Shown here: piece by piece, positions 1-44,842 of the stretch
How the letters are laid out: each line of letters begins with the position of its first letter
Position numbering within the stretch: the stretch's first letter is position 1
DNA from: a virus
Direction: 5' to 3' (one strand)
Virus record (IMG/VR): IMGVR_UViG_3300024259_000062
Location: 1 to 44,842 of that record
Length of the DNA stretch: 44,842 nt
Notes under the pieces: generated by a model
What the model saw: the letters and a program-made list of their open reading frames with translations, nothing else
Told to the model about the DNA's origin: nothing
Database searches by the model: none
Program-made: the position numbers and the translations under genes

Positions 1-29
1 GAAGATGTGGAGAATAACGGAGGAATGGT

Positions 30-1172
30 ATGTCCGGCGGAATTAGGTTCATCCATACGGCTGACTTACACCTTGATGCCTCTGCTAATATCCCTAGCTG
101 GAGGCTGATAGAGCAGAGGGATTGTTTGAATCATCTTAGGGAGTATGCTGCTGAGAAGAAGATTGGGGATATTTTCATCGCCGGGGATGTCTTTGAGAAG
201 CATAATCCTGAGGATGAGACGGTAATCTTCTTCTTGACTTGGGTAGGTGAGTGCGTTAAGGCCGGGATTCGTATTTGGGCTATACCGGGCAATCATGATG
301 CCAAAGATCACGCGAATCAGTATAACTCTATGACTCCTATGGTCAAGACAATGGAGATTGTAGACGCTGAAGCAACTAAGGGCTTCAATATCATCGACAA
401 ACCCCGGCTTTTATCCCACGGACCTTTTGCTGGGTACAATATCTTCTTCTTGCCGTGGATGAGAGAGGCTGAGTATGTAGCAGTCCTTAAAGCATTGCTG
501 CCGAAACATTCTACAGGTATCAATATTTTAGTGACGCATGCCTTCATTAAAGGCTCGGTTATCGGGGATGGCGGGGTGAAGCTGAGTGGTGGGATTCCGC
601 TTAAGTTGTTCAAGAAGTTTACCTACGTAGCGTTGGGCGATATTCATCTCAGACAAGATTTTGTTTTACCTCTTGGAATGGCCCATTATTGCGGGTCATT
701 CTTTTGCGTTGATTTCTCGGAGAGGAAGGAGTTCAAAGGCTTCCTTGATGTTTGGATAGATACAGGAGGAAATGTTTTTGTCGATCACATCCGGAACCCT
801 CATATAATCTGGACTCAAAGGAGAATAAAGCTCAGCGTCTTACAGAAGGTGGTTGTTTCAAAGGAGTTGTTTGCTCGTAAGTTTCCCAAGAAGACGTTCA
901 AAGGCAAGAAGGTCAAGCTTGTGATTGATTGTGAAGGAGGTCAATCCAGTCAAGTCCCTATAGACGAACTTGCAAAAAGATCATTGAGCCTTCCTGTAGT
1001 TGAGTTTACTCATGAGTTGAAGAACACAGGCTACTCACGCCCAAAGAGATTCAAATCCAGAAAGACCGGGGCGATGATGGATGAGTTAGTTGACGGGGAT
1101 GAGACGGTTAGAGGCAGGAAGCGCAAGTCAAGAGCCAAGAAGGTCGGCAAAAAGCTATTGGGGAATAAATAA
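30..1172 (+). CDS. Mre11/SbcD-like recombination nuclease subunit (T4 gp47 type)
   Basis: Calcineurin-like metallophosphoesterase, 380 aa, expected to be the nuclease partner of the downstream Rad50-like ATPase in end processing and recombination-dependent replication. Metal-binding motifs are visible in order: D12-x-H14 in HTADLHLD, G52-D53, G87-N88-H89-D90, a VTHAF histidine near residue 170 and GDIH near 205 in place of the usual GHxH. Length fits SbcD/gp47. The C-terminus is Lys/Arg-rich, perhaps for DNA binding. A GGAGG lies 6 nt before the ATG. The stop shares one base (TAATG) with the next start, so the pair is translationally coupled. The family call is firm; the biochemical role is inferred from the family. 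Confidence 0.9.
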   Translation: MSGGIRFIHTADLHLDASANIPSWRLIEQRDCLNHLREYAAEKKIGDIFIAGDVFEKHNPEDETVIFFLTWVGECVKAGIRIWAIPGNHDAKDHANQYNSMTPMVKTMEIVDAEATKGFNIIDKPRLLSHGPFAGYNIFFLPWMREAEYVAVLKALLPKHSTGINILVTHAFIKGSVIGDGGVKLSGGIPLKLFKKFTYVALGDIHLRQDFVLPLGMAHYCGSFFCVDFSERKEFKGFLDVWIDTGGNVFVDHIRNPHIIWTQRRIKLSVLQKVVVSKELFARKFPKKTFKGKKVKLVIDCEGGQSSQVPIDELAKRSLSLPVVEFTHELKNTGYSRPKRFKSRKTGAMMDELVDGDETVRGRKRKSRAKKVGKKLLGNK

Positions 1173-3220
1173 TGAGACTAGCCCACGTAGGATTACACAA
1201 CTTCGCAAGCCATAAGAATACAGAGATTGATTTCCCTGAAGATGAGAAGCTGGTCCTGATCCGCGGATTGAATGGGACAGGTAAGTCCTTTCTTATGGAT
1301 GGGGTATCATTTGCTCCCTACGGTAAGGTGATGCGTAGCGGGGAAATGGTGACTCCGAAAAGGCTTGTTAGAGATTTCCAAGATACAGGCCACGCAGAGA
1401 TAATCCTACAGGGCGAGCGCGAGATGAGGATTGAGCGCAGGATGGGCAAGAAATCCTCGAATGTTCGATGGTGGATGGATGGAGTAGAGGGCAAGGGCAG
1501 GACGAATAGACAGAAACAACCTTTGATTGAGAAGCAATTAGGATTCTCGTATGAGTCCTTTATGTCTGCCTCTTATCTGTCTCAAGGTAGGGTTGGAGTC
1601 TTTACTGATGGAAAGAGTGCTGATAGGGTAAAGATTCTGACTAATGTTCTCGACCTTGCTTCCGTGGATGAGGCGGTTAAGACTGCTAAGAGGCAGGTTA
1701 CGGTTCTGACGGATAGAGCGGAGTTGATCTGTGGTAAGATCGAGTTCCTTGAAGCTGAGTCAGAGAAGATCGGATCAGCTGAGAGTATCGTTGAGACTAT
1801 CCAGTATATGAAGGATAAGAAACGGATTGAGGAGCGTGAGTTAGGTAGGCTTAGAAAGCTACGGGATGCGATTAGTGATAGAGAGGAAATGCAGCGCTCC
1901 TACAGGGAGAACATAGCCTCTCTACGGTCGATAGTCGCGAGTAGAAGGCAAGCGATTGCACGGCTTGCTAGGGAGATGGCTCACGACTCTGAAGAGCGGC
2001 TTGCTGTAACTAATAAGCTGAAGCCTTTGAGGAGGGCAGCCAAGAGGGTTGATAGGCTGAAGGAGTTGCTTAAGGAGCATCCTTATCCTCAAGAGGAAGT
2101 GGATGAGCAGATAGACGCCCAAGCAGAGGTCACTGGACTTATCTTTGCGGTAGAGAATCAGATAGAGAGATTCAAGCATGTGATGAAGAAGGGTGGCGAT
2201 TGCCCTACTTGTGGGCGTAGTGTTGAGGCCGGCCATTCAGAGATAGAGATTCTCATAAAGGCTTTGGAAGCAGAGCGGCGTGATTTAGCAAAGCAAAAGA
2301 GAAGGCTGGATGTACAGAATAAAGACCTACAAGCTAGGGTTGAGCAACACACAGAGATCTCAGTCAAGTTAGGTAATACGAAACGCCAGATAGAGCAGAA
2401 GACATTCTTGGATGATCAGGATGAGATGTTCGCCAAGAGAATTTTCAATAAGGGCGTCCAGAAGCGAGATGATGAAGGTGAATTGACCGGGGCTTTATTG
2501 AGGATCAAAAGAGCTAAGGCCAACTATAAGAAGGCAATGGCTAAGTTCTCTCATCTGGATGAGTCCTTGGATGCTTCTGACCTCAACGAATCTATTGAGG
2601 CCATCAGAAGTAAGCTAGGAGCAATGGCGTTATCAATAGAGTTTAATCAAAAGAACTTGGCTCGGTCTAAGCAGATTAGAGAAGAGATATCAAGCTTCAA
2701 GGCTCAAAGGAAGGCTGCCTCTGGTTCTACCTACTACTATGAGTATTGGGTTGATCGGTTTCCGAAGGTTAAGTTAGGCCTGATTGATACTTTTATACCT
2801 CAGATGGAGGCAATCTCCAATACTATCCTCTCATCCTTTACTCCTATCAGGGTAGAGTTCCCCACCTCGAAAGAAAGACAAAAGGGTGGAAGGATGGATA
2901 GCTTTAGGATAGTGGTATATAAGGGGAAAGTTGTCCGTGAGTGGGGAAATTGGAGCGGTGGTGAGAAGAAGCAAGTGGCCATAGCGATCTGCTTAGCCAT
3001 GAATACTGCCCTCTGGAATATGGGATTCGGATTAGACTTCATCTTGATGGACGAGGTATTCTCCGATCTTGATGTAGAGAAACGCCCGAAGGTGTTGAAG
3101 TATCTGGTCGAGTCAGGACGGAATGTATTTGTAATCTCTCACACGGATATCAACCCTGCGTTCTTTGACCGAGTAATCACCGTAACTATGAAGAATGATA
3201 TCTCAAGGATAAATGGATGA
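1172..3220 (+). CDS. Rad50/SbcC-like SMC ATPase (T4 gp46 type)
   Basis: 682 aa ABC/SMC-type ATPase that should form a complex with the preceding nuclease. Walker A GLNGTGKS is at residues 32-39. Long Lys/Glu-rich coiled-coil arms flank a zinc hook CPTC at 344-347. The ABC signature SGGEKK is near 595 and Walker B with the D-loop (ILMDEVFSDLD) near 624-634. All elements expected of a Rad50 family member are present, and the length matches phage gp46 proteins rather than the longer bacterial SbcC. It starts at an ATG overlapping the previous stop, and its own stop overlaps the next ATG (ATGA). Confidence 0.92.
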   Translation: MRLAHVGLHNFASHKNTEIDFPEDEKLVLIRGLNGTGKSFLMDGVSFAPYGKVMRSGEMVTPKRLVRDFQDTGHAEIILQGEREMRIERRMGKKSSNVRWWMDGVEGKGRTNRQKQPLIEKQLGFSYESFMSASYLSQGRVGVFTDGKSADRVKILTNVLDLASVDEAVKTAKRQVTVLTDRAELICGKIEFLEAESEKIGSAESIVETIQYMKDKKRIEERELGRLRKLRDAISDREEMQRSYRENIASLRSIVASRRQAIARLAREMAHDSEERLAVTNKLKPLRRAAKRVDRLKELLKEHPYPQEEVDEQIDAQAEVTGLIFAVENQIERFKHVMKKGGDCPTCGRSVEAGHSEIEILIKALEAERRDLAKQKRRLDVQNKDLQARVEQHTEISVKLGNTKRQIEQKTFLDDQDEMFAKRIFNKGVQKRDDEGELTGALLRIKRAKANYKKAMAKFSHLDESLDASDLNESIEAIRSKLGAMALSIEFNQKNLARSKQIREEISSFKAQRKAASGSTYYYEYWVDRFPKVKLGLIDTFIPQMEAISNTILSSFTPIRVEFPTSKERQKGGRMDSFRIVVYKGKVVREWGNWSGGEKKQVAIAICLAMNTALWNMGFGLDFILMDEVFSDLDVEKRPKVLKYLVESGRNVFVISHTDINPAFFDRVITVTMKNDISRING

Positions 3221-3462
3221 GCTGTCAAGGTTTATGGGAGATAGGAGTGGCCATCGGCGCAATAAAGCCAATACTGCCTGCTGATAGAGGCGAGTGTGAG
3301 ATCTGTGAAGAAGACGCTGATAGATATAAGTTTGGCGAACTTCTTATCTGTGATGATTGCCGCCAAAGATTGAAGCCTAAGCCGCCAAAGGGTAGGTTGT
3401 TCCGCGAAGGTAGCATTAAGGATGTCAAGCAATACTATGGTGATAAGCGATATAATGGCTAA
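3217..3462 (+). CDS. Small zinc-finger protein
   Basis: 81 aa protein with two CxxC knuckles (CEIC and CDDC, about 17 residues apart) followed by RQRL and a basic Pro/Lys segment, typical of a small treble-clef or zinc-ribbon fold. The CxxC-x(n)-CxxCRxRL arrangement recurs in the protein at 27,694. It starts with ATGA coupling to the Rad50-like gene, so it belongs to the same operon. The specific role is unknown; nucleic-acid or protein binding is likely only by analogy. Confidence 0.7.
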   Translation: MSCQGLWEIGVAIGAIKPILPADRGECEICEEDADRYKFGELLICDDCRQRLKPKPPKGRLFREGSIKDVKQYYGDKRYNG

Positions 3463-3865
3463 ACGACTCCATAAGTCCGACAGGATTAAGTTTGAGCCAG
3501 ACGATGGATTCTTCAAACGTCACGGCAAGAGGATTCGTTGGCTCTTATCTGAGCCTATGAATAGCGAGTATCTGTTATACCTGCGTCGATATAGTAAGAG
3601 TGGCGAGGTAAGCAGAGAGCAGGTCGGCAGGAGGATTGGAAGGCACCCTGCTCAAGTCGGCCGCTACGAAGGGATGGGGTATGACCGTCAAATTCCTGAG
3701 CTCAGAGTTCTTAGGAAGATGATAGTTGTTCTTCAAGCTAACCCTTTAACACTTCTTAACCTCCAGCTTCATTTTGATAATAAGCAGGAGGCGTTAGATT
3801 GGATCAAGAGTTGCTCTGATTCCAAGACTAAGGAGTTGTTGGATGGCACGCAAGAAAGCGTCTAG
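3422..3865 (+). CDS. HTH (XRE-like) DNA-binding protein, putative
   Basis: Up to 147 aa. The middle (SREQVGRRIGRHPAQVGRYE) reads like the helix-turn-helix of a Cro/XRE repressor, followed by LRKMIVVLQANPLTLLNL, which resembles the conserved helices after an XRE HTH. Basic N-terminus. Two starts are possible: ATG 3422, overlapping the previous gene by 41 bp, or ATG 3455, overlapping by 8 bp. Neither has a strong ribosome binding site; 3455 gives the more usual overlap for this genome. A transcriptional regulator is the best guess. Confidence 0.6.
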   Translation: MSSNTMVISDIMAKRLHKSDRIKFEPDDGFFKRHGKRIRWLLSEPMNSEYLLYLRRYSKSGEVSREQVGRRIGRHPAQVGRYEGMGYDRQIPELRVLRKMIVVLQANPLTLLNLQLHFDNKQEALDWIKSCSDSKTKELLDGTQESV

Positions 3866-4418
3866 TGGTTATGAGTTCGAGGTTGAGCTGGCTAAGTTAG
3901 CAGAAAGGTTCTTGGGCAAATATGTTAGACAGAATTATCGCGTCTTTGGATCTGGACGTAATAAGAATGCTGTATTCTCGGGCGGGGATGAACGCCGATT
4001 GGGTGATCATTTCCTTGAGGTTAAGACAAATAAAAGATTCCTATTCCCTTGGAAGATCAGATTTACCACCGAGGCAAAATGGTATTCTACTAAGGGAACG
4101 GTAAAGTCGGTGGCGATTCAGAAGGGATGGCTCGACCAATGTCGCCACGAAGCAGCCGAACAAGGATCGTTTCCGATATTCGCAATCAAGTTTAAGGGCC
4201 AGAATAAGCGCAGTAAAGAACTGAAGAAGTATAATTGGTATGGACGAGATGCGAATGCTGTATGGTTCGCTATGCCGGCCAAGCACTTCTTCCTTCTTAT
4301 ACTGTTCCTTTTAGGCGCAAGATTGGGGGTGGATCTACGTGGCCAAGTCAAAGATGTCGAGACAAGTGAAGCGATCTCTCCAAAGGCAAAGCGAAAAGGT
4401 AGATCAGACAAGCATTAG
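3843..4418 (+). CDS. PD-(D/E)xK nuclease, Holliday-junction-resolvase-like
   Basis: 191 aa. The N-terminal two thirds has a resolvase-like motif order: an early Glu in GYEFEVELAKLAERF, then GDHFLEVKTNKRF, which fits the D...ExK core, and a later WLDQCRHEA where resolvases often carry a helical Gln. This suggests an endonuclease that acts on branched or damaged DNA, consistent with the Mre11/Rad50 genes upstream. The C-terminus is odd: a hydrophobic stretch (HFFLLILFLLGARLG) and a basic tail that overlap the next gene by 80 bp. ATG 3843 overlaps the previous gene by 23 bp. Confidence 0.6.
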   Translation: MARKKASSGYEFEVELAKLAERFLGKYVRQNYRVFGSGRNKNAVFSGGDERRLGDHFLEVKTNKRFLFPWKIRFTTEAKWYSTKGTVKSVAIQKGWLDQCRHEAAEQGSFPIFAIKFKGQNKRSKELKKYNWYGRDANAVWFAMPAKHFFLLILFLLGARLGVDLRGQVKDVETSEAISPKAKRKGRSDKH

Positions 4419-4647
4419 TCCTGCTGATCAGGTCAAGTTTGTAGAGAGTCAGTTCAAGCCGTATGATGATACGAATCGGTTGGATGTCTCTGGCAAGAAG
4501 ATCAGATTGGCTACGTTTACCAACGATGGGACGATACGAGTGAGTGAGTTCGGCTTCTTTGAGGCGTATGTGGATACTGAAGGCGCTGTCGTTGTCGTCC
4601 TTGATCCCAAATCCAAAGCAAATTCAAGGACGTTCGGGAGGAAGTGA
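4339..4647 (+). CDS. Hypothetical protein
   Basis: 102 aa from a GTG start preceded by a GGGGGTGG-like ribosome binding site. Lys/Arg/Gln-rich N-terminus, then alternating hydrophobic residues with a run of five Val that look like beta strands. It overlaps the 3' end of the nuclease gene by 80 bp, unusually long here, so the start may lie further in (an ATG is at codon 6). Its end overlaps the next start as GTGA. No family recognised. Confidence 0.6.
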   Translation: MAKSKMSRQVKRSLQRQSEKVDQTSISPADQVKFVESQFKPYDDTNRLDVSGKKIRLATFTNDGTIRVSEFGFFEAYVDTEGAVVVVLDPKSKANSRTFGRK

Positions 4648-5048
4648 GAAATAGAAATGAACCGGCAACTGTCTATCGCGACTCTGAGGGTGTTCCTGTT
4701 CGGAACCTTTATGATTACTTCAATCATCTCTCTCGTGGTGAGGTTGATATGTCCTCTGCCTATGTAGGCTGTCCGTCTTGCAAGCGTGGTTTGTATCTCA
4801 AATCGGCCGGGGTGATATGTCCTCATTGTGGCACATACTTTAGCTTGGAGTCGTCAGTCGAACCTGACTTCATACCTCGTCAAAGCGCCGCAGTGTTCGG
4901 TGAAGCAACCCAAGACCGTGCTGCCTACCGAGGCTCTATGGAGCAGATGGCTGATGACTCCAAAACTGGAAAGGCAAGGGAGAAGGGTGCGAGCTACTAC
5001 AGAAACAAATACCGACACAGGGAAGCCTTCAACAAGCTGCCAAGGTAA
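4644..5048 (+). CDS. Zinc-ribbon protein
   Basis: 134 aa with a textbook zinc ribbon: CPSC, about 14 residues, CPHC followed by GTYF, near residues 43-65. The N-terminus (YRDSEGVPVRNLYDYFNHLSRG) and the charged C-terminus (GASYYRNKYRHRE) are not recognised. The start is GTG at 4644, coupled to the previous stop. Zinc ribbons of this shape occur in transcription and replication accessory proteins, but no specific role can be assigned. Confidence 0.65.
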   Translation: MRNRNEPATVYRDSEGVPVRNLYDYFNHLSRGEVDMSSAYVGCPSCKRGLYLKSAGVICPHCGTYFSLESSVEPDFIPRQSAAVFGEATQDRAAYRGSMEQMADDSKTGKAREKGASYYRNKYRHREAFNKLPR

Positions 5049-5538
5049 GATTCACGCATTCTTAGACGCAGACTTAGCCATTTTACAGGGCACCCCGGAC
5101 AAAGGTGCCCTTTTCCGTCTCAAATCAGACAGGTTTGTAACAGCCAAGGAAGCCACCATCCGCAATGGTTTGCTAGTTTGTATGCGTAACTACGGTATGT
5201 TCAGGAGGAATTTGGGCAATGTTCCGACATATGCTTTTACAATCCAGTCAGGACTGCCTGGTAGAGATAGCAATGCCAGATGTGAAGAGTTTGGCAGCAG
5301 CAGAATTCTGATAAGAGTGAACATCGACCACGCTCCTGCTGTCCCAGAAGGCATGGGGAGATGGGATTCGAGATGGATACTCAGAAAGGTCTGCCACGAG
5401 CTAGCAGAGTATCAAGTTGTCCGTGCCCTTCGGTCTGTCGAGAGAGCAGCGGGCAAGGAGGAAGCAATGAAGATCATCCGAGATGCTACAAAAGATTACT
5501 ACCCAGATGCCCAACCCTCCAAATATATCACAAACTGA
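4987..5538 (+). CDS. Hypothetical protein
   Basis: About 183 aa from GTG 4987 (AAGGGAG just upstream). The frame is open from ATG 4828, but the part before about 5000 would overlap the zinc-ribbon gene by 220 bp and looks like out-of-frame sequence. The body (FLDADLAILQGTPDKGALFRL onward) has good phage-like composition, with a Trp/Arg-rich segment and a helical C-terminal half. It is the last gene of the first operon, just before an intrinsic terminator. The stop is certain; the start is not. Confidence 0.6.
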   Translation: MRATTETNTDTGKPSTSCQGKIHAFLDADLAILQGTPDKGALFRLKSDRFVTAKEATIRNGLLVCMRNYGMFRRNLGNVPTYAFTIQSGLPGRDSNARCEEFGSSRILIRVNIDHAPAVPEGMGRWDSRWILRKVCHELAEYQVVRALRSVERAAGKEEAMKIIRDATKDYYPDAQPSKYITN

Positions 5539-5539
5539 A

Positions 5540-5574
5540 TGCCCTGAGAGCGTGATTTTCTCCGGGCAATTTTT
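5540..5574 (+). terminator. Intrinsic terminator
   Basis: Inverted repeat TGCCCtGAGA...TCTCCGGGCA (10 bp with one mismatch) followed directly by ATTTTT. It sits two bases after the stop of the preceding gene and closes the recombination operon. Confidence 0.75.
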
Positions 5575-5599
5575 CTCAATTTACAAGTGAGGTAGGTCA

Positions 5600-5845
5600 G
5601 TGGCGACTCTACTACTCATCCCGAAGGATGGATATGACGCATCAAACGATGCTGATACATTTAGGAAAATCCCTGATATGGCTGCTCGGGCTGCGAAAGG
5701 GAAACAACATTTCTTGGTAACGATTGATCCGTCGGAGTATGAAGTATTTGCTTCGATGGGCCAATTTGAGAAAGTAGAAGTAGATGGATCTGGGATGATC
5801 AGGCTTAATATGACGATGTTCGAGCCTCCTGATGGCACGACATAA
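5600..5845 (+). CDS. Hypothetical protein
   Basis: 81 aa from GTG 5600, with GAGGTAGG a few bases upstream. Small mixed alpha/beta composition with no Cys or membrane segment. The end overlaps the primase start by 14 bp, so the two are probably co-translated. No family recognised. Confidence 0.65.
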   Translation: MATLLLIPKDGYDASNDADTFRKIPDMAARAAKGKQHFLVTIDPSEYEVFASMGQFEKVEVDGSGMIRLNMTMFEPPDGTT

Positions 5846-6725
5846 TAAGAAGGATGTGCTACGGCTGATAACCCCTCATCTACAGGGGTTTGTTGATAAA
5901 GGACGGTGGGTTATGTTCTGCTGTCCTTATCATAATGATAAGAATCCTTCTTTTGGGATTGATACCAAGAAGGGTGGTTTCAACTGTTTTACTTGCGGTG
6001 AAACCGGATCTTTTGGAGATCTCCTTCTACATCTAGGGATAGAGTCCGATCTTGAAGAAGTGGAGGCGATGTCTGAAGGTGAGTGGACCGATGTTCTCGA
6101 ATCCCTTGAGTCGAAGGCTACTAAGAAGGTAAAGTGGCCTGGAGAAGATATTGAGGTGAGGTCACCATATGCTGAAAAGGCCCCAAAGAAATACGCCAGA
6201 TACCTTGAAGATGAGAGATTTCTTTCGACGTCTGAGGTTGTGCGCTTTGAAATGGGATGGTCCCCCAAGGAGCAGGGGAGGGTTCTTATTCCAGTCAGAA
6301 ACCTTAAGGGAGATCATGTCATTTGGATTGAGAGAAGGAGAATTGACGGCGGCAAACCTAAATACTGGAGACCCAAAGGAACAAAGAAGGAGCTTGCGTT
6401 ATATGGGTATTCAGATATTAGAGGACACGACTGGGTTGTTGTCACAGAGGGAATTTTTGATGCTATCGCCCTCTCAGCTAGAGGATTACCGGCGGTTTGT
6501 TGCTTTGGTGGATTCTCTGACTTCCAACGAAACGCAATCATCAAGCGTTTCGGAACTGTATATGTCTGCTTTGACGGAGATACCGCTGGTCGTGAAAAAT
6601 CTAGGGAAGCCAGAGAGTCTTTGAAAGATTGCGGAGTCCGAGTTCGTAATGTGAAGCTTCCAGAGGGAAAGGACCCAGCAGATTATTCAGATAGAATAGC
6701 CAGCGAGTTGCTTGATCTGATGTAA
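5832..6725 (+). CDS. DnaG-type DNA primase (zinc-finger plus TOPRIM)
   Basis: 297 aa. The N-terminal CHC2-like zinc finger is visible as C31-x2-H34...C52-x2-C55, in a segment like the DnaG finger (FCCPYHNDKNPSF and FNCFTCGETG). The catalytic TOPRIM domain follows, with VVVTEGIFDAIAL (E206) and FDGDTAGREKS (D248, D250) as the metal-binding acids. No helicase domain follows and the protein is much shorter than bacterial DnaG, so this is a compact phage primase. It makes RNA primers for replication and should work with a helicase not seen in this window. Confidence 0.88.
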   Translation: MARHNKKDVLRLITPHLQGFVDKGRWVMFCCPYHNDKNPSFGIDTKKGGFNCFTCGETGSFGDLLLHLGIESDLEEVEAMSEGEWTDVLESLESKATKKVKWPGEDIEVRSPYAEKAPKKYARYLEDERFLSTSEVVRFEMGWSPKEQGRVLIPVRNLKGDHVIWIERRRIDGGKPKYWRPKGTKKELALYGYSDIRGHDWVVVTEGIFDAIALSARGLPAVCCFGGFSDFQRNAIIKRFGTVYVCFDGDTAGREKSREARESLKDCGVRVRNVKLPEGKDPADYSDRIASELLDLM

Positions 6726-6738
6726 CAAAAGAAAGCTC

Positions 6739-6767
6739 TTTACTTTTCAGGCGGCATTTCGTATACT
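6739..6767 (+). promoter_or_regulatory. Phage promoter, TATACT variant of the repeated cassette
   Basis: TTTACT at 6739-6744, exactly 17 nt, then TATACT at 6762-6767. The -35 and the spacing are the same as in the TTTACT-N17-TACCTT cassettes further on, tying the two types together. A second TATAAT lies at 6790-6795 in the same leader. The gene served starts at 6854. Confidence 0.6.
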
Positions 6768-6853
6768 ATAGTCGGTAGTAGAGAGGCTGTATAATTAGTG
6801 GCCGCCGTGGGAGATGGATAGGCGGTTGAGAAGCAAACCGAGGGGAGGACACC

Positions 6854-7549
6854 GTGGCAAGACGAAAGCCTGTGGAAAAGCTATCAGTTCGCTGGTCTGA
6901 TTTACAGGGCGTAGTAGATGGAGATGTTCGGTCCTTCAGGAAAGTCCTTGCCTATATATCGTATGATGAACAGGGCAGGAACGTCTTGGAAGGATACCTC
7001 AGGAAAACAGAGCGACAGTTGAACCGCTTACCGGATTCAGAATACGGGGATCTTTTATCTGAGGCTGAGAAACAAATCTGGAGATGCGCAGGTCGGTTTC
7101 TAGCCAGAAAAAGATCAGGACAAAAGGGCAAGATAGCGTTCAGGATATATTACTATCAAAGGCTAAAGCAATGTTTCACTGATCGAGTCAGAGCTACTCA
7201 GAAAACTTCTGATGTCCATAATACCAGCGCTGCCTCCATAGACTCTATGATGGAAGACGCTGGTTTTGTCGTTCCTACTAATGATATCGGTGATATACCT
7301 GTTAAGATTGACATCCAAAGTAGGGTAGTTGAGCTTGGAAGTCATGAGAGGAAAATAGTCAGGAAGTTGGAGGAAGGCTGGACGACAACTCAGATAAAGC
7401 GCGATTTGATTGATCGTCTGGTAAGCAAGAAGCCTGGTCGTAACTACGATGACGTGGCGAAGTTGGTTAGGGCTAGGGTTGATCAATCTTTGGCGGTTAT
7501 CCGTTCTGCGTTAGAAGATGTGTGGGCGGTGCGTAATGAAAATCATTGA
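6854..7549 (+). CDS. Putative divergent sigma-70-like factor
   Basis: 231 aa from GTG 6854 with GAGGGGAGG upstream. The middle (KIAFRIYYYQRLKQCFTDRVRA) resembles the aromatic, basic region 2 of sigma factors. HERKIVRKLEEGWTTTQIKRDL resembles the region 4 helix-turn-helix of ECF/sigma-70 proteins. No single diagnostic motif is perfect, so this is a fold-level guess; another HTH regulator is possible. If correct, it could read the repeated non-canonical promoters of this phage. It has its own promoter at 6739. Confidence 0.4.
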   Translation: MARRKPVEKLSVRWSDLQGVVDGDVRSFRKVLAYISYDEQGRNVLEGYLRKTERQLNRLPDSEYGDLLSEAEKQIWRCAGRFLARKRSGQKGKIAFRIYYYQRLKQCFTDRVRATQKTSDVHNTSAASIDSMMEDAGFVVPTNDIGDIPVKIDIQSRVVELGSHERKIVRKLEEGWTTTQIKRDLIDRLVSKKPGRNYDDVAKLVRARVDQSLAVIRSALEDVWAVRNENH

Positions 7550-8168
7550 TTTCACTACTAACTGTGAAGATCGGCCGGATAGGGTGACTATCGAGACTTT
7601 TGTTCCGAGTGTTGCTCTCACTGGTGTGCCTATCAAAGAAGAAACGATCATTCGATTGATTCGTCAATACTATGCCGAAATGTTTGCTGGATCAAATGTG
7701 ATAATGAAACGGCCTCTAGTATTCGACTACGCATTTGATTCTTGGAAGGGCTTTCGTTTCTACTGGGAGCTCAGAAAAGATAAGACTTGGGCGGAGGTTA
7801 GAGATCGCAAGATACATACTGATTTAGCTAGGCGTGTATTTTTAGCCGATCACGCTGTAGTCAGTGTATACCTTAGCGAACGAAAAACCGAGGGCGGAAG
7901 GTGTGTTAGTTGCGTATTTAACAAGAACATCCCAGAGGGGGACAAAGCCTATGAAGGAGTAAGGCCAGAAGACGGTAGCATCGGCAATGCTTGCCCGGTC
8001 AGGCCGAATGTTGTCGAGATCATCAAGGAGTGCCGGGAGTATCGACTAGATATTGTAGAATTCCTGTCGTTTGAGACGACGACTTCAAACCCCATAGCAG
8101 GAGTATTAGAAAATGGCGAAGGCCGATCTGGTAAAGAAGGCGAAGAAGTTGGGAATCAAGAAGGCTGA
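7536..8168 (+). CDS. Hypothetical protein with Cys cluster
   Basis: 210 aa from ATG 7536; a longer in-frame start at 7518 would sit deeper in the previous gene. The overlap with the previous gene is 14 bp. Four Cys in the C-terminal half (CVSC, then CPV and C-R-E-Y) could bind zinc. The last 56 bp overlap the following acidic-protein gene in another frame. No family recognised. Confidence 0.65.
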   Translation: MKIIDFTTNCEDRPDRVTIETFVPSVALTGVPIKEETIIRLIRQYYAEMFAGSNVIMKRPLVFDYAFDSWKGFRFYWELRKDKTWAEVRDRKIHTDLARRVFLADHAVVSVYLSERKTEGGRCVSCVFNKNIPEGDKAYEGVRPEDGSIGNACPVRPNVVEIIKECREYRLDIVEFLSFETTTSNPIAGVLENGEGRSGKEGEEVGNQEG

Positions 8169-9117
8169 GGACATGACGGTCAAGGCCCTGAAGGACGCCA
8201 TCGCTGCCGCCGAGGCTGGCGACGATGAAGATCTGGAAGATGAGCTGGATGAGGAACTGGACGATCTGGACGATGAAGATGACGACGAGGAAGATGACGA
8301 GGATGACGACGAGTCCGATGACGAGGATGACGACGAGTCCGATGACGACGATGACGATGATGACGATGACGACGATGACGATGATGACGACGATGACGAC
8401 GATGACGATGACGACGATGATGACGACGAGGAAGATGACGACGAGGAAGATGACGACGAGGAAGATGACGAGGATGACGACGAGTCCGATGATGACGAGG
8501 ATGACGACGAGTCCGATGACGAGGATGACGACGAGGATGACGACGAGGAAGAGGCTGAGGAGAAGCCCAAGGCCAAATCCAAGGGAAAGGGCAAGGCCAA
8601 GCCCGCAGCTGAGGAGAAGCCCAAGGGCAAGGGGCGTGGACGCTCGGACATCAGCCAATATGTCAAGCGCGCAGAAGGTCCGGTTGGTCCCGAGAAGTCC
8701 CTTCCCTGTTGCTCCCCGACGGCACCCTGGCCGACCTCCAAGCCGCGGAACATCGCATTCGCAGCACTCCAGGCCGCCGGCAAGAAGGGTCTGACGAAGG
8801 AAGACTGGATTGAGGCGGTCACCGCCGCGTTCAAGAAGGAGAAGCTCACCCAGTCGGCAACGTCCAGCGTCACGACGGTCCTCAAGGCCGAGCGCAGGAT
8901 CACGATCGAAACGGTGGAGAAGAAGGCCGGCAACCGCTACAAGGTGGTTTGGCCGGTCAAGTCCTCGCCTGAGTTCGCGGAGTATGATGCCGAGCAGGCA
9001 AAGCTGGCGAAGAAGGGAAAGGGCAAAGCCAAGGCCGGAACGAAGGCCAAGGCAGCAAAGGAAGAGGCCCCGGCCGCAGAAAAGACCGCCAAGAAGAAGA
9101 AAAAGGCCAAGAAGTAG
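8113..9117 (+). CDS. Acidic-tract winged-helix-like protein, paralogue 1
   Basis: 334 aa in three parts. Residues 1-36 are a Lys-rich helical segment (LVKKAKKLGIKKAEDMTVKALKDAI) like a SAP/HeH DNA-binding motif. Then comes a roughly 115-residue Asp/Glu tract. Residues about 210-285 are a compact domain (NIAFAALQAAGKKGLTKEDWIEA...ITIETVEKKAGNRYKVV) shared with the proteins at 14,773 and 28,657 and winged-helix-like in pattern; a Lys/Ala-rich tail follows. Codon use is far more GC-rich (GCC, AAG, GAC) than in neighbours, suggesting high expression or recent acquisition. Start ATG 8113 has GCAGGAG upstream. Function unknown; a chromatin-like or DNA-mimic role is conceivable. Confidence 0.8.
   Translation: MAKADLVKKAKKLGIKKAEDMTVKALKDAIAAAEAGDDEDLEDELDEELDDLDDEDDDEEDDEDDDESDDEDDDESDDDDDDDDDDDDDDDDDDDDDDDDDDDDDEEDDDEEDDDEEDDEDDDESDDDEDDDESDDEDDDEDDDEEEAEEKPKAKSKGKGKAKPAAEEKPKGKGRGRSDISQYVKRAEGPVGPEKSLPCCSPTAPWPTSKPRNIAFAALQAAGKKGLTKEDWIEAVTAAFKKEKLTQSATSSVTTVLKAERRITIETVEKKAGNRYKVVWPVKSSPEFAEYDAEQAKLAKKGKGKAKAGTKAKAAKEEAPAAEKTAKKKKKAKK
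8221..8555 (+). repeat. Asp/Glu codon repeat tract
   Basis: About 335 bp of almost only GAT, GAC, GAA and GAG codons, with periodic GAGTCC (Glu-Ser) interruptions, coding for the acidic middle of the gene at 8113. Expansion or contraction by slippage is likely, so the exact length may vary between isolates or assemblies. Confidence 0.9.
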
Positions 9118-9157
9118 CAGCGCCCTGTTGAGAGCGTTTGATATACTACTTGGTCCG

Positions 9158-9191
9158 AAGGGACGGGTCGATTGACTGGCCCGTCCCTTTT
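9158..9191 (+). terminator. Intrinsic terminator after acidic paralogue 1
   Basis: Perfect 10-bp stem AAGGGACGGG / CCCGTCCCTT with a 12-nt loop, ending in TTTT. It separates the acidic gene from the FAD enzyme. A TATACT at 9143-9148 just upstream could start transcription through it. Confidence 0.85.
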
Positions 9192-9207
9192 CACAAACGA
9201 GGTCGCA

Positions 9208-10596
9208 ATGCCTAGATTGGTAGTTATTGGTGGAGGTATATCAGGGGCCTCTATGTTCTATCATATGAGGATGAACTATCCTGAATGGGAAGTAATCCTC
9301 TTAGAGAGGGGCAGTGAAGTAGGGGGCATTAATAGGAACATTGAAGTAGAGGGGCTGAGGTTTAGCCTGGGCAGCCGTTACATCTTCGGACTTAATCCGT
9401 TTACCGTAGATACGGTGTTAGAGCTTGCAGGGAGCGATTGCAAGCTTGGTCAGAGCCTTCATTCCGTATTCTATAAGGGAAGGTTCCTAGACTTTCCGGT
9501 CCAGATGAATACTTCAGGACTATCGCTCAGAGAGAGGGTGGAGTGTCTTTGGGGCTTGTTCCGTAGGTCAAACAAGAAGGATGTATGGTCTTTTGAGGAC
9601 TGGGCCATAGCAAAGTTCGGAGAGCCGATTGCGAGGAAGTTCATTCTTAGTCATGTGACTAAATGTTGGAAGGTAGATCCAGGTGAAATTGACTTTACTG
9701 GATCAGCAAAGAAGGTGATGGAGCCGAACGCAAGAGGGATGTTCTGGGGCGGCGTTCGTAGGCCAAAGCCTTTCGCAAACAACGAGTTCCTATATCCGGT
9801 TGGTGGAATAGGGACGATAGTGAATGAGATGATAGCCCGTGCTAAGTCTGGAAATAATATCCAGAAAGCTTGGGCTATTGATAGGACTAACTTTATGGTC
9901 TACGCAGTCGATATGTCGGAGAGAAAGGTTGTATCGACTGAGGGTGAAGAGGTGGAGTATGACGCCTTAGTCTCGACGATACCGATGCCTGGACTTGTAA
10001 ACTTGATTCATAATTCGAACATTGGAGTGCCTCAGGATGTTGTGCTTGCCGGGGAGAAGCTACGGTTTAACTGTATGGCTTCAGTCATGCTTGCCTTTGA
10101 GGGAGATATATTGAATGGACGTGAAGAGCATTTCATCTATGTCCCCGAGAAACGCTACAGATTCAGCCGTGTCTCTATCCCAAGAAATTTTGACCCAAGT
10201 AGTTGCCCGGATGGCCATACATCCCTCCTTGTTGAGATCTCCTTCGGCAAGGAACAGAAGAAGTTATTGTTTCGTGAAGATTACCAACGGGAATTGGCAG
10301 TCAAGATTGTTAGGGATGTTGAGGCTTTATTTCCGTGTGAATGCGGCCTTGGCCGAAAGCTCAAAGGATTTGCTGTCGGAGTCATCGACCCTTCCTACAT
10401 CATAACAGATGAGAATTACCACCCCGCAAGGAATAAGGTGATCGAGTATTTGAGACAGAACGACATCCATATGTTAGGTCGATTCGGGAAATGGGATTGG
10501 AGTCGTATTGAAGACACTATTCCTGAGTCACATGATCTATCTCATCGAATAGGAGGAAAGCCTTGGCTGGCGATGATGGCAACGGGGAGCAGTTGA
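9208..10596 (+). CDS. FAD-dependent oxidoreductase, UDP-galactopyranose-mutase-like
   Basis: 462 aa from ATG 9208 (GAGG upstream). The N-terminal dinucleotide-binding fold is clear: VIGGGISGA with G8, G10, G13, acidic E33 at the end of the second strand, then the second Gly pair VGGINR. Later YDALVSTIPMPGLV is typical of the UDP-galactopyranose mutase / protoporphyrinogen-oxidase-like family, and the length fits. A mutase would supply galactofuranose for sugar transfer, perhaps to alter a surface or modify DNA or protein, but no glycosyltransferase is nearby. Family well supported, substrate not. It is an unusual metabolic gene for a phage. Confidence 0.75.
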   Translation: MPRLVVIGGGISGASMFYHMRMNYPEWEVILLERGSEVGGINRNIEVEGLRFSLGSRYIFGLNPFTVDTVLELAGSDCKLGQSLHSVFYKGRFLDFPVQMNTSGLSLRERVECLWGLFRRSNKKDVWSFEDWAIAKFGEPIARKFILSHVTKCWKVDPGEIDFTGSAKKVMEPNARGMFWGGVRRPKPFANNEFLYPVGGIGTIVNEMIARAKSGNNIQKAWAIDRTNFMVYAVDMSERKVVSTEGEEVEYDALVSTIPMPGLVNLIHNSNIGVPQDVVLAGEKLRFNCMASVMLAFEGDILNGREEHFIYVPEKRYRFSRVSIPRNFDPSSCPDGHTSLLVEISFGKEQKKLLFREDYQRELAVKIVRDVEALFPCECGLGRKLKGFAVGVIDPSYIITDENYHPARNKVIEYLRQNDIHMLGRFGKWDWSRIEDTIPESHDLSHRIGGKPWLAMMATGSS

Positions 10597-10853
10597 GTGA
10601 GAGCCCTGCTCTGAACATCAAGAGGGCAGTTGAAGCAATGACTAACGCTTTAATATTCCAAGCATTAGTCCAACTCAAGAAGGGGTATGAGAAGACAGGC
10701 ATCCAAGAGGAAGGCTTGGTTAGGATAGTCTACGATAGGTTTGCCGAGAATGCTGATATTAGTTTCGGACAGGCCTGTTCAATTTTCTACTATGAAGGCT
10801 CAAGAAGGTTCATGGAACTTCAGAGGAAATCGTCCAAGAAAGGCGGAAAGTGA
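10593..10853 (+). CDS. Hypothetical protein
   Basis: 86 aa. A TTG at 10593 overlapping the previous stop (TTGA), with GGGGAG 3-8 nt upstream, is the preferred start; the frame also opens at TTG 10563. Helical composition with a Lys-rich tail. No family recognised. It ends one base before the ThyX start. Confidence 0.6.
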   Translation: MSESPALNIKRAVEAMTNALIFQALVQLKKGYEKTGIQEEGLVRIVYDRFAENADISFGQACSIFYYEGSRRFMELQRKSSKKGGK

Positions 10854-10854
10854 T

Positions 10855-11730
10855 ATGGCGGGTGAGAGTATAGGACTTCAGATGTCGTCTTCAGAACAAG
10901 CGAATGCCCCGATTACCAATACTCCGATAGTAAAGTTGGTCCACCCACCTAAGCCGGAAGATTGCCTCCGCCAAATAGCGACGATGTGGCTCGCAGCTCA
11001 CCACGTCGATCCGCTTTGGATTGTAGATGGCGGTCGAGCGTTCCCAGGATCATTTGATCCGGATCACGAGCAGATGGATGGTTTGACTCGCGGCGAGATC
11101 GAGAAGATGATCTGGGAAGAGGTTATCCCGATCCCGGCTTGGCAGACGGTGCTGGAGTGTGTCCGGTTCACGTTTGTGATCTATAACCTGAGTCGTCCGG
11201 CCCAGCAGCAGTTGACTCGACAGCGGCTCGGGGTAGGGTTCAACAACAATTCCCTCCGGGTTATCCAGCTGGAGACTTTCGCTAGGGATGGCAGGTATCG
11301 TATGCCGCCAAGATTCAAAGGGACTCCCGGAGAAGCAGTGTATCGCCACTCAATGGAGATGATACAGGGTGACTATAATACGTTGATCAGCTCAGGAGTC
11401 AAGCAGGAAGATGCCCGCGGCATTCTTCCTCAGAATATCCACTCCCCGACGGTGACGATGTTTGCCGACCTGAGGGCCTTGCTTAGCTTTATTCCCAAGA
11501 GACTTTGTTATGAGGCCCAGGATGAGATGAATGAAATGGCTGTGTCATTAAAGCAAGAAGTTGATCACTGGGACCATTGGTTCGGGAATCTTTTGAGCTT
11601 CCCTTGTTCTCGTAACAAGGAATGTGTGATCGGACCCGGTGCTGCTGAGAGGTGTCCACTTCCATATGAGTGGAAGGGCGGAGGGAACAAGGGGATTGTG
11701 ATTACCTCCCATAAGGAGGAAGTTGAGTAA
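10855..11730 (+). CDS. thyX: Divergent ThyX-like flavin-dependent thymidylate synthase
   Basis: 291 aa. ThyX makes dTMP from dUMP using FAD and methylene-tetrahydrofolate. The stretch from VLECVRFTFVIYNLSRPAQQ to FARDGRYRMPPRF aligns by eye with ThyX (fold lead-in, then the signature). The signature is altered: R122-Q-R...NNNS133-L-R135 stands where ThyX has RHRxxSxNxxSxR. The His is Gln, and the Ser/Arg pair is one residue further along. Both arginines and the late Ser-x-Arg remain. It may still be a thymidylate synthase or may act on a modified substrate. ATG 10855 follows AGGCGGAAAG. Confidence 0.72.
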   Translation: MAGESIGLQMSSSEQANAPITNTPIVKLVHPPKPEDCLRQIATMWLAAHHVDPLWIVDGGRAFPGSFDPDHEQMDGLTRGEIEKMIWEEVIPIPAWQTVLECVRFTFVIYNLSRPAQQQLTRQRLGVGFNNNSLRVIQLETFARDGRYRMPPRFKGTPGEAVYRHSMEMIQGDYNTLISSGVKQEDARGILPQNIHSPTVTMFADLRALLSFIPKRLCYEAQDEMNEMAVSLKQEVDHWDHWFGNLLSFPCSRNKECVIGPGAAERCPLPYEWKGGGNKGIVITSHKEEVE

Positions 11731-11753
11731 TGTATATCTCCTAAAAGGGAGAC

Positions 11754-12185
11754 ATGATGGATCGTAAAAGATTATTACTAGCATTGAAGAATGCTACCGT
11801 TTGGATTACTGGATCAAGAAGATATGCTCGTAATCCGGAATTTGCTTCTATATATCCGAATGGTAAAAAGGTCCATATGTATTCCAGGGTCAAGATGGAG
11901 ATAAGTTTAGGCAGGTTTTTAGGGCCATATGAGCATGTTCATCACGATGATGAGGATACTCTTAATGATAAGATGTATAATCTTAAACTGATGCCTATAG
12001 AGGATCATATTAAGTATCATGGTCTTTTGAGATCAAGAGAATGTTCAGTTGAAGGATGCAACAGGAAACATAGGGGCAAAGGGTTCTGTCTTAAGCATTT
12101 AAGGAGATGGAAGAACACCGGCTCCCCTTATTGTAGAATGAAACGTGGCCACGGCAAAAGAGAGGTTATTTTCGTAGGAGTGTGA
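11754..12185 (+). CDS. HNH endonuclease with C-terminal zinc motif
   Basis: 143 aa. The core EHVHHDDEDTLNDKMYNLKLMPIEDHIKYH matches the HNH pattern: His-His, Asn in the middle, closing His. A Cys/His cluster follows (CSVEGC...FCLKH), as in many phage-borne HNH enzymes. It may be a free-standing homing endonuclease or a packaging-associated nuclease. GGGAG precedes the ATG; an ATGATG pair gives alternative starts 3 nt apart. AT-rich codon use compared with ThyX hints at separate acquisition. Confidence 0.78.
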   Translation: MMDRKRLLLALKNATVWITGSRRYARNPEFASIYPNGKKVHMYSRVKMEISLGRFLGPYEHVHHDDEDTLNDKMYNLKLMPIEDHIKYHGLLRSRECSVEGCNRKHRGKGFCLKHLRRWKNTGSPYCRMKRGHGKREVIFVGV

Positions 12186-12187
12186 GG

Positions 12188-12565
12188 ATGGATCTTCTTC
12201 TAGTGATTAGTTGGTTTACAGGCATAATCTTCGTCACTATGACGGGGTATGGTGATGGGATTACAGATTCAGGGATCAACAAGCCAGGCTTCCACCTCGG
12301 GACTTATTGGGGGCCTTGGCACATCTGGAGTCGGCTTCAGTCAATCTTCTCTTTTTTGACTGGAGTCAGCTTTGCTGTTATGATCTTCATAGACTACAGG
12401 CTGGCCCTGTGGTCAGCGTTGCCGGGGTTGGTGCTGTTCTTCCTCGGCTTCAGAGCCGCGGTGTATCGAAACGGGAAGTATGAGCTATGGTATCCGAACG
12501 AAAAAGGAATCAAACGACTTCTGTCACGCTTACTTATAACAATTATCAGCAGGTTCTCGTCATAG
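12188..12565 (+). CDS. Membrane protein, about three transmembrane segments
   Basis: 125 aa from ATG 12188, 7 nt after GTAGGAG. Hydrophobic stretches: residues 3-18 (LLLVISWFTGIIFVTM), about 50-70 (SIFSFLTGVSFAVMIFI) and about 72-90 (ALWSALPGLVLFFLGF), then a basic tail. Likely an inner-membrane protein; nothing identifies its role. Confidence 0.65.
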   Translation: MDLLLVISWFTGIIFVTMTGYGDGITDSGINKPGFHLGTYWGPWHIWSRLQSIFSFLTGVSFAVMIFIDYRLALWSALPGLVLFFLGFRAAVYRNGKYELWYPNEKGIKRLLSRLLITIISRFSS

Positions 12566-12792
12566 TCTTGAGAGGAAAGAATCCTAGTGATTTGAAGAAG
12601 TTGACCCAAGGGGCAGTAAAGCTAGGCATTGCCCCTGAGTCTTCACTTGAAGTCAAGGATTCTGTTTGGGAGCCTATGCTACATAAGCTGAGGGCTGTTC
12701 ATCCGCAACTCACTGTAGAGGAACGGGAGTCCTCAAGAGATTGGTGTTTGCGGCGCGGCGTTTATCCTGGGGGCCATTTCGATCATGAATAG
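12487..12792 (+). CDS. Hypothetical protein
   Basis: 101 aa if started at ATG 12487, which overlaps the membrane protein by 79 bp; TTG 12567 would remove the overlap and leave about 74 aa. The sequence from LRGKNPSDLKKLTQGAVKLG onward looks like a small alpha/beta protein. No family recognised. It overlaps the next start by 8 bp. Confidence 0.5.
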   Translation: MVSERKRNQTTSVTLTYNNYQQVLVIVLRGKNPSDLKKLTQGAVKLGIAPESSLEVKDSVWEPMLHKLRAVHPQLTVEERESSRDWCLRRGVYPGGHFDHE

Positions 12793-12991
12793 GTATAAAA
12801 TGGTGTCTGATTTGGCTAACGGAGAAGATTACTCATTTGTGTCGGAATTCATAGTGAGTGATAGCGAGACTGCTCCTTTGTCTCTTTGGCAGAAATTCTG
12901 GAATCTATTCCGTAAAGACAAAAGGCGTCCGGTAAGAATAATCAAGAAGTGTGAACTGATAGGGGTGAGCTTTGTCCAAAAGAAGGCGTAA
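12785..12991 (+). CDS. Hypothetical protein
   Basis: 68 aa; ATG 12785 overlaps the previous gene. Acidic first half and basic second half (LFRKDKRRPVRIIKK). Its end overlaps the candidate terminase small subunit by 20 bp. No family recognised. Confidence 0.5.
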   Translation: MNRYKMVSDLANGEDYSFVSEFIVSDSETAPLSLWQKFWNLFRKDKRRPVRIIKKCELIGVSFVQKKA

Positions 12992-13754
12992 GAAAGTAGA
13001 GCGTCCAAACGCTGCCATAACTGTAGATAAGAGGCCGAAACGAATAGGCCCCTCAAACCGGACAAGTGCGTCTAGAGTAACAGATTTCAATGACCATGTT
13101 CGGTCTACGGTTCCTTCTGATATACCTGCCTCCCATATCTGTAATGGGCCTACCCCTAAAGGCCTGTGTAAGATGCCGGCAGGCAAAGGAACCAGTCATC
13201 CCGGGGTTGGTCGGTGTAAGACCCATGAGTCCAGGACGACTCTTGCTGTTAGGAATAAAGCTGAAGGCCTGGCCGAACTTGAGAGTAGGTATGGGGGCGG
13301 ACCACCGACCAGCCTCAAAATTAAGTATGAGGCCCTGTTAAGTGATGATGGCTTGATGGGCGTTCAAGATGAGATGGCTGCCTCAAAGGCGTTGCTTGCG
13401 GGTATTATGGATAGTATGGTTGATGTAGACTTTCAGTCAGACGAGGGTCAAAAGACCGCACTTAAGTTTTTGACTGCGTTTGAGAAGGTAGCAAAGCTCA
13501 GCTTGAAGCATCAGGAGTTACAGCGCAAGTCTGACTTCATTATTACCCTCCCTCAGTTCATGAAGATAGTTAGACAGATTAGCATGATTGTGACTGAAGA
13601 GCTTGTTTCCGTGGAGCCTGTGATAGCCACTAGGCTTAAGACAAGATTGGCTAGTGAGTTAGATATAACTGGTCGATCTGCTTTGGCTAACGAAGGTGCC
13701 GTTGTTGCTTCTTACGATGTGGAGGAAGATGATGGCTCGCAAGAAGAAGCGTAG
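12972..13754 (+). CDS. Candidate terminase small subunit
   Basis: 260 aa from TTG 12972, with AGGGGTGAG upstream. The N-terminal part has the pattern CNGPTPKGLCKMPAGKGTSHPGVGRCKTH (three Cys, two His spaced around HPG-GxC), which recurs in many phage terminase small subunits and nearby DNA-binding proteins; a long helical region follows. A small subunit would recognise phage DNA and load the large subunit (36,693). It lies 23 kb from that gene, which is unusual, so the call rests on the motif alone. Confidence 0.5.
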   Translation: MSKRRRKKVERPNAAITVDKRPKRIGPSNRTSASRVTDFNDHVRSTVPSDIPASHICNGPTPKGLCKMPAGKGTSHPGVGRCKTHESRTTLAVRNKAEGLAELESRYGGGPPTSLKIKYEALLSDDGLMGVQDEMAASKALLAGIMDSMVDVDFQSDEGQKTALKFLTAFEKVAKLSLKHQELQRKSDFIITLPQFMKIVRQISMIVTEELVSVEPVIATRLKTRLASELDITGRSALANEGAVVASYDVEEDDGSQEEA

Positions 13755-14016
13755 ATCAGATCCTAACAAGAAGTTGAAGTGCGTTGAGTGCAAGCAGTCA
13801 AGCGTTGGAAATGAGAGAGTGGGTTGGGTGTATATTGGGAGTTTGGGTGAAGTGAGGATGGTGAGTAAGACAGGCAAATTCTTCGTGTCTTTGGTGGAGA
13901 ATAGTTGGGTCTGTTGCTACGACTGTCTCATGAGTCTTATGGAGCGGATAGTAACTGAGGATGACGAGGCAGGCAAAAACGTGAAGAAACAGCTTAAGTT
14001 GACTGGAGAGATGTAA
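13732..14016 (+). CDS. Zinc-binding small protein
   Basis: 94 aa from ATG 13732, 6 nt after GGAGG. A Lys/Arg-rich N-terminus, then CVEC and, about 37 residues later, CCYDC, forming a likely zinc site. It overlaps the previous gene by 23 bp. No family recognised. Confidence 0.6.
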   Translation: MARKKKRRSDPNKKLKCVECKQSSVGNERVGWVYIGSLGEVRMVSKTGKFFVSLVENSWVCCYDCLMSLMERIVTEDDEAGKNVKKQLKLTGEM

Positions 14017-14052
14017 GCAAAGAAAGTATTAGGAACACCCTCTCGACCATCG

Positions 14053-14058
14053 TATATT
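14053..14058 (+). promoter_or_regulatory. -10-like box of a probable promoter
   Basis: CGTATATT box at the same context (CG before TATA, followed by an AGGA-like stretch) as the TATACT promoters at 6762 and 14,659. No clear -35 17 nt upstream. It lies about 50 bp before the gene at 14,109. Confidence 0.35.
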
Positions 14059-14108
14059 ACCTATAGGATAAGGAAAGAGCATCTAACGGGTAGAGAGGGG
14101 GTGAGAAG

Positions 14109-14465
14109 GTGGCTAAGCGTAGGATCAAAAAGACAGCCCTGTCCACGACCAGATGCCCATATTGTGACTCCAAGTTGGATACACCGCTTGGTATTGGGCC
14201 AACGTCCAGAGATATGGTCAGGCTTGGGAAAGAACTTGGTCTCAGGTTTAGTGAACACAACCTGAAGCACTTTGTTCGTGAAGGCATGCTTCCTCGCTCA
14301 GTCCAGAGGCCGATGGTTATGGACGGGAAGCATACTTCGATTGGTGTATTCCCTGAGAAGGCAGCCCAACGTCTCAGGATCATCGCTAAGATGAAGTTGA
14401 TCCACAAGATGTCCGAAGAGCAGATTAAAGTGAAGCTGAGAGAGAAGGGCCTGTTGTATGAGTAG
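14109..14465 (+). CDS. MerR-like HTH protein with zinc knuckle
   Basis: 118 aa from GTG 14109. A basic start, then CPYC, a middle segment, and a C-terminus (GVFPEKAAQRLRIIAKMKLIHKMSEEQIKVKLREKG) that reads like the helices of MerR-type winged-helix proteins, where 'YP.....RL..I...K..G.SL.EI...L' is usual. Likely a DNA-binding regulator. It has its own leader with a TATATT box at 14,053 and a CCCTCTC/GAGAGGG inverted repeat. Confidence 0.5.
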   Translation: MAKRRIKKTALSTTRCPYCDSKLDTPLGIGPTSRDMVRLGKELGLRFSEHNLKHFVREGMLPRSVQRPMVMDGKHTSIGVFPEKAAQRLRIIAKMKLIHKMSEEQIKVKLREKGLLYE

Positions 14466-14772
14466 TAGGAGCCATTTAATAGGGGCGACAAAAATTGCAC
14501 AGGAGGCACCTTGCGTTTACAAATCGTCTGCTGTGCCTAGAAACCGATGTCGGATGACGATGTCGGGTGGCTTCTATTACCTTATATAAGGCCGGGAGAG
14601 GGCAGAAGAAAGAATGTAGTATTCACCCTTTTCGCTTTCTCCAGCTTCGTTGGTTTCGTATACTTTAGGTAGAGGGAAGAAGGACCAGCCCTCAAGGGGT
14701 CGCGAAGGTGCCGGACCCCAAAGGCCACTAACGGCCCACGGCATCGAAGCCAAAACGGATGGAGGTCCGAAG
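14466..14772 (+). promoter_or_regulatory. Leader region with promoter before acidic paralogue 2
   Basis: About 300 bp without a gene. A promoter matching the phage set is at 14,636-14,664 (TTTCTC, exactly 17 nt, TATACT, then TTAGGTAGAGGGA as in the other cassettes). A GATGTCGGATGACGATGTCGGG imperfect repeat sits near 14,546. The 100-nt 5' leader downstream of the promoter is GC-rich and ends in GGAGG before ATG 14,773. I see no small gene in it. Confidence 0.5.
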
Positions 14773-15390
14773 ATGGCCGAAGCAACCGCGACACGTCGGA
14801 GCAAGAAGGGCAAGGCGGCCACGAAGTCCGTGGCCGAGGAAGTCGAAGATGTCCAGGATGAGCTGGAAGATGAGCTCGATTCCGTTCTGGACGAAGATGA
14901 GGTGGTAGACGATCTCGACGATGAGACCGAGGATGACGATGAGGTAGATGAGGACGAGGATGAGGATGAGGATGAGGATGAGGATGAGGATGATGAGCCA
15001 AAGGCCAAGGCTCCCAAGAAGGAGAAGAAGGCCAAGGGCTTCATCTGTGCCTCGGTAGAGGAAAAGCACCCCGGCGAAGCCAAGGAGTGCTACTCCGCCA
15101 CCGCCCCGTTCCGTCAGTCTCCGGCCAGGAATGGAGCGTTCAAGACGCTTCAGGATGCCGGGAAGGCCGGGCTTGATCTGGAGGCCTGGATCGGCGAGGT
15201 CGCAACGTCCTTCGAGGAAGGTGGAGTTAGCGGGTCCGCAAAGGGCGCGGTGAGCTTCATCCAGAAGGCCACAAAGCGCGTGACGATCGGCAAGCTGCCC
15301 GACGGCAACTACGTTGTCGTGGAGCCGCTGGCGGACAAGAGCCGTCGGACGTTCAATAAGAACGGGACGGTGAGGAAGGCATCGAAGTAG
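14773..15390 (+). CDS. Acidic-tract winged-helix-like protein, paralogue 2
   Basis: 205 aa from ATG 14773, 7 nt after GGAGG. A Lys/Arg-rich start, then an Asp/Glu tract of about 60 residues, then the domain shared with 8113 and 28,657: SPARNGAFKTLQDAGKAGLDLEAWIGE...VSFIQKATKRVTIGKLPDGNYVVV. Codon use is GC-rich like paralogue 1. It is monocistronic, with its own promoter at 14,636 and a strong inverted repeat after the stop. Role unknown; three diverged copies with separate control imply an abundant or stage-specific DNA-associated protein. Confidence 0.8.
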   Translation: MAEATATRRSKKGKAATKSVAEEVEDVQDELEDELDSVLDEDEVVDDLDDETEDDDEVDEDEDEDEDEDEDEDDEPKAKAPKKEKKAKGFICASVEEKHPGEAKECYSATAPFRQSPARNGAFKTLQDAGKAGLDLEAWIGEVATSFEEGGVSGSAKGAVSFIQKATKRVTIGKLPDGNYVVVEPLADKSRRTFNKNGTVRKASK

Positions 15391-15396
15391 TTCATT

Positions 15397-15481
15397 GAGG
15401 CCGTAGAGCGACCCCATTGGTCGGGAGACCAGCTGCGTTTCACCTCAGTAGCGCGGCGGCTCCCCTTGGCTCTACGGCCTC
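15397..15481 (+). ncRNA. Structured intergenic RNA element (unclassified)
   Basis: A perfect 12-bp inverted repeat (GAGGCCGTAGAG at 15,397-15,408 and CTCTACGGCCTC at 15,470-15,481) closes a 61-nt interior that itself can pair (CGACC/GGTCG). There is no long T run right after, so it is not a standard terminator. It lies between acidic paralogue 2 and the SWIM-finger gene. It could be a processing signal, a leader structure or a small RNA. Confidence 0.5.
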
Positions 15482-15501
15482 GTTACATTTTGGAGGAAAA
15501 G

Positions 15502-16038
15502 ATGGCAGGCCACTTCAAGATGGCCAGTGTTAGAAGGATCAAGAGGGACGAGGGCAAGCGCAAAGCTACAGAGCGCAAACGACCTTCCGTTTTTGAGGAT
15601 GACGTTGATCCTTATCCGTCAGGCAAATCCTTTTCCAAAAAGGAGATACGCAAGAGAGCAGAAAAATTGGCCCCGAAGAAGGGATGGAGCGTATCTCTTG
15701 CTGAGAAGGTAGTCCGTAGGGAGATTGCCCGATTGAAGGTGAAGATGCTTAGGATACCAGTTGGAGCCTTTACCGGGGGCAAGTTTACAGTCAAGGGCTA
15801 TGTAATCAAATACAAGACAATCAATGTTCGGTTTGAGAACCGAATGCTTTGGAGATGGAGGGCCTATAAGTGTAGCTGTCCGGCAGGCAGTAACGGGCAT
15901 AGATGCTGGCATCAGGACTATACTGACTATATGCTGGACGGGATGACTACTATACCGCAGAAGTATGGGATGTTTCATAAGCCAGTCTTGTTGGGAATAA
16001 GGAGGTCGATACGTGAATCCAAAGCCGGTGGAAGTTGA
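15502..16038 (+). CDS. SWIM-type zinc-finger protein
   Basis: 178 aa from ATG 15502, with GGAGG 5 nt upstream. The C-terminal third holds YKCSCPAGSNGHRCWHQDY, the CxCx(n)CxH pattern of SWIM fingers, which bind nucleic acid or protein and often accompany nucleases or recombination factors. The rest is Lys/Arg-rich. An earlier in-frame ATG at 15,466 lies inside the structured element and lacks a ribosome binding site. It overlaps the next gene by 26 bp. Confidence 0.65.
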   Translation: MAGHFKMASVRRIKRDEGKRKATERKRPSVFEDDVDPYPSGKSFSKKEIRKRAEKLAPKKGWSVSLAEKVVRREIARLKVKMLRIPVGAFTGGKFTVKGYVIKYKTINVRFENRMLWRWRAYKCSCPAGSNGHRCWHQDYTDYMLDGMTTIPQKYGMFHKPVLLGIRRSIRESKAGGS

Positions 16039-16318
16039 CGGAGATTATGAGATACGGACGTTGACACTGACTCGTCCCGTCAAAGTAATAAGCTGGAATA
16101 AGCAAATCGAAGGTGAGCTTGAACTTTCTCCTGGGGAGTATGAGGTGCTTAGGGTCAAGAATCCCTTCATCCAGTCAAGCGTCCGTAGTAGTGAGTGGTG
16201 GGTGACAAGAGAGGCGAAGGGTATGGCTGTGGGAGCTTGGAAGCATAATCTCTTTGTAAGAGTAGGCGAAGTCAGGAAGGTAGTAGGCCAAGAGAAGGTG
16301 GATACGTTTTTCGACTGA
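16013..16318 (+). CDS. Hypothetical protein
   Basis: 101 aa from GTG 16013 with AAGGAGG about 7 nt upstream. Beta-rich pattern with many alternating hydrophobics (EIRTLTLTRPVKVISW, LFVRVGEVRKVV). No Cys and no membrane segment. No family recognised. Confidence 0.65.
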   Translation: MNPKPVEVDGDYEIRTLTLTRPVKVISWNKQIEGELELSPGEYEVLRVKNPFIQSSVRSSEWWVTREAKGMAVGAWKHNLFVRVGEVRKVVGQEKVDTFFD

Positions 16319-16331
16319 GGGGGTAGCGCAT

Positions 16332-16517
16332 ATGATGGTCTGGAGGAATTCGGTCACTTGTACTCCTGACGAGCGTAAGGAGTTGCGTAATGTCCTTTAT
16401 CTGTGTCTGACTAAGGCAATGGAAAAGGATGATCCGAAACGCAAGAAGTATCTGAGGATGTATAAGGCGTTCAAGAATGCTGATGAACGCCAGAAAGAGG
16501 ACGATAAAGGCAGGTGA
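16332..16517 (+). CDS. Hypothetical protein
   Basis: 61 aa, highly charged and helical (DERKELRNVLYLCLTKAMEKDDPKRKKYLRMYKAF). GAGGGGGT precedes the ATGATG start pair. It closes the operon just before the repeated promoter at 16,535. Confidence 0.55.
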   Translation: MMVWRNSVTCTPDERKELRNVLYLCLTKAMEKDDPKRKKYLRMYKAFKNADERQKEDDKGR

Positions 16518-16534
16518 GGATTCACCTTTTTCGC

Positions 16535-16563
16535 TTTACTTCTCAGCGGACAAGGCTTACCTT
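16535..16563 (+). promoter_or_regulatory. Repeated phage promoter, copy 1 (TTTACT-N17-TACCTT)
   Basis: TTTACT at 16535-16540, 17-nt spacer, TACCTT at 16558-16563, followed by TAGTTAGAAGGAAA. Serves the gene starting at 16,635. One of eight TACCTT copies with identical spacing. Confidence 0.7.
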
Positions 16564-16634
16564 TAGTTAGAAGGAAACGAGGCCCAGAAAGGGCTATACG
16601 GCAGGTCTACCTTAAGCCCAGAAGGGGGGCTAAG

Positions 16635-17015
16635 ATGGCTGGAAAGAAAGAAAGGCTCGCAGAGCTACTCGAAAAATACCTACCCAAGCTCGCAGAGAAG
16701 GAACCGGAATACGTGAGAGAATGCCTCCGGCTCATACTGCGACGGTTAGGGTATCGCCAGTATCTCTTAGCAGTAGAGCAGGCGAAGAACCCGATTGAGT
16801 TCGGATATAATATGTATCTTTGGACTCAGGGTCTAGTGAAGAACGCCCGAGGGACAGGAAAGCTGACGAAGGGCAAGACATATCGGGAGAAGCAGATATC
16901 CAAGGGTTACTCGGAAGACGAGATTAACGAGGACAATAGCGCACCGTTCAACTCTAACGCGATGATCGAAGTTACTGACGGATGGATTCGATTGGGGGCG
17001 ACTAAGAATGAGTAA
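16635..17015 (+). CDS. Hypothetical helical protein
   Basis: 126 aa, ATG after AAGGGGGGC. N-terminal two thirds strongly helical and charged (LAELLEKYLPKLAEKEPEYVRECLRLILRRLGY). First gene after promoter copy 1, and its end overlaps RNase H by 8 bp, so both are expressed together. No family recognised. Confidence 0.6.
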   Translation: MAGKKERLAELLEKYLPKLAEKEPEYVRECLRLILRRLGYRQYLLAVEQAKNPIEFGYNMYLWTQGLVKNARGTGKLTKGKTYREKQISKGYSEDEINEDNSAPFNSNAMIEVTDGWIRLGATKNE

Positions 17016-17433
17016 GGTGACGATGTTTACCGACGCAGGCTGTAAAGGATCTTATGGGTCCTACGCCTACTTTGTAGATGAGTCCCTGAAAGGTTCGTCC
17101 TCCATCGAGGGGTTTGTGAATCCTACAAGCTGTGAGCTACTCGCGGTGATTATCGGACTGAAGAGGCTGGCCGGATTGGGGTATAAGAGAGTCCTAGTCA
17201 AGACTGACTCGCAATACGTAGAGGGGGTGATGAAGAATAGGGAACATTGGATGAAGCAAGAGAAGAAGAGTCACCGCAGGTTGGTAATGAGGCTCTTCAA
17301 GGCGATGGATGCTTTCGATGAGGTAACGGCTAAATGGATCCCAGAGTTTTCTGAAGGCGGGATTATAATAGCTCATAGCATTGCTACAGCGAGACTGAGA
17401 GAGGCGGTGGAAGTATGCGTATTGACCTCCTAG
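17008..17433 (+). CDS. RNase HI-like ribonuclease
   Basis: 141 aa. RNase H removes RNA from RNA-DNA hybrids such as replication primers, which fits a phage with its own primase. Motifs: D9 in MFTDAG, E43 in SCELLAVIIGL, D67 in VKTDSQYV, all in canonical context. H123 in AHSIATARL marks the last block, but the fourth acidic residue (usually Asp in N..AD..A) is Thr here, which might weaken activity. Length is typical for a single-domain RNase HI. Confidence 0.82.
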   Translation: MSKVTMFTDAGCKGSYGSYAYFVDESLKGSSSIEGFVNPTSCELLAVIIGLKRLAGLGYKRVLVKTDSQYVEGVMKNREHWMKQEKKSHRRLVMRLFKAMDAFDEVTAKWIPEFSEGGIIIAHSIATARLREAVEVCVLTS

Positions 17434-17687
17434 TTGCTACGGACCCGGCGTATCACGATGGGGAAGGAAAGATAGTGCTGTCTGGCCTTTTAGAATCAGG
17501 CAGGACTTCTAGACACCGGGGGGCTTCCAATGTCCCAGAGCAGTTTGTCGTTCATAGAGTCGATCCGAATGATGCGAGGTATCTGGGGGATTATTTTGTT
17601 CCTCGCAACGAATCACCCGAGGAGATGGTGCTTGCTCTTAGGTCGGCGATTGATATGTTCGAGTTGAGGGCTAAGCTCCATGGATAG
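17415..17687 (+). CDS. Hypothetical protein
   Basis: 90 aa, ATG overlapping RNase H by 19 bp. Mixed composition with a helical C-terminus (SPEEMVLALRSAIDMFELRAKL). It overlaps the next gene by 8 bp. No family recognised. Confidence 0.6.
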   Translation: MRIDLLVATDPAYHDGEGKIVLSGLLESGRTSRHRGASNVPEQFVVHRVDPNDARYLGDYFVPRNESPEEMVLALRSAIDMFELRAKLHG

Positions 17688-18012
17688 GATAGGGGAGTTG
17701 ATTGAGAAATACGAGGGTCGCTGGCCTCACGTGACCTATAAGACAATAATCTTCTGGGACAAAAAGATGAGGTTTGTCTTTTATGTCTTTGCTTACTCAC
17801 TCGATCACGCCAAAGAGATAATCAAGGCGTTCGATTCAGAAGGGATGAGAGCTACGGCAATTAAGAAGTATGATCGGAGGCCGTCGAAGAACAGGAAGCA
17901 TGACGATATAACAAAGCCAGTATTCGTAGTCTTCTTCTCAAAGTCCAAAGTCCTCTATAATCTCCACAGAAGCTGGTATGAGAACGGGAGGCAGTTGTGG
18001 CCAAAGTTGTAA
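17680..18012 (+). CDS. Hypothetical protein
   Basis: 110 aa with an aromatic-rich beta core (TIIFWDKKMRFVFYVFAYSLDHAKEIIKAF) and a Lys/Arg-rich loop. Overlaps both neighbours by 8-16 bp. No family recognised. Confidence 0.6.
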   Translation: MDRIGELIEKYEGRWPHVTYKTIIFWDKKMRFVFYVFAYSLDHAKEIIKAFDSEGMRATAIKKYDRRPSKNRKHDDITKPVFVVFFSKSKVLYNLHRSWYENGRQLWPKL

Positions 18013-18299
18013 CAAGGAAGTGTATAGAAGTCGGTTGTGGTGAGAGAGTCCGAGTTAAATCAAACCTCAAAAGACTCAGGGATATGGAGGAAGGCGGGGT
18101 TGAGGTAGTCTACATTTTCGCCCGTTGTAGGGGTCATGATCTGGATTACAGGGAAATCATCGCAGAGGGAAAGGATGGGAGTATTGGACACAACAAGAGG
18201 CGGGAAAGAGCCAATAGCGGATTGCGAAGTGGCGGAAGCAAACGCAAGCCCAAAGGAGGCTCCGACAAGTATTTCAAGGGCAAACGCGGAAAGTCTTAG
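17997..18299 (+). CDS. Basic protein with Cys residues
   Basis: 100 aa from GTG 17997. Three Cys in CIEVGCGERV and CRGHD could bind a metal. The last 40 residues are Gly/Lys/Arg-rich and likely disordered, probably nucleic-acid-binding. It overlaps the previous gene by 16 bp and the next by more than 100 bp in another frame, so one of the two reading frames in the overlap may be spurious. Confidence 0.5.
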   Translation: MAKVVTRKCIEVGCGERVRVKSNLKRLRDMEEGGVEVVYIFARCRGHDLDYREIIAEGKDGSIGHNKRRERANSGLRSGGSKRKPKGGSDKYFKGKRGKS

Positions 18300-18534
18300 C
18301 CACGGGACGGTGTTATACCACAGGAGGCTGAGAAACGGGGATCGTTCGCCGTTGAGGTGTCGAGTTACTGGAGCATGTAAGACTTGGGTGACTCGGCCCG
18401 AGGATTTCAAAATTCCGGTGAAGTATGGTCTTCGTGATAGCTTCTACATCGAGCCTCATAACGCAAGTGAGTGGTGCTTAGACGAGGATGAGGCAAGCAA
18501 AAAAGAATCGTTGCCTGAGATACCGCCAGCTTAG
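18175..18534 (+). CDS. Hypothetical protein
   Basis: 119 aa if started at ATG 18175 (GAGGG a few bases upstream), overlapping the previous gene by 125 bp. GTG 18309 would be a non-overlapping start. The distal part (RSPLRCRVTGACKTWVTRPEDFKIPVKYG) looks like a genuine beta-rich small domain with C-x6-C. The stop is clear, the start is not. Confidence 0.45.
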   Translation: MGVLDTTRGGKEPIADCEVAEANASPKEAPTSISRANAESLSHGTVLYHRRLRNGDRSPLRCRVTGACKTWVTRPEDFKIPVKYGLRDSFYIEPHNASEWCLDEDEASKKESLPEIPPA

Positions 18535-18543
18535 TGACTTTCG

Positions 18544-18549
18544 TATATT
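18544..18549 (+). promoter_or_regulatory. -10-like box of a probable promoter
   Basis: TTTCGTATATTTAGGTA, matching the TTTCGTATACT-TTAGGTA context of the promoter at 14,659. The -35 is weak. The gene at 18,575 follows, with AAAAGGAGG. Confidence 0.4.
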
Positions 18550-18574
18550 TAGGTAACTCGAAAAGGAGGCGCGG

Positions 18575-18931
18575 ATGAATGGAGTCAAGGAAGTCACGGA
18601 AGCTGTTGAAAGGATGACTGGGACGATAGTTAGGTCGGCAACTGAGGAGGTTCAGAAAAGATTCGCAAAGATGTTCGCAGCCAAGCGTGCTGAGCTCAAC
18701 GACTCAATACGAGAGATGATCGACTTTATCCAAGAGAATGGAGAGGATACAAGTGTTGACTATCTCAAGGAGAAGTTGGTAGAGTTGCGCGCTGAGTTAG
18801 TGGATCTACAAGAAGGCGTTGATGAAAGCGCCGGGGTCTGGTCGGATGAGATACGAAACGATGTGATGAAGGTAATCGCCGAAAGGTTGGCGTCTAGGCC
18901 GTCGGAACCTATAGATGTGAGCGGTAATTAG
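18575..18931 (+). CDS. Coiled-coil protein
   Basis: 118 aa, almost wholly helical and charged with heptad-like hydrophobics (VEAVERMTGTIVRSATEEV, LKEKLVELRAELVDLQEGV). AAAAGGAGG precedes the ATG. Likely a structural or oligomerising protein; no family recognised. Confidence 0.65.
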   Translation: MNGVKEVTEAVERMTGTIVRSATEEVQKRFAKMFAAKRAELNDSIREMIDFIQENGEDTSVDYLKEKLVELRAELVDLQEGVDESAGVWSDEIRNDVMKVIAERLASRPSEPIDVSGN

Positions 18932-19037
18932 GCCGATGCTAAGGCGTGTTAGCAGGGCGAACAGCTAGCGCCCGACTCGGAACCTAGCCCGACCTAGACA
19001 GCTTGTTACAGCGCTCTAACATAGAAGGAGGTAGCCA

Positions 19038-19520
19038 ATGGGAATGGGTAAGTGGCTCGGCTACGTCCGTGGTAGAGTTGTCGAGCGTGAGTTGAGGATG
19101 AGGGACGGGCAGAATTATAGGAGGCAAATCTGGCACATGGACCACCCTACAAGGGAGCAACCTACTGGTTCAGTCAAGTTCTCTATTGTGGTTGATGAGG
19201 GTGATGAGGATGAGGATGTTTCCAAAGCAGATCCGATCCCAAGAATCTTCTGGCTGTTTATCGGATGTGTCTTGACCTTCTCCTTTATTGAGTTAGGAGT
19301 CCTGCAGACTGTCTATGCGATCTTGTTCGCAGTAGCAGCTGTAGTAGTTTCTCAGATCGTAGGTAGGGCGGCCAAGAAGAAGGTTGCTGAGATGGAGAGG
19401 GACAAGCCTACTGAAGATGAGCCGGCCATAGATCCTGATTATAGTGATCTGGACGATATTGACTTGGATTTGTCCGCAAAGAAAACGCTTTACTTTCCAA
19501 TGGACAAGCCTTACCTTTAG
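19038..19520 (+). CDS. Two-transmembrane protein whose end is a promoter repeat
   Basis: 160 aa, ATG after AGAAGGAGG. A basic N-terminus, an acidic linker, two hydrophobic helices (IFWLFIGCVLTFSFIELGVL and TVYAILFAVAAVVVSQIV), then an acidic cytoplasmic tail. The last 13 codons are the promoter repeat itself (TTTACT-N17-TACCTTTAG) and the stop codon is the TAG of that repeat. The original C-terminus was therefore probably replaced when the promoter cassette arrived. Function unknown. Confidence 0.65.
   Translation: MGMGKWLGYVRGRVVERELRMRDGQNYRRQIWHMDHPTREQPTGSVKFSIVVDEGDEDEDVSKADPIPRIFWLFIGCVLTFSFIELGVLQTVYAILFAVAAVVVSQIVGRAAKKKVAEMERDKPTEDEPAIDPDYSDLDDIDLDLSAKKTLYFPMDKPYL
19489..19517 (+). 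promoter_or_regulatory. Repeated phage promoter, copy 2
   Basis: TTTACT 19489-19494, 17 nt, TACCTT 19512-19517, inside the 3' end of the upstream gene. The following leader (GAAGCCAACCCGAGGTAAGG) is identical to that of copy 3. Drives the small genes at 19,562 and 19,708. Confidence 0.7.
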
Positions 19521-19561
19521 TTAGAAAGGGAAAGAAGCCAACCCGAGGTAAGGAGGGCGCG

Positions 19562-19702
19562 TTGAGAAAGCCAAAGTGGGAAGTTTGGGACGAGAAGGTA
19601 AAGGAGTTCAGAGAAGCAACGAAGTCAGAGAGTCTAAGGATCTGGCTGAGAGAGCGGTATCGGTTTGTAGCGATTCGGTATTACTGGATGCCCTGGAGGT
19701 AA
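19562..19702 (+). CDS. Very small protein, TTG start
   Basis: 46 aa from TTG 19562, about 6 nt after GTAAGGAGGG. Trp/Arg-rich and basic (KPKWEVWDEKVKEF, RERYRFVAIRYYWMPWR). It ends just before the next small gene, and its stop lies in that gene's GGAGGTAA ribosome binding site. It is the first coding frame after promoter copy 2. No family recognised. Confidence 0.5.
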   Translation: MRKPKWEVWDEKVKEFREATKSESLRIWLRERYRFVAIRYYWMPWR

Positions 19703-19707
19703 GGCCG

Positions 19708-19845
19708 ATGGCCAAGCAGCCGAAATATGAGTTCATCTGTAACTTCTGCGAGAAGAAATTCAAGAGGACAATTCCTAAGAACGCAGAGATTAGGTGCCCG
19801 AAGTGTAAGGAATACGACGTTGAATTGATCGGGAAGGCAAGGTGA
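19708..19845 (+). CDS. Small zinc-ribbon protein (FmdB/rubredoxin-like)
   Basis: 45 aa from ATG 19708 with GGAGG upstream. YEFICNFCEKKFKR...IRCPKCKEYDVELIG is a complete CxxC...CxxC zinc ribbon of the FmdB-type regulatory fold, with no extra sequence. Probably a compact metal-binding adaptor. Confidence 0.65.
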   Translation: MAKQPKYEFICNFCEKKFKRTIPKNAEIRCPKCKEYDVELIGKAR

Positions 19846-20325
19846 AAATTGGCGGGGCGGCGCGGGCCAAATCCGAGCGCTCATCCCGGCTAGAGTGCGG
19901 CGGTTGAAAACCCGTAACCCGCCCACCCCGCCCACCCCGCCATCTTTGTATAATTTTCCGATATACCGACGCCACGCAGGCCCGATCCTGGTAGATTCAG
20001 GGCCAGAGATTCGACCATCGGCGCGGTAAGATGGCGGCTAAGAGCCGCGATCAAGCGGCCACAGAGCCGCAGTTAGATTAATGTCCCTTGAAACCCTAAG
20101 CTAATAGACAAGAAAGAGAGGTGACGATATGGGCCGCTCCGGTTTATCACCGGATTCTTAGACAACCAAATTGAAGTGGGGCCCCGGTTGTGTGAGGATA
20201 GGCTACTACTCAATTATCACTAGATGACTACTAAAATTATTGATTGGTTGATTTCAGTATTGGGTGATTTCAGTAGGGCAGGGGCAACGTCACCCCTGCC
20301 CTACGCCTACATTTGGGAGGCTTAG
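19846..20325 (+). other. 480-bp intergenic region with hairpins and a possible leader peptide
   Basis: No long gene. GC-rich pairing of GGCGGGG (near 19,850) with CCCCGCC repeats (19,920-19,942), then TATAAT at 19,949-19,954, a GCGGCT-aag-AGCCGC hairpin near 20,034-20,049, and a perfect 12-bp stem GTAGGGCAGGGG / CCCCTGCCCTAC at 20,273-20,304. An 11-codon frame (ATG 20129, MGRSGLSPDS) follows AGAGAGGTGA and contains a CCGGT-ttatc-ACCGG hairpin, so a leader-peptide or attenuation role for the gene at 20,326 is possible. No tRNA cloverleaf found. Confidence 0.5.
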
Positions 20326-20598
20326 ATGACCCGCAAGCTATCTGGTTCGATGAAATATCGAAGCCACGCAATTGCTCATTGTAGTGGGTTTGAGTTCCCA
20401 TTTGATATGCTTCGATATGATCACTGCTATCCTTCAGATTCGGAGAGCGCAGTCCAGATGGGCAGAAGCCCGGGTGATATTGAGCCCGGTGAAACGTATC
20501 AGATTCGTCTTACTCAACTTCATGAATACAAAAGTCCGAATTGGACGATTGGTCGTTGGGCGTCCTTCGGCGTTAGATTGGAGCCAGTCAATGACTAG
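20326..20598 (+). CDS. Hypothetical protein
   Basis: 90 aa, ATG after TTGGGAGG, directly downstream of the structured leader. Contains several His and Cys (AHCSGFEFPFD, DHCYP). Its stop overlaps the next ATG by 8 bp (ATGACTAG). No family recognised. Confidence 0.6.
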   Translation: MTRKLSGSMKYRSHAIAHCSGFEFPFDMLRYDHCYPSDSESAVQMGRSPGDIEPGETYQIRLTQLHEYKSPNWTIGRWASFGVRLEPVND

Positions 20599-21085
20599 TC
20601 CTGCGGTTGTTGTTCCTGCTTGTATGACTTGTAGAGATCACTCAGAAGAAAAGGATCACGCATCTGGAGTTGAGGACTGGTGCCACTCTCCGAAGATCAA
20701 CTCAGGCTTGTCCCCCCTTGCCTTTGATGCCGACGAGATGTCTTCAGCACGCGCCAATGGATGGATATCCTTCAAAGAAGCCGACTGCTTAAGCACCCTT
20801 TCCTCTTTACTTCCCACGCGGCAAGGCTTACCTTTAGGTAGAAGGAAATCGAAGCCAACCCGAGGTAAGGAGGAAGTGATGGTTAAGACCAAACTACCGA
20901 AAGAAGCAGAGGAAGTAATCAGGAAGATCCTTGAATTTGACAAGGAGTATCGCCAGCCATATGGAGTAGGGTATTGGAAGGAAAAGGATGGCGGCTGGGT
21001 CCACGAGGGTTTTGGATATGATCTGATAGTCAACGACGAAGGTGCTTTCTTTTACTCAGACGAATATGAGACGCCGGTCACTTAA
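20591..21085 (+). CDS. Zinc-knuckle protein reading through a promoter into the next gene
   Basis: 164 aa if read whole. The first part (CMTCRDHSEEKDH...WCHSP) is a likely Cys/His metal site. The frame has no stop and continues through promoter copy 3 (20,806-20,834) and its leader into residues encoded from ATG 20879. The more likely picture is two genes: an upstream one that lost its stop when the promoter cassette inserted, and a downstream 68-aa gene at 20,879-21,085 with its own AAGGAGG. A fusion product from upstream transcripts is possible. Confidence 0.5.
   Translation: MTSPAVVVPACMTCRDHSEEKDHASGVEDWCHSPKINSGLSPLAFDADEMSSARANGWISFKEADCLSTLSSLLPTRQGLPLGRRKSKPTRGKEEVMVKTKLPKEAEEVIRKILEFDKEYRQPYGVGYWKEKDGGWVHEGFGYDLIVNDEGAFFYSDEYETPVT
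20806..20834 (+). promoter_or_regulatory. Repeated phage promoter, copy 3
   Basis: TTTACT 20806-20811, 17 nt, TACCTT 20829-20834, then TAGGTAGAAGGAAA and a leader identical to copy 2 over GAAGCCAACCCGAGGTAAGG. It lies inside an open reading frame. Confidence 0.7.
20879..21085 (+). CDS. Hypothetical protein (likely true gene of promoter copy 3)
   Basis: 68 aa from ATG 20879 with TAAGGAGG 5 nt upstream: helical start (KLPKEAEEVIRKILEFDKEY) and an aromatic beta-like end (GYWKEKDGGWVHEGFGYDLIV). In frame with the preceding zinc-knuckle frame. No family recognised. Confidence 0.55.
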   Translation: MVKTKLPKEAEEVIRKILEFDKEYRQPYGVGYWKEKDGGWVHEGFGYDLIVNDEGAFFYSDEYETPVT

Positions 21086-21097
21086 GGAGTCGGGAAA

Positions 21098-21337
21098 GTG
21101 AACGCTCAGGACGTAGTAGGGACGTTGACGAAGTTGGAGCTAAGGGATATTGCGATAGGGGCAGGAGCCCAGAAGCCAGATAACCCGAAGGAGTTATTGA
21201 ACGGCGGCTTGTATCGTTGTGCAGAGAGAGGGGTGATGCTTACTAAGGTGCTCGATCCGAAGGCGTGTGAGACGCTGGAGAAGCTTGGTAGGATGTATCT
21301 GACGCAGCTTGGGATTAAGGGGTTCTTGTCCTACTGA
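21098..21337 (+). CDS. Hypothetical protein
   Basis: 79 aa from GTG 21098 with AAGGAG about 9 nt upstream. Helical, with a repeated Leu pattern (TLTKLELRDIAIGAGAQ, ETLEKLGRMYLTQLG). No family recognised. Confidence 0.6.
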   Translation: MNAQDVVGTLTKLELRDIAIGAGAQKPDNPKELLNGGLYRCAERGVMLTKVLDPKACETLEKLGRMYLTQLGIKGFLSY

Positions 21338-21346
21338 GGAGGTAGT

Positions 21347-21448
21347 ATGGATGAGCGTCGGGCAAGAGGCGATGAGATGTTCGCTGCGGGATGGAGATTT
21401 GCCCCGGCTATCGGATTCCGAAGCAGGGGCGCAGACAGGGATGGATGA
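21347..21448 (+). CDS. Very small ORF with strong ribosome binding site
   Basis: 33 aa from ATG 21347, 4 nt after GAGGAGG. Arg/Gly-rich. It overlaps a better-looking 50-aa frame at 21,391, so only one may be real, or the two may be the halves of a gene shifted by one base. Low certainty. Confidence 0.35.
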   Translation: MDERRARGDEMFAAGWRFAPAIGFRSRGADRDG

Positions 21449-21543
21449 CGTTCAAGAAAGATGGAGAGGATGGGCACATTCAGGTCCATCCTGAAATCGG
21501 TGAGCGAATCTGTAGTCTTGAAGTAAAGGAGAGATGGAAATGA
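21391..21543 (+). CDS. Small hypothetical protein
   Basis: 50 aa from ATG 21391: PGYRIPKQGRQGWMTFKKDG...IQVHPEIGERICSLEV. The composition looks more like a true protein than the frame it overlaps. The stop overlaps the next ATG (ATGA at 21,540), the usual coupling in this phage. The start has only GCTGCGGG upstream. Confidence 0.45.
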   Translation: MEICPGYRIPKQGRRQGWMTFKKDGEDGHIQVHPEIGERICSLEVKERWK

Positions 21544-21872
21544 AAGTAATGGTAGTGGACGATAACGATGACGTCAGGATGTTCCTGACGGACGCCCTCA
21601 AACACGAGGGTCATAAGGTAGAGAACAGGTCGAATCCTGTTCATGCCTTAGACGTCATTGAAGACTTTGACGTCTTGGTAACGGACTATCAGATGCCTGA
21701 GATGCCCGGGACGGTATTGGCCCGAAGGTCGAAGATGAAGAAGAGCACCCTGAGGGTGATATTGGTAACCGCAACCCTTCTGAGAGATATAGAGGATCAG
21801 GATGCGGTGGATGCCATCTTCTCCAAGCCAATCTTCATGTGTCATCTTTTCGATTCGGTGAACGGGATATGA
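21540..21872 (+). CDS. CheY-like response-regulator receiver domain
   Basis: 110 aa stand-alone receiver. All key residues are in place: acidic pair D7-D8, phospho-acceptor D49 in LVTDYQMPEMPG, T77 in ILVTA, K96 in FSKPI. It should therefore accept phosphate from a host (or unseen phage) histidine kinase. No output domain follows, so it may act by competing for host phosphotransfer or by binding a partner. ATG 21540 is 8 nt after AAGGAG; ATG 21534 is too close. Receiver genes are uncommon in phages. Confidence 0.85.
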   Translation: MKVMVVDDNDDVRMFLTDALKHEGHKVENRSNPVHALDVIEDFDVLVTDYQMPEMPGTVLARRSKMKKSTLRVILVTATLLRDIEDQDAVDAIFSKPIFMCHLFDSVNGI

Positions 21873-21982
21873 GTGAACGCACTAAAGCAGTCATCGCCCT
21901 ATTATTGATCCTGATGCTCTGGCTCTTTGCGGAGTGGTTCGGGACTTGGCTGATAGGGCCGGACCCGTTTCCAGTGAGGTAA
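21869..21982 (+). CDS. Single-pass membrane micropeptide
   Basis: 37 aa, ATGA-coupled to the receiver gene. MSERTKAV followed by a hydrophobic helix (IALLLILMLWLFAEWFGTWL) and a short polar end. Likely an inner-membrane protein; could tether or signal with the receiver, but that is only positional. Confidence 0.55.
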   Translation: MSERTKAVIALLLILMLWLFAEWFGTWLIGPDPFPVR

Positions 21983-21983
21983 T

Positions 21984-22199
21984 ATGCCGAAGCCTGAGGA
22001 GTACAAAGCGATAGCTGCGTGGGGTAAGCATCTGAGATCGTTCCAGTATTATATCGCAAATGAGCAAAGGAAGGCTGCTGAGGATGATGCTCCGGTCAAT
22101 GCTATCTATAAGGATATGGATGGCTCATGGAAGACTACGGACGTTATCACCGCTCCCGGACTGAAGGAGAAGATTGAGGGGGAGGCAGGGCTGATATGA
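21984..22199 (+). CDS. Hypothetical protein
   Basis: 71 aa, starting 1 nt after the previous stop. Helical N-terminus (EEYKAIAAWGKHLRSFQYYIANEQRKAAE) and a short C-terminal segment. Coupled to the next gene by ATGA. No family recognised. Confidence 0.55.
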   Translation: MPKPEEYKAIAAWGKHLRSFQYYIANEQRKAAEDDAPVNAIYKDMDGSWKTTDVITAPGLKEKIEGEAGLI

Positions 22200-22519
22200 T
22201 CCGTAGGCTCTGGATTCGGATTCGTGTTTGGTTTACTCATCGGTGGGTGAATGTCTATCTTGTTGACCGGTTCTGCTACGGACCGGCAGAAGGGGGTGAT
22301 TGGGGATACTACGGACTTCCGTATGAACTTTGGCCGGCTGTGAAGTGTTGGCCGTGGGAGGTGAAGAGAGTCCTAGCTAGGGCGAGATACTGGTGCGATA
22401 GGCAGAATCAAGAAAGACGTTCTGATATCGGATCAGTGCTGTCCGAAGGTAGGCTTGAGGCCTATGCCGAAGATCATAAGGCTGCTCCATGGCCTACTGG
22501 TCCTAGACATTACGAATAA
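22196..22519 (+). CDS. Trp/Arg-rich hypothetical protein
   Basis: 107 aa with about ten Trp and many Arg (IRRLWIRIRVWFTHRWVNVYLVDRF). Amphipathic start that might associate with membrane. Last gene of the receiver operon, followed by a strong structured element. Confidence 0.55.
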   Translation: MIRRLWIRIRVWFTHRWVNVYLVDRFCYGPAEGGDWGYYGLPYELWPAVKCWPWEVKRVLARARYWCDRQNQERRSDIGSVLSEGRLEAYAEDHKAAPWPTGPRHYE

Positions 22520-22520
22520 T

Positions 22521-22600
22521 TGCAGGCCTGTTAGCACGGCTCTGTTTCGGACCCGACCCGAGACTAAGCCCCGGTCGCCAAGACCGCTAGCAGGCCTGCA
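22521..22600 (+). ncRNA. 80-nt three-way-junction RNA element (unclassified)
   Basis: A 15-bp stem with one G-U pair (TGCAGGCCTGTTAGC, 22,521-22,535, with GCTAGCAGGCCTGCA, 22,586-22,600) encloses two further arms. The first is GGCT/AGCC plus GTTTCGG/CCGAGAC (22,538-22,570); the second is GGTC/GACC (22,573-22,585). Nearly every base is paired. No T run follows except TTT, so it is not a standard terminator, and the arm count and lengths are not those of a tRNA. A stable small RNA or an RNA-processing site is likely. Confidence 0.6.
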
Positions 22601-22685
22601 TTTCGCCTGTAATCGAAGGCAAATTCCGTCCCGAAACCGGAAGATCGGAGGGGATTCCAGTCAGTCAAGATAAAGGAGATTGCTG

Positions 22686-22913
22686 ATGACACCGGTGATG
22701 TTTGTAGGGAAAGAGGATGCTCTGGATATCGTCCACGCCTTGGTCTTTCACCACAATACTGTGAGATGTGAGGAATCATATTCCGTCCTGGCTCGGTTTG
22801 TAGTCGGGATGAAGAGACACCTCCATAGTGGTTATTTCCTTCGCCCTTGTAGTGTTGATGACCAGGGCAAGAAAGATTGCCACCGCAAGATGGAGTTGAG
22901 TAAGGCTGTCTAG
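22686..22913 (+). CDS. Hypothetical protein with Cys/His
   Basis: 75 aa from ATG 22686, 8 nt after AAGGAG. Contains VFHHNTVRCEE and PCSVDDQGKKDCHRK, which could form a metal site. No family recognised. Confidence 0.55.
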   Translation: MTPVMFVGKEDALDIVHALVFHHNTVRCEESYSVLARFVVGMKRHLHSGYFLRPCSVDDQGKKDCHRKMELSKAV

Positions 22914-22926
22914 GCAGAAAAAAGAC

Positions 22927-22955
22927 TAGCTTCACCACGTGCCATTCCTTACCTT
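22927..22955 (+). promoter_or_regulatory. Repeated phage promoter, copy 4 (TAGCTT variant)
   Basis: TAGCTT 22927-22932 (ACTAGCTTCACCA context), 17 nt, TACCTT 22950-22955, then TAAGTAAGAGGAAA. Serves the operon beginning at 23,002. Confidence 0.65.
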
Positions 22956-23001
22956 TAAGTAAGAGGAAATCGACGTCAAACGAGGGAAGGAGGTGATACG
23001 G

Positions 23002-23313
23002 ATGTCCGAGATAGCGACAACCAGAGCCTACGGCAATTACGCGAGTCGGATCAAGTATGATGGCTCGATAACTTGGATCGCTTTGGACGAGGAAGATGGT
23101 GATCCCGAGGAAATTATCAGGAAGCATCTTCGGACGATCAAGGCGAGAAATGAGGACGTGGAGCCTTTCGGTCGGATGGAGAGAAGTTGGACGGCTCATA
23201 GTCCTCACTTCTACGTCGAGTATGGTCCGACGCACGAGGAAGATTGGGCGCACGACGCGATAGTGATTAGGATGTATGTGGACGGTCGGACGGTAATCAC
23301 GAAGTCTTGGTAA
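23002..23313 (+). CDS. Hypothetical protein
   Basis: 103 aa from ATG 23002, 8 nt after AAGGAGG; GTG 22993 is too close to it. Acidic, mixed alpha/beta (ITWIALDEEDGDPEEII). First gene of the operon at promoter copy 4. No family recognised. Confidence 0.6.
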   Translation: MSEIATTRAYGNYASRIKYDGSITWIALDEEDGDPEEIIRKHLRTIKARNEDVEPFGRMERSWTAHSPHFYVEYGPTHEEDWAHDAIVIRMYVDGRTVITKSW

Positions 23314-23324
23314 GGAGGTAGGCG

Positions 23325-23555
23325 ATGCTGGTATTCTTGAACGGGAAGGACCTCAAAAGGGCATACGACAGGGGTGTTCTTCCGATCACGCCAGAGGAAC
23401 TCTCGGAGCAGGACGAGTGCGCCCTGTCTACCGGAGCGAAGATCAAGAGGGTCAATGCGATCGTGGATAACTACTCGGCGCAGGTGTGGACCCTTATGGG
23501 ATACGCAGATCACAACTGGGACCTCTACCGGACGGTTGAGCTCCTGAAGGAGTAG
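23325..23555 (+). CDS. Hypothetical protein
   Basis: 76 aa, ATG preceded by TAAGGAGGTAGGCG. Begins LVFLNGKDLKRAYDRGVLPITPEELSE; helical. No family recognised. Confidence 0.6.
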   Translation: MLVFLNGKDLKRAYDRGVLPITPEELSEQDECALSTGAKIKRVNAIVDNYSAQVWTLMGYADHNWDLYRTVELLKE

Positions 23556-23559
23556 AGAG

Positions 23560-23787
23560 ATGAAGATCGAGACAAATATCATCGTCCCGAAAGAGATAGT
23601 GAACGCCCTGCTTTGCCTTCACGGCGAGGCAGCTGATACTACAGAAGTAGAGGCATCGCTGACTATAGACGGCGACGATCTGATACTGGAGATGGACGGC
23701 TACGGCGGGTATGAGATGATATTAAAGATTGGCCTACAGTCAGGAGCAAAGGATCGTCTTGCGCTCTTGATAGAATGCGGATGTTAG
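23560..23787 (+). CDS. Hypothetical protein
   Basis: 75 aa, AAGGAG 10 nt upstream. Acidic alpha/beta pattern (VEASLTIDGDDLILEMDG) ending in ECGC. No family recognised. Confidence 0.6.
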   Translation: MKIETNIIVPKEIVNALLCLHGEAADTTEVEASLTIDGDDLILEMDGYGGYEMILKIGLQSGAKDRLALLIECGC

Positions 23788-23801
23788 CCTGAGGAGGTGG
23801 T

Positions 23802-24182
23802 ATGATAGTCGGTTTTACTGGGACTCGTCGAGGGATGACGACCAAGCAAAGGAGAAACTTGCGGGCGTTGCTAGAGCAAGCGACCGAGTTTCACCACGGT
23901 GATTGCGTAGGTGCGGATGAAGAAGCTTGCGTTATTGCAAGAGAGATGGGAATACGGACAGTTAGCCATCCTCCTTTGAATGAGAAAGGTCGGGCGTTTA
24001 CAGTAAACGATGTAGTAATGCCTTCAAGGGGGTATTTGGATCGGGATCACGATATTGTGGATGCGTCAGATCGAATGATAGCTGCTCCGCTTCAAGCTAA
24101 CGAGGTCCTGAGAAGTGGAACGTAGGCCACGGTTCGGTATGCGAGGAAGATGGGGAAAAGGATTGCGATGCTTAGTCGGTAA
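23802..24182 (+). pseudogene. SLOG/Rossmann-like nucleotide-binding gene with in-frame amber codon
   Basis: GFTGTRRGMTTKQ, HHGDCVGADEEA, SHPP and DRMIAAP form the Rossmann-like pattern of small phage SLOG-type (YspA/DprA-related) proteins thought to bind nucleotides. The frame stops at TAG 24,123-24,125, right after LRSGT, but continues in frame for 18 codons as ATVRYARKMGKRIAML. Relatives typically read LRSGTWATVRYARK at this point, so TAG stands exactly where Trp (TGG) is expected. This is a single-base nonsense change, a read-through site or a sequencing error. Other genes here end normally at TAG, so TAG is not reassigned genome-wide. Confidence 0.7.
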
Positions 24183-24206
24183 ACCAGTCAGAAGAAAGGA
24201 ATGCGG

Positions 24207-24398
24207 ATGATGCGCGTGACGCTCAGACAGGCAAGTAGAATTGCGGACATGATTGAAGAAGGTAAGGTTGTAACGCTGTGGGAGCCGACCAAGATGGATG
24301 CTTTGCCTGAGGGGTTTATTGCGGGGACGTATCAGGCGCGTTGCGGGGAGAAGGTGATTAGCTTTGGGATGGATCAGCACGGAGTCATGAACACTTAA
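24207..24398 (+). CDS. Hypothetical protein
   Basis: 63 aa from ATG 24207 (GAAAGGA about 6 nt upstream; ATG 24201 lies too close). Basic helix at the start (LRQASRIADMIEEGK), then a small beta-like region. No family recognised. Confidence 0.5.
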   Translation: MMRVTLRQASRIADMIEEGKVVTLWEPTKMDALPEGFIAGTYQARCGEKVISFGMDQHGVMNT

Positions 24399-24435
24399 TC
24401 AGTCAATTGCTACTAACCACAACTGGGAGGTGATG

Positions 24436-24633
24436 ATGCCTTACAATATCAAAACCGATCCGCGCAGAGCAGTCCATAAGCGCAGTGTCCGCTTCTATAA
24501 CAATGCTGGGATAAACTTCCCTGAATGTCGTAGCGGCGATTGTATGCTCAATATGGATTGCTCTAGCTGGAACATCACGACGGTTGATAGCGAGGTGACT
24601 TGTAAGAATTGTCTCCGTGAAATGGCTCGTTAG
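24436..24633 (+). CDS. Zinc-binding small protein
   Basis: 65 aa, ATG 24436, 5 nt after GGGAGG. Cys pattern CRSGDC...MDCSSW...CKNC fits a zinc ribbon. Last gene before promoter copy 5. Confidence 0.55.
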   Translation: MPYNIKTDPRRAVHKRSVRFYNNAGINFPECRSGDCMLNMDCSSWNITTVDSEVTCKNCLREMAR

Positions 24634-24648
24634 CATCACGCTTTTTAC

Positions 24649-24677
24649 TAGCTTCACCAGTGAATTCTTCTTACCTT
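24649..24677 (+). promoter_or_regulatory. Repeated phage promoter, copy 5 (TAGCTT variant)
   Basis: TAGCTT 24649-24654 (ACTAGCTTCACCA context as in copy 4), 17 nt, TACCTT 24672-24677. A GGGGAGAGGCCCC hairpin lies in the leader. Serves the operon from 24,725. Confidence 0.65.
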
Positions 24678-24724
24678 TAGATACGGGGAGAGGCCCCGCA
24701 AATCCGAAGGAAGGGAGGAACGTG

Positions 24725-24937
24725 ATGGACCCGAGGGCGACCGCAAAGAAGTTGAGCGATAAGGGTTGGACGGCGAAGGCGGAGGCGTGCGAAATTGAAC
24801 GTCTTGTCTATACCGGACCCGATCTGGATGGATGCGAGAATGACTTCCTCGCAGAAAAGATTGTACCGATGGCCGTTTGGCTCGAACTCGTTAAGTTGGA
24901 CGTCGAGATTATGTCCGCGGACCTTTTGCCCTGGTAG
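24725..24937 (+). CDS. Hypothetical protein
   Basis: 70 aa, ATG after AAGGGAGGAACGTG. Contains LSDKGWTAKAEA, similar to the DEGWEPGD segment in the next two proteins, so the three may be related. No family recognised. Confidence 0.6.
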   Translation: MDPRATAKKLSDKGWTAKAEACEIERLVYTGPDLDGCENDFLAEKIVPMAVWLELVKLDVEIMSADLLPW

Positions 24938-24950
24938 GAGGGGAAGAGAA

Positions 24951-25196
24951 ATGAAGGAACTAGCTGAGTGGTTGACCGACGAAGGATGGGAGCCGGGGGA
25001 TTACGTGAAGCCTCCGAACGCGTTCACAATAGTGTGGCTTCCTGAAGATTTGAACGATCCTCGGTATGGTAAGGAAGTTCCGGTGTCGTTGGAGTTTTAT
25101 AACGCGATGGACGAGGCATACAAAGAGAAGATGGAAGAGGCGATGAGATATTTCGATGCTGATCCTAACGGGTTTCCAGAAAGGCATATGGTATGA
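24951..25196 (+). CDS. Hypothetical protein, DEGWEPGD family member 1
   Basis: 81 aa from ATG 24951 (GGAGGGGAAGAG upstream). WLTDEGWEPGDYV near the start and VPVSLEFYNAMDEAYKEKM later have close counterparts in the next gene, so the two are tandem duplicates. ATGA overlap with that gene. Confidence 0.62.
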   Translation: MKELAEWLTDEGWEPGDYVKPPNAFTIVWLPEDLNDPRYGKEVPVSLEFYNAMDEAYKEKMEEAMRYFDADPNGFPERHMV

Positions 25197-25396
25197 GGAG
25201 ATTGTTCAGATGGATGTTCGACGAAGGATGGGAGCCGGGGGATATGGTTGGCGATAAGTATGAGCCTTCTATCGTCCATAGTGATCCTGATAATGCCGAT
25301 GAGGATCTTGTCGTCCCGGTTCCGCGTGAATTCTATGACGCCTATGATAAGGCGTTTCTGGCGATGTTAGACGAAACTGACTGGAGTAAAAAATGA
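25193..25396 (+). CDS. Hypothetical protein, DEGWEPGD family member 2
   Basis: 67 aa. WMFDEGWEPGDMV and VPVPREFYDAYDKAFLAML match the previous protein in the same order. ATGA overlaps at both ends. Function unknown. Confidence 0.62.
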   Translation: MRRLFRWMFDEGWEPGDMVGDKYEPSIVHSDPDNADEDLVVPVPREFYDAYDKAFLAMLDETDWSKK

Positions 25397-25620
25397 AGAA
25401 GGTCAAGCTGTACTTCGACGGGGTTGAGACGGACCCGACGCCCCCGGTTTGCCTCGGAGGGATGAGCCTAGATGGTTATCATCGTGATGAGAAGGGGTTC
25501 TACGGTGACTATGTCGCTAACGCGATATTCAACGCGCCTGACGGAATGAATCCGGATGAATTGATCGGGAAGACTTCCCGTGAGATCAAGGCGATGGATG
25601 GGATGACTTACCTCTACTGA
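25393..25620 (+). CDS. Hypothetical protein
   Basis: 75 aa, ATGA-coupled. KLYFDGVETDPTPPVCLGG at the start and a short helical end. No family recognised. Confidence 0.58.
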   Translation: MKKVKLYFDGVETDPTPPVCLGGMSLDGYHRDEKGFYGDYVANAIFNAPDGMNPDELIGKTSREIKAMDGMTYLY

Positions 25621-25632
25621 AAGGAAACGACG

Positions 25633-25974
25633 ATGAAGACCTTCGTTGAGAACTCGGAAGCTCTGAGTGCCCTGTCGGTGTATCTCTGGAGGGTGGCGAA
25701 AGGAGTCAGCACAAAGGGTGATGTAGAACTCAGAGTGAGAGTGAACGATGTAACTGAGGCCTGGTCTGTTGATTTCTTGGACGAGAAGGGCGAGGTGATT
25801 GCGAAGATCAATCACGGGACGCTCTACTCGTATGGTATGGAAGAGGACGTTCCTGTGGCGCTTGCTCGCGCTATGTCGGATGATCCGTTGGAATGCTACG
25901 ACGATCATGAGGGCTATATAGTCAGTGATCTTTACACTAGAGTTGATCTACTACAGGATGATTTGACCGACTGA
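25633..25974 (+). CDS. Hypothetical protein
   Basis: 113 aa, GAAAGGA upstream. Acidic alpha/beta protein (VELRVRVNDVTEAWSVDFLDE). Last gene of this operon. No family recognised. Confidence 0.6.
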   Translation: MKTFVENSEALSALSVYLWRVAKGVSTKGDVELRVRVNDVTEAWSVDFLDEKGEVIAKINHGTLYSYGMEEDVPVALARAMSDDPLECYDDHEGYIVSDLYTRVDLLQDDLTD

Positions 25975-25990
25975 TGTCCTTATTAATCAC

Positions 25991-26019
25991 TAGGAAACTC
26001 AGTGAAAAAGCCTTACCTT
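25991..26019 (+). promoter_or_regulatory. Repeated phage promoter, copy 6 (TAGGAA variant)
   Basis: TAGGAA 25991-25996 (ACTAGGAAACTCAGTG context), 17 nt, TACCTT 26014-26019, then TAGTTAGGAGG. Context shared with copy 8. Confidence 0.65.
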
Positions 26020-26065
26020 TAGTTAGGAGGAAGAGCCTCCCAACCGAAGCGAAAGGAGAAACGTG

Positions 26066-26515
26066 ATGAGCTGGACGCCGATCGTAGATCACGAGAGGGA
26101 CGTTCCTTTGATGAATACTCGCGCTGACTTCCTCGGAGGGGGCCAGTCAGGATGGGATGAAACGAACCGTGAATATTGGGGGAAGAACATCGTAGATGAG
26201 GGAGAAGACTTCTGCGTAACGGTCGAGGCTACTTGCCGAGAGTTGATTCCTACGAAGGTCGATCTGTTTGGGGATCAGTTCTCTCTGACCTACGAACTCC
26301 GGTTCAACCGATACGTGGCTGTTAAGATCGGAGTCGGGTATGAGGTGACGAAATACGAGGATGAGTGGGGTCTGATGATCCTCGGAGTTACGACGGCGAT
26401 GGGATTTGACTACGGGAGTAAGGGTCACTCAATCGAGTTTGCGAACGCCGGACAGAACGAAATGTTCGAGGTAATGTGGAGTCGGGATACTGACCCGTTG
26501 AAAGAGGAGGGATGA
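26066..26515 (+). CDS. Hypothetical protein
   Basis: 149 aa, AAAGGAG about 8 nt before ATG 26066. Beta-rich with many aromatic residues (SLTYELRFNRYVAVKIG, EWGLMILGVTTAMGF). ATGA coupling to the next gene. No family recognised. Confidence 0.6.
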   Translation: MSWTPIVDHERDVPLMNTRADFLGGGQSGWDETNREYWGKNIVDEGEDFCVTVEATCRELIPTKVDLFGDQFSLTYELRFNRYVAVKIGVGYEVTKYEDEWGLMILGVTTAMGFDYGSKGHSIEFANAGQNEMFEVMWSRDTDPLKEEG

Positions 26516-26862
26516 TGGATGCCGTATTGAGAGCGAAGCTAGAGCGGATCGCAGTCAGTCTGGTCCTTAAGAGGCTCAAGGACTTTGGCTGGGAGATAAT
26601 CAAGGTAGATGATGGCGGGGATGAGATGGAGAACGTCAATACGATTGATAACGCGATGGATGTTATCTTCTCGGTATGCGACTCGTGGGTGATGGTCGGG
26701 AAGAACGGAAAGGCCAGCTCAGTTCGTTTTGTCTTAGGGAATGATCCGGACGAGGTGGTGGCTGACTACGGAATCAATCTTGAGACGGAGTTGGGTGGGT
26801 ATATCGGAGAGCGGCTTGAGGAGGCAATCCAAGCTAAGCTCTGCGAGATGGCCGGTATCTAA
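26512..26862 (+). CDS. Hypothetical protein
   Basis: 116 aa; start pair ATGATG after AGAGGAGGG. Helical ends around a beta-like middle (DSWVMVGKNGKASSVRFVLG). No family recognised. Confidence 0.6.
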   Translation: MMDAVLRAKLERIAVSLVLKRLKDFGWEIIKVDDGGDEMENVNTIDNAMDVIFSVCDSWVMVGKNGKASSVRFVLGNDPDEVVADYGINLETELGGYIGERLEEAIQAKLCEMAGI

Positions 26863-26874
26863 CAGGAGGGATGT

Positions 26875-27084
26875 ATGGCGGATTCGGTGGAAGAAAAGGC
26901 ATTAAACTTGCTCGCGGATGCTGATAAGAGTATCGTCGGGCATGATGAGCTGTCGGAGGCCAATGCTAGGATAAGGATGGCTGACGTTTACGCTCGGTTG
27001 GCGGTAGCGAAGGCAATCAATCAACTTTCTACGGAGGTAGGATCTGGATTAACGCATATGGTAAATGAGATGTGGAAGAGGTAG
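26875..27084 (+). CDS. Hypothetical helical protein
   Basis: 69 aa, ATG after CAGGAGGG. Wholly helical (SEANARIRMADVYARLAVAKAINQL). No family recognised. Confidence 0.58.
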   Translation: MADSVEEKALNLLADADKSIVGHDELSEANARIRMADVYARLAVAKAINQLSTEVGSGLTHMVNEMWKR

Positions 27085-27129
27085 CAATCAGTCAAAGGTA
27101 ACTAATGCGGATTGTTGTTGGAGGTGAGA

Positions 27130-27489
27130 ATGATCGGAGCGAGGGTTGATGCGAAAGTAGTCAAGACCGGAGTGATCTCGATGGATGAAGAAGGACTCAT
27201 CTCTCTTGATCTAGTAATCACCGCGGCCTGTATTGCCTTAGGCATTGGAGGCCCCAAGGCAATCCTTAACCAAGGTCAAAGGGACCGATTGATGGGGGAA
27301 CTCGGAAAGGAGATCCAAATAGGGAGTGGGACTGTTCACGAGAGATTCGTGAGGGGAGTGGATGAGGTAAGAGGTATGATGGATGATCTTATCCCGCTCT
27401 ATGAGGAGGGCGATGGCTTGCCTGAGGAAGTCAACGACCTCGCCAGTAACTTCGTGAACGCTAGTCTCGTCCGCAAGGAGAGGAAGTGA
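27130..27489 (+). CDS. Hypothetical protein
   Basis: 119 aa from ATG 27130, 5 nt after GGAGG; earlier TTG starts lie in the ribosome binding region. Two weakly hydrophobic stretches (LDLVITAACIALGIGG). TGATG overlap with the next gene. No family recognised. Confidence 0.58.
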   Translation: MIGARVDAKVVKTGVISMDEEGLISLDLVITAACIALGIGGPKAILNQGQRDRLMGELGKEIQIGSGTVHERFVRGVDEVRGMMDDLIPLYEEGDGLPEEVNDLASNFVNASLVRKERK

Positions 27490-27632
27490 TGCCTAAGGTC
27501 CACTTGAAGGTTGCTGATACCGTCAATTCGTATTGCGGACTATGGGAAGGTCACCTTGATCCCTATCCTTTGCTCACTGATACCCTGAAGGACTGGGTGG
27601 CCGTAGAGCCAGAGGATAGATGCGCTCTCTAA
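27489..27632 (+). CDS. Very small hypothetical protein
   Basis: 47 aa, start overlapping the previous stop (TGATG), AGGAAG upstream. Acidic, with SYCGLWEGHLDPYP and a C-terminal EPEDRCAL. A further 21-codon frame overlaps its stop (TAATG at 27,632). No family recognised. Confidence 0.5.
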   Translation: MPKVHLKVADTVNSYCGLWEGHLDPYPLLTDTLKDWVAVEPEDRCAL

Positions 27633-27693
27633 TGGTTGAGTGGAGAAGGACGGCTGGTCTGATAGCCAAGATTCTTCTACAGAATGGGAAGAT

Positions 27694-28128
27694 ATGACTG
27701 CCTCCGATAAGGAATGGATGCTCCGAGTATGGGCGCATAGCAGAGAAGGAGAGGTGAGGGTAAGCTCATTAGCAGAGGTAGCAATATACCCGAAGGGGAC
27801 TTTGATGCAACCTACTCTGGGTGGACTATGCGACATCTGCTCTGACGAGCGTGGCTGGAAAGAGGAATACGAGGGTGAAGAGATGAGGCTATGTAATGAG
27901 TGTCGGGATAGGTTAGGAATGGGAAAGAAAGGAGGGCGGAAGTCATACAAGATAGGTATGACTGATAGAGTAGGTAGATGTCTTAAGGAGTGGTTATGTA
28001 GAGGGTATAACGGGGAGACTGCTGCCTCCTTCTTTGGCTTCTTGGGATTGGTTATTGTTCCTATATCTGCGTTAGGAGTAGTAGGACTGATATATGGTAT
28101 GGCTTTGCTTAAGACCCTCGTTGAGTGA
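27694..28128 (+). CDS. Zinc-finger protein with C-terminal membrane anchor
   Basis: 144 aa from ATG 27694 (GGGAAG upstream; GTG 27640 is an alternative). A zinc pair CDIC...CNECRDRL resembles the protein at 3217 (CEIC...CDDCRQRL). The C-terminus is a hydrophobic helix of about 30 residues (ASFFGFLGLVIVPISALGVV). Probably anchored in the inner membrane with the zinc domain in the cytoplasm. Role unknown. Confidence 0.55.
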   Translation: MTASDKEWMLRVWAHSREGEVRVSSLAEVAIYPKGTLMQPTLGGLCDICSDERGWKEEYEGEEMRLCNECRDRLGMGKKGGRKSYKIGMTDRVGRCLKEWLCRGYNGETAASFFGFLGLVIVPISALGVVGLIYGMALLKTLVE

Positions 28129-28565
28129 CACCTCGTAGGAAACGCCCCGCTGTGTGCCTGATCGAATACCCCCGCAACGCAGACCCAATCTAGTTCCCCA
28201 TTGCCCCGCTGAGTGTGTAACCTACCGCTTGACAGCCACCCACACATCCACACACCGCTGGATGATTACCAGATTGCCGACTGAGCGTTGGTTGATACCA
28301 GTCAGTGCTGCTGCCTGTGGTTGATGTTGATGATGCCACAATCAGTCAACGGGACTGCTGCTGGTTGGTGTTGATGAGGCTGAAAAGGGCCACCAAACAC
28401 CACCAAACGCACTGAGACACAACACCTCTGACTGTGGTGTTTGGTGCGATTCCTAGCTCCCGTAGAATACACTTTCTGGGCTGATATCCCAGCATCCGCT
28501 GAGACAAGGTAAACCTGTGGATTTTGATGTGGAGAAAGAATCTTCGCCGCAAGCAAAAATAGTCC
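28129..28565 (+). other. TG/CA-rich non-coding spacer with long inverted repeat
   Basis: No gene seen in about 437 bp. Repeats of GCCCCGCTGWGTGTG, CAGTCA motifs and strings like TGCTGCTGCC and TTGATGTTGATGATG make it rich in TG/CA: about 25 in 93 nt around 28,292-28,385, roughly twice chance. A perfect 13-bp inverted repeat (CACCAAACACCAC 28,391-28,403 and GTGGTGTTTGGTG 28,434-28,446) could form a hairpin or protein-binding site. Confidence 0.6.
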
Positions 28566-28594
28566 TTTACTTTTCAGATGGAAAGCTTTACCTT
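28566..28594 (+). promoter_or_regulatory. Repeated phage promoter, copy 7
   Basis: TTTACT 28566-28571, 17 nt, TACCTT 28589-28594, then TAAGATAAGG. Drives acidic-family paralogue 3 at 28,657. Confidence 0.7.
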
Positions 28595-28656
28595 TAAGAT
28601 AAGGAAAGGGCGGGTCCACCGCCGAGGGTCAGAAACCCGATACAAGGAGTAAGAAA

Positions 28657-29013
28657 ATGGCAACCGAGACAAAGAAGCAGATCGTCCCGCAGATCGAAGA
28701 GAAGCTCGGAATGATGGCGCTCCCGTATCATAACGCCAGGTCGCCCTTCGCCCGCAGCGAGGGACGGAACGTCAGCTGGCAGGTTCTCCAGGACGCGGGG
28801 GCGAAGGGAATCACCTCCGCAGATTGGGCCGAGGAACTCGGCAAGCGGGGCATTCGGAACCCCGTCTCATACGTCCGGTTCGTCCAGAACGCGAAGCGGC
28901 GGGTAGTGGTGGAAAAGAAGGACAACGGAAATTGGGTGGCGGTCGCGCCCAAGAAGCCGAGGGCCAAGAAGGAAGTCAAGCCCGAGGAGGCCATCGAGCC
29001 CCAGGCAGAGTAG
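28657..29013 (+). CDS. Winged-helix-like protein, paralogue 3 (no acidic tract)
   Basis: 118 aa. It lacks the Asp/Glu tract but keeps the shared domain: SPFARSEGRNVSWQVLQDAG, ITSADWAEELGKRG, YVRFVQNAKRRVVVEKKDNGNWVAV, and the basic tail. Codon use is GC-rich like the other two. Own promoter (copy 7) and own intrinsic terminator. The repeated aromatic NxxW...LQDAG core suggests a small nucleic-acid-binding fold. Confidence 0.78.
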   Translation: MATETKKQIVPQIEEKLGMMALPYHNARSPFARSEGRNVSWQVLQDAGAKGITSADWAEELGKRGIRNPVSYVRFVQNAKRRVVVEKKDNGNWVAVAPKKPRAKKEVKPEEAIEPQAE

Positions 29014-29020
29014 GTAGCAG

Positions 29021-29052
29021 AATCCCCTGCCTCACGGCGGGGGATTTTTTTT
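29021..29052 (+). terminator. Intrinsic terminator after paralogue 3
   Basis: AATCCCCTGCC / GGCGGGGGATT stem (11 bp, one G-T) with a 4-nt loop and eight T. Strong. Confidence 0.9.
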
Positions 29053-29226
29053 GCCTGGTCCGGAATCAGTCAGAGGCGTGGTGGTGGCTGGTGTTTGATC
29101 CGTTCTCAGAAAGGTCGAAAACCAGTCAGAGGCGTGGTGGTGCGTGCTGTTTGATACTAGACCAACTAGAGCGTTGTTGGTGGTTGCTGTACTGGTTGAC
29201 ACAGCAGATAAAGCCAGAGAAAAGAC
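29053..29226 (+). repeat. TG-rich repeated spacer
   Basis: Two copies of AGTCAGAGGCGTGGTGGTG (29,066 and 29,121) followed by GCTGGTGTTTGAT-like and GCTGTTTGATACT-like tails. Same vocabulary (CAGTCAG, GTGGTG, TGTTTG) as the spacers at 28,300 and 29,815. No gene seen. Confidence 0.6.
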
Positions 29227-29255
29227 TAGGAAACTCAGTGTAAAAGCCTTACCTT
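29227..29255 (+). promoter_or_regulatory. Repeated phage promoter, copy 8 (TAGGAA variant)
   Basis: TAGGAA 29227-29232, 17 nt, TACCTT 29250-29255, then TAAGTAGAGAGGGA. Context GACTAGGAAACTCAGTG as in copy 6. Serves three tiny genes ending at 29,748. Confidence 0.65.
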
Positions 29256-29301
29256 TAAGTAGAGAGGGAAAGAACTCAAAACCCGAAGTAAGGAGGACGT
29301 G

Positions 29302-29469
29302 ATGGATAAGCCTAGCGGCCCTAAGATAATGTGGTTTGTATGGCGGAAGTTCGCGCCTAAGACGAACGAGAACGTTGTGCTGAAGTTCGTCGCCCGACCG
29401 GGGCGTTGGCCTTTGAGCGGTAACTACGACCGGAAGTATATTGTGAACGCGATCTCGACGGTGAGGTAG
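29302..29469 (+). CDS. Very small basic protein
   Basis: 55 aa, ATG 5 nt after AAGGAGG(ACG). Trp/Arg/Lys-rich (IMWFVWRKFAPKTNENVV, ARPGRWPLSGNYDRKY). First gene after promoter copy 8. No family recognised. Confidence 0.55.
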   Translation: MDKPSGPKIMWFVWRKFAPKTNENVVLKFVARPGRWPLSGNYDRKYIVNAISTVR

Positions 29470-29473
29470 TGTG

Positions 29474-29608
29474 ATGAGACGAGTCCTTAAGGATGTTGTG
29501 GACTACGACCCAGAAATTCGCCGGTGTGTACCGGTAAGCGATGTGGTCGCCTTGTGGAGAAGAATCCTAAGGTGGTGGGAACGAACCTTTGCGGGGAGGA
29601 CGATATGA
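29474..29608 (+). CDS. Very small hypothetical protein
   Basis: 44 aa, GAGGTAGTGTG upstream of ATG 29474, with ATGA coupling to the next gene. Val/Arg-rich (VSDVVALWRRILRWWERTF). No family recognised. Confidence 0.5.
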   Translation: MRRVLKDVVDYDPEIRRCVPVSDVVALWRRILRWWERTFAGRTI

Positions 29609-29748
29609 TGGACTTACTTAATATGAGTAGTCTTGACTGGGCTATCGTGTTCTTCTTCGTATGCTTTATTGTCGGGATGGTTATCGTAGTCATCGGAGAT
29701 CTGAGGGCAATGAGGATGACAGCTAAGCGTCACAACTGGCGCGGGTAG
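29605..29748 (+). CDS. Single-pass membrane micropeptide
   Basis: 47 aa from ATG 29605, 5 nt after GGGGAGG. One long hydrophobic helix (LDWAIVFFFVCFIVGMVIVV) and a basic C-terminus, so probably N-out/C-in. Last gene before the non-coding region that leads to the TG/CA-free island. Confidence 0.6.
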   Translation: MMDLLNMSSLDWAIVFFFVCFIVGMVIVVIGDLRAMRMTAKRHNWRG

Positions 29749-29771
29749 TCCTTATCTCAGTCAACTAATAG

Positions 29772-29799
29772 ACCTGGCCAACCAGTCACTTGGCCAGGT
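29772..29799 (+). other. Perfect hairpin
   Basis: ACCTGGCCAA / TTGGCCAGGT, 10-bp perfect stem with an 8-nt loop, 23 bp after the last small gene. No T run, so a transcript-end stabiliser or protein-binding site is as likely as a terminator. Confidence 0.6.
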
Positions 29800-29963
29800 A
29801 AGGTAATTTCAGTCAGAGCGCAGGTGATGCTGTTTGGTGACCCCTAATCTAATTGTTGGTGTTTGCTGCCTAGAGAGAATGCCTTGCCCTATATCGTATG
29901 TTTGTTTGTGTGGTTCCAGTCAGTCAATTGTCTTTAGGCGCAGCACCAACCTCGATCTCCCTA

Positions 29964-30417
29964 AAGAGAAAAGGATCTTTTTCTCTTAAAGCTATAACCC
30001 TAGCGTTAGAGAAAAATCTTCCGAGAAAGAATTTCTCTTACCTTAAGGTTATAGGGAAGGCGTTTCCCTATAAGGAAGGAAGTTCCTATCTTAAGGCGAA
30101 ACTAGACGAAACTAATATCGACGAAAACGTCGAATAAATTTCGACGAAAACGTCGAGAGCTAAGTCTCTATTTCGCTTAAGGTTAAAGCGATCCTAAACT
30201 CGATTCGACGAAAACGTCGCTAGACTTTCGACTATATCGTCGAATATCCTTAAGGTATATCGCTTCGTTATAACGCTATCGGTAGGGACTATAACGCTAC
30301 CGTTAAGGTAAAGTAAGTCCCTATTTCGCTTAAGGTTAGGAAGGAAAAGGTAGAGAAAAACGTCTTTTTTATCGTTTCGTTATAACGCTACCGATATACC
30401 TTAAGGCTATAACGAAA
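29964..30417 (+). repeat. Chain of hairpins inside the TG/CA-free island
   Basis: Successive inverted repeats: AAGAGAAAA/TTTTCTCTT (29,964-29,987); TTATAGGGAA/TTCCCTATAA (30,049-30,073); three copies of TCGACG-AAAA-CGTCG (30,118, 30,141, 30,205) and a variant TCGAC/GTCGA (30,228-30,243); TAGGGACT/AGTCCCTA (30,283-30,323); TTTCGTTATA/TATAACGAAA (30,375-30,417). CTTAAGGT-like and TATAACGCTACCG-like words recur between them. No open frame of interest. It looks like structured RNA or an array of protein-binding sites. Confidence 0.75.
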
Positions 30418-30747
30418 TAGCTCGAAAGAAAATCGAAACTTTTTTAACTTTAGGTTAAATAGAGACTTAGGGCGGTTTTCTCGAAAGGCTAAATCCTAGC
30501 GGCCCGGTAATCGCTATACCTTATCGCGTAGTCGAGAACGAAACGAAACGCTAACGAAAGGGGAAACGAAACGAGTAAAAGGAATCTAGGGAATAGCGGA
30601 AACCGAAAGAGTCGGATAAACCGCTAGACTAGATCGGAAACGAGCGAAAGCGAAAGGTTTCCTAAAAGGTCCGATACCTACCGAAAAGGTATTACTTCGA
30701 TTTTCGGAATCTACCGTTTACCGTAGTATAACGTAAGGGGAAACGCT

Positions 30748-31404
30748 ATTAATACCGATACCGTAGTAAATCCGGAAACGGATTCGATAGATACCGATAC
30801 CGACCTTACGGCCGACCTTACGGCCGATCTCGATACGGAAGCCGTAGACGATACGGAAGCCGTAGACGATACGGAAGCCGTAGACGATACGGAAGCCGTA
30901 GACGATACGACGGCCGACGTTAAGCCGACGGTAGAACGATACGACGGCGAGATTAAATACGCGTCGGACTTTTCGCTATCGGCGAAAGTCGCCGCCGCCT
31001 CTCGTCCGGGGGCGGTAAAACGCGTCCGGATAGGCCTACTCGATTCCGGCGGATTTACTTCGCCGGATAGGGCGGAATCGTTCCGACTCGCTTTCGCGCT
31101 TTCGGTTTCCGACGCCTTCGCGAAAAGCGAAACGGCGAAGGCGAAATTCCCGAAAGTTCTCGCCGTTAGAGAGCGACTCGCCGCCGCCGGTATCGCCGTC
31201 GGAAAGGGCTATACGCGTTCCGAGCTTTCCGCCGCCGCCGTCGCGCTTAACTACGGTCGGAAGTATTCCGCTTTCGTCGCCTTCCGACCGTCGGGAACGC
31301 GATACGCCGTAGTCGAGTCGAACGATAGGCTTAAGCTATTCGTCGTCGCCGAAAACGGGAAGGCTTATCCCGCGATACCGAAAGCGGAAAAGGTCGAGAA
31401 GTAG
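30748..31404 (+). CDS. TG/CA-free gene with ATT start, unknown function
   Basis: 218 codons, open from 30,727. No conventional start can exist; ATT 30,748 lies 7 nt after AAGGGG (30,735-30,740), a normal Shine-Dalgarno distance, and AUU is a known rare start (E. coli infC). The N-terminus is acidic, with DLTA repeats and four DTEAVD repeats; the rest is a basic alpha/beta-like domain (VKRVRIGLLDSGGF, FPKVLAVRERLAAAGIAVGKG, YSAFVAFRPSGTRYAVVE). It contains no Cys, Trp, His, Gln or internal Met. Asp, Asn and Tyr codons end in T before A and in C before G at every such junction. A perfect terminator follows. Acidic tract plus compact domain recalls the family at 8113, but I see no clear sequence match. 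Not recognised. Confidence 0.7.
   Translation: MNTDTVVNPETDSIDTDTDLTADLTADLDTEAVDDTEAVDDTEAVDDTEAVDDTTADVKPTVERYDGEIKYASDFSLSAKVAAASRPGAVKRVRIGLLDSGGFTSPDRAESFRLAFALSVSDAFAKSETAKAKFPKVLAVRERLAAAGIAVGKGYTRSELSAAAVALNYGRKYSAFVAFRPSGTRYAVVESNDRLKLFVVAENGKAYPAIPKAEKVEK
30832..30903 (+). repeat. Four perfect 18-bp tandem repeats
   Basis: GATACGGAAGCCGTAGAC repeated at 30,832, 30,850, 30,868 and 30,886, coding DTEAVD each time. A shorter duplication GACCTTACGGCC x2 lies at 30,802-30,825. Identical copies indicate recent expansion, yet they still contain no TG/CA. Confidence 0.95.
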
Positions 31405-31412
31405 ATAAAACT

Positions 31413-31442
31413 AGAGCCCCTCGAAAGAGGGGCTCTTTTTTT
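31413..31442 (+). terminator. Intrinsic terminator of the TG/CA-free gene
   Basis: Perfect 10-bp stem AGAGCCCCTC / GAGGGGCTCT with a GAAA tetraloop and seven T, nine bases after the stop codon. A near-ideal terminator, which supports that the ATT gene is transcribed. Confidence 0.93.
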
Positions 31443-31497
31443 ACCCTAACGCTAAAGGTATAGGGAAAGGGATTCCTCTAACGCTACCGTTAGGGTA
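31442..31497 (+). other. Long-range hairpin TACCCTAACG / CGTTAGGGTA
   Basis: Perfect 10-bp arms at 31,442-31,451 and 31,488-31,497 enclose GGTATAGGGAAAGGGATTCC. Still inside the TG/CA-free island, beyond the terminator. Confidence 0.6.
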
Positions 31498-31513
31498 GGG
31501 AGGGGTAGGGGGT

Positions 31514-31534
31514 AAAAGACTAAAAAGTCTTTTT
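31514..31534 (+). terminator. Second, AT-rich terminator at the island edge
   Basis: AAAAGACT / AGTCTTTT 8-bp stem with an AAAA loop and continuing T-rich DNA. It lies about 10 bases before the island ends; on the - strand it would also stop transcripts leaving the reverse operon. Confidence 0.6.
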
Positions 31535-31544
31535 CTCTTTTCGC

Positions 31545-31772
31545 ACTTGATCGTGATACATACACGCCAAATTTTTTGAGTGATTTCCACCACCCCCGAC
31601 GCTCCGCGCCTGCGACCTGCGCTAAACGACCTGCGCCAAAGACTCCGCACTGGGAACTAGGAGATTACCGAACTCACACCGCAGAGATTACCGAACTCAC
31701 ACCGCAGAGATTACAGAATTACCAAACTCAGGGAATTAACCGACTGACTGAGGGGATCGTCCGAGGGCTTAT
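31545..31772. other. Spacer with 23-bp tandem direct repeat
   Basis: GAGATTACCGAACTCACACC plus GCA is present twice back to back (31,661-31,683 and 31,684-31,706) and begins a third time. CGACCTGCGC words repeat near 31,610-31,640. A TTG-started frame covers it (31,576-31,776), but the 23-bp unit shifts frame each time and the composition is poor, so I treat it as non-coding. The region separates the island from the convergent reverse operon. Confidence 0.55.
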
Positions 31773-32048
31773 TTAACAACCGGGATGGTTGTTCAATTGA
31801 TCTTTGAGGGATTGCGGAAGGAAATACTCACCATCCGGGCGAACGGTGAGAACAGGCAACCGAGGAAAGCCATGCTGATACTGCCGAATTGCTTCGTTGC
31901 CTGCGTGGTGAGATTTCTCGTTTATGTGGATGGCTCGATCTTGCGGTAGGCCGTAAAGATGACAGAGGGTATATGAGCTGATCCAATGTAAATCTCCGTC
32001 ATTGCGGGATCTGACTTGGCCTCCTACTACGATGGCGAGCTTGGTCAT
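31773..32048 (-). CDS. Hypothetical protein, last gene of reverse operon
   Basis: 91 aa. Starts with KLAIVVGGQVRSR, like the first strand of a Rossmann-type domain, then HINEKSHHAGNEAIRQY with several His. An AACAACC/GGTTGTT hairpin spans its stop. ATGA coupling to the upstream gene. No family recognised. Confidence 0.58.
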   Translation of the reverse strand: MTKLAIVVGGQVRSRNDGDLHWISSYTLCHLYGLPQDRAIHINEKSHHAGNEAIRQYQHGFPRLPVLTVRPDGEYFLPQSLKDQLNNHPGC

Positions 32049-32257
32049 TTGAGCCTCTCTAGTTCACTGAGGATATTATTGGTTGATTGACGTATGGCGG
32101 CGGTATGTATCTCGGTTGATTGAAGCTCCATAAAGGTTTTGTCTGTAAACTCTATCAAGGCGCTTGAATCATTACACGTGATCTTCTTGATGGTACAACC
32201 TTCGAGTTGCCCTACTAATATCGGACAGATGTAAATGACGTAACGTCTTGGAGTCAT
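32045..32257 (-). CDS. Hypothetical protein
   Basis: 70 aa, ATGA overlap at both ends. Beta-like N-terminus (RRYVIYICPILVGQLEGC) and helical C-terminus (IRQSTNNILSELERLK). No family recognised. Confidence 0.56.
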   Translation of the reverse strand: MTPRRYVIYICPILVGQLEGCTIKKITCNDSSALIEFTDKTFMELQSTEIHTAAIRQSTNNILSELERLK

Positions 32258-32487
32258 TTGATGTCCCTATCCAATACGAAGTTAGCGAAGTCGAGATGGG
32301 CCCACTCGTCGGTAGGCTCCATAGGGATTGGAGGTGCCTCGTGGTTTGGTGGATCCTCTCTCCATAGACGAACGACCCAATAGGGGGAATGCGTTCCGTA
32401 AAGTGGGGTAGCAGAAAACAAGAGTGTCTTTCGACGGACTAGATATAGCTTATGAGGAGGCGGTTGCTGTTCGGATATTGGGGTCAT
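32254..32487 (-). CDS. Hypothetical protein
   Basis: 77 aa from the ATG at 32,487 that overlaps the upstream stop; a longer in-frame start at 32,514 lies inside the acetyltransferase gene. Pro/Trp-rich (SPYWVVRLWREDPPNHEAPP). No family recognised. Confidence 0.56.
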   Translation of the reverse strand: MTPISEQQPPPHKLYLVRRKTLLFSATPLYGTHSPYWVVRLWREDPPNHEAPPIPMEPTDEWAHLDFANFVLDRDIK

Positions 32488-32867
32488 TTGAGTTTCCTTT
32501 TGCGAAACATCCATGAGTGCTTTAGTTCTTTGAATCCATAACTGACTCCGAACTTCTTGCCCCCTGTGTGGGACAATTGGTCTGTTACTAGATGATGATC
32601 CGGATATGCGTGACGTAGAGTATCGAGGATAGCAGTAGCAATGCCTTTCCTTTTGTAGCGCGGGAACACAACCAAGTAGAGGATGTTTATCTTGGTATTG
32701 TTATCTTGAAAATTATAATAGCATAAACCTACTGGAACTGGCCCTGTGTTAACAAGATAGGCCTCAAGAGAGTATGTGCCTGGGATAGTTCCTTGGCACC
32801 AATAAACGTTGAGAGCCTTATTATCTTTGGTCTTCTGCTCGTAGATGATAGGCGCTGTATGGGTCAC
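32484..32867 (-). CDS. GNAT-family N-acetyltransferase
   Basis: 127 aa. The acetyl-CoA binding loop is clear: LYLVVFPRYKRKGIATAIL matches the (Q/R)xxGx(G/A) motif A on its strand, followed by a helix and a terminal YGFKELKHSWMF block like motif B. The length suits a single GNAT domain. Substrate unknown; phage acetyltransferases can modify host proteins or antibiotics. ATGA coupling to both neighbours. Confidence 0.75.
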   Translation of the reverse strand: MTHTAPIIYEQKTKDNKALNVYWCQGTIPGTYSLEAYLVNTGPVPVGLCYYNFQDNNTKINILYLVVFPRYKRKGIATAILDTLRHAYPDHHLVTDQLSHTGGKKFGVSYGFKELKHSWMFRKRKLK

Positions 32868-33064
32868 TTGATTTCCTCAAAGAGATCGAGTTGGAGGACT
32901 TGCTTAGGGAGAGGACATCTGGGGTGAGTGGCCCCTACGCACCGCATGTTGCTAATAACTGGCCCGTTGAACTTTTTACAGCACCGCCATTTGATTTTGG
33001 TTCGCCAAATCTTAGGACGGTAGTAGTATAGCTCAGAGCAGTTATAGCCGTTGAGGAAGGTCAT
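32864..33064 (-). CDS. Cys-rich small protein
   Basis: 66 aa, basic, with WRCCKKF, MRCVGATHPRCPLP and an early Cys that could form a zinc site. ATGA coupling. No family recognised. Confidence 0.55.
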   Translation of the reverse strand: MTFLNGYNCSELYYYRPKIWRTKIKWRCCKKFNGPVISNMRCVGATHPRCPLPKQVLQLDLFEEIK

Positions 33065-33309
33065 TCTGTCCTCTCTAGGATGCCGAACTGGATATGGAAG
33101 TCGCTACGACTATGAACAATTTGTGAGACGCTAGTATTGAGAGCAACTCCGCACATCGCAGCGAATCTTGGCCCCAGCTGGGTGTCGGTATACTCGTTGT
33201 TTAGCTCGACTCTGCTATCCATGACGACCGCGTTTGCTTGAAGGCCAACGCCATCATCGCGCTTGATGGTGAGGACTCCATCTACGAAGTGAACCTCTGT
33301 TATGTTCAT
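33061..33309 (-). CDS. Hypothetical protein
   Basis: 82 aa. VHFVDGVLTIKRDDG at the start and a polar remainder. ATGA overlaps both sides. No family recognised. Confidence 0.55.
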   Translation of the reverse strand: MNITEVHFVDGVLTIKRDDGVGLQANAVVMDSRVELNNEYTDTQLGPRFAAMCGVALNTSVSQIVHSRSDFHIQFGILERTE

Positions 33310-33539
33310 GATAGTTGTATCCTGTCTGGTTTAGACTTCGGGTTGATATCTACTTGTAGAGCTTCGAACATCTTAAAGGTTAGCGGGTATATCTCGATAA
33401 GTGACGAGTCGTTGAGGTCGGGCTGACAGGAGTCCCACACACCCTGCGACGCTAGGGTTATAGTAACGGGAGGATGGCCATACTTCTCGTTGAACTCGTA
33501 GATGAGGTTCATTACGTCGGCGAAGTATGATTGGCTCAC
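33306..33539 (-). CDS. Hypothetical protein
   Basis: 77 aa from GTG 33,539 (GTGA overlap with the 52-aa gene upstream). Aromatic helical start (QSYFADVMNLIYEFNEKYG). No family recognised. Confidence 0.55.
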   Translation of the reverse strand: MSQSYFADVMNLIYEFNEKYGHPPVTITLASQGVWDSCQPDLNDSSLIEIYPLTFKMFEALQVDINPKSKPDRIQLS

Positions 33540-33694
33540 ATCGCCTCCAGTTTCTTACACTGGTTTGGATATCTGGTGTACATCGTTTGCGCGAACTTGG
33601 CTTCTTCATCTGACGCTGGCTCCCCGGCTTTGGAACGGGCGATGAGTTTGGTAAAGCGGGACTTGAGATTGATCGGCATCTTTTGCTCTTTCAC
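33536..33694 (-). CDS. Very small basic protein
   Basis: 52 aa from GTG 33,694, 9 nt after AAAGGAG. Lys/Arg-rich helix (PINLKSRFTKLIARSKAGEP) and CKKLEAM end. Fills the gap between two ATGA-coupled blocks. No family recognised. Confidence 0.55.
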   Translation of the reverse strand: MKEQKMPINLKSRFTKLIARSKAGEPASDEEAKFAQTMYTRYPNQCKKLEAM

Positions 33695-33713
33695 TTTGGT
33701 AGCTCCTTTAGGT

Positions 33714-33986
33714 TCATATGTCGTAGTCTCCAGACATTAAGCCAATGCCCAAATCGAGTCCTTTGCTCTCAAGGGCACTGGCGATAGCTCGTGGGATGTC
33801 CTTCTTGTAATCGCTGAGTTCGTCGTGCTTGTCCGTTTCAAGGTATTCGATTGGGACGCATATCCTGACGTCAACGAAGAATACGTTGTCGCCACCGTAG
33901 CGGGACCACGGACCCCATTGCCCTCTTTCTACTGCCTTCCCATTTTGGAAGGTTATGGCTTTGACGTCACTCCACGGTTTGCTCAC
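33714..33986 (-). CDS. Hypothetical protein
   Basis: 90 aa. WGPWSRYGGDNVFFVDVRICVPIEYLE suggests a beta-rich fold. ATGA overlap with the upstream gene. No family recognised. Confidence 0.56.
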   Translation of the reverse strand: MSKPWSDVKAITFQNGKAVERGQWGPWSRYGGDNVFFVDVRICVPIEYLETDKHDELSDYKKDIPRAIASALESKGLDLGIGLMSGDYDI

Positions 33987-34228
33987 CGTCGCCCCCTGGG
34001 TTTGCAGATGATCTCACTCCAACCGCAGTCGGTCATATGGAGGGCCTTGTAACTTTCAATCTTTTCAAGCCATTCACAGAGCAAGTAGCCTTCTCGTCGA
34101 GCAATCTGACCCTTCTCATCAAAGAGTGGATTATTCAAAGCAGATGTCCATGCTTCTTGCCTAGTCCTACCGATGCCAACTACTCTGCCCTTTGGACTCT
34201 TGACTACCCAAAACGTAATTGCTGTCAC
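33983..34228 (-). CDS. Hypothetical protein
   Basis: 81 aa. ITFWVVKSPKGRVVGIGRTRQEAWTSA resembles a small beta-beta-alpha unit seen in proteins that process sequence-tagged ends, but no call is made. ATGA coupling. Confidence 0.56.
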   Translation of the reverse strand: MTAITFWVVKSPKGRVVGIGRTRQEAWTSALNNPLFDEKGQIARREGYLLCEWLEKIESYKALHMTDCGWSEIICKPRGRR

Positions 34229-34413
34229 GGGACGCTGTCTCCTAAATCGGTGTTAAGGGTTTTGAGCCATCTCAACTGGCCCGGACTTAGCGAGTCTGGA
34301 TGTCTTTTGGATATTGAACAGAGGAATTTATAAGCCTTGTAATAGTAGTCAGTCTCGTCTTTGATAAGAACGCGCTTCCAAGCAGCATCCGCGAGAGTGT
34401 CTGGGTGGATCAT
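34225..34413 (-). CDS. Hypothetical helical protein
   Basis: 62 aa from ATG 34,413 (ATGA with the upstream stop); the frame is open further upstream but there it is inside another gene. Tyr/Lys-rich helices (KDETDYYYKAYKFLCSISK). No family recognised. Confidence 0.54.
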   Translation of the reverse strand: MIHPDTLADAAWKRVLIKDETDYYYKAYKFLCSISKRHPDSLSPGQLRWLKTLNTDLGDSVP

Positions 34414-34628
34414 TTGATCACCTGGACGTCGAAGATTGGTCGTAGGTTGATTATCGGTCCGAGTGTTCTGAGATGAGGAGGAAGCATATTCCATATGATC
34501 TCTCTGTTCTTTGGTTCGTTGTAGTTCTCTGTGACATCAGCAGGGAGGTCACATTTGAATTTAACAGCATACTCTACTAGCTGGTGATTATAGAGTGCTG
34601 AAACGAGAAAGCTGATTTCTGGGCTCAT
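34410..34628 (-). CDS. Hypothetical protein
   Basis: 72 aa from ATG 34,628 (ATGA). ISFLVSALYNHQLVEYAVKFKC at the start. No family recognised. Confidence 0.54.
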   Translation of the reverse strand: MSPEISFLVSALYNHQLVEYAVKFKCDLPADVTENYNEPKNREIIWNMLPPHLRTLGPIINLRPIFDVQVIK

Positions 34629-34888
34629 CCTTCCTCCAGACATTGGCGGTGGTGTTCTTGGAATTCTATTGACCGTATGAGCTTGGCACACCCTTCGTGC
34701 CTATCAGTTCCTGTCTCTGACATATCCATTGGCCTGTTCTCGCACGCTACTGCTGCTACTTCGAGTGTTTTCAATATTAAGCCTTCAATATACTCGAATA
34801 GAGCATCGTAGCATAGCTCGTTGGCAGGATCTTCTGCTATGCGTATTCTTGATATGATTTCACGACATTGTTCTGGTGTTAACTTCAT
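34625..34888 (-). CDS. Hypothetical helical protein
   Basis: 87 aa, all helical (EQCREIISRIRIAED, LFEYIEGLILKTLEVAAVAC). ATGA coupling at both ends. No family recognised. Confidence 0.56.
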   Translation of the reverse strand: MKLTPEQCREIISRIRIAEDPANELCYDALFEYIEGLILKTLEVAAVACENRPMDMSETGTDRHEGCAKLIRSIEFQEHHRQCLEEG

Positions 34889-35115
34889 GTGAATTTCCTT
34901 TTGTTAAGTAGTGACTCGTGGACTAAGACTTGCCTGTTCTTATATTGTTTGACCCAGTAACGGTGAGTCGGGACAGGCTCTGTAGTAAGCTCTATCGGTG
35001 CTTCCGTTAGACATATGATAGGGCCGAGATCAGGCCTGTGTACAACGATAGTATAGTCAGTATCTACCGATAGTAGTCTCCCATCGCAAGGACCGCCTAC
35101 GCATTGGCAAATCAT
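34885..35115 (-). CDS. Hypothetical protein
   Basis: 76 aa from the internal ATG at 35,115 (ATGA with the upstream stop). ICQCVGGPCDGRLLSVD is a recurrent start of small phage proteins of unknown role that have a Cys-x-Gly-Gly-Pro-x-Asp-Gly motif. The rest is beta-rich. Confidence 0.58.
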   Translation of the reverse strand: MICQCVGGPCDGRLLSVDTDYTIVVHRPDLGPIICLTEAPIELTTEPVPTHRYWVKQYKNRQVLVHESLLNKRKFT

Positions 35116-35456
35116 CGCATTGTCCAAGTATAGTTGCCATCGACGTTAATCTGGAACTTGGCAGGACCGTGCGCAATCATTCCAAGAGGGAAGCCGCCAA
35201 GAAGTGGCCCCGGCTTGAGTTTGCTATCATATGAGAACGACACCTCTTTAGCGTCGGCAACGCCCAAGATGAACTTGGTTCCGTCGCTCATTTGGATAGT
35301 AATTCTTGTCGGCTTGATTAATCTCTCAGCTGGTGGCTTCCTCAATTCCTCCTGCTCCCTGAAATGTCTGAGTATTTTGCGTTGGGCTGCGTCAGCAGTT
35401 CTACTGTTAGAATGCCTGAGTTCATGTAGTGCGTCGTTTAATTGGATGATTGTCAT
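35112..35456 (-). CDS. Hypothetical protein
   Basis: 114 aa, TAGGAGAC before ATG 35,456. Basic helical N-terminal half (LHELRHSNSRTADAAQRKILRHFREQ) and beta-like C-terminal half (RITIQMSDGTKFILGVAD). No family recognised. Confidence 0.58.
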   Translation of the reverse strand: MTIIQLNDALHELRHSNSRTADAAQRKILRHFREQEELRKPPAERLIKPTRITIQMSDGTKFILGVADAKEVSFSYDSKLKPGPLLGGFPLGMIAHGPAKFQINVDGNYTWTMR

Positions 35457-35463
35457 GCGTCTC

Positions 35464-35556
35464 CTACATATATAGTTGGGTTGTGTAGCTTTGATTAATT
35501 GACCAGATCCATGCTAGTAGGACTAGCCAGAAGAGAAGCCATTCAAATTGTGTCAT
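35464..35556 (-). CDS. Single-pass membrane micropeptide
   Basis: 30 aa, ATG 5 nt after GGAGG. A hydrophobic Trp-rich helix (FEWLLFWLVLLAWIW) then a short polar end. Below the size usually annotated, but the ribosome binding site and packing are good. Confidence 0.5.
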   Translation of the reverse strand: MTQFEWLLFWLVLLAWIWSINQSYTTQLYM

Positions 35557-35557
35557 C

Positions 35558-35635
35558 TTATCCTCCAGCCAGAGCGGCTACGGCGAAAGTAATAAGGTAT
35601 AGTAGCATCAATCCTTTGCCCTGCTGTTCTGTCAT
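35558..35635 (-). CDS. Single-pass membrane micropeptide
   Basis: 25 aa, TGATG overlap with the upstream stop: QQGKGLMLLYLITFAVAALAGG. Together with the next gene it forms a pair of tiny membrane peptides, and its end codes for that gene's GGAGG. Confidence 0.45.
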   Translation of the reverse strand: MTEQQGKGLMLLYLITFAVAALAGG

Positions 35636-35997
35636 CACAGCATCACCTCATCTTCATCAGGTTGCCTATAGAATGGAATACGCTTTTCTTTCCGGATCTT
35701 GATGGCCTGATGGCCTGCTGCTATCACTATAAGTGCTGAGTCGTAATCAGCACGAGTTATCTGGAGGTGTCCTTCGCAATCTTCAATTTCATATTTGTCA
35801 CCATTATCCAGAGTTAAGTGGAACGACTTTCGATTCTTCGCAAAACGAGCTTCGCTGCGTCTGGTTGGCGGCGGTTGTCTATTCCTTTCACGACGTCCTT
35901 TATTGTTTTCAAGGCGTCCTTTATTGTTTTCAAGGCGCCTTTTCTTGGCCTCTCTGTCCTCTTTGATCTTGACGTCACGATATTCCCAGATCTCCAT
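35635..35997 (-). CDS. Basic protein with internal RLENNKG repeat, first gene of reverse operon
   Basis: 120 aa; ATG follows AAAGGTAAGG. Strongly charged N-terminal half with KRRLENNKG repeated, matching a 20-bp direct repeat in the DNA near 35,900-35,940. The C-terminal half (SFHLTLDNGDKYEIEDCEGHLQITR) looks like a small beta domain. No family recognised. Confidence 0.58.
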   Translation of the reverse strand: MEIWEYRDVKIKEDREAKKRRLENNKGRLENNKGRRERNRQPPPTRRSEARFAKNRKSFHLTLDNGDKYEIEDCEGHLQITRADYDSALIVIAAGHQAIKIRKEKRIPFYRQPDEDEVML

Positions 35998-36044
35998 AAA
36001 CCTTACCTTTCTGAAATAACAGGATTTTCTTTATAGTCTAGTAG

Positions 36045-36073
36045 ATTATACAGCCTGATAGGGGCTGAAAGAA
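36045..36073 (-). promoter_or_regulatory. Probable promoter of the reverse operon
   Basis: On the - strand: TTCTTT, 17 nt, TATAAT (36,050-36,045) in GGCTGTATAATCTA, the same GGCTGTATAAT as at 6785-6795. It lies about 50 nt before the ATG at 35,997. The -35 is poor. Confidence 0.5.
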
Positions 36074-36241
36074 AAGGGCCAAGCTGTAAAAGCCTTGACC
36101 CTTCCTGGAGGTCCGTCAACCGCGCCCGTTTTTCGCGGTAAAGTAGTATACAAAGTTGTAGGGCGTGTAACGGTGCTAGTCAAAAACCATGGTATTCTAA
36201 TAGGTAACCCATTCACTTACCCCTGATAAGGAGTGGCTCAA
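36074..36241. promoter_or_regulatory. Divergent intergenic region
   Basis: AAGGGcCAAG / CTTGaCCCTT imperfect hairpin (36,085-36,114) between the diverging units, a GTAGTATACAAAG box near 36,145, and ATGGTATTCTAAT near 36,190, which may drive the late genes. Ends in TAAGGAG before ATG 36,242. No gene seen. Confidence 0.4.
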
Positions 36242-36652
36242 ATGTTAAATCAAAGACAGATTAAAGACCGCAAGCAAGAACTGGTTCGCATGAACAAGGA
36301 CTATCTTATTGAAGAGCTTATCACTGCAGAGGATCAGCTTGCCCGCAAGGACAACTTGATAGCAGATGATACTGATCGGCTTGTAGCACTCAGAGGCAAG
36401 ATACGGCATGACCAGAGAATCGTAGTGTCTCAAAAGAAGCGTAAAGGCCAGATGGATAAGATAGCATGGAAACGCTGGAAGGAGTTTACCAAAATACAGA
36501 TCTGGATAAACATCCTTACAGCAATACCGAATATATTTGGCGCTGCAGCTACTGGGGAGTTTACTTGGTTTATGGTAGGACAGGTAGTGATGAATGCTAT
36601 CTTTGGTCCTATGGTATTTTATCTCCAGAAGAAGGCTGAACACTACGGGTAG
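36242..36652 (+). CDS. Coiled-coil membrane protein
   Basis: 136 aa from ATG 36242, 8 nt after AAGGAG; GTG 36233 is too close. N-terminal charged coiled coil, then two hydrophobic segments (INILTAIPNIFGAAATG and FMVGQVVMNAIFGPMVFYL). First gene of the late block; might be a holin-like or packaging-site membrane protein. No family recognised. Confidence 0.55.
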   Translation: MLNQRQIKDRKQELVRMNKDYLIEELITAEDQLARKDNLIADDTDRLVALRGKIRHDQRIVVSQKKRKGQMDKIAWKRWKEFTKIQIWINILTAIPNIFGAAATGEFTWFMVGQVVMNAIFGPMVFYLQKKAEHYG

Positions 36653-36692
36653 ATGGTGTATCTAAAGGATAGACATTTACCCAGGAGATCAG

Positions 36693-38510
36693 ATGGCAAG
36701 CTTGACAACGCTCAAGAAAAAGAGAAGTAAGAGAGTTGATCCCAATGCTCTTATGCGGGGTGAACTCTCTAAACACTTCGGCCTTAACGTCGAGGCAAAG
36801 TTCGACATCGGCACAGAGTCTGAGGCTAAGACTTTGATTGCCGAGCAGGACGAGATATGGGCTGAGCTTCCGGTATCCACTGAAGTTTTCTTCAGGGATT
36901 GGATACGAGAGCCTATGTATCCGATCCAGCAGGAGTTGTGTGATGCTGTCCTTGGGACTACTCCTATAGAGTGGCCTAGAGACTATGAGGAGGCATTTGC
37001 TCTATGGGGGAAGGGCTCCGGTAAGGATAGGACGTCTGCTAAGATGTGTGTTTACCAAGGATACCGCTTGATGTGTATGCGAGATCCTCACGCATTCTTT
37101 AAGCAGAGTCAGATTGACATCGCCAATATGTCGAGGAACTCTCGGCAGGCCAAGAAGGTATACTTCAATAACCTTAAGGAAGTTGTGCGGAGATGTCTTG
37201 ATCCCTCTACCAAGAAGAACTGGTTTGAAGAGAGAGGGGTTGATCTTCGGGAGCAGAAGGATATTCAGTCAGCCGAGATCCGGTTGTGTGGCGCCCATAA
37301 CGGCGTTCATCATATAGAGCAGGATATAACCTGTCACTCGTTGGACTCGGAGCAGAATACGGGTGAAGGGTTTAACTTGTTCTTCTCACTTCTAGATGAG
37401 CTTGGGGACTTCGCAGTAGATAATGCGATTGAGCTTTACGAGGCTATCACAGAGACAACTGTCTCTCGATATGAGGGGTATGGTAAGGTTTGTGCTATAT
37501 CCTTTATGTATAACAAGAATGATGGAATGCAGATCTTGATGGCCCAGGCAAGCGGAGATCCCAAAGTATTTGTTTCAGGTCCTCATACGACATGGGATGT
37601 TAATCTTGGACGAAAAAAGCAATCCTTTGCGAGACATTTTAAGAGAAACCCAGTCAGGAGCAGACGAGTATATGAGTGTAAAGTTGACTCAAAGCGATCT
37701 GGGCTCATCAAGCTCAGAAGTATTGTTGAGCGCATCTTCAACAACGGCGACGTTGCCAATCCAGTATCAGGCGGGTCGCCTGTGGTTGGATACTATCCTG
37801 AAATCCCAACCTCGACGCTTACCCTTAGTGACCTTAGGTTTGTCGAGGCATTCAAGCCGAACAGCGGGTCTTGTTACGCTGTCCATGTTGACCTAGCTAA
37901 AGGGAAGCAGAAGGGTGACTCAGTAGGATTCTGTATGGCCCATCCTATGAGAATGAAGGGCTATATAGATGAGGCTATGAAGAAACTTTGGATCCAGATG
38001 GGCCATGTAGCTCCTGATGCCGAGGAAATCTCTAAGGGAGTGATATTCGATCTGCTTCTGGCTATCCGCGGCCCTGATGCTTCTCAAGAGGTTAGGCTGG
38101 CAGAAGTCCGGCAGTTGATTTATCGCCTTAAGTTCAAGCTAGGGTTCAATATTATCAAAGTAACGATGGATGGGTATCAATCGGCTGATACAATACAGGA
38201 GCTTGAGTCACGAGGTATCCCAACAGAACTGTTATCGGTCGATAGAACCTCAGATCCTTACGAATCGCTTGTGGATCTAGCCTACCAGGGTCTTGCAAAG
38301 GCTTATCCGCATCTTGTCGCCCTAAGAGAGTTAGATGAGGTCGATAACGATGAGAAGACAGGCAAGATAGACCACCCTAAGTTGTCTTTGGCCCGTATGG
38401 CCGAGGAAGGCTTTGATAAGGGCAGTAAGGATGTGTCAGATTCTATGGCTGGAGCCGCCTACACCTGTATTAAGGATATTCCGATGGATTCAGGCATCTT
38501 TTTCGGTTAG
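36693..38510 (+). CDS. terL: Terminase large subunit
   Basis: 605 aa. It packages DNA into the prohead with an N-terminal ATPase and a C-terminal RNase-H-fold nuclease. Walker A GKGSGKD is at residues 106-112, in the unusual 'LWGKGSGKDRT' form also found in other phage terminases. Walker B LLDELGD has D235-E236. Nuclease acids are visible at VHVDLAKGKQKGDS, KVTMDGYQS and KGSKDVSDSMAGA. AGGAG is weak before ATG 36693. The neighbours (portal, protease, capsid) confirm the role. Confidence 0.93.
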   Translation: MASLTTLKKKRSKRVDPNALMRGELSKHFGLNVEAKFDIGTESEAKTLIAEQDEIWAELPVSTEVFFRDWIREPMYPIQQELCDAVLGTTPIEWPRDYEEAFALWGKGSGKDRTSAKMCVYQGYRLMCMRDPHAFFKQSQIDIANMSRNSRQAKKVYFNNLKEVVRRCLDPSTKKNWFEERGVDLREQKDIQSAEIRLCGAHNGVHHIEQDITCHSLDSEQNTGEGFNLFFSLLDELGDFAVDNAIELYEAITETTVSRYEGYGKVCAISFMYNKNDGMQILMAQASGDPKVFVSGPHTTWDVNLGRKKQSFARHFKRNPVRSRRVYECKVDSKRSGLIKLRSIVERIFNNGDVANPVSGGSPVVGYYPEIPTSTLTLSDLRFVEAFKPNSGSCYAVHVDLAKGKQKGDSVGFCMAHPMRMKGYIDEAMKKLWIQMGHVAPDAEEISKGVIFDLLLAIRGPDASQEVRLAEVRQLIYRLKFKLGFNIIKVTMDGYQSADTIQELESRGIPTELLSVDRTSDPYESLVDLAYQGLAKAYPHLVALRELDEVDNDEKTGKIDHPKLSLARMAEEGFDKGSKDVSDSMAGAAYTCIKDIPMDSGIFFG

Positions 38511-38521
38511 GAGTCAAGAAT

Positions 38522-38959
38522 ATGGAAGAAGTAACTGATGGAAGCGCAGTTTTGAATGCGGCAAAGGAAATAGAGAAGATTCAGGCTGGTTTGGCCGATG
38601 AACAGGACAAGAAGTCCAAGAAAAAGTCCAAAGAGGCCGTGAAAGAGCCTAGTTGGATGGCTAGATACCGGGAAAACAGGTATTTTCATCGGTTTTGGGA
38701 CTATTTGACTACAAAATGGGCTGTTTCTCGCAAGAATTGGCTCAACTTACCGGGTTTTGCGGCATTATTCACAAATTTACTCAGTATTTTCACGGTTACA
38801 ATGCTGGCTCTGGCAATGTATTATAGCGTAGAGCATCTCAAAAAAGGATCTGATTTTACGCTTATAGTTGCTGGGGCAATCTTGATAGGCGTGCTAGGCT
38901 GGGTTAACTCAAGGATTGGTGATGGCCAGACTACGAATGAAGAAAACGTCAGTAAATAA
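38522..38959 (+). CDS. Two-transmembrane protein
   Basis: 145 aa. Lys-rich N-terminus, then two hydrophobic helices (FAALFTNLLSIFTVTMLALAMYY and FTLIVAGAILIGVLGWV). Sits between terminase and portal. Possibly a membrane-associated morphogenesis or lysis protein; no family recognised. Confidence 0.58.
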   Translation: MEEVTDGSAVLNAAKEIEKIQAGLADEQDKKSKKKSKEAVKEPSWMARYRENRYFHRFWDYLTTKWAVSRKNWLNLPGFAALFTNLLSIFTVTMLALAMYYSVEHLKKGSDFTLIVAGAILIGVLGWVNSRIGDGQTTNEENVSK

Positions 38960-39122
38960 GAATCCAGGGCGGGTTCGTAGTCAAGCAGCCCAGAGGCTAT
39001 CTTCTGTTAAGTCTAGTGCTAGCAAAAAGATGGGAATAGTGAAGTCTAGGGCTATGGCTGGTGTCGGTAAGGTTGCCTCAAGGGCGCGCTCAGGCGCGGC
39101 TACGAAATTGGCTGGTAAGTAA
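38937..39122 (+). CDS. Small basic protein
   Basis: 61 aa from ATG 38937, overlapping the previous gene by 23 bp. Very Lys/Arg/Ala/Ser-rich with SVKSSASKKMGIVKSRAM and ASRARSGAATKLAGK, histone-tail-like. May bind DNA in the head. TAATG overlap with the next gene. Confidence 0.52.
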   Translation: MKKTSVNKNPGRVRSQAAQRLSSVKSSASKKMGIVKSRAMAGVGKVASRARSGAATKLAGK

Positions 39123-39268
39123 TGGCTCTTTCAACGGCTACTTTTGATTCGTTTATCGCGATTCCTTTGAATCGCAAACGCATACTGCCGGCTGTAAGGA
39201 TTCTGAAAAATGGGCAGCGACGGACCAACCCTATCAGGAAATCTGATAGGCCGACGAAGGCAAACTGA
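39122..39268 (+). CDS. Very small basic protein
   Basis: 48 aa, start overlapping the previous stop by one base. Basic C-terminal half (RILKNGQRRTNPIRKSDRP). No family recognised. Confidence 0.5.
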   Translation: MALSTATFDSFIAIPLNRKRILPAVRILKNGQRRTNPIRKSDRPTKAN

Positions 39269-39269
39269 A

Positions 39270-39641
39270 GTGAACGGTAGAAACGGGACTACCGCAAGAA
39301 CATGGATTACGTTTGCTATTATGGTAGCAGCAGCTAGTGCTGCTTCTGCGGTATTTGTATTTGCCCAAATCGCATCCCACACAGAGAAAGAGCACACTGG
39401 TCTTTACAAGCCTCAGTTCAAGGGCGATTCTGTTCAGCTGTATGTAGAAAGAGTGAAGGATGGTGTAGAGGATGGCGCGAGGCGGTTGGCTCTGTCTGTA
39501 AAGGAGCATAATAACGAACAAGTGAAGCAGTTGACAAAGTTACTTGAGGCCTCTTTGCTTAAGCAAGATGAGTTGATGAAGTCTCTACATCGTATAGAGG
39601 TTGATGTAGCCAAACTAAAGATGAAAGCAGGGATCGAATGA
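39270..39641 (+). CDS. Membrane-anchored coiled-coil protein
   Basis: 123 aa from GTG 39270 (ATG 39210 overlaps the previous gene by 59 bp). One transmembrane helix (WITFAIMVAAASAASAVFVF), then a charged helical domain (VKQLTKLLEASLLKQDELMKSLHRIEVDVAKLK). Resembles an i-spanin or a bitopic lysis accessory, but position and sequence do not settle it. ATGA coupling to the portal gene. Confidence 0.5.
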   Translation: MNGRNGTTARTWITFAIMVAAASAASAVFVFAQIASHTEKEHTGLYKPQFKGDSVQLYVERVKDGVEDGARRLALSVKEHNNEQVKQLTKLLEASLLKQDELMKSLHRIEVDVAKLKMKAGIE

Positions 39642-41158
39642 TTTCATTCCTCAAGATAGCCACTAATCGTGGCAATCCCGCCAACAAAAAGAGCTTCGTC
39701 TCAGAAGACGAAGTTGCTGGTGGTTTCGGGTCTACAGGTAGGATGATGGGCAAGTCAAAAGGCTTGCGGGCGGACCAGATGAGGAAGATGTATGAGAGGA
39801 ATGTCTGGGTCCGGGCAAGTGTAGACCGTATTGCTACGAAAGTAGCGGGTGTCCCTCCTATTATAAGGGGATTCCGTAAGAAGGATGCCGGGACGAAGCT
39901 GACGACTCGCCAGAAGAGACAGAAGGAACGTCTTGAGGAGCTTTTCGCCAATCCGAACTCCAGCGATCAGTCTTGGTTCGACCTCACCGAACAGAGGGTG
40001 AAGGATATTCTGATCTTTGGGCACCATGGGTTAGAATTGCTCCCCGATATGATCAACGGTGAGGTTGTTGAGGTATATAACGTCACCGGGTCAGAGATCA
40101 GGCCGAACTTTGATAAGAAGGGTCAGTTCAAATCAGAGAAGGATGCTTATAGGCAGTATCAGAGAGGGGCTGTCGTAGCTAAGTGGCCTAAAGATGACTT
40201 TATGTGGTTGCGTGGTGGATCGGTAGCTCACTCGATTATGCCTATCTCTCCTTTAGAGACTCTACGGCAAACGGTCACGGCAGAACTCTACGCCTCCCAG
40301 CATAACCTGGACTTCTTCGCCAATAACGCAACTCCGCGACTGGCGGTGATGTTCGACAATGTTGGTGCCGGACAGGGCCAAGAGGCTCTTAATAGGGCAA
40401 AGGCATGGTGGAACAAAGAACTTCTCGGGCAGCCTCATAAGCCGATTATTATGGGCTCTGAACAAGGTAGTGTGAGTTTAGAGACTCTGAATGTCTCGAA
40501 TAGGGATATGGAGTTTCAGGCTTACTCATCTTGGTTGCTGATGAAGATAATGGCGATCTTCAAACTTCAGCCAGTAGTCCTTGGAGTTGTGCTCGATGGT
40601 AATGCTGGCAAGCTCAACTCTTCCCAGCAGATTCAGCTGTTCAAGGAAGATGCCCTCAAGCCTCAGCTTGAGCTTTTCCGTGACTCATGGACAACGAAGG
40701 TAATATGGAACGCCTTCGGGTTTGATACCTTGTTCCTAGAGTATCAGGGATTTGACCTTTGGGATGCCCAGGATAAGGCAATCTGGCATGAGCGGTATTT
40801 GAGATCTGGTGTCTTCACGATCAATCAGGTTCTCGATGAACTTGGAATGGAGCCTGTTACTTGGGGTGATACGCCGTTCATAGCGTCCAATCTACAGGAA
40901 CTCGGTGGAGAGGAAAATCGGACTGGTGCCGCAGAATCAGCACCTCCTAACGCGACTTCAGACGGGGCCGACGATACCGGGCCTGCCAGAGAAGCAGACT
41001 CTCGACAGAGTGCTAGAAAGTCTACGGCAGCTATTAACGCAGTAAAGGAGATGGGCGTAGACTATCAGGATTTGGCGGATGCTGCTGGTCGTGTTCGCAA
41101 GGGCTATGACAGCTTCTATGAGCGCACAATTAGCTTCCCGAGTAGTATGGTCTCCTGA
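39638..41158 (+). CDS. Portal protein
   Basis: 506 aa, coupled by ATGA to the gene upstream. A portal forms the dodecameric ring through which DNA enters and leaves the head. WVRASVDRIATKVAGVPPII at the start, FDLTEQRVKDILIFGHHGLELL, SPLETLRQTVTAELYASQHNLDF and FKLQPVVLGVVLDGN are typical of siphovirus/myovirus portals. The order TerL-portal-protease-scaffold-capsid supports it. Confidence 0.88.
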   Translation: MISFLKIATNRGNPANKKSFVSEDEVAGGFGSTGRMMGKSKGLRADQMRKMYERNVWVRASVDRIATKVAGVPPIIRGFRKKDAGTKLTTRQKRQKERLEELFANPNSSDQSWFDLTEQRVKDILIFGHHGLELLPDMINGEVVEVYNVTGSEIRPNFDKKGQFKSEKDAYRQYQRGAVVAKWPKDDFMWLRGGSVAHSIMPISPLETLRQTVTAELYASQHNLDFFANNATPRLAVMFDNVGAGQGQEALNRAKAWWNKELLGQPHKPIIMGSEQGSVSLETLNVSNRDMEFQAYSSWLLMKIMAIFKLQPVVLGVVLDGNAGKLNSSQQIQLFKEDALKPQLELFRDSWTTKVIWNAFGFDTLFLEYQGFDLWDAQDKAIWHERYLRSGVFTINQVLDELGMEPVTWGDTPFIASNLQELGGEENRTGAAESAPPNATSDGADDTGPAREADSRQSARKSTAAINAVKEMGVDYQDLADAAGRVRKGYDSFYERTISFPSSMVS

Positions 41159-41226
41159 TTCAACCCTCCTAGTTTGATCTAATTGAAACCTGAAACCCTT
41201 GCTTGTATACTGGACTGTGAGGCAAA

Positions 41227-42384
41227 ATGGACATCCCAAAAACATCGCCTATCGGAGTAAAGTTGGCCTTTAAACGTGGAGGCCAAAAGGCTGTTGAAAA
41301 GAAATATCGGGTTGCCCATAATAATGGCTCTATCCAGTTCATCCGCAAGAAGACAGAGATTCCGCTTCCCAAGAGCGGGTATACGGAATTTGAAGATCTG
41401 CCGGATGATGTCCAAGAGCTTCCGGGCTCAGGAGCACTTTACTGGATGGAGTGCTACAATTTGGCGCTGAAAGCGGCCTACCCAGAGATAGCTAAGGATT
41501 TGGCCTGGAAAGCTGTAAAGCGTCGCTACTACTGTAAACAAGGCGTTTGGAGAGCAAAAATGGATAAGGTAGAAAAGGTCGGCACCTTTAAGGCCACGAT
41601 GAGTGCCAAGATCCGCAAAGCAAAGCGGGGCGGCAAAGCCATCTATTATATAGAGGGGAAAGCATCAGATACCTCTATTGACCTTGAAGATGACAGGATG
41701 GGCCCTGAGTTCATCAAGACAATGCAGGAAACTGCTGTCGGCCTGAACATCTACGTTGATCACGATCACTCTTTGGATAAAACAGTTGGCGTGATCGTGG
41801 AAGCTGGCGGTGATGAAGACAACTTCCTTATCAAAGCACGCCTGGAAGATCCTGAGAAGAATGAGGATGTTGCGAAGCTCATCAGCAAGAGTGACACCGG
41901 GATTAATATTGGCTTCTCCATCGGCGGTCGCATCCTTAAAGCCGTGAAGGCATTCGATGAGCTTCTCGGACGCAGTGTAAGGTCGATCGTCAAGGGCATC
42001 CTCGCGGAAGTATCGGTAACGACGATGCCGGCGAACGTCAACGCCCTCGGAGCAGAGTTGTCTATGGCCAAGTCGCTTAGTAAGGCTTTGGATGATCTGG
42101 AAAATGAGGGCGTTTTTGATACTGAATATGAAGAGATCGTCAAGATCCTGGAAGAAGTGTTCGAGATGGATCAGGTTCGCCGTGCTCTCGGCAATCTCAC
42201 CTGGTCCTTTATCGACTTGAACCTGGATATCGTCCATTCGTCTGATCTTACACCAGATCAGAAGAAGGAAAAGATTCTTCAGGTTGCTGGTGAATTCGCA
42301 GATGTCGTAGCATCCCTATCAACCCAACTCGCAGATTTAATTGCGGAGCAAGAGAACTTCCTGGAGGCAGGCGAGGCCGCTTGA
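41227..42384 (+). CDS. Prohead protease (HK97/XkdF-like)
   Basis: 385 aa. The protease core spans about residues 120-290: IYYIEGKASDTSIDLEDDRM, VDHDHSLDKTVGVIVEA (candidate catalytic His), INIGFSIGGRIL (candidate Ser), KGILAEVSVTTMPANVNALG, the end block typical of these enzymes. The N-terminal 120 residues are an added domain (WYR/Lys-rich). It should cut the scaffold and capsid tails during head maturation. ATG after GTGAGGCAAA. Confidence 0.83.
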   Translation: MDIPKTSPIGVKLAFKRGGQKAVEKKYRVAHNNGSIQFIRKKTEIPLPKSGYTEFEDLPDDVQELPGSGALYWMECYNLALKAAYPEIAKDLAWKAVKRRYYCKQGVWRAKMDKVEKVGTFKATMSAKIRKAKRGGKAIYYIEGKASDTSIDLEDDRMGPEFIKTMQETAVGLNIYVDHDHSLDKTVGVIVEAGGDEDNFLIKARLEDPEKNEDVAKLISKSDTGINIGFSIGGRILKAVKAFDELLGRSVRSIVKGILAEVSVTTMPANVNALGAELSMAKSLSKALDDLENEGVFDTEYEEIVKILEEVFEMDQVRRALGNLTWSFIDLNLDIVHSSDLTPDQKKEKILQVAGEFADVVASLSTQLADLIAEQENFLEAGEAA

Positions 42385-42411
42385 TCCCAGGTTGTAAAAG
42401 GAGGTGAAACC

Positions 42412-43011
42412 GTGACTGAGCAGGAAAAAGCTAACCTCACCAAGTCACTCGGTGAAATGATCTCCAAGGCAATTACGACTGCTGCTCCTGAGAAGGAAGA
42501 GAAGAAGGACGAGCAGACGGATGTCGCCGAGATCACCAAGGCGGTGACTGAAGGTGTCTTGACCCAGCTGCAGGCAAATCCAGTCTTTAAGGCTCTGGAG
42601 GGAGTCCAGAAGACTGAGGAGCCTGACGAGCAGGCCGAGATGAAGAAGTATGTGCGTCGGACGGTCCGCAAGGCTGTCGCTGATGCCCTGGAGACGGCAT
42701 TCCCGGTGATCATCGAGGGCGTGAAGAAGTCGGTCATGGAGATGTTCGGTGGAGAAGATTCCATCAAGAAGGTCAATATGATCGGATCGAAGCTGCAGGT
42801 CGTGTCCAAGAAGAAGGGCAAGGCCCCGGTGGAGGATGTGGACGAGGACGACGATGAGGATGAGGACGATGGCGACGATGAGCCCGTCCAGAAGAAGAAG
42901 CGCTTCAAGAAGCGCGGCGAAGAGGATTCCAGCGGCGGGTTCGGCAAGAAGGCTTCGCTCAAGCAGCTTGACAAGGGGCTCGGAACTCGTGCCCGCGGTG
43001 CTCTGAAATAA
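42412..43011 (+). CDS. Scaffold-like head protein
   Basis: 199 aa from GTG 42412 with AGGAGG 7 nt upstream. Charged, helical, low complexity: Glu/Lys-rich start, an Asp-rich patch (VDEDDDEDEDDGDDE) and a Lys/Arg-rich end. It sits between protease and capsid, the usual scaffold position. Strong GC-rich codon bias like the capsid gene suggests high expression. Inferred from position and composition only. Confidence 0.62.
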   Translation: MTEQEKANLTKSLGEMISKAITTAAPEKEEKKDEQTDVAEITKAVTEGVLTQLQANPVFKALEGVQKTEEPDEQAEMKKYVRRTVRKAVADALETAFPVIIEGVKKSVMEMFGGEDSIKKVNMIGSKLQVVSKKKGKAPVEDVDEDDDEDEDDGDDEPVQKKKRFKKRGEEDSSGGFGKKASLKQLDKGLGTRARGALK

Positions 43012-43089
43012 TAACCCTGCTATGGGGCAGGTTGTAGCACTTACAGCCTAATTGGGCTGAGAGTCTGATCCGGAAGGGAGGTGGAACAA

Positions 43090-44088
43090 ATGGATGAAGA
43101 GAATGAAGTTGTCCTAGTGCTCGGCGATCTGGATGATGCCCTCGAAAAGCAGCAGTCGACTACGGCTGGTGTGGGTGGTGACTTTCTTCCGGTTCCGCTG
43201 GCGAATACCTTTATTGACCTCGTGAGAGATCAGAACTGGGTCCGCCAGCTGGTGCAGGCCGTGCCGATGGGTTCCAAGACTCTTGACTTCCCGAAGATTC
43301 TGAGCGGTCCTTCGGTGTATTACGAGTCGGCTGAGAATGCTCAGGCAGTTGAAACGAGCATGACCACCGGTTCGGTGCGCCTGACGGCCAAGAAGTTCTT
43401 CGCGCAGTTGAAGGCCTCAGAGGAACTCTTTGAGGATGCAGCTTTCGATATGGATTCGATTATCCGGCAGCACTTCGTGAACTCTCTGGCGGACGCAGAA
43501 GAGGAAGCGTTTATCTCCGGTGATTCGGACCATGCGGCAGCAGCAGGAACTCCGGCAGCGGCTACGGCGCAGAACTGGTATGCGAAAGACCATCGCCTGA
43601 TCTTTGATGGCCTTCTGGCTCTCGGCCAGGCTTCTGGTGCGGCAACTGGCGTTAACGGCCTCGGTGGTTCGATGACCGCGGCGTTGGTGCGTCAAGCGAT
43701 CTATGAGCTTGGCGTTTATGCCCGTTCCATGAAGGATGTAATTATCCTTCTGAACCCGTGGTCGGCGAATGAGCTGATGGACGACTCCAAGATCGTGACT
43801 CTCGACAAGTATGGCCCGCAGGCGACGATCTTTACCGGTGAAATCGGCAGGCTTTATGGGCAGGTGCGTATCCTGGCCTCTCCTTACCTGGCGAACGGAA
43901 AGGGTGTGTTCTTCCACAAGGGGAACCCCCTGATCGGTGATCGACGTATGGTGCGACTGAGAGGTGAAGACGTAATCGAGTATGACCAGCGCAGGTTGGT
44001 TATCTCGGAGCGGATTGACTTCGTGATTCAGTATGCCGACGCGGTTGGCGAGATGTTCAACTTGGACCGTCCTGGCACTGGCTCCTAA
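43090..44088 (+). CDS. Major capsid protein (HK97 fold)
   Basis: 332 aa from ATG 43090, 8 nt after GGGAGG; GTG 43081 lies in the ribosome binding site. FLPVPLANTFIDLVRDQNWVRQLVQAVPM and VRLTAKKFFAQLKASEELFEDAAFD match the E-loop to spine part of HK97 capsids, and DAEEEAFISGD the next. The C-terminus MVRLRGEDVIEYDQRRLVISERIDFVIQYADA is the typical end strand. The short acidic N-terminus lacks a long cleavable delta domain, as expected if a separate scaffold exists. Confidence 0.88.
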   Translation: MDEENEVVLVLGDLDDALEKQQSTTAGVGGDFLPVPLANTFIDLVRDQNWVRQLVQAVPMGSKTLDFPKILSGPSVYYESAENAQAVETSMTTGSVRLTAKKFFAQLKASEELFEDAAFDMDSIIRQHFVNSLADAEEEAFISGDSDHAAAAGTPAAATAQNWYAKDHRLIFDGLLALGQASGAATGVNGLGGSMTAALVRQAIYELGVYARSMKDVIILLNPWSANELMDDSKIVTLDKYGPQATIFTGEIGRLYGQVRILASPYLANGKGVFFHKGNPLIGDRRMVRLRGEDVIEYDQRRLVISERIDFVIQYADAVGEMFNLDRPGTGS

Positions 44089-44113
44089 TCTACCTGATTA
44101 GGTCAGGTCCATG

Positions 44114-44142
44114 AGGGAGGGGCTATTTGGCCCCTCCCTTTT
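44114..44142 (+). terminator. Intrinsic terminator after the capsid gene
   Basis: Perfect 9-bp stem GGGAGGGGC / GCCCCTCCC with a 6-nt loop and TTTT, placed 25 bases after the capsid stop. Probably reduces expression of the genes that follow. Confidence 0.88.
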
Positions 44143-44170
44143 GTTGTATATAGGTCTAGGAGGTGATACC

Positions 44171-44296
44171 ATGAAGGAAGTCTTTAAGGAGGCCAAAGGG
44201 GTAGCTTCTAGACCTACAAAGAAAGCAAGGCTTGGAAGTAAGCCTAAAGAGAAGGATGAGAAGGCTCAGAAAGACGGCAACTGGAAGAGAGGTTAA
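44171..44296 (+). CDS. Very small basic protein
   Basis: 41 aa, ATG 5 nt after AGGAGGTGA. Lys-rich (KEAKGVASRPTKKARLGSK). No family recognised; may bind DNA or be a head component. Confidence 0.5.
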   Translation: MKEVFKEAKGVASRPTKKARLGSKPKEKDEKAQKDGNWKRG

Positions 44297-44298
44297 GA

Positions 44299-44727
44299 GT
44301 GATTCCTTTAGTTGGCGCGCTAATCAAAACGGTAACAGGCGGATTGGTTCAAAGATTTGTCACAGATCCTTCTAAGAAGCAAGACGCCGAGATTGAGATT
44401 GAGAGATCCATTCTCAGAGCCGTTTCTGAAGCCAATACGGCTCAGATGGCCGTCAACGAACAGGAAGCCCAGCATAAGTCGGTTTTCGTAGCAGGATGGA
44501 GACCGTTTATTGGTTGGATCTGTGGTCTTGGGATAGGATTTCAATTCATCGCTCGACCTATATTGAACTGGATCCTGTTGATCGCAAGGCCTGAAACACC
44601 TCAACTACCATCTATAGACATAGAAGCAATATTGACCCTCGTTATGGGGATGTTAGGACTCGGAACCCAGCGAATGCTTGAAAAGCGCTGGGGCGTGGCA
44701 AGAGAAAGTGACCCAAGGAGGAAATGA
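44299..44727 (+). CDS. Holin-like membrane protein (3TM type)
   Basis: 142 aa from GTG 44299. Charged N-terminal helix, then FVAGWRPFIGWICGLGIGFQFIARPILNWILL and a C-terminal hydrophobic segment (ILTLVMGMLGLGTQRML). The W-R-P-x-I-G-W-x-C pattern and the ending LGLGTQR are typical of the three-TM holins found near structural genes in phages and gene transfer agents. It would form the membrane lesion for lysis. Confidence 0.75.
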   Translation: MIPLVGALIKTVTGGLVQRFVTDPSKKQDAEIEIERSILRAVSEANTAQMAVNEQEAQHKSVFVAGWRPFIGWICGLGIGFQFIARPILNWILLIARPETPQLPSIDIEAILTLVMGMLGLGTQRMLEKRWGVARESDPRRK

Positions 44728-44842
44728 TGGCCCTGTCTCCCGTAAGAGAAGTGACGAACCCTGAGACTCTGACCAGGAATATCAGGACTCGTGGCCTGAA
44801 GAAGTTCACAGAGCCGACGAAGCACAATGTTCACGATGACTC
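44727..44842 (+). CDS. Partial gene cut by the window end
   Basis: 38 codons visible from ATG 44727 (an ATGATG pair, AAGGAGG 5 nt before). It overlaps the holin stop by 1-4 bases. ALSPVREVTNPETLTRN and RGLKKFTEPTKHN cannot be placed in a family; the gene continues beyond the window and may be the head-tail connector expected here. Confidence 0.55.
   Translation, partial: MALSPVREVTNPETLTRNIRTRGLKKFTEPTKHNVHDD

Follow-up and report, generated by a model that had tools for sequence, protein, structure and literature searches.

Why should 1.6 kb of phage DNA hold not a single TG or CA step when the DNA around it carries both at normal density? The window (the whole stretch analysed, a 44,842-base IMG/VR virus record) spans about half the length of its relatives' genomes, which run to roughly 90 kb, and the record is that of a tailed phage (portal, HK97-type capsid, prohead protease, a weak terminase match, SbcCD and primase). 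A sequence-only reading had claimed that no TG or CA lies between the CA at 29,947 and the CA at 31,544, and this proved exact on recount: both steps are absent, on both strands, between bounding CA steps at 29,947-29,948 and 31,544-31,545, leaving a TG/CA gap of 1,597. The second-longest such gap in the 44.8-kb window is 42 bp, and the longest in 200 zero-order simulated runs of 44.8 kb, with the island's own composition, is 97 bp. Where about 200 sites had been expected, the computed figure is 191.7 (outside density 0.120 per base), giving a Poisson log10P(0) of -83.

The void is confined to one dinucleotide pair and to one place. TA and CG steps stay frequent inside the island, as had been claimed (obs/exp 1.36 and 2.05), and outside it TG and CA stand at 1.03 and 0.90. 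Avoidance of TG/CA over the whole genome, of the classical restriction-site kind, was not found, the outside densities being normal. Both edges are abrupt, which agrees with the sequence-only reading, and the 150 bp at the left lie at the 99th percentile of TG/CA density; a TG/CA-rich flank (99.5th percentile) also borders the island in the relative L005/G001. No other dinucleotide shows anything comparable in the window. Counts over the phage and its relatives confirmed the void, and in 24 related genomes nothing comparable was found for other forbidden dinucleotides. The window also contains 527 bp without TA (8132-8659), derived from Asp/Glu-rich repeats (GAC/GAG/GAT codons); this stretch has a coding-repeat cause, whereas the TG/CA void does not.

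The void spans the non-coding DNA at 29,949-30,747, an open reading frame, its terminator and about 100 TG-free bases 3' of the terminator, bearing out the claim that coding and non-coding DNA obey one rule (Table 1). Folded computationally as RNA, the non-coding part has an MFE of -254.6, against -201.9 (sd 7.7) for shuffles (z -6.8); the relative gives a computed z of -2.35, and Rfam returned sub-threshold matches only. Inverted repeats at the island ends are strong in the near relative G001 (38-nt; 54 vs a shuffled maximum of 23), weak in the window, and not beyond chance in the more distant G010 and G014 (see below), arguing that they do not define the element. A search of the island for a transposase or recombinase (Pfam/PHROG, E 0.001) found none. 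No promoter was identified in the window island, where a TTGACA box is impossible under the void.

Table 1. Positions of the island, its parts and the candidate modification genes in the window
Feature	Position	Strand	Basis
TG/CA-rich left flank (TTTCAGTCAG..., CCAGTCAGTCAA)	29797..29947	.	99th percentile TG/CA density
TG/CA-free island	29949..31543	.	dinucleotide recount and expectation
Non-coding part, CTTAAGG-type palindromes and CGACGAAAACGTCG hairpins	29950..30730	+	RNA folding vs shuffles
Left end inverted-repeat segment (AAAGAGAAAAGGATCTTTTT..., TAACCCTAGCGTTAGAG)	29963..30016	+	score 28 vs shuffled maximum 24, weak
Shine-Dalgarno-like AAGGGG, 7 nt before the probable start	30735..30740	+	read in sequence
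Island gene P0001, 218 aa, probable ATT start	30748..31404	+	ORF, homology to relative
18-bp tandem repeat encoding DTEAVD repeats	30831..30909	+	repeat search
Intrinsic terminator: 10-bp GC-rich stem, GAAA loop, T run	31413..31443	+	sequence
Right end inverted-repeat segment, partner of the left one	31473..31540	-	same pairing analysis
UDP-galactopyranose-mutase-like FAD enzyme, candidate modification-cassette part	9172..10596	+	co-occurrence only
Divergent ThyX beside the UDP-galactopyranose-mutase-like gene	10741..11730	+	same pairing in G001, G010, G014, G007

The rule leaves its mark on the island gene, P0001. Translation probably begins at the ATT at 30,748, because ATG, GTG, TTG and CTG are all impossible without TG. 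The protein contains no Met, Cys, Trp, His or Gln, where 22 such residues would be expected, and in the relative's homologue the initial Met is the only residue of these five kinds. P0001 consists of an acidic repeat N-terminus and a conserved C-terminal 149 aa. At E 0.001 no Pfam or PHROG family was assigned to the island proteins, nor did they match a PDB entry or a known fold, the one PDB hit of an island protein (a WD-40 protein, E 1e-4; 0 stretches) having been set aside as composition. Two AlphaFold runs gave, at low confidence, a helical core followed by a terminal beta-hairpin, from which one might guess at a winged-helix-like factor. The window also encodes a paralogous small-protein family (28657-29013, 14650-15390 and 8113-9117), two members of which are fused to long acidic tracts; the copy at 28,657 has a 63% identical homologue in G001, on the opposite strand. 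Kinship of P0001 with this family was considered, and comparison showed no relation.

Homologous islands occur in other metagenomes. A terminase search retrieved three IMG/VR contigs (L005/G001, L006 and L007) with terminases 82% identical to that of the window; outside the island the three are about 99.9% identical to one another. The IMG/VR datasets with contigs of these phages include 3300025131, 3300002518, 3300037634 and 3300040801. Each has an island upstream of the terminase, matching the place of the island in the window. The L005 island measures 1,083 bp (7,198-8,280), and its single TG is the ATG of the island gene; the L006 island has one extra, non-coding TG, at a position that reads AAG, ATG and ATA across the three contigs. 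The island proteins of the window and these relatives align at 51% identity across 149 aa (E about 1e-44). At the DNA level, however, blastn detects no match inside the island, which argues that the void was maintained while the DNA turned over. These islands are independent and strongly diverged, and their genes, ribosome-binding sites and terminators are intact, which excludes the artefact that the sequence-only reading had allowed for; an assembly artefact or a synthetic or watermark sequence, which has nothing in its favour beyond the strangeness of the segment, is of negligible probability.

Several smaller observations concern the same group. Among L005, L006 and L007, the island differs about 5 times more than its flanks (8/1,159 vs 20/15,293 sites), and there is a 21-bp length difference at the gene end. 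A 4.4-kb contig, L008 (IMGVR_UViG_3300024243_000725), has a terminase fragment 100% identical to that of the window over 375 aa; judged from this sequence it is probably the same phage in another sample, with the island outside the part covered. Among their small early ORFs, the window and G001 each have one for a protein with a response-regulator receiver domain (PF00072) and one for a protein resembling RNase H.

In the distant relative L064/G010 (terminase 33% identical), a mostly coding island of about 1.33 kb (973-2,300 of L064) keeps 11 TG/CA, of which 6 lie in three TTGACA boxes, 3 in ATG starts and 2 elsewhere. These boxes belong to three promoters, and nowhere else in the 89.7-kb genome does a perfect TTGACA-(16-18)-TATAAT promoter occur. 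The largest gene product is unrelated to P0001, and such unrelated island genes argue that the rule is tied to the location rather than to a particular gene family. CG obs/exp is 0.12 in the G010 genome and 1.5 in its island (G010 17,417-18,640), and because a CG-rich island thus sits in a CG-poor genome, former TG/CA must have gone both ways. The CpG/TpG balance of this island is opposite to that of its own genome. About 1 kb upstream of it, at 15,480-16,400, lies a non-coding field of some 900 bp of CCATGA/CATGAC-type repeats, with a TG/CA obs/exp of 1.32 and few AG/CT and CG steps; the apparent AG/CT poverty of the region at 15.4-16.4 kb is explained by this CATG-rich repeat field.

G014 (terminase 38% identical) has a 2.2-2.5-kb island of two genes, each behind a near-perfect promoter. 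TG/CA stands at 0.42 of expectation; TTGA and TTGC are not depleted, ATG, CTG, GTG, TGT, TGG and GAG are at about 0.2-0.27 of expectation, and some 4-mers, e.g. CTAG and GAAG, are missing. G014 follows a different rule, longer, more complex and more relaxed than that of the TG/CA void, and avoidance is limited to the dinucleotide in the window (G000), G001 and G010. The two G014 genes share a near-identical leader (14,519-14,620 and 15,333-15,430) containing GTTCTTTGAAAATCG, which resembles the boxA-type antitermination element of rRNA leaders.

Beyond these phages the search was negative. No such island was found in 20 other related records. The island protein or its profile, used as a query, returned only the three near-identical contigs and nothing in GTDB genomes or INPHARED, and the window DNA at 29,500-32,100 and 30,000-44,842 gave no phage match. 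The shared 14-mer TCGCTTAAGGTTAA, searched over all viral contigs, led only to the known islands, and among the viral loci fetched with it (n=100, 0.86 Mb) a gap >79 bp occurred only in the three known island relatives. Fecal phage contigs with a UDP-galactopyranose-mutase-like (UGM-like) gene had no island. Searches of open full texts found no description of a natural kilobase-scale segment, spanning coding as well as non-coding DNA, from which one dinucleotide is entirely missing in an ordinary genome, and the phenomenon is apparently undescribed.

The force behind the void acts at the DNA level, because the rule holds on both strands, in coding and non-coding DNA and past the terminator. 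Strand symmetry had been taken to fit selection, or some process, that acts on DNA and not only on a single RNA, and the divergent relatives with non-homologous island genes strengthen that case. Each TG/CA site carries a cost, and there is no absolute bar; in the relatives the survivors lie almost only at ATG and TTGACA. Of the causes that the sequence-only reading proposed, escape from a TG/CA-dependent nuclease or modifier stands as the leading class of candidates. Hiding from translation start is disfavoured, since the relatives keep ATG and non-coding DNA also obeys the rule. A deaminase is disfavoured as well: the dinucleotides of the island look like those of the outside process once TG/CA is forbidden, TA and CG both being raised, and start codons and -35 boxes keep TG/CA. 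RIP and deaminase scars share the loss of CA/TG with the island but differ from it, since it has no CA-to-TA excess (directional CA-to-TA conversion was sought and not found), CG is doubled and essential TG/CA are retained. Long-lasting selection is preferred over such a scar.

The reading that we favour, at a probability of roughly 0.4, is that the island is a real, selected small transcription unit kept free of TG/CA because something in the infected cell acts there; the agent would be a phage-carried DNA modification, and the island would stay unmarked for host RNA polymerase. The modification would target TG/CA, at the T or G in TG or at the opposite A or C, and might be made by a cassette of the UGM-like enzyme and ThyX. 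The bulk of the genome would then be marked and, marked DNA being a poor template, unmodified host RNA polymerase would read early the one to three small genes of the unmarked island, which are probably host-takeover or transcription factors. A related proposal, that these are clear zones from which the lineage purges the target step of its own new non-methyltransferase hypermodification so that immediate-early genes remain readable by naive host RNA polymerase, is tentative and rather doubtful.

Precedents exist for parts of this scheme. Modified T in a TG/TC context is known in phages M6, ViI and phi W-14, whose DNA-directed process resembles the one proposed here in having a TG (and TC) dinucleotide context (PMC6449724). 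Bulky major-groove modifications typically block bacterial RNA polymerase (PMC11550810). The perfect promoters of the G010 island are what a unit read by the host polymerase would show, and the strong sigma70 promoters of the G010 and G014 islands, together with the TG-rich left flank, count in favour of modification. Counting against it, TTGACA boxes keep TG/CA, G014 follows a different rule, and the first 50 kb of M6, a phage with modification in TG/TC, hold no island (the longest TG/CA gap in bases 1-50,000 of 59,446 is 79 bp).

The candidate cassette was singled out by co-occurrence. UGM-like and ThyX genes are adjacent in all four island phages (the window, G001, G010 and G014) and in the island-less G007; for G014 the UGM match is a weak one, at E 8e-5 with a C-terminal motif in addition. 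UGM has no match in 16 further relatives (one of them, G003, is a fragment of G001 type), no island turned up in the 19 scanned genomes that lack the cassette, and a search for further UGM-carrying phages found none. An island is thus present in 4/5 genomes with the cassette vs 0/19 without it, a nominal Fisher value of about 5e-4 that is post hoc and confounded by kinship. The FAD enzyme was considered as a thymidine-hypermodification enzyme, and comparison with PDB shows it to be UDP-galactopyranose-mutase-like; for this reason hypermodification is weakened to something that we infer. Several points weigh against the modification reading: G007 combines the cassette with the lack of an island, UGM and glycosyltransferases could serve a glycan and not DNA modification, and among the enzymes sought none of known TG specificity came up. 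The 5hmdU DNA kinase (HMUDK_hel, PF18723), a domain that M6, ViI and phi W-14 possess, had no match in 11 genomes, with the control set equally empty, and a TGT/DpdA-like enzyme (PF01702) was found in 0/11 genomes, with controls 14/14 positive. DNA methyltransferases (N6/N4, D12 and C5 types; PF01555, PF02086 and PF00145; controls positive) are absent from the island phages over the roughly half genome of the window record and about 90 kb each of G001, G010 and G014; PF01555 occurs only in the island-less G013. A T7-like RNA polymerase had no match, and its control was equally empty.

Much of this site-avoidance evidence would serve equally for a TG/CA-directed nuclease or transcription blocker, of phage or host origin, with the island as its own resistant zone whose encoded factor is still made while the rest is shut off or shredded. 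Near-zero tolerance fits harm at each site, the strong promoters of the G010 and G014 islands would suit such a zone, and the phage also encodes SbcCD together with a protein of PD-(D/E)XK or resolvase-like type. However, the other 43 kb, with their normal TG/CA density, would be struck unless protected, which leads back to modification; the G010 island tolerates 11 sites, and we know of no candidate nuclease with dinucleotide specificity. We consider this explanation unlikely. TG/CA could instead be the minimal step for an abundant phage DNA-binding protein (silencer or nucleoid type) or for primase, so that coating or priming has to be kept off the island. CTG is the preferred site of E. coli primase, hairpins abound in the non-coding part, the phage encodes its paralogous small proteins near acidic tracts, and the core of P0001 is predicted, at low confidence, to have helices and then a beta-hairpin as in winged-helix proteins. 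A protein or primer site normally exceeds two bases, though, and partial reduction would do; the G010 island is mostly coding and has no end inverted repeat, and P0001 is without a fold match, all of which makes binding or priming distinctly improbable.

A localised mutator might destroy TG/CA in the island, with selection retaining only essential sites; survival at ATG and -35 boxes, the heightened island variability among 99.9%-identical relatives and the AAG/ATG/ATA position all point that way. Against it, TG/CA went to both TA and CG, as in an unchanged process conditioned on no TG/CA, the island of the CG-poor G010 is CG-rich, few recent island differences involve TG/CA, and the sharp edges would require targeting, so that a mutator has only a slim chance of being right. 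Prospects are similarly slim for the idea that the segment was recently imported from a replicon or satellite which follows the rule over its whole length, with the phage only a carrier. Such an origin would accord with a discrete unit that has its own terminator, with the strong end repeats in G001 and with a G010 island unlike its host genome, but homologous islands sit upstream of the terminase in the window and G001 despite deep divergence, there is no transposase, and no other TG-free locus was found by island protein, profile or 14-mer in viral contigs or by profile in bacterial genomes.

Several known systems resemble the island in part. T5 first-step-transfer DNA lacks EcoRI sites, and restriction-site avoidance in general is alike in that a region survives or acts early without the recognition sequence of a DNA-directed enzyme; in the island, by contrast, the avoided word is two bases, the stretch is 1.6 kb with non-coding DNA included, the rest of the genome is normal, and the cost is a start codon and five amino acids. 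Phage T4 has a modified-cytosine genome, and its Alc protein shuts off transcription on unmodified DNA. There too, base identity or modification decides which DNA is transcribed in the infected cell, but all cytosines are modified and no small dinucleotide-free region is kept; the nuclease or shut-off alternative would be a sequence-based analogue of T4 Alc or endonuclease shut-off. Phage morons, accessory genes that sit between operons and carry a promoter and terminator of their own, are similar as one to three small orphan genes with their own terminator between gene blocks, and the G010 (perfect) and G014 (near-perfect) islands have their own sigma70 promoters, but morons are not known to obey a dinucleotide rule.

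The void points to some biochemical activity in infected bacteria whose target is the two-base step TG/CA. P0001, a conserved gene that has no normal start codon and whose product lacks Met, Cys, Trp, His and Gln, is an extreme natural example of how a protein evolves when its DNA has to obey such a rule. The island also gives a way to test how a phage whose DNA is modified gets its transcription under way when the host polymerase is unadapted. If the modification reading is true, such islands would be sequence-readable footprints of unknown DNA modifications in uncultured phages, which could be mined without an isolate.

Follow-up and report, generated by a model that had tools for sequence, protein, structure and literature searches.

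A phage gene with a probable AUU start in a unit purged of the dinucleotides TG and CA

Why would a phage gene begin with ATT? The question is raised by the gene at positions 30748-31404 of IMG/VR record IMGVR_UViG_3300024259_000062, of which positions 1-44,842 were analysed; this whole stretch of 44,842 nt is called the window here. The window is a partial genome of a double-stranded DNA tailed phage and encodes terminase, portal, head protease, SbcCD-like proteins and a DnaG-like primase. Our work supports the idea that the gene would be translated from AUU 30748 because selection at the level of double-stranded DNA removes TG and CA from the unit in which it lies, and we give this reading a probability of about 0.6. 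The unit contains the following features:

29948-31544, both strands: island without TG and CA
29963-29987, plus strand: left end repeat, weakly inverted relative to 31516-31540
29963-30737, plus strand: non-coding leader, structured and containing repeats of CTTAAGG as well as TAACGNTANCGNTA palindromes
30735-30740, plus strand: Shine-Dalgarno sequence AAGGGG with a 7-nt spacer to ATT, -8.3 kcal/mol
30748-31404, plus strand: gene of 218 codons with an ATT start and a homologue in the relatives' sequences L002-L004
30800-30920, plus strand: in-frame tandem repeats with units of 12 and 18 nt, encoding an acidic N-terminal tract
31413-31442, scored on both strands: terminator hairpin after the gene
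31516-31540, minus strand: right end repeat

The island extends over 1597 nt and lacks both TG and CA, so that the ban holds for either strand. The runner-up among the gaps without TG and CA in the window is only 42 nt long, and the naive probability of such an absence is about 1e-86. All other dinucleotides, and all trinucleotides that do not contain TG or CA, are present; CG reaches 2.05 and TA 1.35 of the expectation. The edges are sharp: there are 19 and 14 occurrences of TG or CA within the first 100 nt outside either side. For one in three of the possible single substitutions in the island, the outcome would be a new TG or CA. CTG, TGG, TGC, TGT and TGA are missing, as is every other NTG and TGN. 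The ban covers the leader, the coding sequence and about 100 nt past the terminator (to 31544). As neither strand is exempt and the terminator does not end it, the ban is one on DNA rather than on RNA. On the left side, the island is adjoined by CAGTCAG repeats that are dense in CA (29066-29930 in the window, 7061-7129 in L002).

The gene is supported as real, and ATT as its best start, by several properties of the sequence. The coordinates given in the initial annotation could all be confirmed: a TAG (30724-30726) closes the frame upstream, the frame is open from 30727 up to the final TAG (31402-31404), and AAGGGG precedes ATT 30748-30750 at a distance of 7 nt. The calculated pairing with the anti-Shine-Dalgarno sequence (-8.3 kcal/mol) compares with +1.7 to -11.0 kcal/mol for a set of 14 ordinary genes of the window and with -3.7 kcal/mol for ATA 30787, the second-best near-cognate codon in frame. 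Upstream of the conserved part, no other near-start codon in frame has a strong Shine-Dalgarno sequence; ATT 30748 thus combines such a sequence at the proper distance with the lack of a better start in frame. AUU is in general a weak start codon, and in bacteria it initiates the genes infC and pcnB, where discrimination by IF3 is expected. We infer initiation at AUU 30748 and, due to this codon, a lower expression of the gene; as proposed in the initial annotation, it may also be sensitive to IF3. The product of 217 residues contains no methionine, tryptophan, cysteine, histidine or glutamine. Given the composition of the phage, the chance of this is about 2e-11, and among random synonymous versions of the protein with the codon usage of the phage, the chance of a frame free of TG and CA is about 1e-45.

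The nature of the protein was addressed by homology and structure searches. There was no homologue outside the clade in IMG/VR (beyond the three contigs introduced below), in the GTDB genomes or in INPHARED, and no credible match in Pfam, PHROGs or, by sequence, the PDB. The lone PDB match, a WD-40 protein, was rejected as it is limited to 30 residues and no single stretch passes. A structure model of a homologue had a mean pLDDT of 43.

A natural control is provided by relatives that obey the same ban. A search with the terminase resulted in the identification of three contigs with 82% identical terminases: IMGVR_UViG_3300025131_000013 (93 kb, hereafter G001), 3300037634_004075 and 3300002518_000020. 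In all three of them, the corresponding place holds an island free of TG and CA, and that of G001 is the sole one in its 93 kb. The ban is thus not an artefact of a single assembly, as it recurs in three further metagenomic contigs with a different sequence. No significant match between the island DNA of the window and that of the relatives was detected (best E 0.05); since both obey the ban, it has outlived a near-complete turnover of the sequence. The island genes of the window and the relatives are 46% identical overall and 50% identical over the last 150 aligned codons, with values of 0.60, 0.68 and 0.37 for the three codon positions. Over these codons, pN is 0.345 as compared to a pS of 0.751, indicating that purifying selection acts on the gene and that the frame is conserved as a protein. 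Distant relatives, with terminases or capsid proteins that are 36-48% identical, had no island, and the trait was seen in one clade only.

It is the start codon at which the relatives depart from the ban. Their gene begins with AGGAG-AAAAAA-ATG. Apart from this start codon itself, neither TG nor CA occurs over 1083 nt in L002 (7199-8281) and over 1062 nt in L004 (1879-2940). The initial annotation had stated that the usual start codons are banned and cannot exist in the island. This is too strong, as the relatives retain a TG precisely at the start codon and L003 has one further TG at position 7228; the ban is better described as selection with a cost. The tolerance of the start-codon TG shows that the ban is selective and not absolute. 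Another TG is found within the left inverted repeat of the relatives, at the edge of the island (L002 7197). The initial annotation had proposed to look for homologues starting with ATG in relatives outside an island; those identified are located within an island, too. They do not start far from the proposed position, since 25 residues separate their ATG from the first conserved block. In the window, this distance is 70 residues, reflecting an expanded in-frame acidic repeat. A change of the start to ATT by the purging of TG, as proposed, is well supported by the exception that the relatives make for ATG, which is the strongest evidence for it. At one site, the three near-identical relatives carry ATG (L003:7228), AAG (L002:7227) and ATA (L004:1907), as if a TG had been lost in two ways.

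The comparison with G001 also provides a view of the genome. The window joins both ends of the G001 contig, which thus looks like a complete circle. The contig ends fall within the repeat that corresponds to a low-complexity repetitive gene of the window (8113-9117), and the circle was probably cut within this repeat. Small minus-strand genes lie between the island and the terminase, in a block at 31773-36643 of the window and as two genes in G001. Moreover, G001 encodes its own DNA polymerase III alpha subunit, a DnaB-like helicase and a protein of the uracil-DNA-glycosylase superfamily (L026:2601-3179, the most likely member of its batch).

The rest of the unit has features of its own. The word TTTCGCTTAAGG and overlapping words are common to the non-coding parts of both islands, and CGCTTAAGG occurs two and three times in the two islands as compared to 0.04 and 0.03 expected from dinucleotide shuffles. 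The same kind of shuffles gave an expectation of 0.00 for the TAACGNTANCGNTA palindromes, of which the window has four. The islands of the relatives end in a 38-nt inverted repeat that is 87% complementary (0 of 1000 shuffles were as good) and that includes an exact 19-mer in inverted pairs. The end repeats of the window are weak: three of 1000 shuffles and nine internal pairs were as good. Folding of the window leader is far better than that of shuffles (z -6.1 for RNA, z -8.8 for DNA of the minus strand), and it is weaker for L002 (z -2.5). In the relatives as in the window, the unit is located upstream of the terminase block. A transposon or another mobile element would be expected to carry a transposase or recombinase gene or to be inserted at varied sites; the only gene of the island has no Pfam or PHROG match, and its place is identical in the window and G001. 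No sigma-70 promoter was found on the plus strand of the island, and a perfect -35 TTGACA is impossible there as it would require TG and CA. Rfam searches gave only sub-threshold matches, and no tRNA was detected. These observations suggest that the unit is functional; candidate roles are those of an origin, of a binding region and of a unit for early expression.

Could the ban have a different reason? A cutter, nicker or primer that acts at TG, such as a nuclease or the DnaG-like primase of the phage, might have to spare the unit if the latter had to remain intact, e. g. as an origin, as a region for packaging or as an element with inverted repeats at its borders. The presence of a phage-encoded primase, the repeated CGCTTAAGG motif and the palindromes, the 38-nt inverted repeats at both ends of the relatives' islands and the position directly upstream of the terminase block all fit such an activity. 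However, known DnaG-type primases read three bases whereas here every NTG and every TGN is gone, and the role of the unit as an origin or packaging region is itself putative. We thus regard this explanation as unlikely. Quite improbable is also the idea that ATT is incidental, either because the true start lies elsewhere, at ATA 30787, an ACG or ATT 30952, or because translation is too weak to matter. The general weakness of AUU and the fact that the 70 N-terminal residues of the window protein do not align with the relatives would agree with this idea. Yet none of the alternative in-frame candidates exceeds the -3.7 kcal/mol mentioned above, and purifying selection acts on the frame. Moreover, the repeats at 30800-30920 have unit lengths divisible by three, so that the frame is kept, as fits translation from upstream.

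The ban might also have arisen without functional selection, by context-dependent mutation similar to RIP with conversion of C to T at CpA. The elevated frequency of TA is what such a process would leave behind, but CG is increased even more. In addition, the three close relatives differ from each other by substitutions of mixed types, transversions among them; turning ATG into ATT would require a transversion as well, and neither the sharp edges nor the one retained functional TG are in agreement with this mechanism. A CpA-deaminase-like erasure was rejected based on the types of substitutions and the excess of CG, and context-dependent mutation is very unlikely to be the reason. Finally, the loss of TG eliminates all usual start codons, and the ban might thus serve to avoid stray starts of translation or cleavage by an RNase at UG. 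A ban at the RNA level was rejected based on the equal absence of CA from the plus strand and the extension beyond the terminator; moreover, TGG, TGC, TGT and CTG are missing as well, and the relatives retain precisely a start codon. A reason at the level of RNA or translation is thus highly improbable. What is left is selection on double-stranded DNA against an activity that reads TG.

If selection on double-stranded DNA is the reason, it would strip TG and CA from a unit of 1.1-1.6 kb that consists of the structured leader, one gene, the terminator and the flanks. In the relatives, this unit would have kept the TG of the start ATG, where the loss costs most. We infer that the ancestor had an ATG; ATT is best explained by the loss of the last tolerated TG in the lineage of the window, leaving an AUU behind a good Shine-Dalgarno sequence.

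Our leading guess for the TG reader, which we put forward tentatively, is a base modification directed to TG. This putative modification would cover the remaining DNA and leave the unit unmodified on both strands, so that the unit could be transcribed or bound while the rest is masked. Such activities are not without precedent: phages carry T modifications at TG and TC that depend on a 5hmdU kinase (PMC6449724; PMC7653180), and cytosine carboxymethylation at GC has been described in phages as well (PMC12783734). A 5hmU DNA kinase (PF18723) was not matched in the window or in G001-G003, of which G001 appears to be complete. The clade has candidate genes that may act on thymidylate and sugars. 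The window encodes a ThyX-like protein (10741-11730), but phages that lack such a modification often have ThyX, too. A UDP-galactopyranose-mutase-like protein is encoded in the clade, and five GT-B-like glycosyltransferases and a DegT aminotransferase are present in G001 (L022:2035-2943, L023:11262-19061); the glycosyltransferases may instead serve the glycosylation of the virion. One of them sits between the genes for the UDP-galactopyranose-mutase-like and the ThyX-like proteins. In the window and in G001, six-base palindromes with TG or CA are the least avoided class, a weak signal for modification. In contrast, TGCA and CATG are avoided throughout the genomes of the clade, and this does not fit protection at TG. 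Outside the island of the window and of G001, the avoidance of these two words is strong, and GTAC is avoided tenfold (11 versus 113 expected in the window, 27 versus 263 in G001), which suggests an effect of host restriction systems.

The comparison with known systems reveals both likenesses and differences. As in infC and pcnB, the AUU is preceded by a Shine-Dalgarno sequence; however, it regulates a single gene there, whereas here NTG is gone from a whole unit and the relatives use ATG. The phages M6, ViI and phiW-14 have an activity that favours T in TG or TC, similar to the one proposed here, and a thymidylate-synthase-like gene, of which the ThyX-like gene would be a putative counterpart. 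However, the parts searched (M6 as a whole, 150 of the 157 kb of Vi01 and the first 50 kb of phiW-14) contain no island free of TG, and the clade has no detected 5hmU DNA kinase. The avoidance of restriction sites by phages is another case in which selection removes a short DNA word, but these words usually have four to six bases and are avoided genome-wide and incompletely, whereas the word purged here has two bases, is completely missing from a single bounded unit and is normal elsewhere. No earlier description of TG-free islands or of phage regions depleted of TpG and CpA was found in the literature searched, which covered neither subscription papers nor preprints.

The island would thus show how, in nature, selection against a dinucleotide in DNA can prevail over the choice of the start codon and of five amino acids; the control is given by the relatives, in two of which the start codon holds the only TG. 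It points to an activity that reads TG in double-stranded DNA. It is possible, though by no means assured, that the clade hides one unit from such an activity, namely a new dinucleotide-directed base modification, and pays for this with five amino acids and, in the phage studied here, with the start codon. For the identification of the TG reader by nanopore sequencing or mass spectrometry, the island would serve as a built-in negative control.
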